Under the pieces are notes generated by a model that saw nothing but the letters and a program-made list of their open reading frames with translations, did not search any database and was not told the DNA's origin. A program made the translations under genes and the position numbers. 47,608 nucleotides of DNA from an uncultured bacterium (GTDB taxonomy: Bacteria > Bacillota > Clostridia > Lachnospirales > Lachnospiraceae): positions 1-47,608 of the forward strand of contig CAMSTY010000024.1 in the NCBI GenBank assembly GCA_947063875.1, read 5' to 3'. Shown piece by piece: positions 1 to 47,608 of the stretch (position 1 is its first letter; each line of letters opens with the position of its first letter).

Positions 1-1
1 C

Positions 2-46
2 GTGGTGGACCTGGTGGAGGCAGTCAACGGAGTCGTCCTGAAATAG
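2..46 (+). CDS. possible C-terminal end of an upstream gene (partial)
   Basis: The second reading frame is open from the window edge for 14 codons and then ends at a TAG. The peptide is mostly valine, leucine and acidic residues. It could be the tail of a gene beginning outside the window, but it is too short to recognise and may be chance. Confidence 0.2.
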   Translation: MVDLVEAVNGVVLK

Positions 47-132
47 AGCAGTGATAAAAGGCAGGTGGTGAGGTATAAAAAAAGATAGAGATTGTCATAC
101 GGGAAATAGAGGAAACGGACGATGTTTCGGAG

Positions 133-486
133 ATGGTCCTCGCGTCTTTCACAGACACGGAGATCCGGCAGAAGGAAGCAGAACCGCAGGCTCTGTTCTT
201 TCCTGGTCTGGAGATTCATCTGAAAGAGCAGACGGTATATAAGGATGGAATACAGATACCATTCAGTCACTATGAGTTTTTTACACTTTACTATCTGGCG
301 AAACATCCCGGATGGGTGTTTACAAAAAAGCAGATTTACGAGGCGGTGTGGAGGCAACCGGTTGAAAACTGTGAGGCCGTTGTGACAAATACGATCAGTC
401 GTATACGGAAAAAGCTTGATCAGGAGAATCCGAAAGGCGGGTATATAAAAACCGTGGTAAACAGCGGTTATAAATTTGAGGCATAG
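133..486 (+). CDS. winged-helix (OmpR/PhoB-type) DNA-binding protein without receiver domain
   Basis: The product of 117 residues is almost entirely an OmpR/PhoB-type winged-helix domain. About residues 24-117 carry a GLEIHLKEQTVYKDG beta-hairpin start, the helix segment SHYEFFTLYYLAKHPG, the recognition helix region with NTISRIRKKL, and the wing ending GYIKTVVNSGYKFEA. Normal response regulators have a receiver domain of about 120 residues in front; here there is none. The frame stays open upstream to position 79 without an ATG, and the ATG at 133 has no well-placed ribosome binding site, so the start is uncertain and the N-terminus may be lost. The stop is followed by a hairpin terminator at 514-534. 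Stand-alone proteins of this type occur in clostridial genomes, often near mobile DNA; that link is inference here. Confidence 0.7.
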   Translation: MVLASFTDTEIRQKEAEPQALFFPGLEIHLKEQTVYKDGIQIPFSHYEFFTLYYLAKHPGWVFTKKQIYEAVWRQPVENCEAVVTNTISRIRKKLDQENPKGGYIKTVVNSGYKFEA

Positions 487-513
487 GATAAACAGGGGAG
501 ACCTGCGGGGATC

Positions 514-534
514 AGCAGAGCTCCTCTGCTTTTT
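514..534 (+). terminator. Rho-independent terminator
   Basis: A 7-bp stem (AGCAGAG/CTCTGCT) with a 3-base loop is followed directly by a run of five T. It ends the winged-helix gene. Confidence 0.75.
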
Positions 535-647
535 CATAAGTCCATAACTGCGGAAAGTGAGGCGTAAATTTTATGTTATGTATAGGCTGGCGGGGTAGGA
601 TCGTTAGATCGGTCTGTTAATATAGAAATATGGAAGGGAAGGAACCT

Positions 648-742
648 GTCAAAGAAAAAACGGTGCTTTGACGGGTATTTCAGTACGTCAATTTGCAGCT
701 TTGTGATCCCTCTTGGCTCTGTTTGGAGTCAGGGGGATTTTT
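648..742 (+). terminator. two hairpins, the second followed by a T run
   Basis: A perfect GTCAAAG/CTTTGAC stem (648-672) is followed by a larger imperfect hairpin (706-737, GATCCC paired with GGGGGAT) and TTTTTG. The second looks like a plus-strand terminator. No gene with a good start was found between the winged-helix gene and this point, so the transcript it would end is unknown. Confidence 0.4.
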
Positions 743-769
743 GTTATATTTTATTTTTGAACGTGGTGA

Positions 770-874
770 TTATCCAGGGAAATATATTGTCAGCAACACG
801 GAGAATGGTGGCAGCAGGCTAAAAAATCATCAGCCATGCCCAAGGGAATTGCGGATTATATCATGAACAAATAG
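770..874 (+). pseudogene. possible remnant of a coding sequence (34 codons to TAG)
   Basis: A frame open from 770 to the TAG at 872-874 encodes a peptide with protein-like composition, ending KKSSAMPKGIADYIMNK. It has no start codon with a ribosome binding site, and a TGA stands just before it. I read it as a possible 3-prime stub of a decayed gene. It was not recognised and could be chance. Confidence 0.2.
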
Positions 875-876
875 TT

Positions 877-926
877 GAAAAAAATGAAGCTGCCGCTTCA
901 CGATTTTTAATCGTTAAAGCAACAGC
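877..926 (-). terminator. terminator of the collagen-like gene
   Basis: Read on the minus strand, a long hairpin (arms 889-904 and 910-926, about 15 pairs with a few mismatches) is followed by a run of seven T (A878-A884 on the plus strand). It starts 17 bases after the stop of the collagen-like gene. Confidence 0.8.
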
Positions 927-942
927 CCCATTTTGTGCTTTA

Positions 943-3282
943 TCAATCTAGCTGTTTTACTGTAAGGGTGGCATTTACGCCACTGCCAAGGGTTATTCCA
1001 ACTGCCAGAAGCGCGGAAAGCGCCAGATCCACAACACTTCCTGCATTCAAAGTTATAATTGTACTTCCATTAAACAGTGAACTGGTTCCGACTGCCAATG
1101 CCCTGGAAACGGTTGCGCTGGGTACATTGGACCCGTTAACTCTCACGGCAAATGTGATTGTTGTTGCTATTGCCGCTGTCAGGGTAGTGGCATAATTGAT
1201 TTCATAAGTGCCTGCATTTGCGACTGCAATGCTGTTTGCGGGCACATAGGTTGCATTTTTTACAGGTCCGGCAGTGGCAAGCGGAATTTGTGTGGTCCCT
1301 CCCAATGTCAGATTCAGAGTTTGGGGTGCTGTGCTGGACAAACTTGCATAGGAATTCAGACCATTTGCAGGCCCGGTAGGCCCGGTGGCTCCAGCCAGGC
1401 CAGTAGCTCCGCTAACGCCGGTAGGTCCGGTAGCGCCCGTAGGCCCGGTAGCGCCCGTAGGCCCGGTAGGTCCCGTAGGCCCAGCAACCCCGGTAGGCCC
1501 GGTAGGTCCAGCAGGCCCGGTGGCTCCGGTAGGCCCGGCAGGTCCGGTGGCCCCATCAGCGCCCGTAGGCCCGGTAGGTCCAGCAACCCCGGTAGGCCCG
1601 GTGGCTCCATCAGCGCCAGCAGGTCCGGTAGGCCCGGTAGGTCCAGTGGCCCCCATAGGTCCGGCAACCCCAGTAGGCCCGGTGGCTCCGGTAGGTCCGG
1701 TGACCCCATCAGCGCCAGCAGGCCCGGTAGGTCCAGTGGCCCCCGTAGGTCCGGCAACCCCAGTAGGCCCGGTGGCTCCGGTAGGTCCGGTGACCCCATC
1801 AGCGCCAGCAGGTCCGGTAGGCCCGGTGGCTCCGGTAGACCCGGCAGGTCCGGTGGCCCCATCAGCACCAGCAGATCCGGTGGGCCCAGTAGCGCCTGTA
1901 GGCCCGGTGGGTCCGGCAGCACCATCAGCGCCTGTAGGTCCGGCAGGTCCGGTGACCCCATCAGCGCCAGCAGGTCCGGTAGGCCCAGTAGCGCCAGCAA
2001 GTCCGGTAGGCCCGGTGACCCCATCAGCGCCAGCAGGTCCGGTAGGCCCAGTAGCGCCAGCAGGTCCGGCGGCCCCAGCAGCGCCCGTAGGCCCGGTAGG
2101 CCCAGCAGCGCCCGTAGGTCCGGTGGGTCCAGCAACCCCGTCAGCGCCCGTAGGCCCGGCAGGTCCAGTGGCCCCGTCAGTGCCAGCAGGCCCGGTAGGC
2201 CCAGTAGCGCCGGTAGGTCCGGTGGGTCCAGCAGTCCCGTCAGCGCCGGTAGGTCCAGTGGGTCCGGCAGTCCCGTCAGCGCCGGTAGGCCCGGTGGGTC
2301 CGGCAGTCCCGTCAGCGCCGGTAGGCCCGGTGGGTCCGGTGGCCCCGTCAGCGCCCGTAGGCCCGGTAGGTCCAATAGCGCCAGCAAGTCCGGTAGGCCC
2401 GGTAGTACCAGTGGGTCCCTGGATTCCTTGTGGCCCGGTAGGTCCGGTAGGTCCAGCAACCCCGTCAGCGCCCGTAGGCCCAGCAGGCCCAGCAACGCCG
2501 TCAGCGCCCGTAGGTCCGGTAGGTCCGGTAGCGCCGTTTGCGCCAGTGGGTCCGGTGGGTCCAGCAACGCCGTCAGCGCCCGTAGGTCCGGTAGGTCCGG
2601 TAGCGCCGTTTGCGCCCGTAGGTCCGGTGGGCCCAGCAACCCCGTCAGCGCCCGTAGGTCCGGTGGGCCCAGCAACCCCGTCAGCGCCAGTGGGCCCGGT
2701 AGGCCCAGTTGTGCCGTTTGCGCCAGTGGGCCCGGTAGGCCCAGTCGTGCCGTTTGCGCCAGTGGGTCCGGTAGGCCCAGCAACCCCGTCAGCGCCCGTA
2801 GGTCCGGTAGGCCCAGTAACTCCTTTAGTCCCAGTAGGTCCAGTAGCGCCAGCGGGTCCCTGAATTCCTTGCGGACCGGTAGGTCCAGTCGGACCGGTGG
2901 CCCCAGACAAACCAGCAGTTCCTGTAGGCCCAGTAGCTCCTGTGGGACCTGTCACTGTTATCAGGTCATAATCAGGAGAAGTTCCAGGAATGCCCAAAGG
3001 GTAGTCCCGATTCACACGATAAATAAAACCATTATAGGACACCAGATCCCCTTCGTAATATGTCTGGTTTGGATCAAAAGCCGACACTTGTTCCAGTCCG
3101 GGTCCCATAGGCCCTGGTATACCTTGAGGCCCCATCGGACCGGGAGGGCCAGCAGGCCCTTGAGGACCACGGCAGCAGCAGTTGGGATTTGGCGGACACG
3201 GGCAGTCTGGCTGGCAGTCGCAATTTCCTGCCTGACTAATCTGACCATTCTCACAGCAAGAATCTACGGAATTCCAATACAT
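943..3282 (-). CDS. collagen-like surface/exosporium-type protein with BclA-like C-terminal domain
   Basis: The protein has 779 residues and four parts. Residues 1-40 are Cys-rich ([22 protein letters not shown]). After a short [11 protein letters not shown] collagen stretch, about residues 62-110 form a non-collagen insert with [15 protein letters not shown] and [10 protein letters not shown], which resembles small carbohydrate-binding modules of the CBM5/12 type. About 525 residues of Gly-X-Thr/Ala triplets (GPTG, GATG, GADG) follow. The last 140 residues have no triplets and resemble the jelly-roll trimerisation domain of Bacillus BclA (ending [12 protein letters not shown]). There is no obvious Sec signal or LPXTG, as in BclA-family exosporium proteins. 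AGGAGTG lies 7 bases before the ATG. The role in spore or cell surface is inferred from the family. Confidence 0.85.
1380..2960 (-). repeat. collagen-triplet coding repeat array
   Basis: This is a tandem array of 9-bp units and of 18-, 27- and 36-bp combinations encoding [20 protein letters not shown] and similar blocks. Its GC-rich, near-periodic sequence keeps other frames open over long stretches, including frames on the opposite strand. Length variation between strains by slippage is expected. Confidence 0.85.
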
Positions 3283-3292
3283 ATAATCACTC

Positions 3293-3568
3293 CTATTGAT
3301 CTACTTTTTTATCCGGCCTTCTGTCTGGGGATGCTTCCTGCAATGCGTTTTGTATCTGCTGATCCCATGTTTGCCGCGTTTCTCCATACATCCAGCAGCA
3401 GGTTCTTCCATTCCCTCGTCCCCTTCCTTCCCGGCCTACTATCAGTATATGTCCTATTTTTTGTTTGGTTCGTCCCAGAATGTACGGGAATCGTGCCTGA
3501 AAATGTGTTTTGCACCAGTGAAATCTTCCTGTCAGAGCAATATCCCTTACAAGAGGAGGGATACTCAA
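3293..3568 (-). CDS. small ORF directly upstream of the collagen-like gene
   Basis: This is an open frame of up to 91 codons from a TTG. It ends with TAG at 3293-3295, inside the ribosome-binding region of the collagen-like gene, so the two could be one transcript. The C-terminal half has protein-like character ([20 protein letters not shown], then [20 protein letters not shown]) with aromatic and charged residues. The start is unclear: TTG at 3568 lacks a good Shine-Dalgarno, and the next Met is near the end. I do not recognise a family. It may be a partner of the surface protein or a chance frame. Confidence 0.35.
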
Positions 3569-3673
3569 AAAACTGTCAGGAGCATTGCGGACATTATGAA
3601 TTGCTTATTGCGATATGGAGCGGATGGAGCCTGTTTTTTGTTAGCTGATTTATGGAAATCATGGATAATCGGT

Positions 3674-3735
3674 TTAGAGTATGTTTGAAAATTCATTCCC
3701 GCTGTCTGCACGCCCCGCTTTGCGGTACACCGTAG
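3674..3735. repeat. dispersed 62-bp repeat, copy A
   Basis: This segment aligns without gaps to 39428-39489 over 62 bases, about 46 identical by hand count. Conserved ends are TTAGAG..TGTTTGAAAATT and GGTACACCGTAG. The middle varies. Both copies lie between genes. It may belong to a dispersed intergenic element family of this genome. Confidence 0.55.
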
Positions 3736-3766
3736 CGCAAGAATACAGGTAAGAAAATAGAGGAGG

Positions 3767-3796
3767 AAAAGGGGTTGTTTATTTCCCGGCAACCCT
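3767..3796 (-). terminator. weak hairpin after the HTH pseudogene
   Basis: A stem of GGGGTTG with CAACCCT around a 12-base loop is followed, on the minus strand, by TTTTCC. It lies about 90 bases after the end of the HTH pseudogene and could be its terminator. Confidence 0.35.
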
Positions 3797-3881
3797 CTTG
3801 ACTGCTTTTTAACGAGGTAATCTGTGGGATATTCCATAGCCATGCCTGATACTTGGAATGTTATTTGCATACCGGCAATTT

Positions 3882-4311
3882 TCAGTGTGACATAAGGAAT
3901 ATCCTATAGCAAAGCGTTTCACATACAGAATACAATTCCCCGTCCGTTGTGCTTTCTCCAAATTTGATGGTTTCCTCCTGTAAAAGCTGAAAAGTTCCAG
4001 CTAACTCTGCCACTTTAGGGAGCGTTTTTATCTCCCGATTCTCCATGTCTAATGCAAGTATAAAATTTGATATTTCTTTCTTTTCCATCTGGATTAATCT
4101 CTGGCTTTATTGCATCTTCCTCATTGAGAAGATAGTCCAAAGAGACATGAAACAGTTTGCTCATTCGGACAATTTTTTCGGTTTCCGGATAGCCGTTGCC
4201 ATATTCCCATTTCCTGACTGCCTGTCTTGATGCTCCTAATTGATAAGAGGGTTCTTCTTGCGATAAACCGGCTTCCTTTCTCAGCTTTTGTATTTTTTCT
4301 CCCAATGTCAT
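3882..4311 (-). pseudogene. frameshifted XRE/Cro-type HTH regulator
   Basis: The N-terminal frame (4311 down to 4015) encodes a helix-turn-helix of the XRE family: MTLGEKIQKLRKEAGLSQEE, then SRQAV..WE and GYPETEKIVRMSKLFHVSLDYLL. The sense then passes to the neighbouring frame near 4088 (EKKEISNFILALDMENREIK) and continues to a stop at 3882. Together they would make a protein of about 140 residues. The usual ELA and SKWENG positions read EPS and RKWEYG, so substitutions have also gathered in the HTH. A GGGGG Shine-Dalgarno remains before the ATG. A frameshifted, decaying gene is the simplest reading; a sequencing error or a short functional N-terminal form cannot be excluded. Confidence 0.6.
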
Positions 4312-4600
4312 GTTGTTTTCCCCCTTTCGCTACTGACCTTGCTATTTTTGCTGGTAGCACACCGCCAAAATGTAGTTTCCATTATGCAGCTTTTGGCTGC
4401 AACTGTGCGTTGCGGGCGATTTTTCGCGCTTTTTTATTATATTGCCACATTTTGCAAGAGCAAATAAATAGTTCTATAAATTAATGGATACTTTTTCGGC
4501 AGCAACCTTTTCTGTTATGGGAATGCTGAATCCAACTACTTATGGCCCATAGATAATTTGTTAGAAAAATGTGTAAAAACTCATAAAATTCCAACATTCA
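4312..4600. other. intergenic stretch without recognised genes
   Basis: I see no supported ORF. The part nearest the HTH pseudogene holds its ribosome binding site. The rest is AT-rich with a short GCGGGCGATTTTTCGCGC inverted repeat near 4415. Confidence 0.4.
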
Positions 4601-4606
4601 TATAAT
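4601..4606 (+). promoter_or_regulatory. possible -10 box of the micro-ORF unit
   Basis: TATAAT lies 57 bases before the micro-ORF ATG. No good -35 box is seen at 16-18 bases spacing, so the call rests on the -10 and on the downstream arrangement. Confidence 0.3.
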
Positions 4607-4662
4607 AGAATCTTAATGCGAATGTAATAAGTGCGAAAATGTAAATGAGGAGGATTCTGCAA

Positions 4663-4710
4663 ATGTACGAATATGGAAATACTGATGATAGTGACAAATG
4701 TGAGGCATGA
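4663..4710 (+). CDS. 15-residue micro-ORF with a strong ribosome binding site
   Basis: ATG at 4663 follows ATGAGGAGG with a spacing of about 8 bases, a near-perfect Shine-Dalgarno. It encodes MYEYGNTDDSDKCEA and stops at TGA. The same ATGAGGAGG signal precedes the giant secreted protein at 5029. About 130 bases after the stop comes a perfect terminator. It could be a leader or small peptide, or the surviving start of a lost gene. There is no homology evidence. Confidence 0.35.
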   Translation: MYEYGNTDDSDKCEA

Positions 4711-4837
4711 GTGTTTAGTAAAGGAAAAATCCGCCTGGTAGTTTGAGCAAAAAACAACAAAAACGAATCAATGGATTTTCAAATGCAAAATAAAATGTGA
4801 AGATAAATCAAAGGATTTGCAGAATTACGAATTTGCC

Positions 4838-4861
4838 GCGCCGGCTTTGCCGGCGCTTTTT
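4838..4861 (+). terminator. strong Rho-independent terminator
   Basis: An 8-bp perfect stem (GCGCCGGC/GCCGGCGC) with loop TTT is followed by five T. It closes the unit that holds the micro-ORF and isolates the promoter of the next gene. Confidence 0.85.
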
Positions 4862-4947
4862 ATGTTCTTATTTGGTCTGTTTGCACAAAAAAAGTAACGA
4901 AAAATGAATCAATTATACCAAAAAACCGGAAGGTAATCCAATTTAAC

Positions 4948-4976
4948 TTGACATATGCACAATAAAAGCGTACAAT
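4948..4976 (+). promoter_or_regulatory. sigma-A promoter of the giant secreted protein
   Basis: TTGACA (4948-4953), 17 bases, TACAAT (4971-4976): near-consensus. Transcription should start near 4983, giving a leader of about 46 bases with ATGAGGAGG before the ATG at 5029. Confidence 0.8.
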
Positions 4977-4978
4977 AA

Positions 4979-4998
4979 TGTAAACAAATACTTTTACA
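4979..4998 (+). promoter_or_regulatory. inverted repeat over the transcription start (possible operator)
   Basis: TGTAAA, 8 bases, TTTACA. Its place over +1 suits a repressor site. The half-sites resemble the TTTAC/GTAAA arms of the palindrome at 17136-17158 next to the locus LacI gene, so joint control is possible but unproven. Confidence 0.4.
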
Positions 4999-5028
4999 AA
5001 TGCAAACTAAATATGAGGAGGAAATAGA

Positions 5029-8000
5029 ATGTTTCGCAGAATAATGTCGTTATTTATGATCCCTGTACTTCTTTTGTTTTCTGTTTGTAACGTGACGATT
5101 GTACATGCGGAGGAAACAGACAATCATACAAATGACGGCGTATCGTTTAAAGGATATGAATTTCATTCCTATGAGCCGGGAGAGAACGATGCAAAATTAT
5201 ATGAAGAAGCAGGAGCGCTTATTTATGAAATCGACAAAATATCACTGGAGGACTGGCAGAACAAGCTTTTCATAGAATCCGGCATAGCATTTGAAAAGGG
5301 AAAGCAATACACGGTGGATTTTACCATCTCAGCCAGCAAAGAAACCTATTTTTCCTTCTTTGTAAACCAGATAGGCGCCTGGAACCCGGTGATATCCGAG
5401 TCTCTGAATATCGGGGATTATGTGGAAAGCTATAGCTATACAACTCCCGTGATCGGCGACGATATGTCGATGGAGGTGTTGTTTCAGTTTGGCGGCGGCG
5501 GAAACCAGGCGCCTCTGAACATCAGCCTTTTGGATTTTTCTGTTCATGAAGCCACGGCAGAGGAAGAAGCACAGCATACATCCTTTTACAGAGTCGCCGA
5601 TTTTTGCGGTCTTTGCGTATCGGCGGAAGGAGCTGACGGCAGCCGCCTGTACATAGAGGGAGACGGACTTGTTTTTGAAACAGAAGAAGACGGAAAGGTA
5701 AAGATCGAGGATTTAAGCTTCAAAAAAGGCTGTGATTATGAGATCACATACACGGTTCGGGCCGACAAAAATGCGCAGGTGGCCTGTTCTGTGGACCCCA
5801 GAGGCGGTTACTTTGCCCCGGGCCCATTCGTTTCACTCTCAGGAGGGCCTCAAACCATAAGCCGCAGAACCGGAATACAGCAGGCGGACCAACAGATGGA
5901 GATTACCTTTGACATCAACAAAACGGGGAACGGGGAGCCTGCAAAGATTATTTTCGATCAGATTCTGATAAAGGAGATAAAAGAGGGGCAGGAAGAGGCT
6001 TTTCGGAATGCATGGGTGGTTGACGGCTATCGGCTGAATCATGACGAGTCCGGCGGCGCGGTCGCTGATTTTGACATGGACGAAGAGGGGAACGTCGTAT
6101 ATCGAATCGAGAAAATCGGCGAATATGACTGGAACAATAAAGTTATGATAGACCGGGATGTTACCTTTGTGAAAGATAATGCCTACAAGGTGGAGATTTC
6201 CCTGGAAACGGATAAGGAAATGAATATATTTTTCGGCGTGAACCCGAAAAACAAATGGGAACCGAAGATTTCAGAGACTCTGGCGCTGAGAGAGGGTGTG
6301 AACGAATTTTCTTTTGCAACAGATACACAGGCATATGATGAGGATATGGAAGTGCTGTTCCAGTTTGGAGGATTCGGCAATACGGCGCCCTGCAACATTA
6401 AAATAAAAGCAATATCCATTGAACCTGCATCCGCAGATGATATAGCAGCAGTCGCGGCGAAAAGGGCGGCAGTCATGGAGCCGGCCATGGTTAAGGAGTA
6501 CAGCTTTTCCAAATTAGACAACTATAAATTCAAGGGTTTTGTAATGAACGATTCAAGCGGTTCGGAATTGTACCTGGATGAAGGGGTGCTTGTGTATGAT
6601 ATCAAAACTTTTGGAGTGAATCAGTTAGTCAAAAAAGATTTATGGCTCAGTAATAATACAAAGTACAACATTGAGATGAAGGTGTCTGCCAGCCGGCCCA
6701 TGAACCTGGAATGTTTTGTCAGCGGAAGGAATACCCAGAAGGACAGGGATAAGTCTAAAGTGACAGTCGGCAAAAGCGTGGAAGTGATCAAAGCTGAGTT
6801 CAGAACGGGGAATAGCACGGAAGATCAGGGGCGTATCGTATTTGATTTAAGCAACAATGAAGGAAGCGGGAAATTCTATGTACATTCGGTGGTTGTAAAA
6901 GCAGTTGAGGAAGGAATCGAGGAGACTTTTCCCATGGATCTCTTTGAGGTTGTAACAGATTCTAAATCGAACGCGACAACAACATTTGTAAACGGCGGTC
7001 TGATATATAACGTAAAAAGATTTGGCGGAAATCCCTGGGAGAATAAAATATCCGTTAACAATTTAACGGAATTTAAAAGAAATAAAAACTATATTGTGGA
7101 TTTTGATATAAGCAGCACAAAAAGCATTGTCTTTACCTGTGTCTTGCGGAATCTTGAAAGAAATGAGGATGAGGATGAATGGGAATATTTCTGGGAGAGA
7201 AACCATGTCATAGGCGGAAAAAAACAGCATTTCCGGTTCAGTTTTAAAGCCTTGGAGGATAATCCTCTCAATGAAATGGTTTTTGAGTTGGGCGGACAGG
7301 GGAACACGAAAAAAGGCCCTGCCAGTATTTTTATCAGTGATATAAAAATAACGGAATGTACCGATTACAGAAAAGAAACCATTCAGTTTCCAGGCGCGGA
7401 GGGAGTATTCTCCTACGAGCATGAAGGTTCCCTGGCAAGCGGCAGCTTATATCAGGAGGACGGCGTTCTCATATATGAAATTGGCAGGGAAGGGGTAGCT
7501 GACTGGCATAACCAGCTCATATTCAATCAAGGGGTTAAGTTTGAAAAGGGGTATCGCTACAGAATCGATGTGACGGCATCTGCCAGCAAGGGCGCCAATG
7601 TAAAATTTGCGGTTGTCTCCCAGGTAGACTGGAAAGAGAAGGTCAAAAAATACGGCATCCTTTTAAACGAAGAATCAACCCTGTCTTTTGAGACGGATAC
7701 CGTGCAGCATGATGACGAGGATGTGGAGTTTAGTTTAAGCTTCGGCGGCATGTACAATCGTAGCAATACCACCGTAAGAATAAGTGATATTAAAATCTAC
7801 AAGCTTAGTCCGGGAATCCCTTATACCGGCACTTCCGTCGATGACTATGACATGGAAATTGAGTATGAAAACTCGGATTTTTATGAGAGTGCTGATTTTA
7901 AAGGCTACACATTTCATTCCACGCTCATTGACGACGCGGATGCTTCCCTTTATGAAGAAAATGGTATCCTTCATTATGTGATAAGAGAAGTGGGGGAAGA

Positions 8001-10365
8001 GACGTATCATAACAAATTATCGATTAATAATGGGATGACAGCGAAGGCGGACAAAAACTATAAAATTGAGATTACTGCACGTGCAGAGGAACCTTTAAGG
8101 TTTTTCTTTGCCATGAACGGGACTGACGGTGAGTGGAATCCGCTGGTTGCAGAAAATATCGATCTTTCAGAGGATTATAATACCTATACATTTATGACAA
8201 ATTCCTCGGATGCAGACAAGGAGGTGGAACTTATTTTTGAATTTGGTGCAAACGGCAACACAGCGCCAAATCATGTTTCCATTAAGGATTTTAAAATAAG
8301 CGAAATGAACCCGATTGCTGATGAAGGTACGGTGTCATTTAAAGAAAGCGATTTTTGGCATGAAGAAACCGGGGAAATTGCAAAAGGTATCTTATACACA
8401 AATGACAGCGGCAATATGGTATACTATGCAAAAAGGCTGGGAAATATCCCGGAAGATAATATGGTATTGACGACCAGGACATTGAATGGAGGGAAAGATA
8501 ACGAGATTAAGGTAACTTTAAAACCGCAAAAGGGACTTCTTGTCAACATAAACGCGATTGATGTATCAACCGGGGAGGAATTAGGGTCCGCGACGGAGTG
8601 GGCAGGGGATAATGAAACAAAAGAAATCACTCTCCGGATTTCTGCGGAGGACAGGGAGCGCGATATGAAACTGTCAGTCATGTTCGGGCAAGCGGAATAT
8701 GCGGATGCGAGAGAAGATAACAGAATTGAGTTTGTGGATTTTTCGATAACAGAATCCAATCCGGTTGCTGATGAAGGTACAGTAACCTTTGGTGGTTATG
8801 AGTTCAGGCATGAGGAATTCGGCGATGTGGCAAAGGGCAGCCTGTACATGGATGATGACGGGAACATGGTATATTATGCAAAAAAGCTTGGCAGCGCGGA
8901 CTGGCATAACAAGGTATCCACGGTCATAGAAGATGTGGAAGCCGGTGCGGAATACACGTTGACAGTGGAGGTGACGCCGGAAAAGGGACTGGATATGGTA
9001 ACGACGGTTCCGGATGCAAAAAATGCGGAAAATAACGGTGACGCCTGGTACAGGAACTGGCTGGGCCCTGGCACTTCCACGAAGCTGTCTTACAGGATTA
9101 TTGCCCAGAGCAATACTCTGGAAATATTCTTCCAGGTGGGGCAGGAGAACTATGCAGAAGACAGAGAAAATAATCACATTGTATTTCAAGCCATCTCGCT
9201 ATCCAAAAATGAAGGTGATGTTGATGCCGGTACGGTAACCTTCGGCGGTTATGAGTACACCCATGCAGAGGAACCTGGAGCAGAGGGCAGCCTGTATATG
9301 GATGATGACGGGAACATGGTATATTATGCAAAAAAGCTTGGCAGAGTGGACTGGCATAACAAGGTATCCACGGTCATAGAAGATGTGGAAGCCGGTGCGG
9401 AATACACGTTGACAGTGGAGGTGACGCCGGAAAAGGGACTGGATATGGTAACGACGGTCCCGGATGCAAAAAATGCGGAAAATAATGGGGATGCCTGGTA
9501 CAGGAACTGGCTGGCTCCTGGCACTTCCACGAAGCTGTCTTACAGGATTACCGCCCAGAGCAATACTCTGGAAATATTCTTCCAGGTGGGGCAGGAGAAC
9601 TTTGTAGAAGACAGAGAAAATAATCACATTGTATTTCAAACCATTTCATTAGAAAAAAATGAGGACGCCATCATAAGCCTGCTTGACTTAGATATACTGG
9701 AAGAAGATCCGGAAGAAGAGATTCTGCCGGATGAGGAAATCTCGGATGAATATGGGAGCGTGGATGCAGAGACAGAAAAAGAGCAGGAACAGGGGGAGGA
9801 AGAAGAACAAGGCGGGACGGGCGGCGTTGTACCGGGCCTTAATCAGGAGGCGGACGTGACGGTATCGATTGGGAAAAAGCCGGAGAAGCCGGAAGACAAT
9901 GGCGCAGATACCGAAGAGAAACAAGAAGGAACGGAAACGAACGGTTTTGCGCCAGGCCTGGGCGCAGATACCGAAGAGAAAGAGGAAAAAGAGGATAGCG
10001 GAGAGGAAGAACCAGAGGGGGTTGAGGACCAAGACGGGGAAACCGAGCCGAAACAGGAAGGAACGGAAACGGACGGTTCTGTATCCGGCTCCAATGAAAA
10101 AGAAGATACCGGAGGGAATGAACCGGAGAGTTCCGAAAATCAGGGCGAAGAAACCGAAACGAAACAGGAAGGAGCCGGGGCGGACAGTTCTGCACCCGAC
10201 TCCGATGAAAAAGAGGATACCGGAGGGAATGAATCGGAGGGTTCCGAAAATCAGGGCGAAGAAACCGAAACGGAACAGGAAGGAACCGGAATGGACAGCG
10301 CAGCCACACCGGACGATGGGAAAAAGGGCGAGGAAAGGGGGGACTTTGAAGATGAAGATAATTAA
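5029..10365 (+). CDS. giant secreted protein with ten tandem carbohydrate-binding-like modules and acidic tail
   Basis: The product has 1778 residues. Residues 1-27 are a signal peptide ending in VHA-EE. Ten modules of about 130-165 residues follow, starting near residues 37, 186, 329, 489, 634, 783, 952, 1097, 1247 and 1398. Most share GxLxYEI, a DWxNK/WHNK motif, an FEKGKxYxVxFxxSA strand and a closing EVLFQFGGxGN...ISDIKI strand. This pattern fits CBM4/9-like beta-sandwich domains. Modules 9 and 10 are almost identical. Residues 1545-1778 are Glu/Asp/Gly-rich, with a 37-residue repeat. No catalytic domain, LPXTG, SLH or dockerin is visible, so how it stays at the surface is unclear. The stop overlaps the next gene, a GH32-like enzyme, by 14 bases. 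Glycan capture is inferred. Confidence 0.85.
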   Translation: MFRRIMSLFMIPVLLLFSVCNVTIVHAEETDNHTNDGVSFKGYEFHSYEPGENDAKLYEEAGALIYEIDKISLEDWQNKLFIESGIAFEKGKQYTVDFTISASKETYFSFFVNQIGAWNPVISESLNIGDYVESYSYTTPVIGDDMSMEVLFQFGGGGNQAPLNISLLDFSVHEATAEEEAQHTSFYRVADFCGLCVSAEGADGSRLYIEGDGLVFETEEDGKVKIEDLSFKKGCDYEITYTVRADKNAQVACSVDPRGGYFAPGPFVSLSGGPQTISRRTGIQQADQQMEITFDINKTGNGEPAKIIFDQILIKEIKEGQEEAFRNAWVVDGYRLNHDESGGAVADFDMDEEGNVVYRIEKIGEYDWNNKVMIDRDVTFVKDNAYKVEISLETDKEMNIFFGVNPKNKWEPKISETLALREGVNEFSFATDTQAYDEDMEVLFQFGGFGNTAPCNIKIKAISIEPASADDIAAVAAKRAAVMEPAMVKEYSFSKLDNYKFKGFVMNDSSGSELYLDEGVLVYDIKTFGVNQLVKKDLWLSNNTKYNIEMKVSASRPMNLECFVSGRNTQKDRDKSKVTVGKSVEVIKAEFRTGNSTEDQGRIVFDLSNNEGSGKFYVHSVVVKAVEEGIEETFPMDLFEVVTDSKSNATTTFVNGGLIYNVKRFGGNPWENKISVNNLTEFKRNKNYIVDFDISSTKSIVFTCVLRNLERNEDEDEWEYFWERNHVIGGKKQHFRFSFKALEDNPLNEMVFELGGQGNTKKGPASIFISDIKITECTDYRKETIQFPGAEGVFSYEHEGSLASGSLYQEDGVLIYEIGREGVADWHNQLIFNQGVKFEKGYRYRIDVTASASKGANVKFAVVSQVDWKEKVKKYGILLNEESTLSFETDTVQHDDEDVEFSLSFGGMYNRSNTTVRISDIKIYKLSPGIPYTGTSVDDYDMEIEYENSDFYESADFKGYTFHSTLIDDADASLYEENGILHYVIREVGEETYHNKLSINNGMTAKADKNYKIEITARAEEPLRFFFAMNGTDGEWNPLVAENIDLSEDYNTYTFMTNSSDADKEVELIFEFGANGNTAPNHVSIKDFKISEMNPIADEGTVSFKESDFWHEETGEIAKGILYTNDSGNMVYYAKRLGNIPEDNMVLTTRTLNGGKDNEIKVTLKPQKGLLVNINAIDVSTGEELGSATEWAGDNETKEITLRISAEDRERDMKLSVMFGQAEYADAREDNRIEFVDFSITESNPVADEGTVTFGGYEFRHEEFGDVAKGSLYMDDDGNMVYYAKKLGSADWHNKVSTVIEDVEAGAEYTLTVEVTPEKGLDMVTTVPDAKNAENNGDAWYRNWLGPGTSTKLSYRIIAQSNTLEIFFQVGQENYAEDRENNHIVFQAISLSKNEGDVDAGTVTFGGYEYTHAEEPGAEGSLYMDDDGNMVYYAKKLGRVDWHNKVSTVIEDVEAGAEYTLTVEVTPEKGLDMVTTVPDAKNAENNGDAWYRNWLAPGTSTKLSYRITAQSNTLEIFFQVGQENFVEDRENNHIVFQTISLEKNEDAIISLLDLDILEEDPEEEILPDEEISDEYGSVDAETEKEQEQGEEEEQGGTGGVVPGLNQEADVTVSIGKKPEKPEDNGADTEEKQEGTETNGFAPGLGADTEEKEEKEDSGEEEPEGVEDQDGETEPKQEGTETDGSVSGSNEKEDTGGNEPESSENQGEETETKQEGAGADSSAPDSDEKEDTGGNESEGSENQGEETETEQEGTGMDSAATPDDGKKGEERGDFEDEDN
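8769..9668 (+). repeat. recent in-frame tandem duplication (modules 9 and 10, 450-bp period)
   Basis: The DNA of module 9 (from about 8769) is repeated almost unchanged from about 9222. For example, AAAAAGCTTG at 8881 recurs at 9331, and the stretch after it is nearly identical for more than 250 bases. The earlier modules are far more diverged, so this copy is recent. Confidence 0.8.
10066..10290 (+). repeat. 111-bp repeats encoding the acidic tail
   Basis: Two copies of a 37-codon unit (GTETDG... EKEDTGGNE... SENQGEETETKQE) are nearly identical, with degenerate copies before and after. They lie inside the C-terminal tail of the giant protein. Confidence 0.7.
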
Positions 10366-11770
10366 AAAGGCCGGGAGCACCCTGGCGATGGCGCTGATAT
10401 GTTCACAGTGCGTGTACGGAGCCTGGAATCCGCAGTTTTTTCCTGTTTCACAAGATGGTTTTATCGGCGACACTATGCCGTTTGCCGATGGGGATGAAAT
10501 GCACATATTTTATTTGAACGACCAGAGAAGCGGTACCATCGGCTTTCACCCATGGAACAAAATATCAACAGCTGACTTTGCAAATTTTAATGATATCGGT
10601 GAAGTGCTTCCTGTGGTGCACAATGAGTATGACCGGGATTTGGCGCTTGGCACAGGCTCCGTTATAAAGAAGGATGATGTATACTATGCGTTTTATACGG
10701 CCCATAACGGAAACATTGAACCCAAGGAAGTGATACGGATAGCAACATCAACAGATATAAACGCCAATGGCTGGGAGAAATCCAAGGAATTTATGTTAAA
10801 TCCTCCCAAGGGCTATGAACTGAACGATTTCAGGGACCCTTATGTATTGTTTAATGAAGCTGAGGGTAGATATTGGATGCTTTTGACGGCGAGAAAGGAT
10901 AATCATGGTGTAATTCTATATATGAAATCCGACGACCTGCTGAATTGGGCAGATCCGCAAATCCTGTACAGGAATGAAACAAACCGAAGCAACATGGAAT
11001 GTCCGACACTCATTCAATATAACGATTATTGGTATTTGTCTTATTCCGAGCAGGAGCCTAACAGAATCGTTAAATATTTAGTGTCGGACAACCCCGAAGG
11101 GCCATTTAATAGTTTTGACATCAATTATTTTGACGGTGCCGGCTTTTACGCAGGACGCATGGAAAAATTCAGGGGAAAGCTTTATGTCATCGGCTGGACG
11201 CCGTCAAAAGCCAATGGCGTGGACAATGGTTCAATTGACTGGGCAGGAAATCTTGTAGCACACGGATTGCGTCAGGGAGCAAACGGGCAGCTGTTTACCG
11301 TACCGATTCCGGAAAGGAGCGGAAGCTTTGCCAATCAAAAAGGGGTGGGAAGTTTCCATTTGCCTTTTGCAGGCTATCAGTATAAGACTATGGAACCCCT
11401 GAAAGAGCGGATGATACTAAAAGGCAAAATGAAATACGACGCGGACTCAGACGGATATTTCGGTTTCGGATTTCATAATGCCGGCGCGGAAAATAATATT
11501 AATGTCGTATTTGATATAAATAAAAACCAGATACGGTTTTACAGCTGCCCGTTAAAAGAAGCAAAAATTCCGGAAAGCAAAGTGGCGTTTGCATTGAAAC
11601 AACATGCGGAGATTGATTTTGAACTGGTAATGGATGACTCGGTTTTCGTTCTGTATGTAAATGATGAGATTGCTCTCACAGCGAGAAATTATAACGGCAT
11701 CCAAAAAAGCTGGTCGGTTTTTTCAAATGACTGCAAATTAAGCGGGGAGAATTTTACAATCTTGTATTAG
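10352..11770 (+). CDS. secreted GH32-like (beta-fructosidase superfamily) glycoside hydrolase
   Basis: The product has 472 residues. A signal peptide (MKIIKKAGSTLAMALICSQC) is followed by a five-bladed propeller of the GH32/GH43 superfamily. The three acidic motifs are in order: GDTMPF (Asp40, likely nucleophile), NDFRDP (Asp162, transition-state stabiliser) and MECP (Glu216, likely acid/base). HPWNKIST and TGSVI around residues 67-105 also fit GH32-type enzymes. The C-terminal third (from about 350) resembles the GH32 beta-sandwich. The ATG at 10352 overlaps the end of the giant protein by 14 bases and follows GAGGAAAGGGGGG, so translation is coupled. The longer frame upstream is a shadow of the acidic tail. 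Fructan or fructoside hydrolysis outside the cell is likely, but exact substrate and mode are unknown. Confidence 0.8.
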   Translation: MKIIKKAGSTLAMALICSQCVYGAWNPQFFPVSQDGFIGDTMPFADGDEMHIFYLNDQRSGTIGFHPWNKISTADFANFNDIGEVLPVVHNEYDRDLALGTGSVIKKDDVYYAFYTAHNGNIEPKEVIRIATSTDINANGWEKSKEFMLNPPKGYELNDFRDPYVLFNEAEGRYWMLLTARKDNHGVILYMKSDDLLNWADPQILYRNETNRSNMECPTLIQYNDYWYLSYSEQEPNRIVKYLVSDNPEGPFNSFDINYFDGAGFYAGRMEKFRGKLYVIGWTPSKANGVDNGSIDWAGNLVAHGLRQGANGQLFTVPIPERSGSFANQKGVGSFHLPFAGYQYKTMEPLKERMILKGKMKYDADSDGYFGFGFHNAGAENNINVVFDINKNQIRFYSCPLKEAKIPESKVAFALKQHAEIDFELVMDDSVFVLYVNDEIALTARNYNGIQKSWSVFSNDCKLSGENFTILY

Positions 11771-11781
11771 CGGGAACAAAG

Positions 11782-11853
11782 GGCGGCTTTGATTGGATGA
11801 TCAAAGCCGCCGAATAATTTGGGGTGGCAGCCTGCAAGGCGCCACCCTGTTTT
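11782..11853 (+). terminator. bidirectional terminator region with two hairpins
   Basis: The first hairpin (11782-11811) has a 12-bp stem, GGCGGCTTTGAT/ATCAAAGCCGCC. The second (11822-11847) has GGGTGGC/GCCACCC followed by TGTTTT. It lies between two convergent genes and likely stops both. Confidence 0.75.
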
Positions 11854-11876
11854 GCGATATATTTAGCAGATTCGCA

Positions 11877-13361
11877 TTAAACCAAATCATATTTTACAAT
11901 ATCCATATTCACAAGCCCATCGCAGAAGAAGGAGATGCCATCTGCCTTTAGAGGAGTCTGGATGGAGACGGACAGTACCTGTTCACCGTCATTTACAAAC
12001 AGCTCGGCGCTGAAGCGGTCTAAGATCAGCCGCAGGCGGATTCGGCCGCCACAGTGTCTCACAAGGCTTCTGCGCTGATGGATGAAAGCCCTTCGGGAGC
12101 CGGAGAATTTGCGGTCAATTTTAAGGAGTGACTCATGGGGCCGGAAGCTGACGGCTGTACGATGCGTGGCATCCTGGGCAAAACGCACCGCGAATTTCTG
12201 ATATACCGGGTTGTCATCCACAGGGCGAATGCTTAGTTCCATGTCTATTGTTCTGCCGCTGACGCCGCTTAGCTGCAGGATGTCTGTGAAGGTAAGATCC
12301 ATATAGCGCACTTCATTTTTACGCAGGGTTTCCAGCTCCCGAACCGGCTTTTGGAAGAGGCGCCCGTCTTTTACGGAAAGTTCCCGGGGCAGGCTCATCT
12401 GCCCAAACCACGGGGCACGGACTGTAACCGGGAGGCAGGCGTCCCAGTTCTGCAGCCAGCCAATCATGATTCTTCTTCCGTCGGCTGTGAGCAGGGTCTG
12501 GGGGGCGTAAAAGTCAATGCCATAGTCAATGGCCTGGTTGCGTTCCTCGACAAATTTTTTGTTTTCTTCGTCATAGGATCCGATGATGCAGACGGTTCCG
12601 TTTCCGTTGTGGTACTCAAATCCCTGAGGCAGCATATCCTGGGGGCTTACCAGCAAAAGCTGCTTTCCGTCCAGTTCAAAGAAATCCGGACATTCCCACA
12701 TTTTGCCGTAACGTCCCCGGTTGGAACACAGGATCTCCTGGAATCTCCATTCAAATCCGTCCGGACTCTTAAACAGTAATATCTGCCCGCTTCCATCGGC
12801 GGGGCGGCTTCCGATTACTGCATAATAGTCCCCGTCCTTTCCCTGCCATATTTTCGGGTCCCGGAAGTCATAGCGGGAACTGCCCTCCGGAAGATCGACT
12901 TCGGTCAATACCGGATTTTTTTCATATTTCTCATAATTGATGCCGTCACCGGCGGCAATACACTGCCTTTGCACCTCCCGGATGCTTCCGTCCTTCTGGA
13001 TTTCCTTTGCCACACCAGTATACATAAGCAGATGCCTTCCGTCAGGGAGCACGGTGGCGCTCCCTGAGAAACAGCCGTCCTTATCATAGGCTTCATCCGG
13101 CGCTAAGGAGGCCGGAAGATAGGTCCAGTGGAGCAGGTCAGAACTCACGGCATGCCCCCAGTGCATCAGGCCCCAACGGGAATCATAGGGATAATATTGG
13201 TAAAACAGGTGGTACTGCCCATTGTAGAAGGAAAAACCGTTGGGATCATTCATCCAGCCCACCCGGGGACTCAGGTGAAATTCCGGGCGGTCTTCTTTTT
13301 TGATATTCTTTTCATATGTCTCTTCATATTTTCGTGCTTTTTGTAAAAAAGGACTTGTCAT
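11877..13361 (-). CDS. GH32 beta-fructosidase (sucrose-6-phosphate hydrolase type), cytoplasmic
   Basis: The enzyme has 494 residues, the normal length for bacterial GH32 sucrose/fructan hydrolases. Motifs are WMNDPNG at residues 36-42 (Asp39 nucleophile), FSGSA at 98-102, FRDP at 166-169 and ECP at 223-225 (Glu223 acid/base). The C-terminal beta-sandwich (from about 340) ends in SFFCDGLVNMDIVKYDLV. It has no signal peptide, so it acts in the cytosol on sucrose or imported fructo-oligosaccharides, releasing fructose. AGGAGG precedes the ATG. It is the last gene of the operon permease, permease, binding protein, GH32. Because uptake here is by an ABC transporter and not a PTS, an unphosphorylated substrate is more likely than sucrose 6-phosphate. 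Confidence 0.9.
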   Translation of the reverse strand: MTSPFLQKARKYEETYEKNIKKEDRPEFHLSPRVGWMNDPNGFSFYNGQYHLFYQYYPYDSRWGLMHWGHAVSSDLLHWTYLPASLAPDEAYDKDGCFSGSATVLPDGRHLLMYTGVAKEIQKDGSIREVQRQCIAAGDGINYEKYEKNPVLTEVDLPEGSSRYDFRDPKIWQGKDGDYYAVIGSRPADGSGQILLFKSPDGFEWRFQEILCSNRGRYGKMWECPDFFELDGKQLLLVSPQDMLPQGFEYHNGNGTVCIIGSYDEENKKFVEERNQAIDYGIDFYAPQTLLTADGRRIMIGWLQNWDACLPVTVRAPWFGQMSLPRELSVKDGRLFQKPVRELETLRKNEVRYMDLTFTDILQLSGVSGRTIDMELSIRPVDDNPVYQKFAVRFAQDATHRTAVSFRPHESLLKIDRKFSGSRRAFIHQRRSLVRHCGGRIRLRLILDRFSAELFVNDGEQVLSVSIQTPLKADGISFFCDGLVNMDIVKYDLV

Positions 13362-13428
13362 GATATACCTCCTGAAAGTTTTACTTTGAAAATTCCATCG
13401 CTGCAGGCGATTGGAATCAGGGATGCCA

Positions 13429-13458
13429 ACGCCGCCAGACTTTCATCTGGCGGTGGCG
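13429..13458. other. GC-rich hairpin between binding protein and GH32 genes
   Basis: ACGCCGCCAGA pairs with TCTGGCGGTGGCGT around a 6-base loop. In the direction of the operon (minus) there is no T run. It is more likely an mRNA-stabilising or partial-termination structure that keeps the binding-protein message abundant. Confidence 0.5.
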
Positions 13459-13484
13459 TGTTTTCTGTCGGGTGCCTGAAGGCT

Positions 13485-15152
13485 TTACTCATAAAAAGCG
13501 TCAAAATACTTCTGGAAAATAGAAAGATACTCTTCCAACCCGTAAGCATCCAGCTTATTTTTGTATTCGTTCCAATCATTTTCCGTATATCCGTTCATGA
13601 TCCATCTGGAACGGCATTCGTTGATATACTGGGAGATGTCATGGGTCAGGACGGAGAGCCTGTCCGTATCCTCCCGGCTCATAAATACGTTTGGATATAC
13701 ATATTTGTTGTTCATATCCGGCGTATAGACTTCCCGTATCCAGTCCAGGCGGTACTGGGCGTCAGCCGGGCAGGTAACATACTTGCCGTAATACTCGTCA
13801 AGTACGGCCAGGGGGCCGCCGACGGATTCTGCTTCTCTGACCTCCACCGGGGAAGCGTCTCCCAGTGGAGCATGCTTTAACATAGGCTCTCCTTCTTCAT
13901 TGGCGCCCATCTCAAAGATATCAAATTCATCCTCTTCCCCGTAGGTTCCCCAGTTGTTCTGAGGAGACTGGAGGGGAGCATACATCTGGTCAAGCCATGC
14001 GCACACCAGAGCCGGTTCCCTGGCAACGGCGGTGACAACGCAGCGCCCTCTGATATATCCGCTGGTGAAGGAGCCGTTTTCAGGGGTGATGTTTCTTGTG
14101 TCCGCAGTCAGAGCCGGAAGGGGAACCCAGTCGGTGTTGTTGTCAATATTGGCCACATCCCAGCTGAAGCAGACGCCGTAACGTCCGGACTTTCCCTTGG
14201 CCACATAAGTGGACCACTCCTGGGTGAAGGCCTCCGGATCGATGAGGCCCTCCTCATACAGTTTGTGAAGCCAGGCGATTCCGTCCTTAAATCCCTGCTG
14301 GGTCGCCGTGCAGATGACTTCCCCTGCGTCCGTGACCGCAATATGCCTGCCCTGGTCACAGTCGCCGTAGCCGTCCCCGAAGCCGTTGATCAAAAGGGCA
14401 GGGTCCTGGCTTCCGTCATTGACAATGCAGGACATGGGGATAATGCTTCCCTCAATGCCAAACTGTGCCTGAAGTTCGGGGGCATGTTCCTTAAAGGCAA
14501 GCAGGGTCTGTTCAAATTCATCGGTGGTCCCGGGAATTTCCAGCCCCAAAAAGTCCAGCCATTTTTTATTGATAAAACTCATCTCGCTGACGGTCTGAAT
14601 TGCCGTTTTCCCGGAGCCAAGCTGCTCAATCCACGGAAGCGTCCAGATATGGCCGTTGATGTCCGTGCTCATTTTTTTGTATTCCGGATATTTTTCAAAA
14701 ACGGATTTTAAATTGGGCATATAGGTGTCAATATACTCCTCCAAAGGGATAATGGCCCCATAGTTTGCATACCGGAGAATATCGTTGTCACTGAAATCAC
14801 CGCTGAACACAAAGTCTGTCAGAAGATTGGGGTTTGCCATATTGAGGGCGATTTTGTCGCCCCACTGATCGGACTGAATGGCCATCCAGTCAATCTCCAC
14901 GTTGGTCGCCTCCTGAAGCCTTTTGAAGATGGTCCGGTTGTTGGGGTTGGGCTCCGTGCTGGGAGGATAACTGATCATTCCGGTGAGAGTCTTTTTTTCC
15001 GCCAGGGGAAACTGTAGTTCTTTCGGATCGACCACCTGCATTTCCTCGCCGGTATTGAGAGAGGAGACGCTACGCCCGCATGCGGCCAGGGAGAGGGCCG
15101 TTCCCGCCGCCAGTACCAATACAACTCCCCGTTTGATTGATTTGTTTTTCAT
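13485..15152 (-). CDS. sugar ABC transporter extracellular binding lipoprotein (CUT1)
   Basis: The product has 555 residues. The N-terminus is a lipoprotein signal with lipobox LAAC (Cys25 by the start used here). Large size and motifs such as the PPSTEPNPNNRTIFKRLQEATNV region place it with the LipO/YtcQ group of family 1 binding proteins. It would sit on the membrane and hand oligosaccharide to the two permeases encoded just upstream. The start at 15152 has AAAGGAGC at correct spacing; an ATG 8 codons earlier would overlap that site. The operon with the GH32 enzyme points to fructo-oligosaccharides, which is inference. Confidence 0.88.
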   Translation of the reverse strand: MKNKSIKRGVVLVLAAGTALSLAACGRSVSSLNTGEEMQVVDPKELQFPLAEKKTLTGMISYPPSTEPNPNNRTIFKRLQEATNVEIDWMAIQSDQWGDKIALNMANPNLLTDFVFSGDFSDNDILRYANYGAIIPLEEYIDTYMPNLKSVFEKYPEYKKMSTDINGHIWTLPWIEQLGSGKTAIQTVSEMSFINKKWLDFLGLEIPGTTDEFEQTLLAFKEHAPELQAQFGIEGSIIPMSCIVNDGSQDPALLINGFGDGYGDCDQGRHIAVTDAGEVICTATQQGFKDGIAWLHKLYEEGLIDPEAFTQEWSTYVAKGKSGRYGVCFSWDVANIDNNTDWVPLPALTADTRNITPENGSFTSGYIRGRCVVTAVAREPALVCAWLDQMYAPLQSPQNNWGTYGEEDEFDIFEMGANEEGEPMLKHAPLGDASPVEVREAESVGGPLAVLDEYYGKYVTCPADAQYRLDWIREVYTPDMNNKYVYPNVFMSREDTDRLSVLTHDISQYINECRSRWIMNGYTENDWNEYKNKLDAYGLEEYLSIFQKYFDAFYE

Positions 15153-15175
15153 GTCCTTGCTCCTTTTTTCGTTCA

Positions 15176-16072
15176 TCAGCCTTTTACCGAACCTGCCATG
15201 ATGCCGCTGTCAAAATATTTCTGGAAGAACGGATACATCACCAAAAGAGGAAGGCTGGAGATAATAATGGTGGCATATTTTAAAAGTTCTGCAAGCTGGG
15301 CCCGCTGTGCCGTACTCTGCATATCGGAAATCATGCCGGATTCCGGTTGATTCTGTATAAGGATGGAACGAAGCACCAGCTGCAGCGGCTGTTTCGCGGA
15401 ATCATTGAGATAAATCATGGCATCAAAGTAGCTGTTCCACATGGCTACGAACTGCCACAAGGACAGCACCGCGATAATGGGTGTACATACCGGCAGCAAT
15501 ATTTTAAAGAAATAGGTGATTTCGTTGGCGCCGTCCACATCCGCCGCCTCCCGGAGTTCTGTGGGAATTCCCCGGTAATAGGTTCTTGCAATCGTCATAT
15601 TCCACACACTAAAGGCGCCGGGAAGAATAATGGCCCACATGCTGTCAAGGAGCCCCAGATTGCCGATGAGCAGGTAGGTAGGGATCAGGCCGCCGCCGAA
15701 GAACATGGTGATCATGAAAATTACATTAAAGAACCCTCTCCCCTTAAAGTCGGGCCTTGACATGGGATATGCGGCCAGCAGGGTGACGCCTACGGATACG
15801 ATGGTATATACCACGGAGTAAACCACGGCATTTTTAAAGCCGATCCAGATCTGGGCGTTGGAGATGACCCGCTCATATGCCGTCAGAGTCCATTTGCTGA
15901 AATCAAAGGTAATCCCTTTGTTCTGCAGGGTGATCGGGTCCATAAAGGAGGCGGCCACAATATAGATCATAGGAACGATAATTGCAAGTACAAACAGGCC
16001 GATGAGAATATATCCCACCGTAAGCAGTATTTTATCCTGAGTGCCGTAGCTGGAAAATTTTTTAGTTTTCAT
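15176..16072 (-). CDS. carbohydrate ABC transporter permease, LplC-like
   Basis: The protein has 298 residues and about six membrane helices. It carries the EAA loop ELREAADVDGANEITYFFKI that contacts the ATPase. N-terminal GYILIGLFVLAIIVPMIYIVAASF is the first helix. It pairs with the LplB-like permease upstream, 10 bases away. The start at 16072 has AGGAGG with good spacing, while the ATG 27 bases earlier lies inside the previous gene. No ATPase gene is in the operon, as usual for CUT1 systems that share one MsmX-type ATPase. Confidence 0.9.
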   Translation of the reverse strand: MKTKKFSSYGTQDKILLTVGYILIGLFVLAIIVPMIYIVAASFMDPITLQNKGITFDFSKWTLTAYERVISNAQIWIGFKNAVVYSVVYTIVSVGVTLLAAYPMSRPDFKGRGFFNVIFMITMFFGGGLIPTYLLIGNLGLLDSMWAIILPGAFSVWNMTIARTYYRGIPTELREAADVDGANEITYFFKILLPVCTPIIAVLSLWQFVAMWNSYFDAMIYLNDSAKQPLQLVLRSILIQNQPESGMISDMQSTAQRAQLAELLKYATIIISSLPLLVMYPFFQKYFDSGIMAGSVKG

Positions 16073-16082
16073 TGGAAACCTC

Positions 16083-17033
16083 CTATAATCCCTGGCCATC
16101 GTTCATCTTTGCGACAATCTTGTTCACGCTTAAAAGGAGAATCACATTGATGACTGTATTGAACAGGCCGACTGCTGTCGAGAAACTAAAGTTACCACCA
16201 ACAAGACCTTGTTTGTACACGTATGTGGAGATAATCTCTGAACTGGCAAGGTTTAAGTCTGTCTGTAGGGCATATGCTTTTTCAAAGCCGATGCTCATGA
16301 TGTTTCCTGCCTGAAGGATAAACTGGATAATCACAATGTCCTTAATGGCAGGCCACTCAACTACCCGGATCTGCTGAAGGATATTCGCTCCGTCAAGCTC
16401 GGCGGCTTCCCTCAGATCCTGGCTTGCGTTTGCCAGGGCGGCGGTGTACATAATGGATGCCCAGCCTGCTCCCTGCCAGATGCCGCTGGCGATGTAGATG
16501 GTCCTCCATGCTCCCGGCATGGCCATAAAATTAATCTGGCTGCCCAACAAAAGATTTACCGGGCCGGTTACGGAAAGGAAAATCCTTATGATACCGCAGA
16601 GGACGATGACGGAAATAAAATTGGGCAGGTAAAGTGCCAGCTGGATCTTTTTCTTGATTCCCGTTCTCTGAATCCGGTTCAGAAGAAACGCCAGGAGGAT
16701 GGGCACCGGGAATCCCCACAAAAGGCCGAAGATGCTAAGCTTTAAGGTATTGGCCAGATAGGACATAAAGTCCGGAGAGGAAAGGAATCTCTCAAAATAC
16801 TGAAACCCTACCCATTCGCTGCCCCAAATGCCCCGAAACGGGTTGTAATCCTGAAAAGCGATGAGAATGCCGCCCATGGGTATGTACTTGAAAATTAAAG
16901 TCAGCGCCAATGCCGGCATGAGGAAGATAACATACAATTCCCAGTGCTGTTTTACATACACCAGTGTATCATGAACCCTCCCTGATTTGCTGCCCTGTTT
17001 CTCTGCGGAAACGGTTGAAGAATTGGAAGCCAT
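16083..17033 (-). CDS. carbohydrate ABC transporter permease, LplB-like
   Basis: The protein has 316 residues with six predicted membrane helices. It has the typical early motif MGGILIAFQDYNPFRGIWGS of the LplB/YtcP group and an EAA loop DLREAAELDGANILQQIRVV. It is the first gene of the four-gene operon and is preceded by GGGGGA before the ATG. A promoter on the minus strand lies at 17183-17211, with an operator-like palindrome between it and the gene. Confidence 0.9.
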   Translation of the reverse strand: MASNSSTVSAEKQGSKSGRVHDTLVYVKQHWELYVIFLMPALALTLIFKYIPMGGILIAFQDYNPFRGIWGSEWVGFQYFERFLSSPDFMSYLANTLKLSIFGLLWGFPVPILLAFLLNRIQRTGIKKKIQLALYLPNFISVIVLCGIIRIFLSVTGPVNLLLGSQINFMAMPGAWRTIYIASGIWQGAGWASIMYTAALANASQDLREAAELDGANILQQIRVVEWPAIKDIVIIQFILQAGNIMSIGFEKAYALQTDLNLASSEIISTYVYKQGLVGGNFSFSTAVGLFNTVINVILLLSVNKIVAKMNDGQGL

Positions 17034-17135
17034 TGGTTCCCCCTTTCTGACATGCCTGTTTTGTTTTATTTTACGCTGCCGACTCTATTGTACACTTTTT
17101 TGCGCCGGTATTTTACAGTATCTGTTTGATGTACA

Positions 17136-17158
17136 TTTACGATTTGCGCAAACGTAAA
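17136..17158. promoter_or_regulatory. LacI-type operator palindrome
   Basis: TTTACG, one extra A, TTTGC, then GCAAACGTAAA: a 23-base inverted repeat with one inserted base and a central GC step, typical for LacI-family sites. It sits about 20-40 bases after the predicted start of the minus-strand transporter operon, where a bound repressor would block transcription. The LacI gene is adjacent. Confidence 0.6.
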
Positions 17159-17182
17159 ATATCAGTCATGCGTCTTGTATAT

Positions 17183-17211
17183 AACATACCATTATTTTTA
17201 CATTTAGTCAA
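17183..17211 (-). promoter_or_regulatory. promoter of the transporter/GH32 operon
   Basis: On the minus strand: TTGACT (17211-17206), 17 bases, TATGTT (17188-17183). The leader to the first permease would be about 140 bases and contains the palindrome at 17136-17158. Confidence 0.55.
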
Positions 17212-17297
17212 TAGCATGTTTTACATTTAAACAATTTTTTCTATCATAATTTTGCATTTTTGATTATAATGGATATAAAATCTTTACAATTTTACAT

Positions 17298-17326
17298 TTG
17301 ACATATTTTATATTGTGCGGTATGAT
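17298..17326 (+). promoter_or_regulatory. promoter of the LacI gene
   Basis: TTGACA (17298-17303), 17 bases, TATGAT (17321-17326). It is followed at 17343 by AAAGGAGAAG and the ATG at 17356. Confidence 0.75.
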
Positions 17327-17355
17327 ACATATGTGAGATTGGAAAGGAGAAGATT

Positions 17356-18423
17356 ATGGCTTCTAAAGTTACCATTCAGGATATTGCGGATGCCCTGGGG
17401 GTTTCACGTAATACGGTCTCAAAAGCAATCAATAATACAGGAGTACTGGCGGCTGCCACCAGGGATAAAGTTCTGAAAAAAGCACAGGAGATGGGATACA
17501 AGCAGTTTTCCTATTTGAATATTGCGGAAGCTGCCGGATTGCCCACTGTCCCAGAGGTAGAAGAAAAACATGAGATTGCACTGTTTCTGGGAAGCTTTGT
17601 AGGCGGTTCCCATTTTGCATCAACCATGCTTGACAAATTTCAGAAGGAGTTGTCGCAGCTGGGTTACAGCCTTATTATGTACCGGGTGACCGAGGAGGAG
17701 ATGGAGGAACTGCGGCTTCCTGTTTCATTCAGGCCGGAACAGATTGCGGGCATCGCCTGTGTTGAGGTCTTTGACCATGAGTACTGCCGGATGCTTTGCA
17801 GACTGAATCTTCCTCTGCTGTTTGTGGATTCTCCTGCCGATGGTTTTGAGGCTCCCCTGGAGGCGGACCTGCTTTATATGGACAATCGAACGGAAATCTA
17901 TCGTTTTGTCAAAGAGATGGTTCAGAGAGGAAAGAAGAGAATCGGCTTTGCAGGCCCCTATATGCATTGCCAGTCTTTTTATGAACGGTACATGAACTAC
18001 CGCAACGCCATGTACCTCATGGGACTTCCCTGCCCCGAGGAATATTGTCTCATTGAGGATAAGCACGGCCCTTCGGGAGGCGGCAGGGAGGATTACCATA
18101 AATATCTGGCCGAACATATCAGCAGGATGGAAAAGCTTCCGGATGTATTCATCTGTGCCAATGACGCGACGGCTGTTGATATGATGCAGGTACTTCATTC
18201 CCTGGATTATTCGATTCCCGGCGATGTGTATTTGTGCGGTTTTGACGACTCGCCGGAATCAAGGGTCGTGGCGCCGCCCCTTACCACGATCCATATCCAC
18301 AGCCAGGATATAGGGCTTTCTGCCGTCCAGCTGCTGATATCGCGGATCAAGGAGCCTTCCTTAAATTACCGGACCGTGTATGTGGAAACCAATTTGATTT
18401 TCAGGGAATCAACGGAGGGTTAA
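17356..18423 (+). CDS. LacI-family transcriptional regulator of the fructan locus
   Basis: The product has 355 residues. Residues 5-25 form the LacI helix-turn-helix (TIQDIADALGVSRNTVSKAI), followed by the hinge helix and a periplasmic-binding-like sensor domain with conserved ANDATAVDMMQVL and GFDDSPES segments. It is divergent from the transporter/GH32 operon, with an operator palindrome in between, so it most likely represses that operon until a sugar ligand binds. It is co-directional with the YesL gene 5 bases downstream. Confidence 0.9.
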   Translation: MASKVTIQDIADALGVSRNTVSKAINNTGVLAAATRDKVLKKAQEMGYKQFSYLNIAEAAGLPTVPEVEEKHEIALFLGSFVGGSHFASTMLDKFQKELSQLGYSLIMYRVTEEEMEELRLPVSFRPEQIAGIACVEVFDHEYCRMLCRLNLPLLFVDSPADGFEAPLEADLLYMDNRTEIYRFVKEMVQRGKKRIGFAGPYMHCQSFYERYMNYRNAMYLMGLPCPEEYCLIEDKHGPSGGGREDYHKYLAEHISRMEKLPDVFICANDATAVDMMQVLHSLDYSIPGDVYLCGFDDSPESRVVAPPLTTIHIHSQDIGLSAVQLLISRIKEPSLNYRTVYVETNLIFRESTEG

Positions 18424-18428
18424 ATCCT

Positions 18429-19055
18429 ATGAAGGGACTTTTGGAGATTGACGGGCCTGTGATGCAGCTGATCACAAAGATCGTGTATGCGGTCTGGCTG
18501 AACATCCTCTGGTTTGTCTGCTGTCTGCCTGTTTTTACCGTGGGCGTGTCCACAACCGCGCTTTTTTACGTGACCTTAAAGATTGCCAAGAATGAGGAGG
18601 GAGCCGTCACCAGGGCGTTTTTCCGCTCTTTTAAGGAGAATTTCCGCCAGGCAACCATAGTCTGGCTGATTCTTCTGGCGGTGGGGGTTCTTCTTGGGAT
18701 CGACGGATACATTTTTTACCATATGAGGTTTGAAAATGTACTGTGGATCTTGGGAACGGCTGTATTTATGGTGGCTGTTGCTGCCTATGCCATTGTATTG
18801 ATGTACATATTTCCCCTCATGGCCAGATTTGACAATACCATATGGGCCATGTTTAAAAACTCCCTGATGATCGGCATGCGGTTTCTTTTGTGTACGGTGC
18901 TGATGGCTTTGATCTATTTTGTTATGGCAGTGGTTGTGATCCGCATTTTCACTCCTGCGGTTATTTTTGGGGAGGGGTTTTGTGCGCTTTTGTGTTCCTA
19001 TCTGCTTTCTTCCATATTGGTTCTTGTGGAAGGAAATATTCCGGATGCGGATTGA
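18429..19055 (+). CDS. YesL family (DUF624) membrane protein
   Basis: The protein has 208 residues and about five hydrophobic helices. It has the DUF624 start LLEIDGPVMQLITKIVYAVWLNILWFVCCLPVFTVG and the TRAFFRSFKENFRQA loop. YesL proteins are found beside CUT1 transporters of the LplB/LplC type in Firmicutes. Their role is not settled, though membrane assistance to oligosaccharide uptake is usually suggested. It starts 5 bases after the LacI stop. Confidence 0.85.
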   Translation: MKGLLEIDGPVMQLITKIVYAVWLNILWFVCCLPVFTVGVSTTALFYVTLKIAKNEEGAVTRAFFRSFKENFRQATIVWLILLAVGVLLGIDGYIFYHMRFENVLWILGTAVFMVAVAAYAIVLMYIFPLMARFDNTIWAMFKNSLMIGMRFLLCTVLMALIYFVMAVVVIRIFTPAVIFGEGFCALLCSYLLSSILVLVEGNIPDAD

Positions 19056-19214
19056 ACGGTGGCAGAAATCCCATTGCGCCAAAAGGCAGCCTTGTGCTAT
19101 ACTATGATAGGAGCGTCAAGGAATCTTTTGCCGTTTCCTGGGGCGTGCAGCTGGCGGAACTGGATTTTCCAACGCGTTCCAGGATGCACCAAGGGAAAGA
19201 GGATAAAGGGAAAC

Positions 19215-19790
19215 ATGACAGACAAATTTGCGGTAATTGACACGGAAACAAACTGGCATGATCAGGTTATGTCCATCGGCGTGGTGGTTGCCGATTCAAA
19301 AACCAGGAAAAAGCTTGATTCGGCCTATTACATAATCGATCCGGAATACAAAGCAGGCGGGATGTATGCAAACGAGTTGAGGCTTGATGAAAAGGGAACC
19401 CGTGTTGCAGACAGGAAGACGGCCTTGAAGGAGATCCGGCAGTGGCTGAATACTTATGGGGTGGAGAAGCTTTTTGCCTATAATGCTTCTTTTGACAGGC
19501 AGCATTTGCCCGAGTATTCGGAGTACAAATGGTATGATATCATGCGTCTGGCATCCTATCGCCAATATAACAGAGCGATACCGGACTGTGCGGATTGCTA
19601 TGGGACAGGAAGGCTGAAAAGGGGATATGGCGTGGAAAGCATCTTGCAAATGCTTTGCAAAAACAGAGGGTATCGTGAGACTCACAACGCGGTTCTGGAT
19701 GCAGAGGATGAACTGGAAATTATGCAGTTGCTGGGACATGAGATAAAGGTATATGAGATTGCGCTTTTATCGGATAGGAAATTCCGGTGA
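19215..19790 (+). CDS. DEDDh-type 3'-5' exonuclease (DnaQ-like)
   Basis: The product has 191 residues, one exonuclease domain. The motifs are ExoI FAVIDTET (residues 5-12), ExoII YNASFD and ExoIII HNAVLDAEDE, which give the four acidic metal ligands and the catalytic His. This is the RNase T/DnaQ fold. The ATG at 19215 was chosen because the domain starts directly after it; the frame is open upstream but has no family sequence. It probably trims DNA or RNA ends. It stands alone, with no link to the sugar loci. Confidence 0.8.
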   Translation: MTDKFAVIDTETNWHDQVMSIGVVVADSKTRKKLDSAYYIIDPEYKAGGMYANELRLDEKGTRVADRKTALKEIRQWLNTYGVEKLFAYNASFDRQHLPEYSEYKWYDIMRLASYRQYNRAIPDCADCYGTGRLKRGYGVESILQMLCKNRGYRETHNAVLDAEDELEIMQLLGHEIKVYEIALLSDRKFR

Positions 19791-20050
19791 TGGAAACGCA
19801 TATCTTCCTAATGGGATAATAGACTTCTGCAATCAGTTTAGGAAGCCAATGGATAATGGATACCAGTATCCGAAGCAGACTCCGTCAGAGAACGATTGAT
19901 ACGATGAAGAAGTCCATGCAGCCCTCCTTGGTGCATATGTTGCAGGCTTATGAAAAGAGGAGGAACATCCTTGCGGACGAGAAATTGCAGGGTGTGTGTC
20001 AAGGGTATGAGAAAATCAGCGAAGAAATGCAGGCAGAGAGGAGGAACCGG

Positions 20051-21157
20051 ATGAAGCAGATAAGAGCAGCAGTCATTGGCTTTGGAGGTATGGGGAGTCA
20101 GTATGCAAGGATGATATACGATGGTGAGATAGAGGGGATGTGCCTGGCTGGGGTGTGCTGCCGCAACAAGAAGGGGCAGGAGATCCTGAAGCGGGAATAT
20201 CCGAAAGCTTCGCTGTATCGGGATGTGGAGGATGCTCTGGCCCATAGGGATGAATTTGACGCGGCGGTGATTGTGACACCTCATACCAGCCATGTGGAGA
20301 TCGGGCTTTCTATGGTAAAAGCAGGAAAACATATTCTGGTTGACAAGCCGGCTGGCGTCTGTGCGGGTGCTGTGAGAGGCTTGGTGCAGGCGGCAGAGGA
20401 GAATCAGGTGAGCTTTGGCATGATTTTTAATATCCGTATGAAACCTGTTTTTCAGAAAGCGAAGGATCTTCTGGAGCAGGGAGCGCTGGGGAGGATTACC
20501 CGGGTGGCCTGGATTTGCAATACCTGGTTTCGGACGCCGGCGTACCATAATTCTGCGCCCTGGAGGAGTTCCTGGGCAGGAGAAGGCGGGGGGTTGCTGA
20601 TTAACCAGAGCCAGCATTATCTGGATATCTGGCAGTGGCTTTTTGGCATGCCGGATGAGGTGCTGGCCACTCTGGATTATGGAAAATTTAATGACTTTGA
20701 CGTGGATGATAATGCGGATATCCAGTTTTTCTACCGGAACGGGATTCATGGGACTTTTATCACCTCCAGCGGAGAGAACCCGGGGGTGAACCGTCTGGAG
20801 ATATGGGGGACGAAGGGAAGGCTGGCAGTCGAAGACACCAGCCGGATGATTCTGGATGAGAATGTGATGGCAACGGATGAATTTGCAAGAAAGAATCAGG
20901 AAATTTACGGGGTGCTAAAGCACCGTAGCCGGGAGATTTTGGTGGATGTGGATGAGAGGGGATACCAGAAGCTGCTGGCGAATTTTGCAGACCATCTGCT
21001 GACAGGAACTCCTCTGGTTGCGGAGGGCAGGGAAGGACTGAAAGCGGTAGTCATCACTAATGGGGCTTATCTTTCCTCCTGGCAGGAGAGGAAGGTGGCC
21101 CTTCCTGTGGAGGAATCCGTGTTTGAGGCGGCCTTGAGGGAGCGGCAGAGGGGTTGA
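20051..21157 (+). CDS. Gfo/Idh/MocA family oxidoreductase
   Basis: The protein has 368 residues. An N-terminal Rossmann fold carries AAVIGFGGMGSQYARMI for NAD(P) binding, followed by VDKPAGVC (catalytic Lys of the family) and a C-terminal alpha/beta domain with GGGLLINQSQHYLDIWQWL. Such enzymes oxidise or reduce sugars, inositols or their derivatives. The start at 20051 has GAGGAGG 6 bases upstream. The same frame is open for 65 more codons to an ATG at 19856 that lacks a good ribosome site, and that extension contains charged helical sequence of unknown meaning. A terminator follows at 21237-21269. Confidence 0.85.
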   Translation: MKQIRAAVIGFGGMGSQYARMIYDGEIEGMCLAGVCCRNKKGQEILKREYPKASLYRDVEDALAHRDEFDAAVIVTPHTSHVEIGLSMVKAGKHILVDKPAGVCAGAVRGLVQAAEENQVSFGMIFNIRMKPVFQKAKDLLEQGALGRITRVAWICNTWFRTPAYHNSAPWRSSWAGEGGGLLINQSQHYLDIWQWLFGMPDEVLATLDYGKFNDFDVDDNADIQFFYRNGIHGTFITSSGENPGVNRLEIWGTKGRLAVEDTSRMILDENVMATDEFARKNQEIYGVLKHRSREILVDVDERGYQKLLANFADHLLTGTPLVAEGREGLKAVVITNGAYLSSWQERKVALPVEESVFEAALRERQRG

Positions 21158-21236
21158 GGCTTTCGGATTTTTTCCGATTCGCACAAGGGAAAGAGAAAAG
21201 GCGGTTATAGGCGGATTGCCTGAAAGGGTTATCGAA

Positions 21237-21269
21237 GCTGTACAGGAGATGGATTCTGTACAGCTTTTT
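21237..21269 (+). terminator. Rho-independent terminator
   Basis: GCTGTACAG pairs with CTGTACAGC around a 10-base loop, then five T. It ends the Gfo/Idh/MocA gene. Confidence 0.85.
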
Positions 21270-21632
21270 ATTTGCCGGTTATCGTGAAGCAAGGCTATTG
21301 GAGAAAAGCTTCCCGGAAAAAGGTACGCCATGAAAAGAGCTTTTCGTTACACATGCACAACCTTATGGGCCCGGCATTATGACATTGACGGTGAACAGTA
21401 GGCGCCACCCGCACAGATATCTGGAGAATGTCAGGAGATTTTTGCTTGATGGGGGGATATGATCTGTGAAAGCAGACAAAAGACTTCTGACGAAAGAAGA
21501 TGGAAAAATGTTTGATAAAAATGTATGAAATCTTGTACAATAAAAGATTGTATGTGTATTTTTGCCATATAGAAAAGAAATAAATAAGTAATAGAAAATA
21601 TTACTATCGGTAAAATGACTAATAATAATGGA
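21270..21632. other. intergenic stretch without recognised genes
   Basis: I see no supported ORF, RNA gene or element. The last 150 bases are AT-rich and lead into the LacI promoter. Confidence 0.5.
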
Positions 21633-21661
21633 TTGACATGGCTACAATTGTGTGATATGCT
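21633..21661 (+). promoter_or_regulatory. promoter of the amino-sugar operon
   Basis: TTGACA (21633-21638), 17 bases, TATGCT (21656-21661). An operator palindrome directly follows the -10 box. Confidence 0.75.
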
Positions 21662-21662
21662 A

Positions 21663-21678
21663 TAGAAAACGATTTCTA
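21663..21678 (+). promoter_or_regulatory. LacI-type operator 1 of the amino-sugar operon
   Basis: TAGAAAACGATTTCTA is a near-perfect palindrome centred on CG over the predicted start of transcription. The same motif recurs in reverse at 23527-23542. It likely binds the regulator encoded at 21692, giving autoregulation. Confidence 0.65.
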
Positions 21679-21691
21679 AACGGAGACAGGT

Positions 21692-22768
21692 ATGGCGGAG
21701 AGTAAGAAAAAGAAGGCTACCATTAAGGATGTGGCGGGGATGGCGCATGTTTCGATTGCTACGGCTTCCCGTGTGCTCAGTGGTTCCGGCTATCCAGTGA
21801 AGGCGGAGCTGAAGAGTGCGATACTGGCAGCCGCCCAGAAGCTGGATTATCGGCCCAATGTATTCGGCCAGCTGCTGAGAGGAGGGACGAATAAGCAGAT
21901 CGGAGTGGTAGTGCCTTCGATTTCCAATCCCTTTTATAATCAGTTGTTTGCCGCCGTGCAGAAGGCCTGCATAGATCAGGGGTATATGCCGATTCTGTAT
22001 TCCTCTCACAGTGACCGGAGCATGGAGCAGTATTATATAGATATGCTGATCCATTACCGGGTGGCCGGGGCTTTGCTTTCGCTTATGGGCTGGGAGGCAG
22101 GGATGCGCACAAGGCTGGAGGAGGCGGGGATACCCTGTGTCCTTTTTGATCAGCCCCATGAGGACCCGGAGGTGTCTTCCATTGATTTTGATTTTTATTC
22201 CGGAGGGAAGCTGGCGGCGGAGTATCTGATTGGAGCCGGGCACCAGGAGATCGTTTTTGCAACGGGAGCGGTTGACCGGCCCTCCCGGAAGAGGCTGCTG
22301 GCGGGGTTTCAGGCAGGGTTGGAGCTGGGAGGCTGCAGTTTTGGCGAGGAACAGCTGGTGGTGCATTGTGTCGGCAAGGGGACCGGAGCCAGTGCCATGA
22401 AGGATTATCAATGCGGACAGGAACTGGGGGAGAAGATTCTGGAGAGGCCCTACATACCGGATGCGGTATTCGCCGTCAATGACATGATGGCGATTGGGAT
22501 TATCAAGAAGCTGGAGACCAGCGGGATTCATGTGCCGGTGGATATTTCGGTATTGGGATTTGACAATGTGGAGTTCGGGGAGATGATTGTGCCGGCGCTT
22601 ACCACCATATCCCAGTCGGCCTACCGGACAGGAGAACTGGCTGCGGAGATTCTTTTTGAGAGTGTGGCAGGAGGCAGCAGGATAAAAAAGAAGCTGATGC
22701 TGGAGCCGGTGCTGGTGGAACGGGATTCGGTAAGGAGGAAACATAATAAGATAAGGAGAAATCAATGA
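21692..22768 (+). CDS. LacI-family regulator of the amino-sugar operon
   Basis: The product has 358 residues. The helix-turn-helix is at residues 8-28 (ATIKDVAGMAHVSIATASRVL). The sensor domain starts IGVVVPSISNPFYNQLFAAV near residue 68 and includes FAVNDMMAIGII and the GFDNVEFGEMIVPALTTI segment. It is the first gene of the operon and lies 0 bases from nagB. Control of its own promoter through operator 1 is inferred. The ligand is probably an amino sugar or its phosphate, given the enzymes downstream. Confidence 0.9.
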   Translation: MAESKKKKATIKDVAGMAHVSIATASRVLSGSGYPVKAELKSAILAAAQKLDYRPNVFGQLLRGGTNKQIGVVVPSISNPFYNQLFAAVQKACIDQGYMPILYSSHSDRSMEQYYIDMLIHYRVAGALLSLMGWEAGMRTRLEEAGIPCVLFDQPHEDPEVSSIDFDFYSGGKLAAEYLIGAGHQEIVFATGAVDRPSRKRLLAGFQAGLELGGCSFGEEQLVVHCVGKGTGASAMKDYQCGQELGEKILERPYIPDAVFAVNDMMAIGIIKKLETSGIHVPVDISVLGFDNVEFGEMIVPALTTISQSAYRTGELAAEILFESVAGGSRIKKKLMLEPVLVERDSVRRKHNKIRRNQ

Positions 22769-23524
22769 ATGAAAAGAGAATTGGATTTCGACAAGGTTAG
22801 GCTGAAGGTGTATGACACCAGGGAAGAGATGGGAAAGGAGGCAGCGGCAGAGGCAGCAGAATGTATGCGGCGGATGCTTGCAAAGCAGGAGGAGATCCAT
22901 TGTGTCTTTGCAGCCGCTCCGTCGCAGAATGAGTTTCTTGAGGCATTGATCCAGGAAGGAGGGATTGACTGGAGCAGAGTAAACGGATACCACATGGATG
23001 AATATGTAGGGTTTGAGATCGGACACCCATCCTCTTTTAACCGCTTTCTTTCTCATGCCATATTTGACCGTGTGCCCTTTAAGAGCGTGCATCTGATCAA
23101 CGGCGTGTCAGAGTGCTCGCAGGAGGCGGCCCGGTACGGGGCGATTCTGGAAAGGATTGACATTGACATCACTTTTATGGGGATTGGAGAGAACGGGCAT
23201 ATTGCCTTCAATGACCCGGAGGTGGCGGACTTCTGCGACCCGCAGACTGTGAAGGTTGTGGATCTGGATGAGGTTTGCCGGCTGCAGCAGGTGCATGACG
23301 GCTGTTTTCCCAGCTTGGAGGATGTGCCTGGACAGGCGTTGACAGTGACGATACCCAAGCTGGTCAGCGCCAGAGAGATTTTCTGCATCGTTCCTACGGA
23401 AAAGAAGCGGAAGGCAGTGAAAGAGGCGCTGACAGGAGAGATTCGGGAAGCCTGTCCGGCCAGTATCTTGAGAAAAACAGATCATGTACATATGTATGTG
23501 GATCAGGATTGTTACTGGGCATGA
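22769..23524 (+). CDS. nagB: glucosamine-6-phosphate deaminase
   Basis: The enzyme has 251 residues, standard for NagB. It converts glucosamine 6-phosphate to fructose 6-phosphate and ammonia. Motifs seen: GYHMDEYVG (Asp of the active site), GIGENGHIAFNDP (His of the ring-opening step; Asn at the position of E. coli Asp141, as also occurs in Firmicute NagB proteins) and TIPKL. The ATG directly follows the LacI stop. It is the last step of the route served by NagA at the end of the operon. Confidence 0.88.
   Translation: MKRELDFDKVRLKVYDTREEMGKEAAAEAAECMRRMLAKQEEIHCVFAAAPSQNEFLEALIQEGGIDWSRVNGYHMDEYVGFEIGHPSSFNRFLSHAIFDRVPFKSVHLINGVSECSQEAARYGAILERIDIDITFMGIGENGHIAFNDPEVADFCDPQTVKVVDLDEVCRLQQVHDGCFPSLEDVPGQALTVTIPKLVSAREIFCIVPTEKKRKAVKEALTGEIREACPASILRKTDHVHMYVDQDCYWA
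23468..23496 (+). promoter_or_regulatory. possible internal promoter at the end of nagB
   Basis: TTGAGA (23468-23473), 17 bases, TATGTA (23491-23496). Operator 2 lies about 25-40 bases after the predicted start. It would give separate control of the genes from 23578 on. Confidence 0.35.
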
Positions 23525-23526
23525 AA

Positions 23527-23542
23527 TAGTAAACGTTTTCTA
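23527..23542 (+). promoter_or_regulatory. LacI-type operator 2 of the amino-sugar operon
   Basis: TAGTAAACGTTTTCTA. Its reverse complement matches operator 1 at 14 of 16 positions. It lies just after the nagB stop. Confidence 0.6.
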
Positions 23543-23577
23543 TAAACAGAAAAGATTTTCCAAGGAGGAGGCGGAGC

Positions 23578-24366
23578 ATGAAAAAGCTGCACACAATCAA
23601 CTGGTATTATCTGGCAGGGACGATTCCTTTCTGTCTGGGCCTCATGGGAATGTCAATAAAGCTGGCAGGCGCGGTGTGGCAGAAGGCGCTGATTCTGGCG
23701 GCCGGATGTGCCGCCATACTTTGGATTGTCAGAAAATTCTGGTACCTGCCACGGCCGGAGGGTGAGTACGGAGAACTGGAGGCTTATGAACTGAAGCTTC
23801 CGGACCGGTTTAATGTCCGGATATATCTGTGTCCGGAGATGGATCGGTATGATTTTCTGCAGCGCGGCATCGAGATCCTGTCGCCTCTGTTCCGGCGGCG
23901 GGGAGAGGATTTTAAGATTGCTGTCAGTCCGAAACTGCTGCGGGAGCAGGGGGAAGGCCTGATGGGGATTGCTGTTATGCGGGAGATATTGCGATATCGT
24001 CAGGCAACTCAGGCCAGAATATGGCTGGGGCTGGTGATGCCGGTATTGGTTTTTGCCTGTCTGGCAGAGGGATATTTTGTATGGGAATGGAAGGAACGGC
24101 TGGGATTTCTGGCCGGGTATACCAGCTTTTTTGGCCCGGTTCTGATTGCCCTGGCAGTGATATGCTTTTTATTGATGTGGAATGGTCAGGTATCGCGTTT
24201 GGATTATCAATCGGACAAAGCCTTGAGGCAGTATTATTCCCGCGAGGAAATCGTGGAATATATCGAAAAATGGGATCAGCTGTTTGCAGGAGAGGCCCGG
24301 GAAGGGAATGCAAAGAGCAGGCAGCTGGAAGAGTTCTATATCCGGCAGCGGATCGCGCGGCTTTGA
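23578..24366 (+). CDS. membrane protein resembling an M48 peptidase without the zinc motif
   Basis: The protein has 262 residues. Two helices are at the N-terminus (about 10-50), followed by a soluble part (NVRIYLCPEMDRYDFLQRGI) and two more helices (about 146-165 and 180-202). A charged tail follows. The order resembles M48/HtpX proteins: the stretch LREQGEGLMGIAVMREILRYRQ near residues 120-141 sits where M48 enzymes have AVLAHELGHI, and SRLDYQSDKAL near 205 sits where they have SRxxExxAD. The HExxH motif is absent, so it would be inactive. The likeness is by eye only. GGAGGAGG precedes the ATG. It lies between nagB and the symporter, with operator 2 just upstream, so a role in transport or sensing of the sugar is possible. 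Confidence 0.5.
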   Translation: MKKLHTINWYYLAGTIPFCLGLMGMSIKLAGAVWQKALILAAGCAAILWIVRKFWYLPRPEGEYGELEAYELKLPDRFNVRIYLCPEMDRYDFLQRGIEILSPLFRRRGEDFKIAVSPKLLREQGEGLMGIAVMREILRYRQATQARIWLGLVMPVLVFACLAEGYFVWEWKERLGFLAGYTSFFGPVLIALAVICFLLMWNGQVSRLDYQSDKALRQYYSREEIVEYIEKWDQLFAGEAREGNAKSRQLEEFYIRQRIARL

Positions 24367-24390
24367 GGAAAGACAAGAGGAGGTAGTTAT

Positions 24391-25893
24391 ATGAATTGGT
24401 TGGATTATGGAGTAATCGTGCTGTTTTTGCTGGTAATGGTGGGGATTGGCTTATATTCAAAGAATAATGTAAAGACGGCAGAGGATTTTTATGTGGGCGG
24501 AGGAAAGATCCCCTGGTGGCTGTCCGGGATCTCCCATCATGTGACCGGATATTCCGGCGTCGTGTTTGTGGGATACGCGGGAATTGCTTATGCGCTGAGC
24601 ACAGCCATTTACTTCTGGTGGGCGGTGAATATTGCCCTGGCTGTTTCCGTGGGTGCGGTGGTACTGGCTCCCCGGTGGCCGCGTCTGCGTCACGCTCTCG
24701 GGATTCAGTCCCCTACGGAGTATCTCAGGATGCGCTACAGCACGGCGGCACAGGTGATTGTGGCCATCTCCGGCATTTTTTCAAAGCTTCTGGATGTGGG
24801 TGCAAAATGGGCATCCATCGGTATTCTGGTGACAGGCTTTACAGGACTTCCCCTTTGGATCGGGATTCTGTCCTCAGCGGTTGTGGCATTGTTCTATATG
24901 TCAGTAGGAGGTCTGATTGCAGATCTGTGGACGGATTTTGCCCAGTGGGTGGTGCAGACTCTGGCAGGCCTGATCCTGTTTTTCGGGACTATGGGGTATA
25001 TCAGTACCCATCTGGGGATGAATCTGTTTCAGGCCTTCCAGGCCCTTCCCCAGGGGAATATTACCGTGTTTGACCAGACCCAGGGACAGGGGTCGGCGCT
25101 GTGGACCGTATTTTATTTTATTACGGTATTTCTGAGTTATAATGGGGGAACCTGGTCGCTGGCAACCCGTTTTATTTCGGTAAAGGATGCAAAGGAAGCA
25201 AAGCGTTCTGCATTTTTGAGCGCGGCGCTGTATCTGATCTGGCCTCTGATCGTGTTTACTCCCATGTGGCTGGGGCCGCTGACCGTGCCGGGCCTTACTC
25301 AGGGTGAAGCATCCAATACCCTGTATGCAACCATCAGTATGATGTTCCTGCCCCATGGAATGATCGGGCTTTCCCTAGCGGCCATGTACGCCAACACCTT
25401 GTCCATGTGTACTTCGGATTGTAATACCATATCGGCAGTGCTGACCCGTGATATCATTCCTATCTTTAAGCAGGATGTGCTGAAGGAGGAGAAGAAAGAA
25501 CTGTTCTATGCCAGAATGACCACGATTATGTTCATGGCAGTTACTGTAGTGGTGGGGCTTTTGAATGAGAGATTCGGCGGAGTGACCGGCCTGATCCTTT
25601 CCTGGTTCTCGGCTCTTCTGGGACCCACGGCAGTGCCGCTTCTGCTGGGGCTGTTCCCCATGTTCAAGCACTGTGACGGCAAGGCAGCCATCGCGGCGAC
25701 GCTGGCAGGCTTTGGAGTATTTGTACTGACCAAGGCGGGGTTGGTGACAATTCCGGCAGACTTTGGAACGATAGCGCCTACCATTGTGACCTTTGTGGTA
25801 TTTTACGGAGTGGGATTGTATAATCAGCATGTGGCAAAGAAGGCGGTTCCTAAAGATGTCGAGGAATTGATGCTGCGGTTGGGACAGGACTGA
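24391..25893 (+). CDS. sodium:solute symporter (SSS/SLC5 family)
   Basis: The protein has 500 residues with about 13 hydrophobic helices, typical of the SSS family. It begins WLDYGVIVLFLLVMVGIGLYSKNNVKTAEDFYVGGGKIPWWLSGISH, the family's conserved first segment. YSGVVFVGYAGIAYAL and GLSLAAMYANTLSMCTSDCNTISAVLTRDI also fit. It would take up the substrate with sodium. Family members carry sugars, sialic acid, amino acids and others. In this operon an N-acylated amino sugar is the natural guess. It is the only transporter in the operon. Confidence 0.9.
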   Translation: MNWLDYGVIVLFLLVMVGIGLYSKNNVKTAEDFYVGGGKIPWWLSGISHHVTGYSGVVFVGYAGIAYALSTAIYFWWAVNIALAVSVGAVVLAPRWPRLRHALGIQSPTEYLRMRYSTAAQVIVAISGIFSKLLDVGAKWASIGILVTGFTGLPLWIGILSSAVVALFYMSVGGLIADLWTDFAQWVVQTLAGLILFFGTMGYISTHLGMNLFQAFQALPQGNITVFDQTQGQGSALWTVFYFITVFLSYNGGTWSLATRFISVKDAKEAKRSAFLSAALYLIWPLIVFTPMWLGPLTVPGLTQGEASNTLYATISMMFLPHGMIGLSLAAMYANTLSMCTSDCNTISAVLTRDIIPIFKQDVLKEEKKELFYARMTTIMFMAVTVVVGLLNERFGGVTGLILSWFSALLGPTAVPLLLGLFPMFKHCDGKAAIAATLAGFGVFVLTKAGLVTIPADFGTIAPTIVTFVVFYGVGLYNQHVAKKAVPKDVEELMLRLGQD

Positions 25894-25970
25894 AGATAAG
25901 GACTGCCTGCAGACATTGGAACCTGCAAAACGGATGACATTGGTGAAAAAGAAACTGGTAAAATTACAGG

Positions 25971-26024
25971 CCGCTGCCGGGCAGCGGCGGGGAATGGAAG
26001 GCCCGGGCCGCCATGGGGCGGCCC
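25971..26024 (+). other. two adjacent GC-rich hairpins before the epimerase gene
   Basis: CCGCTGCC/GCAGCGG (25971-25987) and GGGCCGCC-ATGG-GGCGGCCC (26005-26024) lie in the 145-base gap after the symporter. No T run follows, and the second ends 14 bases before the epimerase ATG. They may shield or process the mRNA and lower expression downstream. Confidence 0.5.
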
Positions 26025-26038
26025 GTGGGGGTGGCAGG

Positions 26039-27280
26039 ATGAATAAAAGAAGTATGCAGAGGTTTTATGAGGATTTGCTGCAATATGATTTTATCCCTTA
26101 TTGGTCAGGATACGTGGACGAGGAGTATGGAGGGATTCTTAACTGCATCAGCAATGCGGGAGGGCAGCTTTTAGGAGAGGATAAATTCACCTGGTCTCAG
26201 GGGCGATGGCTCTGGATTCTGGGAAAGCTTCACGAACTGAAAAAGAAGGGGGTTTTCAGGGCTCTTTCCCGGGAGCAGCTGGAGAAATGGATGAAGGGAA
26301 CCTGGGATTTTTTGAATCAGTATTCCATCTACGGGGATTCTGTCTGCTGCTATGTGCTGACAAGAGACGGAAAGAAAAAGGAAGACGCCCGCACCGGAAG
26401 ATGGGATGCCAGTATCTATGCGGATTGTTTTGCGCTTATCGGAATGTCCCAGTATGTCAGAACCATGGAATACAGGGATGGTTTCCAAAATGTGGAGGCT
26501 CTGCAAAGAAGCATTGTAAAAAGGATAGAGGCAGGGGATTTCCTTACAGAGCCTTATCCGATTCCCGAAGGGTATCAGATTCACGGCATTCCGATGATAT
26601 TAGTCAACACCATGCATGAATTTATCCGGATGAAACAGAGCCTGGGGATGGATGCAGGGGAGGAGATTGCCTATGCGAGAGGAAAGCTGAAGCTGGTCCT
26701 GGATGATCTGTATGACGGGGAAGGACATATCCAGGAGCACAAGAGTACAGAAGAGAGGGCGGAGAAATATCTTCTGGACCGTCATCTGAATCCGGGACAT
26801 ACCCTGGAGGATGCCTGGTTCTGGATTGAATTTCTGGAGGAATTCGGAGGGCTTGAGGAATACTTGCCCAGAATCTGCCGGATTGTCACCAGGACTTTTG
26901 AGGCGGGCTGGGATTCGGAGTATGGTGGCCTGCTTCGTTTCGTGGATGTGGAAGGAGGCCCGCCCCGGGGGATTTCTCAGGGAGGCGCCTATGAGAAGCT
27001 GATCGGGGAAACCTGGAATATGAAACTCTGGTGGCCCCATTCGGAGATTCTGTATCTATTTCCCAAGCTGTATGAGGTGACCAAAGAGGAGAGATTTCTG
27101 GAATACTATGAAAAAAGCTTTACCTATGTATTTACCACATTTCCGGATATCCAGGAGGGGGAATGGATTCAGATCCGCAAGCGGGACGGCACGCCGGAGG
27201 ATAAACTGGTGGCCTTGCCGGTGAAGGACCCCTTCCATATCATGAGGAATTTTATCAAGATTGAGGAACTGTGCTTATGA
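26039..27280 (+). CDS. N-acylglucosamine 2-epimerase family protein
   Basis: The enzyme has 413 residues forming an (alpha/alpha)6 barrel. Family features: FIPYWSGYVDEEYGGILNC at the start, FTWSQGRWLWILGKL, HLNPGHTLEDAWFWIEF with one catalytic His, and MKLWWPHSEILYLF with the second. Known members convert N-acetylglucosamine and N-acetylmannosamine into each other or epimerise other sugars. The start at 26039 fits the family; the frame is open upstream through the two GC hairpins but encodes nothing family-like. The ribosome binding site is weak. It overlaps the next gene by 4 bases (ATGA). Confidence 0.85.
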   Translation: MNKRSMQRFYEDLLQYDFIPYWSGYVDEEYGGILNCISNAGGQLLGEDKFTWSQGRWLWILGKLHELKKKGVFRALSREQLEKWMKGTWDFLNQYSIYGDSVCCYVLTRDGKKKEDARTGRWDASIYADCFALIGMSQYVRTMEYRDGFQNVEALQRSIVKRIEAGDFLTEPYPIPEGYQIHGIPMILVNTMHEFIRMKQSLGMDAGEEIAYARGKLKLVLDDLYDGEGHIQEHKSTEERAEKYLLDRHLNPGHTLEDAWFWIEFLEEFGGLEEYLPRICRIVTRTFEAGWDSEYGGLLRFVDVEGGPPRGISQGGAYEKLIGETWNMKLWWPHSEILYLFPKLYEVTKEERFLEYYEKSFTYVFTTFPDIQEGEWIQIRKRDGTPEDKLVALPVKDPFHIMRNFIKIEELCL

Positions 27281-28515
27281 TTGAACTGGGAACATCAAAG
27301 GTTTGCATCACACCCTTAAAGCCGGTGAGGCTGAGTGGGTTTGCGTTTCGGGATGGCAGTTATGACCGTGTGAGGAAGGATATCTTTGTAAGGGTTATGG
27401 ACTTTTCCTGGAGGGAGGTCCGGACTGTCATCATATATGGGGATTTGCTGTGGTGGAACAGCAAGTTTGTGGAGCATATGCGGTCCTGCCTGGAGGGTAA
27501 GCTGGGCCTTTCCCGGGAACAGGTTCTGTTTGTGGCATCCCACAATCATTCCGGGCCGGGGACGGGAAATACGGCAATTCCGCTTTTGGAGACTCCGAAT
27601 CCGGAGTATGTGTCTTTTTTGGAAATGCAGATTCTGGAGGCAGTAAAGAGGGCGGGTGCAGACCGGGAACAGATAAGGCTGAAACGCTCCTCTGGCCGTT
27701 TTTGTGGGAATGTGTACCGGCGGGTGAGGAGCGAAGAGGGAATCTGCATGAAACCCAATTATGAGGTGGAGCCGGACCGGAATCTGACGGTGATCAGCAG
27801 CTATCGGACAGACGGCACATTGAAGGGAAGGATCATTCATTATCCTTGCCATGCAAATCTTTCCAAGGACAATGAACTGCATCCGGATTATCCCGGATAT
27901 TTGCTGGAAATGTCGGATCAGGATAATCCTGGAAGTATGGCTGTATTTTTCCAGGGGTGTACGGCAGACATACGCCCAAACTGCGTGCTGGGGGAGGAAT
28001 TCCGGCCCGGGACTTCCGAGGATGTGGAACTGTTTGCCTCCGCTGCTTACGAAAGGGTAAAGATGGCAGTGGCGGCAGGAGAAACAGATTTGGGCGCAGA
28101 AATGGCTCTTGGGAAGAGGCAGGTATTTCTGGAATTTGAGCGAGACTGGAATCGGGAAGATCTGGAGAGGTGGCAGCAGGATGACCGGGAGGAGATCCGC
28201 CAGTGGGCAGGGAAGGTTCTGGAAAAGGGGATTCCAAAGGGAGAGACCTTGGAGGTTTCGGAGTGGAACCTGGGGGGACAGAGGTGCTATTTCTTTAACG
28301 CGGAGATGGGGATGTATTATGGGCAGATGGCCCGGGAACTTTATCCGGGCAGTATCTGCAGCGGGTATACGAATGGGATGATCGGGTATCTGTGTACGGA
28401 CGGACAGATTCGGGAAGGGGGATATGAGCCGGAGGGGTCAGCCGTCTATTTCGGACTGGCGGGAACCTATCCGGTGGGAATCCAGGGCCGGATTGAGAGC
28501 GGGATAAGAGGATAA
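27277..28515 (+). CDS. neutral/alkaline ceramidase family protein (cytosolic)
   Basis: The product has 412 residues. It shows the N-terminal zinc domain of neutral ceramidases: SHNHSGPG at residues 88-95, HYPCHANL near 189 and HPDYPGYL near 202, the expected metal and substrate residues. The tail is shorter than in true ceramidases and there is no signal peptide, so it acts in the cytosol. The start at 27277 overlaps the epimerase stop and has GAGGAA 8 bases before. In an amino-sugar operon it may remove an acyl group from an N-acylated sugar instead of ceramide. This is inference; few bacterial members of this short type have a known substrate. Confidence 0.75.
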   Translation: MIELGTSKVCITPLKPVRLSGFAFRDGSYDRVRKDIFVRVMDFSWREVRTVIIYGDLLWWNSKFVEHMRSCLEGKLGLSREQVLFVASHNHSGPGTGNTAIPLLETPNPEYVSFLEMQILEAVKRAGADREQIRLKRSSGRFCGNVYRRVRSEEGICMKPNYEVEPDRNLTVISSYRTDGTLKGRIIHYPCHANLSKDNELHPDYPGYLLEMSDQDNPGSMAVFFQGCTADIRPNCVLGEEFRPGTSEDVELFASAAYERVKMAVAAGETDLGAEMALGKRQVFLEFERDWNREDLERWQQDDREEIRQWAGKVLEKGIPKGETLEVSEWNLGGQRCYFFNAEMGMYYGQMARELYPGSICSGYTNGMIGYLCTDGQIREGGYEPEGSAVYFGLAGTYPVGIQGRIESGIRG

Positions 28516-28682
28516 GGCAGCCGGCGATTTCCCTCCCCTTTTTCTATGGCTGTGTTTCTCGTTTCCTAAATAAACATAGAGGCAAATCCAGAGCATTTTT
28601 GATATGTCCCGACGATTTGGCAGGTGAAAGGAAGGGGCATATGACAATACTTATTTCAATTTTAATATGAGGAGGAACAGGG
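28516..28682. other. gap inside the amino-sugar operon
   Basis: 167 bases without an ORF or clear terminator. ATGAGGAGGAACAGG at its end is the ribosome site of the next gene. No convincing promoter was seen. Confidence 0.4.
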
Positions 28683-29444
28683 ATGGAAGAGGGACGTTTG
28701 ACGGATTGTTATTTTGAGGAAATATTGAAGATACTGGAGGAAATCCGGGACACTGAGAGGGGGCAGATCTTAAAGGCGGCCCGAATGGTAGCGGATCAGG
28801 TAAAGCAGGACAAAAAGGTGTATGTGTTCGGGCCGGGCGGACATTCCAATCTGGCGGCCATGGAAGTGTTTTTCCGGGCCGGAGGACTGATGCATATTGA
28901 TGCTATATTGAATCAGGATACCATGCTGAGCAATGGGGCGCTGAAATCCATGCAGGCGGAGCGTCTGCCGGGCTACGGGCGGATTGTGATTGAGGACTGC
29001 GGCATCGGCGAGGGGGATCTTCTGTGGATTGTAAATGCCTATGGCATCAATTCGGCAACCATTGATGCAGCGCTTACGGCGAAGGAGCGGGGAGCAAAGG
29101 TGATCGGTGTCAGTTCCCGTGAACATGCAATGACCTGTCCTGAGGATCATGTGGCCAGACATCCGTCGAAGAAGAATCTTCATGATATTGTGGACTGTGC
29201 AGTGGACTGCAAGGTAAAGCTGGGGGATGCCACCCTGGAAATTGAGGGATTTCCTCAGAAAATCGGGGCCCTCAGCACCTATGCCAATGCCTATGTGATG
29301 AATTGTATTGTGGTGGAGGCTGTCAATATGCTGGTCAATGAAGGAGTGAATCCTCCGGTGTGGAGAAGCGGCAACTGTCCGGGAGGCGATGAGTGGAACA
29401 ATCAGTTCCTGTCCCGGTTTAAGGGGAGGATACGGAGTCTGTAG
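28683..29444 (+). CDS. SIS-domain phosphosugar-binding protein (UPF0309-like)
   Basis: The protein has 253 residues with one SIS (sugar isomerase) domain: VYVFGPGGHSNLAAMEVFFRAGG near residue 45-67, LSNGALKSM, then IVNAYGINSATIDAA and GVSSREH for phosphate contact. It matches the UPF0309 group, members of which bind or isomerise phosphosugars. No catalytic partner domain is present. Position between the ceramidase-like gene and nagA suggests it acts on, or senses, a 6-phosphate made in the pathway. AGGAGG precedes the ATG. Confidence 0.85.
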   Translation: MEEGRLTDCYFEEILKILEEIRDTERGQILKAARMVADQVKQDKKVYVFGPGGHSNLAAMEVFFRAGGLMHIDAILNQDTMLSNGALKSMQAERLPGYGRIVIEDCGIGEGDLLWIVNAYGINSATIDAALTAKERGAKVIGVSSREHAMTCPEDHVARHPSKKNLHDIVDCAVDCKVKLGDATLEIEGFPQKIGALSTYANAYVMNCIVVEAVNMLVNEGVNPPVWRSGNCPGGDEWNNQFLSRFKGRIRSL

Positions 29445-29457
29445 AGGGGGAAGGAAC

Positions 29458-30642
29458 GTGAAAACGAAATTTAAGAATGCCAGGATCATTTTGCCGACAG
29501 GTATATATGAGGGGGAGGTTCTGACTGAGGGAGAGAGGATTGCCAGGATATCCCTGAATGGTGTCCTGGAGGATTTGGCGGATCAGGAAATTGATGTTAA
29601 GGGGAAATATCTGTCTCCTGGTTTTATTGAGATCCACTCCCACGGCGCCGGGGGTTATGATTTTATGGATGGAGAGGCAGAAGCTATCTATGGGGCCTGC
29701 CGGGCGCATATGGAGCATGGCACGACGGCCATATTGCCTACCACCATTACCAGCACACGGGAATCGCTGCTGGGGTTTGTAGATTTGTTCAACACTTTGG
29801 AACTGCGTCGGGAGGGGTATCCGGATATTCTGGGGCTTCACCTGGAGGGTCCCTACTTTGCCATGGAGCAGAGGGGCGCACAGGACCCGAAATATCTGCG
29901 CAATCCGGACCCCAAGGAGTATCAGGCGGTTCTGGAGAGGACCGACCGGATTCGGCGGTGGTCCTTTGCGATTGAACTTCCGGGGTCCCAGGAGTTTCTT
30001 TCCACATTGAGAGAGCACGGCATTATCAGTTCTCTGGCGCATTCGGAGGCCAGCTGTGAAGAAGTGTTCCGGGCATATGAAAACGGCCTGGGGGCCCTGA
30101 CCCATTTTTATTCCTGTATGACTACCGTAAAGCGGGTGAATGCTTTTCGCGTGGCAGGGGCCATTGAGGCAGGTTATCTGCTGGATGACCTTTATGTGGA
30201 GGTGATCGCCGATGGCTGCCATCTTCCGGCTCATTTGCTGCAGCTGATCTATAAAGGAAAGGGGCCGGAGCGCATCTGCCTGGTGACGGACAGTATGCGT
30301 GCTGCCGGTATGCCGGATGGCGAGTATATCCTGGGTAAGGCCGGGACAGGCATGACCTGTGTGAAGGAGGACGGAGTGGCCAAGCTTCCTGACCGGTCGG
30401 CATTTGCCGGGAGTGTGGCCACCTCGGACCGGCTGGTGCGAACTTTCCGGGACCTGACCGGAGCGCCCCTTCATGAGGTGGTGAAAATGGCCTCCTATAC
30501 GCCGGCCCGCCTTCTGGGGATAGGGGATAAGAAGGGGTCGATCGGATTGGGGAAGGATGCGGATCTGGTGGTGTTTGATGAGGAGATTCGGGTTTCGATG
30601 GTTATGGTGAGGGGGAAGGTAGTGTATACAGGGAAGGAATAA
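29458..30642 (+). CDS. nagA: N-acetylglucosamine-6-phosphate deacetylase
   Basis: The enzyme has 394 residues. It removes acetate from N-acetylglucosamine 6-phosphate, giving the substrate of NagB. Amidohydrolase features: EIHSHGAGGYDF (HxH metal pair), LGLHLEGPYF (metal Glu), SLAHSEAS (His), LTHFYSCM, ADGCHLPA and LVTDSMRAAG (catalytic Asp). The GTG start at 29458 follows AGGGGGAAGGAAC; the frame open before it is the shadow of the SIS gene. It closes the operon, with a terminator 13 bases on. Confidence 0.9.
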   Translation: MKTKFKNARIILPTGIYEGEVLTEGERIARISLNGVLEDLADQEIDVKGKYLSPGFIEIHSHGAGGYDFMDGEAEAIYGACRAHMEHGTTAILPTTITSTRESLLGFVDLFNTLELRREGYPDILGLHLEGPYFAMEQRGAQDPKYLRNPDPKEYQAVLERTDRIRRWSFAIELPGSQEFLSTLREHGIISSLAHSEASCEEVFRAYENGLGALTHFYSCMTTVKRVNAFRVAGAIEAGYLLDDLYVEVIADGCHLPAHLLQLIYKGKGPERICLVTDSMRAAGMPDGEYILGKAGTGMTCVKEDGVAKLPDRSAFAGSVATSDRLVRTFRDLTGAPLHEVVKMASYTPARLLGIGDKKGSIGLGKDADLVVFDEEIRVSMVMVRGKVVYTGKE

Positions 30643-30654
30643 TCAAGAGGGAAG

Positions 30655-30683
30655 GCCTGCCGGCATATGCTGGCAGGCTTTCT
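30655..30683 (+). terminator. terminator of the amino-sugar operon
   Basis: GCCTGCC/GGCAGGC with inner pairing GCATATGC, followed by TTTCT. Confidence 0.75.
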
Positions 30684-30889
30684 CGCAAATTTGCCAGTTC
30701 TGGTTTTCTATGTTTTTCTTTCATCAAATTTTTACAAGCTGAACACAATTATCCGGTGAATTTTTTTATGGAAGTATGATTCCAAAACAATCGAAACTAT
30801 TACCAGCGGAGCACAGGGAGGGGAGTCTGGTATGAACTGGATGAGAACGGTAGGCTGATGGGGGAGCGGGGAAAGGCAGTTTTCAGCTT

Positions 30890-31594
30890 TTAGTCTTCTT
30901 CCGCCCTGTTGGCAATCTCTCTTAACTTTTCCACATCCCGAATGATATAGAGGCTTTTTTCTTTCGCCAGAATCCCATCATGAATAAAACCAAGCATAGT
31001 ATTATTGGCGGTAACTCGGCTTGTATTGGCAATGGCGGCCAGCTCCGTGCAGGTAAAACGGATGTTGAGGAGCGTGCCGTCAGAGGTTTCCCGTCCGTAG
31101 TTCTCATATAGACACAAAAGAAGACGAGAAATGCGCTGAGGAGCCTTTTCAAATGCCAGCATGGTAATTTGAGAGATCAGAAGGCGGTTTTTGCGGGCTT
31201 CATATTGAAGCATCCAATCAGCCAGGCAGGCTTCGTTGTGAAAAAGCCTTTGGACTTCCAGGGACGGGATACAATAAAGTTCTGTCTCCGTAATAGCGGT
31301 TGCGGTAGTCACATGGGACTGGCTGAGGATACAGGCGATCTCTCCAAACATGGCACCTGTACATGCAATGTACAGATGCTTTTGTTGGCCGCTGCTATGG
31401 AGGATGCTGATACAAACACGGCCTTTGGCGACAATATAAACACTGGAATGCTGCTTATCCTGCCAAAAGATCTCCTGGTATGCCCGGTATCGGGTACGGG
31501 GCCGGTTTTTAATGAGGGCGTCCCAGATATCCATTTCCACAGAAACCCATGGAGAGTCAAGGTTTCCCCAGTCCTTACTTGGTATGGCGATCAT
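30890..31594 (-). CDS. Crp/Fnr-family transcriptional regulator
   Basis: The product has 234 residues. The cyclic-nucleotide-binding-like beta barrel is at about 15-130 (VYIVAKGRVCISILHSSGQQ, GAMFGEIACIL). The C-terminal winged helix is at about 150-225, with FTCTELAAIANTSRVTANNTML as the recognition helix. There is no N-terminal Cys cluster, so it is not an iron-sulfur Fnr; the effector is unknown. It is divergent from the ridA-containing gene set and probably controls it. AAAGGAG precedes the ATG. Its own promoter at 31662-31691 has a perfect palindrome just downstream. Confidence 0.85.
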   Translation of the reverse strand: MIAIPSKDWGNLDSPWVSVEMDIWDALIKNRPRTRYRAYQEIFWQDKQHSSVYIVAKGRVCISILHSSGQQKHLYIACTGAMFGEIACILSQSHVTTATAITETELYCIPSLEVQRLFHNEACLADWMLQYEARKNRLLISQITMLAFEKAPQRISRLLLCLYENYGRETSDGTLLNIRFTCTELAAIANTSRVTANNTMLGFIHDGILAKEKSLYIIRDVEKLREIANRAEED

Positions 31595-31639
31595 GTGTTT
31601 TCTCCTTTTGTCTGTCAGAATTAATCCTTATAATGGTAA

Positions 31640-31651
31640 ATCTGTACAGAT
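31640..31651. promoter_or_regulatory. perfect palindrome in the Crp/Fnr gene leader
   Basis: ATCTGTACAGAT lies a few bases after the predicted start of the minus-strand transcript. It is a possible operator for autoregulation. Confidence 0.4.
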
Positions 31652-31661
31652 ATTTTTTATT

Positions 31662-31691
31662 ATTATAGTATTTTGATGTATGATTTGTCAA
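31662..31691 (-). promoter_or_regulatory. promoter of the Crp/Fnr-family gene
   Basis: On the minus strand: TTGACA (31691-31686), 18 bases, TATAAT (31667-31662). Both boxes are consensus. Confidence 0.75.
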
Positions 31692-31816
31692 ATATACTTT
31701 CGGAATTTGAAAAATGGAAAAAAAGATAAAAAATATGCAGAAATATAAAATACTTAACATTTTTTTGAAGGATTTTCTGTTACAGTAAAGCTTACCAAAA
31801 GAAAGGAGAAAGGCCG

Positions 31817-32281
31817 ATGGGAAAAGTAGAAAAGCAACTGGAAGCTGCGGGAATCATACTGCCAAAGGCGCCGGCGTCTTTGGCAGCTTACGCACCGGGA
31901 GTTGTATCGGGCAAAATGGTATATACCTCAGGACAGCTTCCTATGGTATCCGGCTCCCTGGCATATAAAGGGCGCCTTGGAGAAAATGCCTCTGTTGAGG
32001 AGGGGTACGCAGCGGCAAGACAGTGTGCGGTCAACTGCCTTGGTGTGCTGAAAAGCCTTCTGGGAGATTTGGACCGGGTGATCCGTGTGGTGAAGGTGAC
32101 AGGGTTTGTGAACAGCGCTGCGGATTTTGACGGACAGCCTAAGGTGATAAATGGCGCCTCCGAACTGCTGCAGACTGTATTTGGAGATGCTGGTGTTCAT
32201 GCACGTTCTGCCGTAGGAGTATCATCCCTTCCCCTTGGGGCGATGTGTGAAGTGGAAATGATTGTGGAGTATCATGATTGA
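31817..32281 (+). CDS. RidA/YjgF-family protein
   Basis: The protein has 154 residues, the longer RidA subgroup. The family signature HARSAVGVSSLPLGAMCEVEMIV is at the end and MVYTSGQLPMVSG near residue 40. The Arg that holds the carboxylate of imines in RidA enzymes is kept (HARSAVG). RidA proteins hydrolyse reactive enamine/imine intermediates made by PLP enzymes. The next gene is a PLP-dependent aminotransferase-fold protein, so the pairing makes sense. AAAGGAG precedes the ATG. Confidence 0.85.
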   Translation: MGKVEKQLEAAGIILPKAPASLAAYAPGVVSGKMVYTSGQLPMVSGSLAYKGRLGENASVEEGYAAARQCAVNCLGVLKSLLGDLDRVIRVVKVTGFVNSAADFDGQPKVINGASELLQTVFGDAGVHARSAVGVSSLPLGAMCEVEMIVEYHD

Positions 32282-32325
32282 AAAAAGAATTTACCAGATG
32301 AAATCAAAAAAGGAGAAACAGCATT

Positions 32326-33573
32326 ATGAGCGGCAGGATTGATTGGAAGAAAATTCGGGAAGAGGAATTCCCGGTATTAAAGACAATGACTTTTTTGGAC
32401 GCTGCATGCGTCAGCTTTGCTCCCCGGAGGGCGGTTGATGCGGTAAAGGCGTTTGCTGAGATGACGGCATGCCAAGAAGAGGCTGATAGCAGCGCCCACC
32501 ATATTGCCATGGACAATAAGCGGGCAAAAGCCTATGAGGAGGCAGCGAAGCTTTTTCATGCAGATCCGGAGGAGATTGCCCTGGTGGAGAGTACATCACA
32601 CGGACTGAATATTGCCGCTCAGGGAATCGAGCTGAAGGAGGGAGACAGCATTATTACTACTAACCTGGAATTTATTCAGGTAGCGCTTCCCTGGTGCGTA
32701 ATGCGAAAGAACAATAAGATCGATATCCGTGTATGTAAAACTCCTGATAACCGGTTTTGCGCGGAGGATTTTGCAAAGCTGGCAGACGAGACCACGAAGA
32801 TTCTGGTCATGTCCACGGTGGAGTGGTGTAACGGCTGGGCTAGTGATTTGAAGGAGATTGGCGACTGGTGCCAGGCAAACAATATCATGTTTGTCGTGGA
32901 TGCGGTGCAGCAGATGGGCGTTACCAAAATTGACACGAAGAAATGCCATATCGACCTGCTGACGGCAGGCGGACATAAATGGGGCAACAGCCCTTACGGA
33001 ACAGGAATCCTCTATGTAAATAAAAATTCCCTGGATAAGATCAAACAGAGTTATGCGGGATATTTGAATACAACCGTGCCGGAAGGAGGCTGGGGCGCAT
33101 ATTGGGAGAAATGTGATGCCCAGGCAGTTTCCGACTGGACCTTCCCCAACACGGCCCGCAAGTACGAGATCGGAGGAACCTCAAATTATCCAGGAGCCAT
33201 TGCGCTGGGAGAGTCCCTGGGCCTGGTTAATGAGATCGGCATTGAAAATATCCAGGAGCATGTTTGGGAACTGGGTGAATATTGCATGGATCAGATAGAA
33301 TCCATCGGCGGAACCCTGATCACTCATCGGGATGCGCAGCGACGTGCAGGAATTATCATTGTCCGGCTGTATGACGATGTGAACACGGACCGGAAGATCC
33401 TGAAGGAGCTTCATGCACGCAAGGTGTTTGTGGCGCAGCGGTTTACAGATAACGTGGGCGGCTTCCGTATTTCCTGCCATTGGTACAATGTGAAAGAGGA
33501 CATTGATGTGATGATTGCAGCAATGAAGGATATCATCGCCCTGATTGGCAAGGAGCCGGATTATAAGGGATAA
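32326..33573 (+). CDS. class V aminotransferase-family PLP enzyme
   Basis: The product has 415 residues of the fold-type I, class V group (cysteine desulfurase / isopenicillin-N-epimerase relatives). It has ESTSHGLNIAAQGI (cofactor phosphate), VDAVQQMGV (Asp to pyridine N) and TAGGHKWGNSPYG with the Schiff-base Lys. The Cys loop of true cysteine desulfurases is not evident. It probably acts on an amino-acid-like substrate: desulfuration, elimination or epimerisation. It lies 44 bases after ridA and 69 before an M20 gene, as part of one set. Confidence 0.85.
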   Translation: MSGRIDWKKIREEEFPVLKTMTFLDAACVSFAPRRAVDAVKAFAEMTACQEEADSSAHHIAMDNKRAKAYEEAAKLFHADPEEIALVESTSHGLNIAAQGIELKEGDSIITTNLEFIQVALPWCVMRKNNKIDIRVCKTPDNRFCAEDFAKLADETTKILVMSTVEWCNGWASDLKEIGDWCQANNIMFVVDAVQQMGVTKIDTKKCHIDLLTAGGHKWGNSPYGTGILYVNKNSLDKIKQSYAGYLNTTVPEGGWGAYWEKCDAQAVSDWTFPNTARKYEIGGTSNYPGAIALGESLGLVNEIGIENIQEHVWELGEYCMDQIESIGGTLITHRDAQRRAGIIIVRLYDDVNTDRKILKELHARKVFVAQRFTDNVGGFRISCHWYNVKEDIDVMIAAMKDIIALIGKEPDYKG

Positions 33574-33642
33574 GAGGCAAAAGGATGGAATCCATGGGGA
33601 CAAGCGCCTCATGGATTTCTGCTATGATTAGGAGAAGAAGAA

Positions 33643-34854
33643 ATGAACAGATACGAAGAGGTAAAGAACTATATTGAGCAGCATCGCGGCGAAATGTTGG
33701 AAATGTGGAGGGATTTTGTGGAGACGCCCAGTCAGGCGCGGGATCGATCTGCCGCAATGAAAATGAAAGAAAAATTGATGGATATTTTTGCACGGATGGG
33801 GATGATGGTGAAGGAGTATGACGTAGGGCCGTCCAACAGCCAGATTATTGAGGCAGTTCTTGGGCCAAAACGCCGGGGGAAGCCGATTTTGTTTACCGGT
33901 CATTATGATACGGTAAATTGTTCTCCCGTGGAGGATGCAGAACCCGGGGATGAGAGAGAACGGGATGGGACACCTCATTTTCGTGTAGACAGCGAGGGAA
34001 AGGCATATGGACTGGGCGTCCTCGATATGAAAGGCGGGATTGTGATTGCAATCTGGGTCATAAAGGCTCTTGAGGCTGTAGGATACCAGGACCGTCAGAT
34101 CAAAGTGTTGCTGGCCGGGGATGAGGATAAAGGCCATTTTGACGGAGATGCGCCTGAAAAATTAACGAAACTATCAGCAGGTTCTTTATGCTGCTTCAAT
34201 ATGGAAACAGGGAGGGTTAATTCTGATATCTGTATCGGCCGAAAGGGCGGCGGTGAAGGTGAAATGTCAGTTACCGGCGTTACGGCGCATGCGGGCAATG
34301 ACTTTGCGAGCGGGCGGAATGCACTTCTTGAGATGGCGTACAAGGCAATAGAACTTTCCCAGCTGACAGACCTGGAAAAGGGGACGACGATAGCGCCCAC
34401 GGTAATTAAAAGCGGTACGGTTCCAAACGGAATTCCGGATTATGCGCATATGTATTTTGATGTGCGCTATCAATGTTCAGAAGAAGCAATGCGGGTGAAG
34501 GAAGGGTTTGCAAGGATTTGTGACACAGTACACATTGAGGGAACCAGCGCTAATTATATTTATAAAGAATATATGCCTCCCTTTGATGTGACTCTGGAGG
34601 GAGAGCGGCTGGCAGATCTGGTGGCGGAGGTTTCTCAGAAACAGGGTTTGGGCGCTATGGGAAAAATATTTCTGGGAGGCAGTTCCGATGCCTGTTATTT
34701 TACAATGGCGGGAGTCCCGACAGTGTGCGCTATGGGAGTATGCGGACAGTTTAACCATTCCAGCAAAGAGTATGCTTTGGTGGAGAGTTTATATACCCGT
34801 ACAAAACTTTTAGCATGTACGGTATTGGATATAGAAAAATTTGCCAGTTTTTGA
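33643..34854 (+). CDS. M20-family metallopeptidase/amidohydrolase (1)
   Basis: The enzyme has 403 residues. M20 motifs: FTGHYDTV (metal His and Asp), GLGVLDMKGG (bridging Asp), AGDEDKGH (catalytic Glu followed by Asp where most members have Glu), FNMETG and a late FNHSSKEY (metal His). The dimerisation domain is at about 210-320. Family members hydrolyse dipeptides, N-acyl- or N-carbamoyl-amino acids. It has a paralogue in the same set (36010). The Asp in place of the usual second Glu may be conservative. Confidence 0.85.
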   Translation: MNRYEEVKNYIEQHRGEMLEMWRDFVETPSQARDRSAAMKMKEKLMDIFARMGMMVKEYDVGPSNSQIIEAVLGPKRRGKPILFTGHYDTVNCSPVEDAEPGDERERDGTPHFRVDSEGKAYGLGVLDMKGGIVIAIWVIKALEAVGYQDRQIKVLLAGDEDKGHFDGDAPEKLTKLSAGSLCCFNMETGRVNSDICIGRKGGGEGEMSVTGVTAHAGNDFASGRNALLEMAYKAIELSQLTDLEKGTTIAPTVIKSGTVPNGIPDYAHMYFDVRYQCSEEAMRVKEGFARICDTVHIEGTSANYIYKEYMPPFDVTLEGERLADLVAEVSQKQGLGAMGKIFLGGSSDACYFTMAGVPTVCAMGVCGQFNHSSKEYALVESLYTRTKLLACTVLDIEKFASF

Positions 34855-34877
34855 TCAATTTAGAGGAAGGGTGACAT

Positions 34878-35768
34878 ATGGAGGCTGGAAATGATAAATT
34901 CAGAGGAGGCAGCGCAGGGGAATGGAGGAAATATCTGGAATTGACAGCGGGAACGATAATCTCCGTGCTTGCGCTTCAGCTGTTTATTACTCCTGCCGGG
35001 TTATATAACGGAGGAACCATTGGAATTTCCCAAATAATCCGCACGCTTCTGGCAGAATATGCGGGATTGTCAGCAGAAATAGATTTGGCAGGTGTGATTA
35101 ACCTCATGATCAATATTCCTTTAATGTTTATGGCATACTCCATCTTGAATAAGCGTTTTTTCTGGCGCACCGGGTTTGTAATGGCGGTTCAGACGGTTGC
35201 CATATCGATGATTCATATCAGCCAGCCGATTATCAGCGACAGGCTTGCCAGTTGTCTGGTGGGAGGTATCGTGGCAGGGGTCGGATGCGGGATGATTCTG
35301 AGGGCCGGAGGCAGCGGGGCGGGGTTTGATATTATCGGGGTCTGGCTTGCCAAAACAAGGGTACGGACTGGAGTAGGCACGTTGACATCCATTATGAATG
35401 CATGCGTTTATTTGGTCTGCGCTTCCCTATTTAGCCTTCCTACGGCAATTTATTCCATCCTTTATGCTGTGTTTTCTGCGATAATAATCGACCGCGTTCA
35501 TACTCAGAATATCAGCTGCGGTGTAATTATAATTTCCCGCAAGGAAAATCTGCACCAGTACATTATGTCAGAGCTGGAGCGGGGAGTTACCTACTGGAAG
35601 GGAAGCGGCGGACAGAACGGGGAGGGGATATACATTTATTATACGGTGATTTCTAAATACGAAGAGATTTTGCTTCGCCGGATACTTAGCCAAAAGGATG
35701 AACATGCGTTTATTGTGGTAAATGAAAATCAGAGGGTATATGGGAATTTTATCCGCCGTCTCAATTAA
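34878..35768 (+). CDS. YitT-family membrane protein
   Basis: The protein has 296 residues. About five helices form the YitT (DUF161) part: ISVLALQLFITPAGLYNGGTIGISQII is the family's conserved start, and GVGCGMILRAGGSGAGFDIIGVWL the second motif. The last about 80 residues are the cytosolic DUF2179 domain (IISRKENLHQYIMSELERGVTYW, then KDEHAFIVVNENQRVYG). Function is unknown in the family. Its place between two M20 genes suggests it serves the same substrate, perhaps in transport. Confidence 0.88.
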   Translation: MEAGNDKFRGGSAGEWRKYLELTAGTIISVLALQLFITPAGLYNGGTIGISQIIRTLLAEYAGLSAEIDLAGVINLMINIPLMFMAYSILNKRFFWRTGFVMAVQTVAISMIHISQPIISDRLASCLVGGIVAGVGCGMILRAGGSGAGFDIIGVWLAKTRVRTGVGTLTSIMNACVYLVCASLFSLPTAIYSILYAVFSAIIIDRVHTQNISCGVIIISRKENLHQYIMSELERGVTYWKGSGGQNGEGIYIYYTVISKYEEILLRRILSQKDEHAFIVVNENQRVYGNFIRRLN

Positions 35769-35833
35769 AGCTTTTCATTGAGAAGAAAAACCTCAAAAAT
35801 GTAAAATGTTTAACAGCTTACGGCGCTGTATTT

Positions 35834-35842
35834 TGGTATAAT
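35834..35842 (+). promoter_or_regulatory. extended -10 promoter before the second M20 gene
   Basis: TGGTATAAT, a TG-extended -10 box. The -35 is poor. Transcription would start near 35849, leaving a leader of about 160 bases. Confidence 0.5.
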
Positions 35843-35848
35843 TTTCAC

Positions 35849-36009
35849 AGATCGGGGGGGATCATTTTAAATATTATATGGAATTTTCAATAATTTGCGC
35901 GCAAAATTCAAAAAACAGTTGTTTTGGATATCGAACCGTTCCTGGATGAAAACAGGCATTCCCCCGAATGCGGTTAAGGTAATCCGCTCACAAAAGGAAA
36001 GGACGAAGC
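35849..36009 (+). promoter_or_regulatory. long, possibly structured 5' leader
   Basis: The leader holds several stems: GAATTTT/AAAATTC around a TTTGCGCGCAAA palindrome (35894-35905), CCTG/CAGG near 35942, and GCATTC-CCCC-GAATGC near 35956-35971. The CCCC loop of the last hairpin can pair with the G run at 35856-35862 to form a pseudoknot. I do not recognise a known riboswitch class. Confidence 0.35.
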
Positions 36010-37224
36010 ATGAAAATAGACAGTGAAATTCTCGGTGTGGTCTGTGACTATATAGATTTGCATCATGATGATATCATTGCCATGTGGAAACAGTTTGTGG
36101 ATTTGCGCAGTGATGCTACGGAGAAAGAAAAGGCAGATACCATGGCAGAACTTTTAAAATCCGAACTGGAAGCAATTGGGTGCGAATGCAGGCTTTATGA
36201 TGTGGGTGAAAGAAATGGATATGGGCTGGAAGCAGTTCTTGGAGGGGATAACCCCAAAAAGCCGGTGATGTTTACCGGACATTATGATGTGGTTCCTCTT
36301 AAGGGGGATCATCCGTTTTTCATCGATGAGGAGAATAAAGCGCATGGACTGGGGTGCCTGGATATGAAGGGTGGCATTGTAATGGCCATTTGGATTGCCA
36401 AAGCATTGACGGCAGCAGGCTGGAAGGAGCATCCGATTAAATTCCTGCTGGTGGGAGATGAAGAAAATGGGCATCAATGGGGAAGCACCAAAGAATTTTT
36501 GGTTTCCCACAGCGGCGGTGGTGTCTGTGCGTTCAATATGGAGACAGGACTTTTAAATAATTCTATTTGCATTGGCCGGAAGGGGACAGGCCAGGCTGAG
36601 ATTACGGTTCGCGGGGTTGCGGCACATTCTGGCAACAACTATTCCGATGGACGTAGCGCCATTACGGAGATGGTATATAAAATCCCGCAAATTGAGGCAT
36701 TGACGGATTTGCAGGCTAATACAACGGTTGCGGTGACGATGATTCAGGGAGGGACCGTATCGAACAGCATTCCGCCAGTTTGTTCCTGCACGGTGGATCT
36801 GCGGTTTGGAAGCGTGGCAGAACGGGACAGGGTGATTGCGGCGTTGGAAGAAATCTGTAGAAAAACAATGGTAGAGGGTACCAGCACGGAATTTGAATTT
36901 CGAGAGTTTATGGCGCCTTTTGACAGCTCCGAGGAGGTTCTTAGGCTGGCGGACTTTGTGGGCAGTATCTCGGAAGAATATGGTTTTGGGAACATGGGGA
37001 GGGTATTCCTGGGAGGAGGTTCCGATGCTTCCTTTGTCCTTTTGGGAGGGACGCCATGTATCTGTTCCATGGGAGTCGTCGGACAGTTTAATCATTCGGA
37101 TCGGGAATATGCCGTGGTGGACAGTATGTTTGAGCGTGCGAAGCTGCTTGCTGCCGTGATCTTAAGGATATCGGACTTTGAGAATATTGACAAAACGCCA
37201 GAGAGGAGGCAGGGGGATGTTTAG
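36010..37224 (+). CDS. M20-family metallopeptidase/amidohydrolase (2)
   Basis: The enzyme has 404 residues and is a paralogue of the gene at 33643 over its full length. Motifs: FTGHYDVV, HGLGCLDMKGG, VGDEENGH (normal Glu-Glu), FNMETG and a late FNHSDREY. All zinc ligands and the catalytic Glu are present. The presence of two different copies suggests two related substrates or steps. It overlaps the membrane protein gene after it by 8 bases. It has its own promoter and long leader. Confidence 0.85.
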   Translation: MKIDSEILGVVCDYIDLHHDDIIAMWKQFVDLRSDATEKEKADTMAELLKSELEAIGCECRLYDVGERNGYGLEAVLGGDNPKKPVMFTGHYDVVPLKGDHPFFIDEENKAHGLGCLDMKGGIVMAIWIAKALTAAGWKEHPIKFLLVGDEENGHQWGSTKEFLVSHSGGGVCAFNMETGLLNNSICIGRKGTGQAEITVRGVAAHSGNNYSDGRSAITEMVYKIPQIEALTDLQANTTVAVTMIQGGTVSNSIPPVCSCTVDLRFGSVAERDRVIAALEEICRKTMVEGTSTEFEFREFMAPFDSSEEVLRLADFVGSISEEYGFGNMGRVFLGGGSDASFVLLGGTPCICSMGVVGQFNHSDREYAVVDSMFERAKLLAAVILRISDFENIDKTPERRQGDV

Positions 37225-38398
37225 TTCCGTATACTTTTATTTAATGATAGTAGTGGTTGTATTTGCTGTGGGGGACTTAATCGGACATGCCACCGGCGGA
37301 AAGCTGTCTGGTATGATGATGGTTATGCTGCTTTTCCTGGTGGGGTTTTTGGCAAATGTGATTCCGAAGGATATCATAGATCAAGCTGGCCTTACGAAAC
37401 TGGCTACAGCGGCAACGGCAATGGTCTTGTTTAATATGGGTTCCACAATCAACATTAAGCAGTTGGTTCAGGAGTGGAAAACGGTTTTGATGGCAGCGCT
37501 TTGTATGGCATTTTCCTGCCTGGGCATGTTGTGCGTGGCGCCTCTTATTGGCTTTGACACGGTTTTGGTGGGAATGCCGGTGATTAATGGGGCGGCAATG
37601 GCGACCTCCCTGATGACACAGGCCGCAACAGAAAGAGGCCTTGTTACAGCGGCAGCGTTATGCGCGGTTATCTACTCTGTACAGAAGTTTGTCGGAGCCC
37701 CCATAGCATCGGCAATGGGGATGCGTTATGCGAAAAAACTGGTGGCAGATTTCCGGAAAGATCCGGCTGCCCATATGGAGGCTTTGAAGATCAAACAGAA
37801 GGGAACCTCCTCTGGCAAGGTAATGTTTTATGAAAAGCATAAGGGGCTGTTCACAGCAAACGTGTTGATTGCGATTGTCTGTATTGGCGCCTGGATTTCT
37901 CAGGTATTAGGTTCCCTTACGCCAGTAAATTATAGCATCTGGGCATTGCTGCTGGGTTCTGTATCCGGTATTGGCGGTTATATTCCCCCCAAACCGCTCC
38001 AGCGGAGCAATTCTTACGGATTGATGATGATTGCCGTATTCGGCTCGATTATCCCGTCTCTGGGGAAGGTTTCACCGGCAGATTTGGCTACCATGGCGTT
38101 TCAGACCGTTGTTTTGTTTGTAGCGGCGTGTGGCGGAATTATTATGATCGGCTGGGTCCTTCCAGGATGGAAGCTGGTTGGGGACAGGGATCTTGCAGTG
38201 GGGATTGGCGTGGAGCAGTTTTTAGGATTCCCGTCAAATGTGGTTATCTGCCGCGAGGTAAGTGAGGCAGTGGGAAAGACCGATGATGAAAAGAATTTTA
38301 TTGAAGAAACCTTAAGCGTACCGTATGTAGTCGGAGGAATTACGGTGGTGACCATATTATCGACAACCCTGGCAGGAATTGTCATGAATTTCCTGTAG
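37217..38398 (+). CDS. polytopic membrane protein, likely transporter with inverted repeats
   Basis: The protein has 393 residues and about 10-11 hydrophobic helices. Two polar re-entrant-like segments stand at matching places in the two halves: PVINGAAMATSLMTQAATERG (near residue 125) and GVEQFLGFPSNVVICREVSE (near 340). This layout recalls inverted-repeat secondary transporters such as the GltS and 2-HCT families, but I could not assign a family. The start at 37217 follows GAGGAGGCAGGGGG and overlaps the M20 stop, so it is coupled. It is probably the carrier for the substrate of the M20 enzyme. Confidence 0.7.
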   Translation: MFSSVYFYLMIVVVVFAVGDLIGHATGGKLSGMMMVMLLFLVGFLANVIPKDIIDQAGLTKLATAATAMVLFNMGSTINIKQLVQEWKTVLMAALCMAFSCLGMLCVAPLIGFDTVLVGMPVINGAAMATSLMTQAATERGLVTAAALCAVIYSVQKFVGAPIASAMGMRYAKKLVADFRKDPAAHMEALKIKQKGTSSGKVMFYEKHKGLFTANVLIAIVCIGAWISQVLGSLTPVNYSIWALLLGSVSGIGGYIPPKPLQRSNSYGLMMIAVFGSIIPSLGKVSPADLATMAFQTVVLFVAACGGIIMIGWVLPGWKLVGDRDLAVGIGVEQFLGFPSNVVICREVSEAVGKTDDEKNFIEETLSVPYVVGGITVVTILSTTLAGIVMNFL

Positions 38399-38434
38399 AC
38401 AGGAAAAACAATGAAAGCTATATAATGGTAAAAT

Positions 38435-38480
38435 CAGGGCGCATCCGCCGTTTAGATTCCGGAGATATGCCCTGTTTTTT
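38435..38480 (+). terminator. bidirectional terminator
   Basis: CAGGGC/GCCCTG with partly paired inner arms, followed by TTTTTT on the plus strand and ATTTTACC on the minus strand. It lies between convergent genes. Confidence 0.7.
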
Positions 38481-38529
38481 ATTACTGAAGTTTTTGCAAA
38501 AGAGACGTTTTATCAGATCCCGGAAGGGA

Positions 38530-39243
38530 TCAGACAAATACAGGAGGGTTCAGGCTATAGTACAGAATGTTTGCTGCGGATACTGTGTCGAATACCGGAA
38601 TTTTTAAATATTCTGATACATCGTGGGAGTAAGTCGCAAGATTGCTGCATTCCAGAATGACAGCCCTAAGATCCGGCGTGCTTGAACGCAGTATTTCAGC
38701 AGCCTGGAGGACATCCCTGTGCATCAAGGAGATATCCAGGTGAACGCCTCCCTTTATTACGATCTCTGTAAAATGCGGCATGGATTGCATCCCCTGGATG
38801 GACAGCTGGATGGAATCCTGCCAGCCGGAATTTTTCAGATGGATTTCTTTTAAGTAATCGGAATGTCCGGTAATAATTCCGATTGAGCCGCTGCATCCAA
38901 TCACCTGCCAGATAAACGGAATCTGGCACAGCGAGGAACCGATGAAAGGGATGTGGAGCCTGCCGCCTACTTCGTTCTGATATAAAGACCACAGGCCGCA
39001 GTCTCCCACAATGCCACGGACTCCCTGTTGCTTTAGGCTTTCACACGCATCTATCAGTTTGCGGCGGATAGCGGGAGAGCCGTCAATCAGATCCGCAAAG
39101 CTGCCTTCCACAATCTGATAACGCACAGGATAGGAAAAGGTCTGTGCATGACCAACATCTCCTGGGATGCGCGGAGCCGTACCGGAAAACGCCAAGATGC
39201 CGATTTCCTGGCCGTAATAGGGATAACCAGATAAAATGTTCAT
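38530..39243 (-). CDS. aspartate/glutamate/hydantoin racemase-family protein
   Basis: The protein has 237 residues. The two catalytic cysteines of the family are in VGDCGLWSL and LECSNLATY, at the expected distance. Members racemise amino acids or hydantoins without cofactor, or (arylmalonate-type) decarboxylate. It is convergent with the transporter and not in its operon, but the neighbourhood of M20 enzymes and a PLP enzyme suggests use of D-forms or hydantoin-like compounds. TATGGAGG precedes the ATG. An extended -10 box lies at 39315-39323. Confidence 0.75.
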   Translation of the reverse strand: MNILSGYPYYGQEIGILAFSGTAPRIPGDVGHAQTFSYPVRYQIVEGSFADLIDGSPAIRRKLIDACESLKQQGVRGIVGDCGLWSLYQNEVGGRLHIPFIGSSLCQIPFIWQVIGCSGSIGIITGHSDYLKEIHLKNSGWQDSIQLSIQGMQSMPHFTEIVIKGGVHLDISLMHRDVLQAAEILRSSTPDLRAVILECSNLATYSHDVSEYLKIPVFDTVSAANILYYSLNPPVFV

Positions 39244-39314
39244 GAATAAATACCTCCATAAAAGATTTGTTTTATTACAAGAAAGGGCAGAAGGCCTTTT
39301 AATACCTTTCTCAT

Positions 39315-39323
39315 ACTATAGCA
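39315..39323 (-). promoter_or_regulatory. extended -10 of the racemase-like gene
   Basis: TGCTATAGT on the minus strand. No clear -35. Confidence 0.4.
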
Positions 39324-39427
39324 TGGAGCCCGAGATAAAATTGTTAATTGTTTTACAATGGAAATGAAAAAGGATACGGGATACGCCTCTCTTATGTGAT
39401 TGATTATTCTTGCCTATTTTGCTATAC

Positions 39428-39489
39428 TTAGAGCGTGTTTGAAAATTGCTTTCCGTCAGCTGTGCGTCACAGTTTGTGGTACACCGTAG
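39428..39489. repeat. dispersed 62-bp repeat, copy B
   Basis: This aligns without gaps to 3674-3735, with conserved ends TTAGAG..TGTTTGAAAATT and GGTACACCGTAG and a variable middle. It lies between the racemase-like and UDG-family genes. Confidence 0.55.
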
Positions 39490-39611
39490 GCGCCCCTGTG
39501 TGGATTTGGCCCAAATGAACGCGGCGCAGTGGGTTGCGTTAAGCGAATTTGTACCCGGTATTGTTTCTATTTGGTCAAACAAAATTCACTTTAGAGGTTG
39601 GGGATAGGTCA

Positions 39612-39640
39612 TTGGATATACTGGGCAATAAGGCTATTAT
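39612..39640 (+). promoter_or_regulatory. promoter of the UDG-family gene
   Basis: TTGGAT (39612-39617), 17 bases, TATTAT (39635-39640). The start of transcription would be near 39647, about 39 bases before the ATG. Confidence 0.6.
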
Positions 39641-39685
39641 AAAAACATAAAGCCGCAAGAGATGATTACAAAGGAGAATAAGGAT

Positions 39686-40279
39686 ATGAATATAAAGAAA
39701 GAACTTGAGAAGAAAGTAGGTATTGCGGACGGTATATATCTAAACAACATTGAAATCGACCCGCTTGCGATTAAGGCAATTATGATAAATGAAGTAGTCC
39801 CTTCCGATCCCTTACAGGATTTTTATGGAAGTCCCGACGCCGATTATCTGAAAACAACGATTCCTCTCTTGAAAGGGGCGGGAACAGAGGTTCAGTCCAT
39901 ACAAGACATATTACAGATGGGTATCTACATTACAAATGCCGTAAAAACCCCAAAGACAGAATATACCATTGAAAAAAGCAAGATTGAAAACAGTTTGCCT
40001 TATTTAGAAGCAGAACTTTCTTTATTCCCTAATAAAAAGGTTATTATGCTTATGGGCGATGTCGCGAAGAAAGCCTTTAACATGATTGCGAAAAAGTCAA
40101 CAAAGAAAAATGCCATTCCCTCCGTTTCCACCTATAAATTGCGAAGCAGCGAAATCTATTATGAAGGTATCCGGGTAATGCCCTCCTACATAATGACAGG
40201 GGGAAACATTCTAATTGAAAAGTCAAAAGTGGCAATGGCAACCGAGGACATTTCTGCTATGTTAGAAATCATCAAGTAA
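39686..40279 (+). CDS. uracil-DNA-glycosylase superfamily protein
   Basis: The protein has 197 residues. It fits a Firmicute subgroup of the UDG fold: AIMINEVVPSDPLQDFYG near the N-terminus, DILQMGIYITNAVKTPK, KKVIMLMGDVAKKAFN and VMPSYIMTGGNILIEKSK. The positions correspond to the base-binding pocket and the C-terminal loop of UDGs, but activity on uracil is not shown for this subgroup. The start at 39686 has AAGGAG 10 bases before; an ATG 8 codons earlier overlaps that site. It is followed by a methyltransferase, perhaps co-transcribed. Confidence 0.75.
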   Translation: MNIKKELEKKVGIADGIYLNNIEIDPLAIKAIMINEVVPSDPLQDFYGSPDADYLKTTIPLLKGAGTEVQSIQDILQMGIYITNAVKTPKTEYTIEKSKIENSLPYLEAELSLFPNKKVIMLMGDVAKKAFNMIAKKSTKKNAIPSVSTYKLRSSEIYYEGIRVMPSYIMTGGNILIEKSKVAMATEDISAMLEIIK

Positions 40280-40318
40280 AAGCTATATGCAAATTCAGCT
40301 ATGGAGGAAGCAGGACAT

Positions 40319-41026
40319 ATGGATATAAGCAGCTATAAAAATTATATTTCAAAAGAAACGATGATGGGGCCAAACTGTGTCAGGGTTTTAGCGGAATTAT
40401 TTGACAAACATCCTTTGCAGTGTGCCGCTGACGACCGGATTCTTGATTTGGGTTGTGGAACGGGATTAACAAGCCTTGTAATTGCTAAAGAAACAGGGGC
40501 GAGGATCTGCGCGAACGATCTATGGGTAAGTGCAGAAGAGAACGGGAAACGATTTGCCCAATGGGGAGTTGGCGAACAGGTTATGCCAGTTTGCGAAGAC
40601 GCGAATCAGTTTCATTTTGAAAAAAAGCAATTCCATGCTCTGATTAGCATTGACTCTTATCATTACTTTGCGGGCCATGAGGGATTCTTCCAGGAGAAGA
40701 TCCTGCCGTTTATGAAAGACAGGGGAGAGGTTTTGATTGGTATTCCCGGTTTGAAAGAGGAGTATGCGAGCCGGGCAAAAGAACTCTTATCGGATTGGCT
40801 TGGCGATGATGCCTATATGTTTAAAAGCCGGATATGTTGGAAAGAACTTATTGGCAGCCACGAAAGAATTGAATCGGTAGAAACGTGGGAAATGGATTGC
40901 TTTAGAGAAGCATGGAGCGAATGGCTTGCATCAGATAATGAGTTTGCCTGCAACGACAGGCAGTACTTTGAAACAATCATTAGGCCATATACATGTTTTG
41001 TTGGTATTTATATAAAGCTGAAATAG
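40319..41026 (+). CDS. class I SAM-dependent methyltransferase
   Basis: The product has 235 residues with a Rossmann methyltransferase core: motif I ILDLGCGTGLTSL near residue 40, ANDLW (motif II acidic region), EDANQFHF and the SIDSYHYFAGHEGFF segment typical of the methyltransferase-11/25 group. The C-terminal 70 residues likely choose the substrate, which is unknown. The start at 40319 was chosen because GGAGGAAG lies 7-15 bases before it. It is 39 bases after the UDG-family gene and followed by a terminator. Confidence 0.75.
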   Translation: MDISSYKNYISKETMMGPNCVRVLAELFDKHPLQCAADDRILDLGCGTGLTSLVIAKETGARICANDLWVSAEENGKRFAQWGVGEQVMPVCEDANQFHFEKKQFHALISIDSYHYFAGHEGFFQEKILPFMKDRGEVLIGIPGLKEEYASRAKELLSDWLGDDAYMFKSRICWKELIGSHERIESVETWEMDCFREAWSEWLASDNEFACNDRQYFETIIRPYTCFVGIYIKLK

Positions 41027-41064
41027 GCGTTACAATATTTTCCCGACCGTTTATAATCCGATAA

Positions 41065-41109
41065 AAAATCCTTCTGGGGAAATCAGCTGAATGCTCCCAG
41101 AAGGATTTT
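41065..41109 (+). terminator. bidirectional terminator
   Basis: AAAATCCTTCTGGG pairs with CCCAGAAGGATTTT around an 18-base loop. A and T runs on both sides make it work both ways, between the methyltransferase and a convergent small gene. Confidence 0.85.
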
Positions 41110-41161
41110 CATATCTTTAAAATAGTAAAATCGTTACCAGATTCTTCCATACCGTTTGGAA

Positions 41162-41449
41162 TCAAGTCTCATTGGAAAGGATGGCCAGGATTTCTTCCGC
41201 AGATTTTCCTGATTCCTCAAATGCCTTTAACAGTTTGGCCTTATTCTCTCTCATAGCCTTTTTAGCGGCAGCAGCTGCTGCTTTCTTCTCTTTGATGGCA
41301 GCGGCCCTTTCAGCCTTTAACTGCTCCTTGTAGATGATTTTTAATTCTTCTTTCGCGGCTTTCAGATCAGATTCCATTTTCTGAATTTTCTCATGCAGCT
41401 TTAAAGCCTTACCGGTATAAACGATTTCTTTTTTTACTCCTCTTGGCAT
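41162..41449 (-). CDS. small Lys/Ala-rich coiled-coil protein
   Basis: The protein has 95 residues. It starts MPRGVKKEIVYTGKALKLHEKI. About residues 20-70 form a long charged helix with many Lys, Glu and Ala (AAAIKEKKAAAAAAKKAMRENK). A short C-terminal segment follows (EESGKSAEEILAIL). The coiled coil and basic charge suggest nucleic-acid or chromatin-like binding, but there is no recognised domain. AAGGAGATGATCC before the ATG is a good ribosome site. It stands alone between two plus-strand genes. Confidence 0.7.
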   Translation of the reverse strand: MPRGVKKEIVYTGKALKLHEKIQKMESDLKAAKEELKIIYKEQLKAERAAAIKEKKAAAAAAKKAMRENKAKLLKAFEESGKSAEEILAILSNET

Positions 41450-41614
41450 TGGATCATCTCCTTGAATTAAAGTGTATTTAGAAATTTACAAAGTAATCAT
41501 ACAATATCTTTCTGTGATTGTAAAGGTGCGATTTCAAAAAGAAGAATTTAAAATAGAAACAAAGCAGCGAAATGGATGAAAATTCAACTCAGTTTAGAAG
41601 GCAGGTGAAAATAA

Positions 41615-41935
41615 ATGGAAGAAATATCAAATATAAAAATAGCAGTCTTAAAAATAAAACTATATGCTCCATGGGTTCATTCCCTGAAGGAGAAAAGGAT
41701 GATTGTAAAAAGTCTTCTGGCAAAACTCCAGAATCAATTTCAGATATCAACAGCAGAGGTGGAGGATCAGGATATCCACCAGTCGATTGTGATCGGCATG
41801 GCGGCAATTACAGACATGTTTGACTGTATGTCCTTTCCCAACCTGTTGGTACGGGTGCGGCGCTATCGCCATTGTATCCTGCGTTACCGTGATGAGAAAA
41901 GGATAAAAAATCTTGGGGAGGCTTGCAGTCATTAA
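41615..41935 (+). CDS. ylxP: YlxP-like protein (DUF503)
   Basis: The protein has 106 residues. DUF503 features are clear: IAVLKIKLYAPWVHSLKEKRMIVKSLLAKLQNQF and the following STAEVEDQDIHQSIVIGMA. In many Firmicutes ylxP lies in the nusA-infB-rbfA operon; here it is alone, so it may be a second copy. The function of the family is not clearly established. AGGTGA precedes the ATG. A terminator follows. Confidence 0.85.
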   Translation: MEEISNIKIAVLKIKLYAPWVHSLKEKRMIVKSLLAKLQNQFQISTAEVEDQDIHQSIVIGMAAITDMFDCMSFPNLLVRVRRYRHCILRYRDEKRIKNLGEACSH

Positions 41936-41980
41936 AGAATACTGTGGCAGAAACGCAATTTTAATTTCATAAAGTGAAGC

Positions 41981-42020
41981 AAGACGCTGGAAGCTGCATG
42001 GTTCCGGCGTCTTTGTTTTT
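41981..42020 (+). terminator. Rho-independent terminator
   Basis: AAGACGCTGGAA pairs with TTCCGGCGTCTT, then TGTTTTTT. It ends the ylxP-like gene. Confidence 0.85.
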
Positions 42021-42170
42021 TGGAATCGCAGAGAAGCCTGTCTTTATATTACAACAAAATTACTGAAAAGAATTTGTGGATAGTCAACATAGAATTAAGA
42101 AAATTACTAATTATAATAATATATGTAAACAAAAATATAAAAATAATACAATAAAAATGGAGGGGTAAAA

Positions 42171-43727
42171 GTGAAAAAACTGGAAATTCGTAAGAATGCC
42201 TATTACGACTCGGTTACTCTGATGATTATTTCCAAAGAAGTGAAAAAACTTCCGGGAGTAGCTGAGGCTCTGGTTGGCATGGGAACTGACCTGAACCGGG
42301 AATTGGCAGGCCGCACAGGCCTTGACGCCGAAGGGTTTGAGGAGGTGACGGCAAATGACTTTTTTGTTGCGGCAGACTGCGAGACAGAAGAGGTGTTTTC
42401 CGATGTAGTGGCTAAGGTGGATGAGATGCTGAGCAAGAAGGCCGAAAAAAGCAAGAGCGATTATTTTCCGCCTACCTTGGACGGCGCATTGAAAATGGAA
42501 CCAGATCTGAATATGGCCATTATCTCTGTGCCGGGACGGTTTGCCGCGGAGGTGGCGGAAAGCTGCCTGGATCGGGACATCCATGTGATGCTGTTTTCTG
42601 ACAATGTTACCATAGAGGAAGAAAAGGCGTTAAAGGAATATGCAGCATCAAAGGAACTTTTAATGATGGGGCCGGACTGCGGGACCGCAATCATCAACCA
42701 TGTACCTCTTGCCTTTGCCAATGTGGTGAGAAGCGGGGATATTGGCCTGGTGTGCGCTTCCGGCACAGGAGCACAGGAAGTGTCCAGTATCATTGACCAG
42801 CTTGGGGGAGGCGTATCCCAGCTGCTGGGAACCGGCGGAAGGGATTTGAAGGCAGAGATCGGCGGCATCATGATGAAGCTTTCTCTGGATGCATTGGCCA
42901 GAGATGACAAAACAAAGGTGATTACGCTGGTATCTAAGCCGCCGGCAGATGAGGTGGCCAAACAGATGTTAAAGCAGGCAAAGGATACAGGGAAACCGGT
43001 TGTTGTATGCTTTATCGGCGGGGACCCGGCGGAGATTGAGAAATATGGTCTGTATGCGGCAGTGTCGTTGGAGGACGCGGCTCATAAGGCAGTTGCCTTG
43101 TCAAAGGGCCAGAAACCAGAAGATTTCACTTCTTTTGCCATGGGAGAGGAGCAGGCTGTGGAACTTGCCAGGGCAGAAGCCGGAAGAATGGCGCCAGGAC
43201 AGAAATATGTGCGGGGACTTTACACGGGAGGCACTTTGTGCGATGAGGCAATGAAGATGCTCATCGGCAAACTTGGCCACATTTATTCCAACATTCCGCT
43301 GGCTCCGGAGGACAAGCTGGAGGATGCGAGAAACGGGAAATCTGTGAAAGATACATTTCTGGATTTTGGGGATGATGAATTTACTGTAGGACGCCCCCAT
43401 CCTATGATTGATCCGTCTCTCCGGGCAGAACGGGTGATACAGGAGGCTTTGGATGCAGAGACTGCGGTTATATTGGCAGACTGTGTTATCGGCTACGGCT
43501 CCCATGAGGATCCGGCAGCAGACCTGGCAGATGCCATCAGACAGGCAAAGGGTCTGGCAGAAAAGGATGGCCGCTATTTATCTGTAGTGGTGACAGTCTG
43601 TGGTACAGAGGGAGATCCTCAGGGAAGAAGGGCAACCCAGACAAAACTTGAAGAGGCCGGAGCCCTGGTTCTTCCCTCAAATGCCCAGGCAGCCCGTTTC
43701 GTGCAGTTGATTCGGAATAACCGATAA
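42171..43727 (+). CDS. fdrA: FdrA-family protein (AllF-like), oxamate carbamoyltransferase subunit candidate
   Basis: The protein has 518 residues (E. coli FdrA about 555). It has a succinyl-CoA-synthetase-like fold: MMGPDCGTAIINHVPLAFANV, then the nucleotide/CoA-type loop GLVCASGTGAQEVSSIIDQLGGGVSQLLGTGGRDL. The usual phospho-His of real synthetases is not seen. In E. coli, FdrA with YlbE and YlbF (AllF, AllG, AllH) was reported as the oxamate carbamoyltransferase of allantoin breakdown, passing the carbamoyl group to phosphate. The GTG start follows GGAGGGG. It is the first gene of the set, 12 bases before the DUF1116 gene. Confidence 0.85.
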   Translation: MKKLEIRKNAYYDSVTLMIISKEVKKLPGVAEALVGMGTDLNRELAGRTGLDAEGFEEVTANDFFVAADCETEEVFSDVVAKVDEMLSKKAEKSKSDYFPPTLDGALKMEPDLNMAIISVPGRFAAEVAESCLDRDIHVMLFSDNVTIEEEKALKEYAASKELLMMGPDCGTAIINHVPLAFANVVRSGDIGLVCASGTGAQEVSSIIDQLGGGVSQLLGTGGRDLKAEIGGIMMKLSLDALARDDKTKVITLVSKPPADEVAKQMLKQAKDTGKPVVVCFIGGDPAEIEKYGLYAAVSLEDAAHKAVALSKGQKPEDFTSFAMGEEQAVELARAEAGRMAPGQKYVRGLYTGGTLCDEAMKMLIGKLGHIYSNIPLAPEDKLEDARNGKSVKDTFLDFGDDEFTVGRPHPMIDPSLRAERVIQEALDAETAVILADCVIGYGSHEDPAADLADAIRQAKGLAEKDGRYLSVVVTVCGTEGDPQGRRATQTKLEEAGALVLPSNAQAARFVQLIRNNR

Positions 43728-43739
43728 GGAGGATTTCAG

Positions 43740-45170
43740 ATGAGTAAAGTAAATGAATTGTTTGATCAGAAGCTTGCTGTTGTAAATTTTGGCATTGAGT
43801 CCTTTTATCAGGACCAGGTGAAGCAGAATACACAGGCTGTCCATGTGGACTGGAAACCTGTGGCAGGCGGGGATAAAAAGATTGCCAGATGCCTGAAAGA
43901 CCTAAAACGTCCGGAACTGTTGGAAAAAATTACAGCAGCTAACCAGGAAGCGTTAAAGCGTATCCTGTCAGCCCAGCCGGTTCTGGTGGGAATGTCTACG
44001 GCTGGGGAAGCGATTCCTGATATGACCCCTACCACAATCCTCCATGCCGGTCCTCCGGTTGCCTGGGAAAATATGTGCGGTCCGGTACGCGGCGCGGTTA
44101 TGGGAGGCCTGATCTATGAGGGACTGGCAAAAGACTTAAAAGAGGCAGAGGAACTGGCGGCCAGCGGGAAAATTACATTTTCCCCATGTCATCACCATGA
44201 TGCCGTAGGCCCTATGGCCGGAATCGTTACCTACCATATGCCGGTCTGGCATGTCGTGAATAAAACATATAATACCCATGCTTATTGCACTATGAATGAG
44301 GGACTGGGAAAGGTGCTGCGTTTCGGTGCATGCGACCAAGAAGTATTTGACCGTCTGAACCGGATGGAAAAAGAATATTATCCTGTCATCAAAGAAGCGT
44401 TGGAACTGCATGGTGAGATTGATATGAAAGTAATGATTGCACAGGCGCTGCAGATGGGAGATGAGGGCCATAACCGGAATAAAGCGGGAACTTCTTTGCT
44501 TCTTCGGGAGATTGCACAGGACATTTATAATACACATTTTTCCAGGGAACAGCAGGAGGCAGCATTTAAGTTCCTCAATGATAATGACCATACATTCCTG
44601 AATCTGACCATGCCCAGCTGCAAATGTACCATGGATGCCATCTTCGATATTCCTTACAGCACCGTGGTTGCTACCATGTGCCGTAACGGAACAGAATTCG
44701 GCGTGCGAGTGGCCGGCCTTGGCAAGGATCAGTGGTTTACTGCCCAGTCCGAATACATTCGGGGGTTGTATTTCCCGGGATTTACAGAAGAAGACGCAAA
44801 CAGAGACGTGGGAGACAGCTGTATTACAGAGACTACAGGAATTGGCGGTTTCTGCATGGCGGCGTCACCGGCTATTGTGCAGTTTGTGGGAGGGCAGGTG
44901 CAGGATGCTATTAATTACTCCAGCCAGATGTATGAGATTACCGTAGGCGAAGGCACGGCTTATCAGATCCCTGTGCTTGATTTCAGAGGAAGTGCAACAG
45001 GAATTGATGTGATGAAGGTTATTGAGACGGGTATCCGCCCAATTATCAACACAGGAATCGCCCATAAGGATTATGGTGTGGGACAGGTGGGCGCAGGACT
45101 GGTGAATCCCCCGGAGGACTGCTTTAAGAAGGCCATTGAAGCCTGTGCAGGAGCGTGGGGCCAGGCATAA
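43740..45170 (+). CDS. DUF1116 protein (YlbE/AllG-like), oxamate carbamoyltransferase subunit candidate
   Basis: The protein has 476 residues of family DUF1116. Conserved-looking blocks are GMSTAGEAIPDMTPTTILHAGPP, CHHHDAVGPMAGIVTYHMPVW (His-rich), DEGHNRNKAGTSLL and MCRNGTEFGVRVAGLG. E. coli YlbE (AllG) is a partner of FdrA in the oxamate carbamoyltransferase. AAGGAGG lies 9 bases before the ATG. It is followed closely by carbamate kinase, which fits the pathway. Confidence 0.85.
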   Translation: MSKVNELFDQKLAVVNFGIESFYQDQVKQNTQAVHVDWKPVAGGDKKIARCLKDLKRPELLEKITAANQEALKRILSAQPVLVGMSTAGEAIPDMTPTTILHAGPPVAWENMCGPVRGAVMGGLIYEGLAKDLKEAEELAASGKITFSPCHHHDAVGPMAGIVTYHMPVWHVVNKTYNTHAYCTMNEGLGKVLRFGACDQEVFDRLNRMEKEYYPVIKEALELHGEIDMKVMIAQALQMGDEGHNRNKAGTSLLLREIAQDIYNTHFSREQQEAAFKFLNDNDHTFLNLTMPSCKCTMDAIFDIPYSTVVATMCRNGTEFGVRVAGLGKDQWFTAQSEYIRGLYFPGFTEEDANRDVGDSCITETTGIGGFCMAASPAIVQFVGGQVQDAINYSSQMYEITVGEGTAYQIPVLDFRGSATGIDVMKVIETGIRPIINTGIAHKDYGVGQVGAGLVNPPEDCFKKAIEACAGAWGQA

Positions 45171-45187
45171 GGCTAAAAGGAGAGGAT

Positions 45188-46129
45188 ATGAAGAAACGGA
45201 TAGTAATTGCGTTAGGCGGCAATGCCCTGGGCAATACCTTGCCGGAACAGAAAGTGGCAGTGAAAAGCACAGCCAAAGCCATTGTGGATCTGATAGAGGC
45301 AGGCAACGAAGTTATCGTGGCCCATGGGAACGGTCCGCAGGTGGGGATGATACAGAAAGCAATGACTGCACTACATAAACTTGAACCGGAAAAATATGTG
45401 CTTTGTCCTTTATCAGTCTGTGTGGCCATGAGCCAGGGATATATCGGTCATGATTTGCAGAATGCTTTGCGGGAAGAACTGCAGAAACGGGGGATAAAAA
45501 AGAGTGTCACAACGGTGCTGACCCAAGTGGAGGTCAGCACCATGGACCCGGCTTTTGAGCATCCTACAAAGCCTATTGGAGCATATGTGACCGGAGAAGA
45601 AGCCAGACGGCTGAAGGAAGAGAGAGGGTTTTCTTTTGCAGAGGACGCAGGAAGAGGCGTCAGGCGGGTGGTCCCATCGCCAAAACCATTATCCATCGTG
45701 GAACTGGATTCCATCCGGGGAATGGTTGAGGAGGGGCAGGTGGTCATTGCCTGCGGCGGCGGGGGCATTCCGGTAGTCCGCAGAGGTGAAAATGAGTATG
45801 AGGGAGTGGAAGCCATTATTGACAAAGACTTTGCCTCCTGTACCCTGGCAAAAGAGATTGGGGCAGATTACCTTATCATCCTGACAGCAGTGGAGAAGGT
45901 GGCTGTGAATTTCGGAAAGCCTGATCAGCGCTGGCTGGATTCCATGACATCCAAGGAGGCCAGAAGATATATGGAGGAAGGGCAGTTTGCACCAGGCTCC
46001 ATGCTTCCCAAGGTTATGGCGGCCCTGGAATTTGCCGAATCAGGCGCCGGCAGAACTTCGCTGATTACATTGCTTGAGAAGGCAAAAGAGGGGATTGAAG
46101 GAAAGACAGGAACATTGATTGGAGGTTGA
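45188..46129 (+). CDS. arcC: carbamate kinase
   Basis: The enzyme has 313 residues. It makes ATP, ammonia and CO2 from carbamoyl phosphate and ADP. Motifs: IVIALGGNALGN, VAHGNGPQVG, ACGGGGIPVV, IDKDFASCTLAKEIGADYLIILTAVEKV and GSMLPKVMAALEF. All match ArcC-type kinases. The start at 45188 follows AAAAGGAGAGG. It stands behind the two carbamoyltransferase subunit candidates and not an ornithine carbamoyltransferase or arginine deiminase, so it corresponds to AllK (YbcF) of E. coli in context. Confidence 0.92.
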   Translation: MKKRIVIALGGNALGNTLPEQKVAVKSTAKAIVDLIEAGNEVIVAHGNGPQVGMIQKAMTALHKLEPEKYVLCPLSVCVAMSQGYIGHDLQNALREELQKRGIKKSVTTVLTQVEVSTMDPAFEHPTKPIGAYVTGEEARRLKEERGFSFAEDAGRGVRRVVPSPKPLSIVELDSIRGMVEEGQVVIACGGGGIPVVRRGENEYEGVEAIIDKDFASCTLAKEIGADYLIILTAVEKVAVNFGKPDQRWLDSMTSKEARRYMEEGQFAPGSMLPKVMAALEFAESGAGRTSLITLLEKAKEGIEGKTGTLIGG

Positions 46130-46134
46130 TGGAT

Positions 46135-47608
46135 ATGGGGAGATTTCGTGTGGCAGAAGCCACGATTTCCCAGGTGCATCAGGCCATGGAGGAGGGGATG
46201 CTCACCTGCCGCGAACTGACAGAGGCCTATCTGCAGAGGATTGAAGCTTATGATAAAAAGGGGCCTGGAATAAATGCCATAATTACGGTAAATCCTCAGG
46301 CCCTGTCAGAAGCAGAAGCAATGGATGAGATATTGCAAAAGACAGGAAAGCTGGCCGGGCCGTTACATGGGATTCCGGTGCTTTTAAAGGACAATATCAA
46401 TACCTGCCGTATGGTAACAACGGCAGGTTCCCTGTCCATGGCGGGTTTTGTACCTGAGAAGGATGCTTTTATAACGAAAAGGCTTAAGCAGGCGGGGGCT
46501 GTCATTCTGGCAAAAACAAATCTTCATGAGTTTGCAATCTGGGGAGAGACGATTAGTTCTGTTCTGGGGCAGACTCTGAATCCTTATGACCTGACCAGGA
46601 CTCCCGGAGGATCTTCGGGCGGAACAGGGGCAGCGGTTGCCTGTAATATGGGAATGGTGGGCATTGGGACGGATACCATTAATTCTATCCGCAGTCCGTC
46701 ATCAGCCTGCAGCCTGGTGGGAATCCGTCCTACTATGGGGCTGGTGAGCCGAAACGGTATTGTGCCTTACAGTCTGACTCAGGATACGGCGGGACCTATC
46801 TGCCGCACGGTAGAGGATGCGGCCAGGGTTTTGGATGTTATAGCCGGATATGATCCGTCAGACAGGGAGACGGCCTGGGGTGTGGAAAGAAGACCGGTAT
46901 CTTATGTGAACAGTCTGAAGCCTGATGGGGCAAGAGGGCGCCGGATTGGGGTGCTGGAAAGCTTTTTTGGTAAGGAAGAGACGAACCAGCCGGTAAATCA
47001 TGTGATGGAAAAAGCCCTGAATGTATTACGGGATTGCGGGGCTGTTTTGATTCCTGTTCGTGAAAAGCTGGATTCGGCCTGGCTTACCAGAGAGGTGAGC
47101 GTACATCTGGATGATTTTAAGACTCATTTGAATCAGTACCTGGAAGAGCTGGGGCCTGTTGCACCGGTACATTCTTTGGAAGAAATATTGAAAAGCGGGA
47201 AATACCATCCGGGAGTGGAAGAGAATATGCGGACTGCCATGGGGCTTTTTGTGGGGACTGCGCAGTATAATGAGAAGAAATTGCGGCAGAGAGAAATAGG
47301 AACCAAGGTTCTGAAGATTATGGCGGATTATGAACTGGATGCCATGGTATATCCCCATCAGCAGCAGCTGGTGTGTAAAACGGGGAGTGCCCAGCAGCAG
47401 AGAAACGGAGTGTTATGTTCTGTAACCGGGTTTCCGTCTATAGCAATCCCGGCAGGGTTTGCGCCGGATGAGAATGCGCCTGTAGGTGTTCCGGTCGGGA
47501 TGGAAATTATGGGTCGCCCGTTTAGTGAAGATATCCTGATTGAGATTGCCTGTGGTTTTGAGAGCGCGTTTCATTGCCGGAAGGAACCAGTACTTATACC
47601 GGGGGAAT
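46135..47608 (+). CDS. amidase-signature family amidohydrolase (3' end outside window)
   Basis: The frame is open for 491 codons to the window edge, and the family usually has 450-500, so little is missing. Amidase-signature residues: GIPVLLKDNINT (catalytic Lys), GGSSGGTGAAVA (cis-Ser) and GTDTINSIRSPSS, where the last Ser is the nucleophile. Most members have Gly-Gly before that Ser; here it is Ile-Asn. The ATG at 46135 has GGAGG 9 bases upstream; the ATG at 46129 is too close. It may hydrolyse an amide or ureide that feeds or follows the carbamoyltransferase. The substrate is not known. Confidence 0.85.
   Translation, partial: MGRFRVAEATISQVHQAMEEGMLTCRELTEAYLQRIEAYDKKGPGINAIITVNPQALSEAEAMDEILQKTGKLAGPLHGIPVLLKDNINTCRMVTTAGSLSMAGFVPEKDAFITKRLKQAGAVILAKTNLHEFAIWGETISSVLGQTLNPYDLTRTPGGSSGGTGAAVACNMGMVGIGTDTINSIRSPSSACSLVGIRPTMGLVSRNGIVPYSLTQDTAGPICRTVEDAARVLDVIAGYDPSDRETAWGVERRPVSYVNSLKPDGARGRRIGVLESFFGKEETNQPVNHVMEKALNVLRDCGAVLIPVREKLDSAWLTREVSVHLDDFKTHLNQYLEELGPVAPVHSLEEILKSGKYHPGVEENMRTAMGLFVGTAQYNEKKLRQREIGTKVLKIMADYELDAMVYPHQQQLVCKTGSAQQQRNGVLCSVTGFPSIAIPAGFAPDENAPVGVPVGMEIMGRPFSEDILIEIACGFESAFHCRKEPVLIPGE

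Follow-up and report, generated by a model that had tools for sequence, protein, structure and literature searches.

A secreted ten-module CBM4-type protein beside a levanase-like GH32: a candidate fructan-capture array in a Gram-positive locus

A 47,608-bp stretch of DNA from an uncultured, gut-type Lachnospiraceae bacterium, here called the window, encodes a secreted 1778-aa protein in which residues 37–1544 form ten homologous modules, and next to it a secreted GH32 enzyme. We consider it likely that this protein is a stand-alone fructan-capture array that partners the levanase-like GH32 and feeds a CUT1-type importer in a Gram-positive fructan locus, Gram-positive fructan PULs being already a known kind of system. 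Array and enzyme would then be the extracellular front end of the locus: a string of ten CBM4-type β-sandwiches would capture fructan chains near the cell by avidity, levan being a likelier ligand than inulin; the presumably co-transcribed GH32 would cut the held chains into oligosaccharides; and the importer would take these up for the cytosolic GH32 to finish. Control of the array–GH32 unit and of the importer alike probably lies with a LacI-family regulator acting at TTTRCATTT sites (Table 1).

Table 1. Positions of the array gene, its modules and the surrounding features in the window
Feature	Positions	Strand	Remarks
TTTRCATTT site	4637..4645	-	
TTTRCATTT site	4781..4789	-	
Sigma-70-like promoter	4948..4976	+	TTGACA-N17-TACAAT, upstream of array gene; by reading sequence
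TTTRCATTT site	4998..5006	-	
Array protein	5029..10365	+	ten modules, secreted, 1778 aa
Signal peptide	5029..5112	+	residues 1-28; by reading sequence
Module M1	5137..5556	+	folded: CBM4-like, pLDDT 97.1
Module M2	5584..5997	+	without both tryptophans (W40/W82 of M1); F at second place
Module M3	6010..6438	+	
Module M4	6511..6927	+	without both tryptophans (W40/W82 of M1)
Module M5	6928..7368	+	
Module M6	7381..7827	+	
Module M7	7885..8322	+	Y and W at W40/W82 places
Module M8	8332..8772	+	without both tryptophans (W40/W82 of M1)
Module M9	8782..9222	+	91% identical to M10
Module M10	9235..9660	+	
Acidic tail	9661..10362	+	residues 1545-1778, net charge -73
Secreted GH32, BT1760-like	10352..11770	+	472 aa; 14-base overlap with array gene
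Cytosolic GH32	11877..13361	-	scrB family (378.7 bits, cut-off 356.4)
Solute-binding protein, CUT1-type importer	13485..15176	-	lipobox by reading sequence
Importer permease	15176..16099	-	
Importer permease	16083..17033	-	
Four TTTRCATTT sites	17197..17299	+	17197, 17220, 17251, 17291; between importer and LacI genes
LacI-family regulator	17356..18423	+	
DUF624 membrane protein	18429..19055	+	MusI model below its cut-off

The secreted enzyme probably cuts fructose polymers. It belongs to GH32 by the Pfam GH32N model (88.6 bits against a cut-off of 22.1), and its catalytic residues D40 (GDTMPF), D162 (RDP) and E216 (ECP) are invariant across an alignment of ten sequences. A previous sequence-only reading of this DNA had rightly seen the three acidic motifs; the nucleophile motif here is GDTMPF, NDPNG being that of the cytosolic GH32. 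Among solved structures the nearest is that of BT1760, an endo-levanase of Bacteroides (6r3r, E = 1.8e-39), with the catalytic residues aligned (Asp41, Asp169 and Glu221 in BT1760; PMC6560043) and GDPMPF as the counterpart of GDTMPF; the next unrelated PDB entry, 1uyp, matches at 1.9e-12. The Pfam model of the BT1760-like C domain scores 24.5 bits, below its cut-off of 31.4, so we call the enzyme BT1760-like and do not file it as a member of that group. By homology the enzyme is probably endo-acting. It is possible, if rather unlikely, that it is instead exo-acting or an inulin-type fructanase, the target being inulin or fructo-oligosaccharides and not levan: its homology to BT1760 is distant, its C-terminal Pfam score stays below the cut-off, and Eub-3, a fructan gpPUL known from Roseburia and E. 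rectale, serves inulin (PMC5320581). But BT1760 forms are by far its best solved relatives, a levanase has been predicted in Butyrivibrio fibrisolvens 16/4 from a protein with 31.6% identity to BT1760 (PMC5245892), and the set of related enzymes includes a GH32 from that strain (L086), which may or may not be that protein.

Each module of the array protein is still found when it is left out of the search profile (E = 1.8e-12 to 5.6e-35; the best of 2000 shuffled decoys reaches 0.049). The putative signal peptide is hydrophobic and, by reading the sequence, ends between IVHA and EE, and the acidic tail may serve as a spacer or tether. The array gene stops at 10365 and the ATG of the GH32 gene lies at 10352, which leaves 14 bases common to both. 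Signal peptide, ten modules, acidic tail and overlap all stand as first read; of two motifs described as shared by the modules, WxNK is exact in five (M1, M3, M5, M9, M10) and not in the other five, and FEKGKxYxV is exact in M1 and in none of the other nine. No anchor was recognised in either the array protein or the secreted GH32, a finding that leaves retention at the cell unexplained and that we count against our preferred reading.

The whole array protein falls into Pfam family CBM_4_9 (E = 1.4e-20; 74.5 bits against a cut-off of 25.9, over seven stretches); M1 taken singly scores 19.9 bits, below that cut-off, and 10 of 17 aligned modules (ten from the window, seven from relatives) match at E <= 0.01. 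The predicted structure of M1, the one module folded, points to a CBM4 β-sandwich, as had been proposed. Its best PDB fold matches are the CBM4 domains 3k4z (E = 4.5e-9; TM 0.80 by query length), 1gui and 3p6b, the ninth is the Bacteroides surface glycan-binding protein 7kwc, and a sequence search with the module profile likewise reaches 1gui, at E = 1.9e-9. A reading of the modules as Ig adhesins finds no support in the M1 fold search, with no Ig domain among the 50 PDB matches listed. Two tryptophans in the module profile line up with a pair in 1gui that presumably has a ligand role. Both are present in M1, M3, M5 and M6 and one is present in M9 and M10; M7 has a tyrosine and a tryptophan, and M2, M4 and M8 have neither tryptophan. 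About half of the modules appear to keep the aromatic pair expected in a glycan cleft, and not all ten look able to bind glycan.

Across genomes, modules of this type are strongly coupled to BT1760-like GH32s. A strong window-type module (E <= 1e-25) occurs in 7 of 299 same-family genomes, the window's included, and all seven are among the 34 that hold a BT1760-like GH32. Module and GH32 genes lie 52–111 bp apart in L053, L055, L057 and L058 and about 2.4 kb apart in L048, are fused into one ORF in L056, and overlap in the window. Beyond the one fusion, five other genera in the family sample have smaller versions, putative lipoproteins by a lipobox that we recognised by eye in five relatives. 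Bacterium 1XD21-70 (L076), a separate assembly, has ten modules and the identical 14-base overlap; L077, with a GH32 89% identical, has just two modules and the tail left and no signal peptide, which means either that this relative can do without the array or that its assembly is in error, and which we also count against the preferred reading. The array protein search also matched a genome without such a GH32 (G029), and at a looser E <= 1e-8 CBM-type modules appear in 42 of the 299 genomes. The closest GH32s beyond the window's own kin (L078 onward, ~40% identical) mostly accompany a second array type, described below, or none. That relatives pair the enzyme with shorter or differently built multi-module proteins suggests a little-described form of Gram-positive fructan capture, and given the lipoproteins, the fusion and the second array type, it is doubtful that such arrays are unusual in Clostridia, as had been supposed. 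The earlier idea of a fructan capture and trimming pair gains from the CBM4-type fold of M1, the BT1760-nearest enzyme, the coupling, the fusion, the neighbouring importer and cytosolic GH32, and a motif in common with the importer/LacI region, with trimming better put as probable endo-cleavage.

It is improbable, in our estimate, that the array binds some other glycan (β-glucan, xylan, a host glycan or the wall of the bacterium itself) and serves only to anchor or display the enzyme or the cell. Characterised CBM4s, which bind glucans or xylan in the excerpts available, are the best fold matches of the module; excerpts of the literature on CBM4 and fructan-binding domains hold no fructan-binding CBM4, and name CBM38, CBM66 and DUF4960 as fructan-binding domains (PMC10076258, DUF4960 being that paper's own). 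Wall binding would also solve the retention of two proteins without a recognised anchor. Against this, the module type accompanies a BT1760-like GH32 in seven of seven strong genomes, and the five putative lipoproteins would not need to bind the wall.

The CUT1-type importer and cytosolic GH32 that the sequence-only reading placed beside the pair are present, and with GH, importer and regulator genes together (5029–19055) the locus has the gene content of a gpPUL; a Pfam scan of 28 proteins of the window showed no fructokinase near the array. TTTRCATTT, a motif found after the fact by comparing the array-upstream and LacI/importer regions, occurs eight times in the window against 1.65 copies expected, a count reached in 0 of 100 shuffles. 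Seven of the eight copies fall in those two regions, whose counts local shuffles equal in 0.18% and 0% of 5000 cases. Two of the three array-upstream sites are retained in L076. Among relatives, L076 and L077 have four copies each in the gap between LacI and permease genes, L043 and L040 have three, L039 and L058 a single one, and L042 none. That the motif was seen in relatives at the importer only, and before GH32 or array genes in L076 alone, weighs against the preferred reading, as does its discovery by comparing the two regions. The sequence motif common to both regions suggests co-regulation. Many modules, a long acidic tail and three modules without the expected aromatics would suit a non-nutritional structural adhesin or matrix protein lying beside the GH32 by chance, a very improbable reading given the predicted CBM4 (not Ig) fold of M1, a coupling that recurs across genera and by fusion, and the motif in common with the importer region.

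The preferred fructan-capture reading has several known counterparts, all described here from excerpts. Like the Bacteroides thetaiotaomicron levan utilisome (the surface GH32 BT1760, the SGBP BT1761, and SusCD; PMC7618045, PMC6560043), the window pairs a BT1760-like GH32 with a binding protein that is separate and non-catalytic, and has an importer besides; unlike it, the window is Gram-positive, has an ABC importer instead of SusCD and a CBM4-type array instead of two Ig-like domains with a globular levan-binding domain, and its two secreted proteins have no recognised lipobox. The Gram-positive fructan PULs Eub-3/Eub-4 of Eubacterium rectale and Roseburia likewise hold GH32, ABC importer and LacI genes, and a fructokinase, but in the text seen some of the strains have a GH32 with a CBM66 joined to it, and a stand-alone array of modules is absent (PMC5320581). 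CBM4 modules at large share the fold predicted for M1, and Blautia producta BpGH16MLG has four of them in tandem in a Gram-positive PUL, fused to a β-glucanase and thought to bind β-glucan, whereas the window's ten are in a separate protein beside GH32 (PMC10318527). CBM38, CBM66 and DUF4960 are also non-catalytic, fructan-binding and tied to GH32 (PMC10076258), whereas CBM_4_9 is the one credible match of the array in Pfam (which may lack CBM38 and CBM66 models) and M1 has a predicted CBM4 fold.

A surprise came from 80 loci that hold a related GH32: 47 of them carry a different module, of no credible Pfam family, and in 40 of these a protein of 6–12 modules starts at most 66 bases from the end of the GH32. 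This module, of ~175 aa and predicted to be a β-sandwich, occurs in Butyrivibrio, Pseudobutyrivibrio and others. Its fold matches in the PDB are weak (best E 3.9e-5; TM by query length 0.32–0.47 among the 50 matches listed). Pfam matches such as AbrB-like (some above the cut-off) and 4PPT_N span short segments and were dismissed as spurious, NCBIfam gave no match for two giants of this type, and a PDB sequence search with one giant gave chance matches only; the GH32 and fructan passages of Butyrivibrio genome papers report no GH32-linked giant. A profile comparison gave a probability of 6% for a common origin of the two array types, which we treat as unrelated in sequence; both are predicted to be β-rich, so they may be remotely akin. 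We judge it evenly balanced whether stand-alone fructan-capture arrays with BT1760-like levanases have been built at least twice in Gram-positives, from sequence-unrelated modules (a CBM4 type and a nameless type), both being new fructan-binding families and the arrays a counterpart of Bacteroides surface glycan-binding proteins. If so, up to two module families would join the three of PMC10076258, and the recurrence of giant arrays as separate partners of levanase-like GH32s would change the picture in excerpts of PMC10318527, where a studied Gram-positive PUL lacks a surface glycan-binding protein and this task is said to fall often to a CBM of the endo-acting enzyme. Such a system would directly test whether longer arrays hold soluble polymers with greater avidity. 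Elsewhere, the second module type has weak matches in G015, G046 and G211, and a weak match in one of 348 genomes of the phylum (G403).

The point of greatest interest is that two types of module array, unrelated in sequence, recur beside one clade of GH32 enzymes. The type present in the window is a ten-module protein whose acidic tail comprises 234 residues with a net charge of −73; the GH32 gene starts at 10352, 14 bases ahead of the array gene's end. Each module was recovered by a leave-one-out profile, with E-values from 1.8e-12 (M4) to 5.6e-35 (M1), the best of 2,000 shuffled decoys reaching 0.049. M9 and M10 are 91% identical (the remaining pairs are 11%–36% identical), and the profiles for these two excluded M9, M10, and the modules of L077, a related locus. 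Bacterium 1XD21-70 (locus L076), a separate assembly, has ten modules and the identical overlap, which makes an assembly artefact an improbable source of the array. The secreted ten-module protein and gene overlap described in the sequence-only reading are real. No cell anchor was recognised in the array protein or in the secreted GH32; one cysteine, C20, aligns with a cysteine of relatives, but by our own reading its neighbourhood is unsuited to a lipobox.

Coordinates of features in the window and in related loci (L numbers)
Feature	Location	Strand	Remarks
Array ORF, 1778 codons	window 5029-10365	+	signal peptide read from sequence; ten modules; acidic tail
Sigma-70-like promoter, TTGACA-N17-TACAAT	upstream of array gene		read from sequence
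Collagen-repeat protein	window 943-3282	-	BclA C-terminal domain
ORF beside locus, 243 aa	window 19059-19790		no Pfam match at 0.001
ORF beside locus, 553 aa	window 21431-23092		no Pfam match at 0.001
Sodium-solute symporter, GlcNAc 2-epimerase-like, SIS-domain, amidohydrolase genes	window 24391-30642
M20 peptidases, class-V aminotransferase, CoA-ligase with CoA-binding domain, AllG, amino-acid-kinase genes	window 31817-46129
Window-type modules and GH32 fused, single ORF of 1012 aa	L056:8674-11712
Two modules and tail	L077:1361-4100		lysin-like gene directly upstream (own reading)
329-aa protein between the two GH32 genes of L077	L077:5604-6593		wall-binding-type repeats (own reading); absent from window
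Second-kind giant	L084:11394-16694
Second-kind giant	L109:8572-13116
Second-kind giant	L122:11425-19032
Single-ORF fusion, GH32 and one second-kind module	L112:9947-12253
Further GH32 of NDPNG kind, window's own genome	L162 (G000:C16:22000-38000):6527-7876		ABC importer and regulator-like genes adjacent (own reading)

The Pfam CBM_4_9 profile matches the whole array protein at 1.4e-20 over seven stretches, and 10 of 17 aligned single modules at E ≤ 0.01. A CBM4-type fold, proposed earlier, is borne out for M1, the sole window module folded: the AlphaFold2 model is all-beta (pLDDT 97.1, pTM 0.90), and CBM4 structures rank first in Foldseek, led by CbhA CBM4 3k4z (E 4.5e-9, TM 0.80 by query length), with Lam16A 1gui and CelK 3p6b also among the leading matches. 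The ninth match is 7kwc, a Bacteroides surface glycan-binding protein. Two tryptophan positions of the module profile coincide with two tryptophans of 1gui, presumably those that hold the sugar. Both are present in M1, M3, M5, and M6, M7 has tyrosine and tryptophan, M9 and M10 keep one, and M2, M4, and M8 have neither. Because the aromatic pair is so unevenly kept, perhaps half of the modules would bind, the rest being spacers or degenerate. No fructan-binding CBM4 was found in the literature searched, as far as its accessible text extends.

The 472-aa partner protein is a GH32 (88.6 bits; Pfam cut-off 22.1). Its nearest solved relative is 6r3r (1.8e-39), followed by four others from this group, and the next, 1uyp, is far behind (1.9e-12). 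We take 7znr, 8a9y, and 8aa2 to be levan utilisome entries. Both 6r3r and 6r3u are BT1760, the Bacteroides thetaiotaomicron endo-levanase (available parts of PMC7618045 and PMC6560043). D40, D162, and E216 are invariant across ten aligned relatives, their BT1760 counterparts being the triad Asp41, Asp169, and Glu221 (PMC6560043, available part). The Pfam BT1760-like C domain scores below its cut-off (24.5 versus 31.4), and we therefore call the enzyme BT1760-like and nothing firmer. In the available text of the same paper, BT1760 is without a levan-binding module and may need neighbouring binding proteins as helpers (PMC6560043); such a partner has been demonstrated (PMC7618045, available part). 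A fructan reading of the locus is the best supported, with levan the likelier target over inulin; the locus would be a Gram-positive fructan PUL, a known kind (PMC5320581, available part), here in a form that has a stand-alone giant array.

Among 299 genomes sampled from the Lachnospiraceae, the GH32 search found 34 (E ≤ 1e-20) and the array-protein search eight (E ≤ 1e-5), one of which, G029, lies outside the 34. Strong module-profile matches (E ≤ 1e-25, beyond which scores drop from 94 to 64 bits) occur in seven genomes, all within the GH32-positive 34; at a looser E ≤ 1e-8 the profile matches 42 genomes, most without this GH32. In four loci (L053, L055, L057, L058) the gene for a ~600-aa partner protein lies 52–111 bp upstream of the GH32 gene, in L048 the module protein gene is 2.4 kb away, in the window the genes overlap, and in L056 module and GH32 are fused. 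We read a lipobox in all five ~600-aa partners, both of those scanned have an Ig-like N-terminal domain, and the window modules, taken one by one, match only their last module. Importer genes, a second GH32 with the NDPNG nucleophile motif of the window's cytosolic GH32, and a PfkB-like kinase were also read from the ORFs of L053 and L058. The sole same-genus genome in the sample (G172) has neither array nor GH32 at the thresholds used. L077, with a GH32 89% identical to the window's, retains just two modules plus the tail and has no signal peptide; this reflects either loss of the array or an error in the MAG.

Scanning a genome collection with the GH32 alignment, we kept the best 80 of at least 564 loci (L076–L155). 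Window-type modules occur in four of these (L076, L077, L137, L142), and 47 carry a second kind of module, ~175 aa long, with 374 matches in total. In 40 of the 80, a protein with 6–12 second-kind copies starts −7 to +66 bases from the end of the GH32 ORF; the remaining second-kind loci have shorter or broken ORFs and one GH32 fusion (L112, Clostridium vincentii). Genomes in which these giants directly follow a BT1760-like GH32 gene include those of Butyrivibrio and Pseudobutyrivibrio, along with others. Twelve of the 40 proteins extend at least 40 residues beyond the last module, and the other 28 show no tail of this length in the available sequence. Acidic tails (net charge −17 to −38) make up 11 of the 12; the remaining one, in L095, is masked. 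The second-kind module has no credible Pfam or NCBIfam family and, for the one protein searched, no PDB sequence relative. Its model is confident and strand-rich (pLDDT 94.0), its PDB fold matches are weak, and profile comparison with the window modules (probability 6%) indicates that the two kinds are unrelated in sequence. Strong second-kind matches (E < 1e-40) among the 299 family genomes are confined to G049 and G292, with GH32 adjacent in both; three further genomes have weak matches.

In a midpoint-rooted tree of 114 GH32s, one clade with support 1.0 contains 83. Of these, 47 have the second kind, 11, the window's among them, have the CBM4 kind, and 25 lack both; the figure of 25 is an upper limit, as loci were picked by likeness to the window GH32 and several contigs end nearby. 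None of the 31 GH32s outside has either kind beside it; one, L052, has two second-kind matches in an ORF ~6.8 kb away. The window GH32 groups with L137 and L142 (support 0.61).

The 47.6 kb of the window contain eight copies of the motif TTTRCATTT against an expectation of 1.65, and none of 100 shuffles has as many. Of 5,000 regional dinucleotide shuffles, 0.18% (array upstream) and 0% (importer/LacI) reach the observed count, figures that are flattering because the motif was derived by comparing these same two regions. Three copies lie <400 bases upstream of the array gene, four between the importer and LacI genes, and one elsewhere. In the LacI/permease gap, L076 and L077 each have four copies, L043 and L040 three each, and L039 and L058 a single copy each; L042 has none there. 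L053 has none anywhere in its locus, L076 has two upstream of its array, and other loci have scattered copies.

Farther along the window, the symporter-to-amidohydrolase genes are perhaps an amino-sugar catabolic set, and the M20 peptidase to amino-acid-kinase genes, among them a CoA-ligase that we take to be FdrA-like, perhaps serve ureide or purine breakdown.
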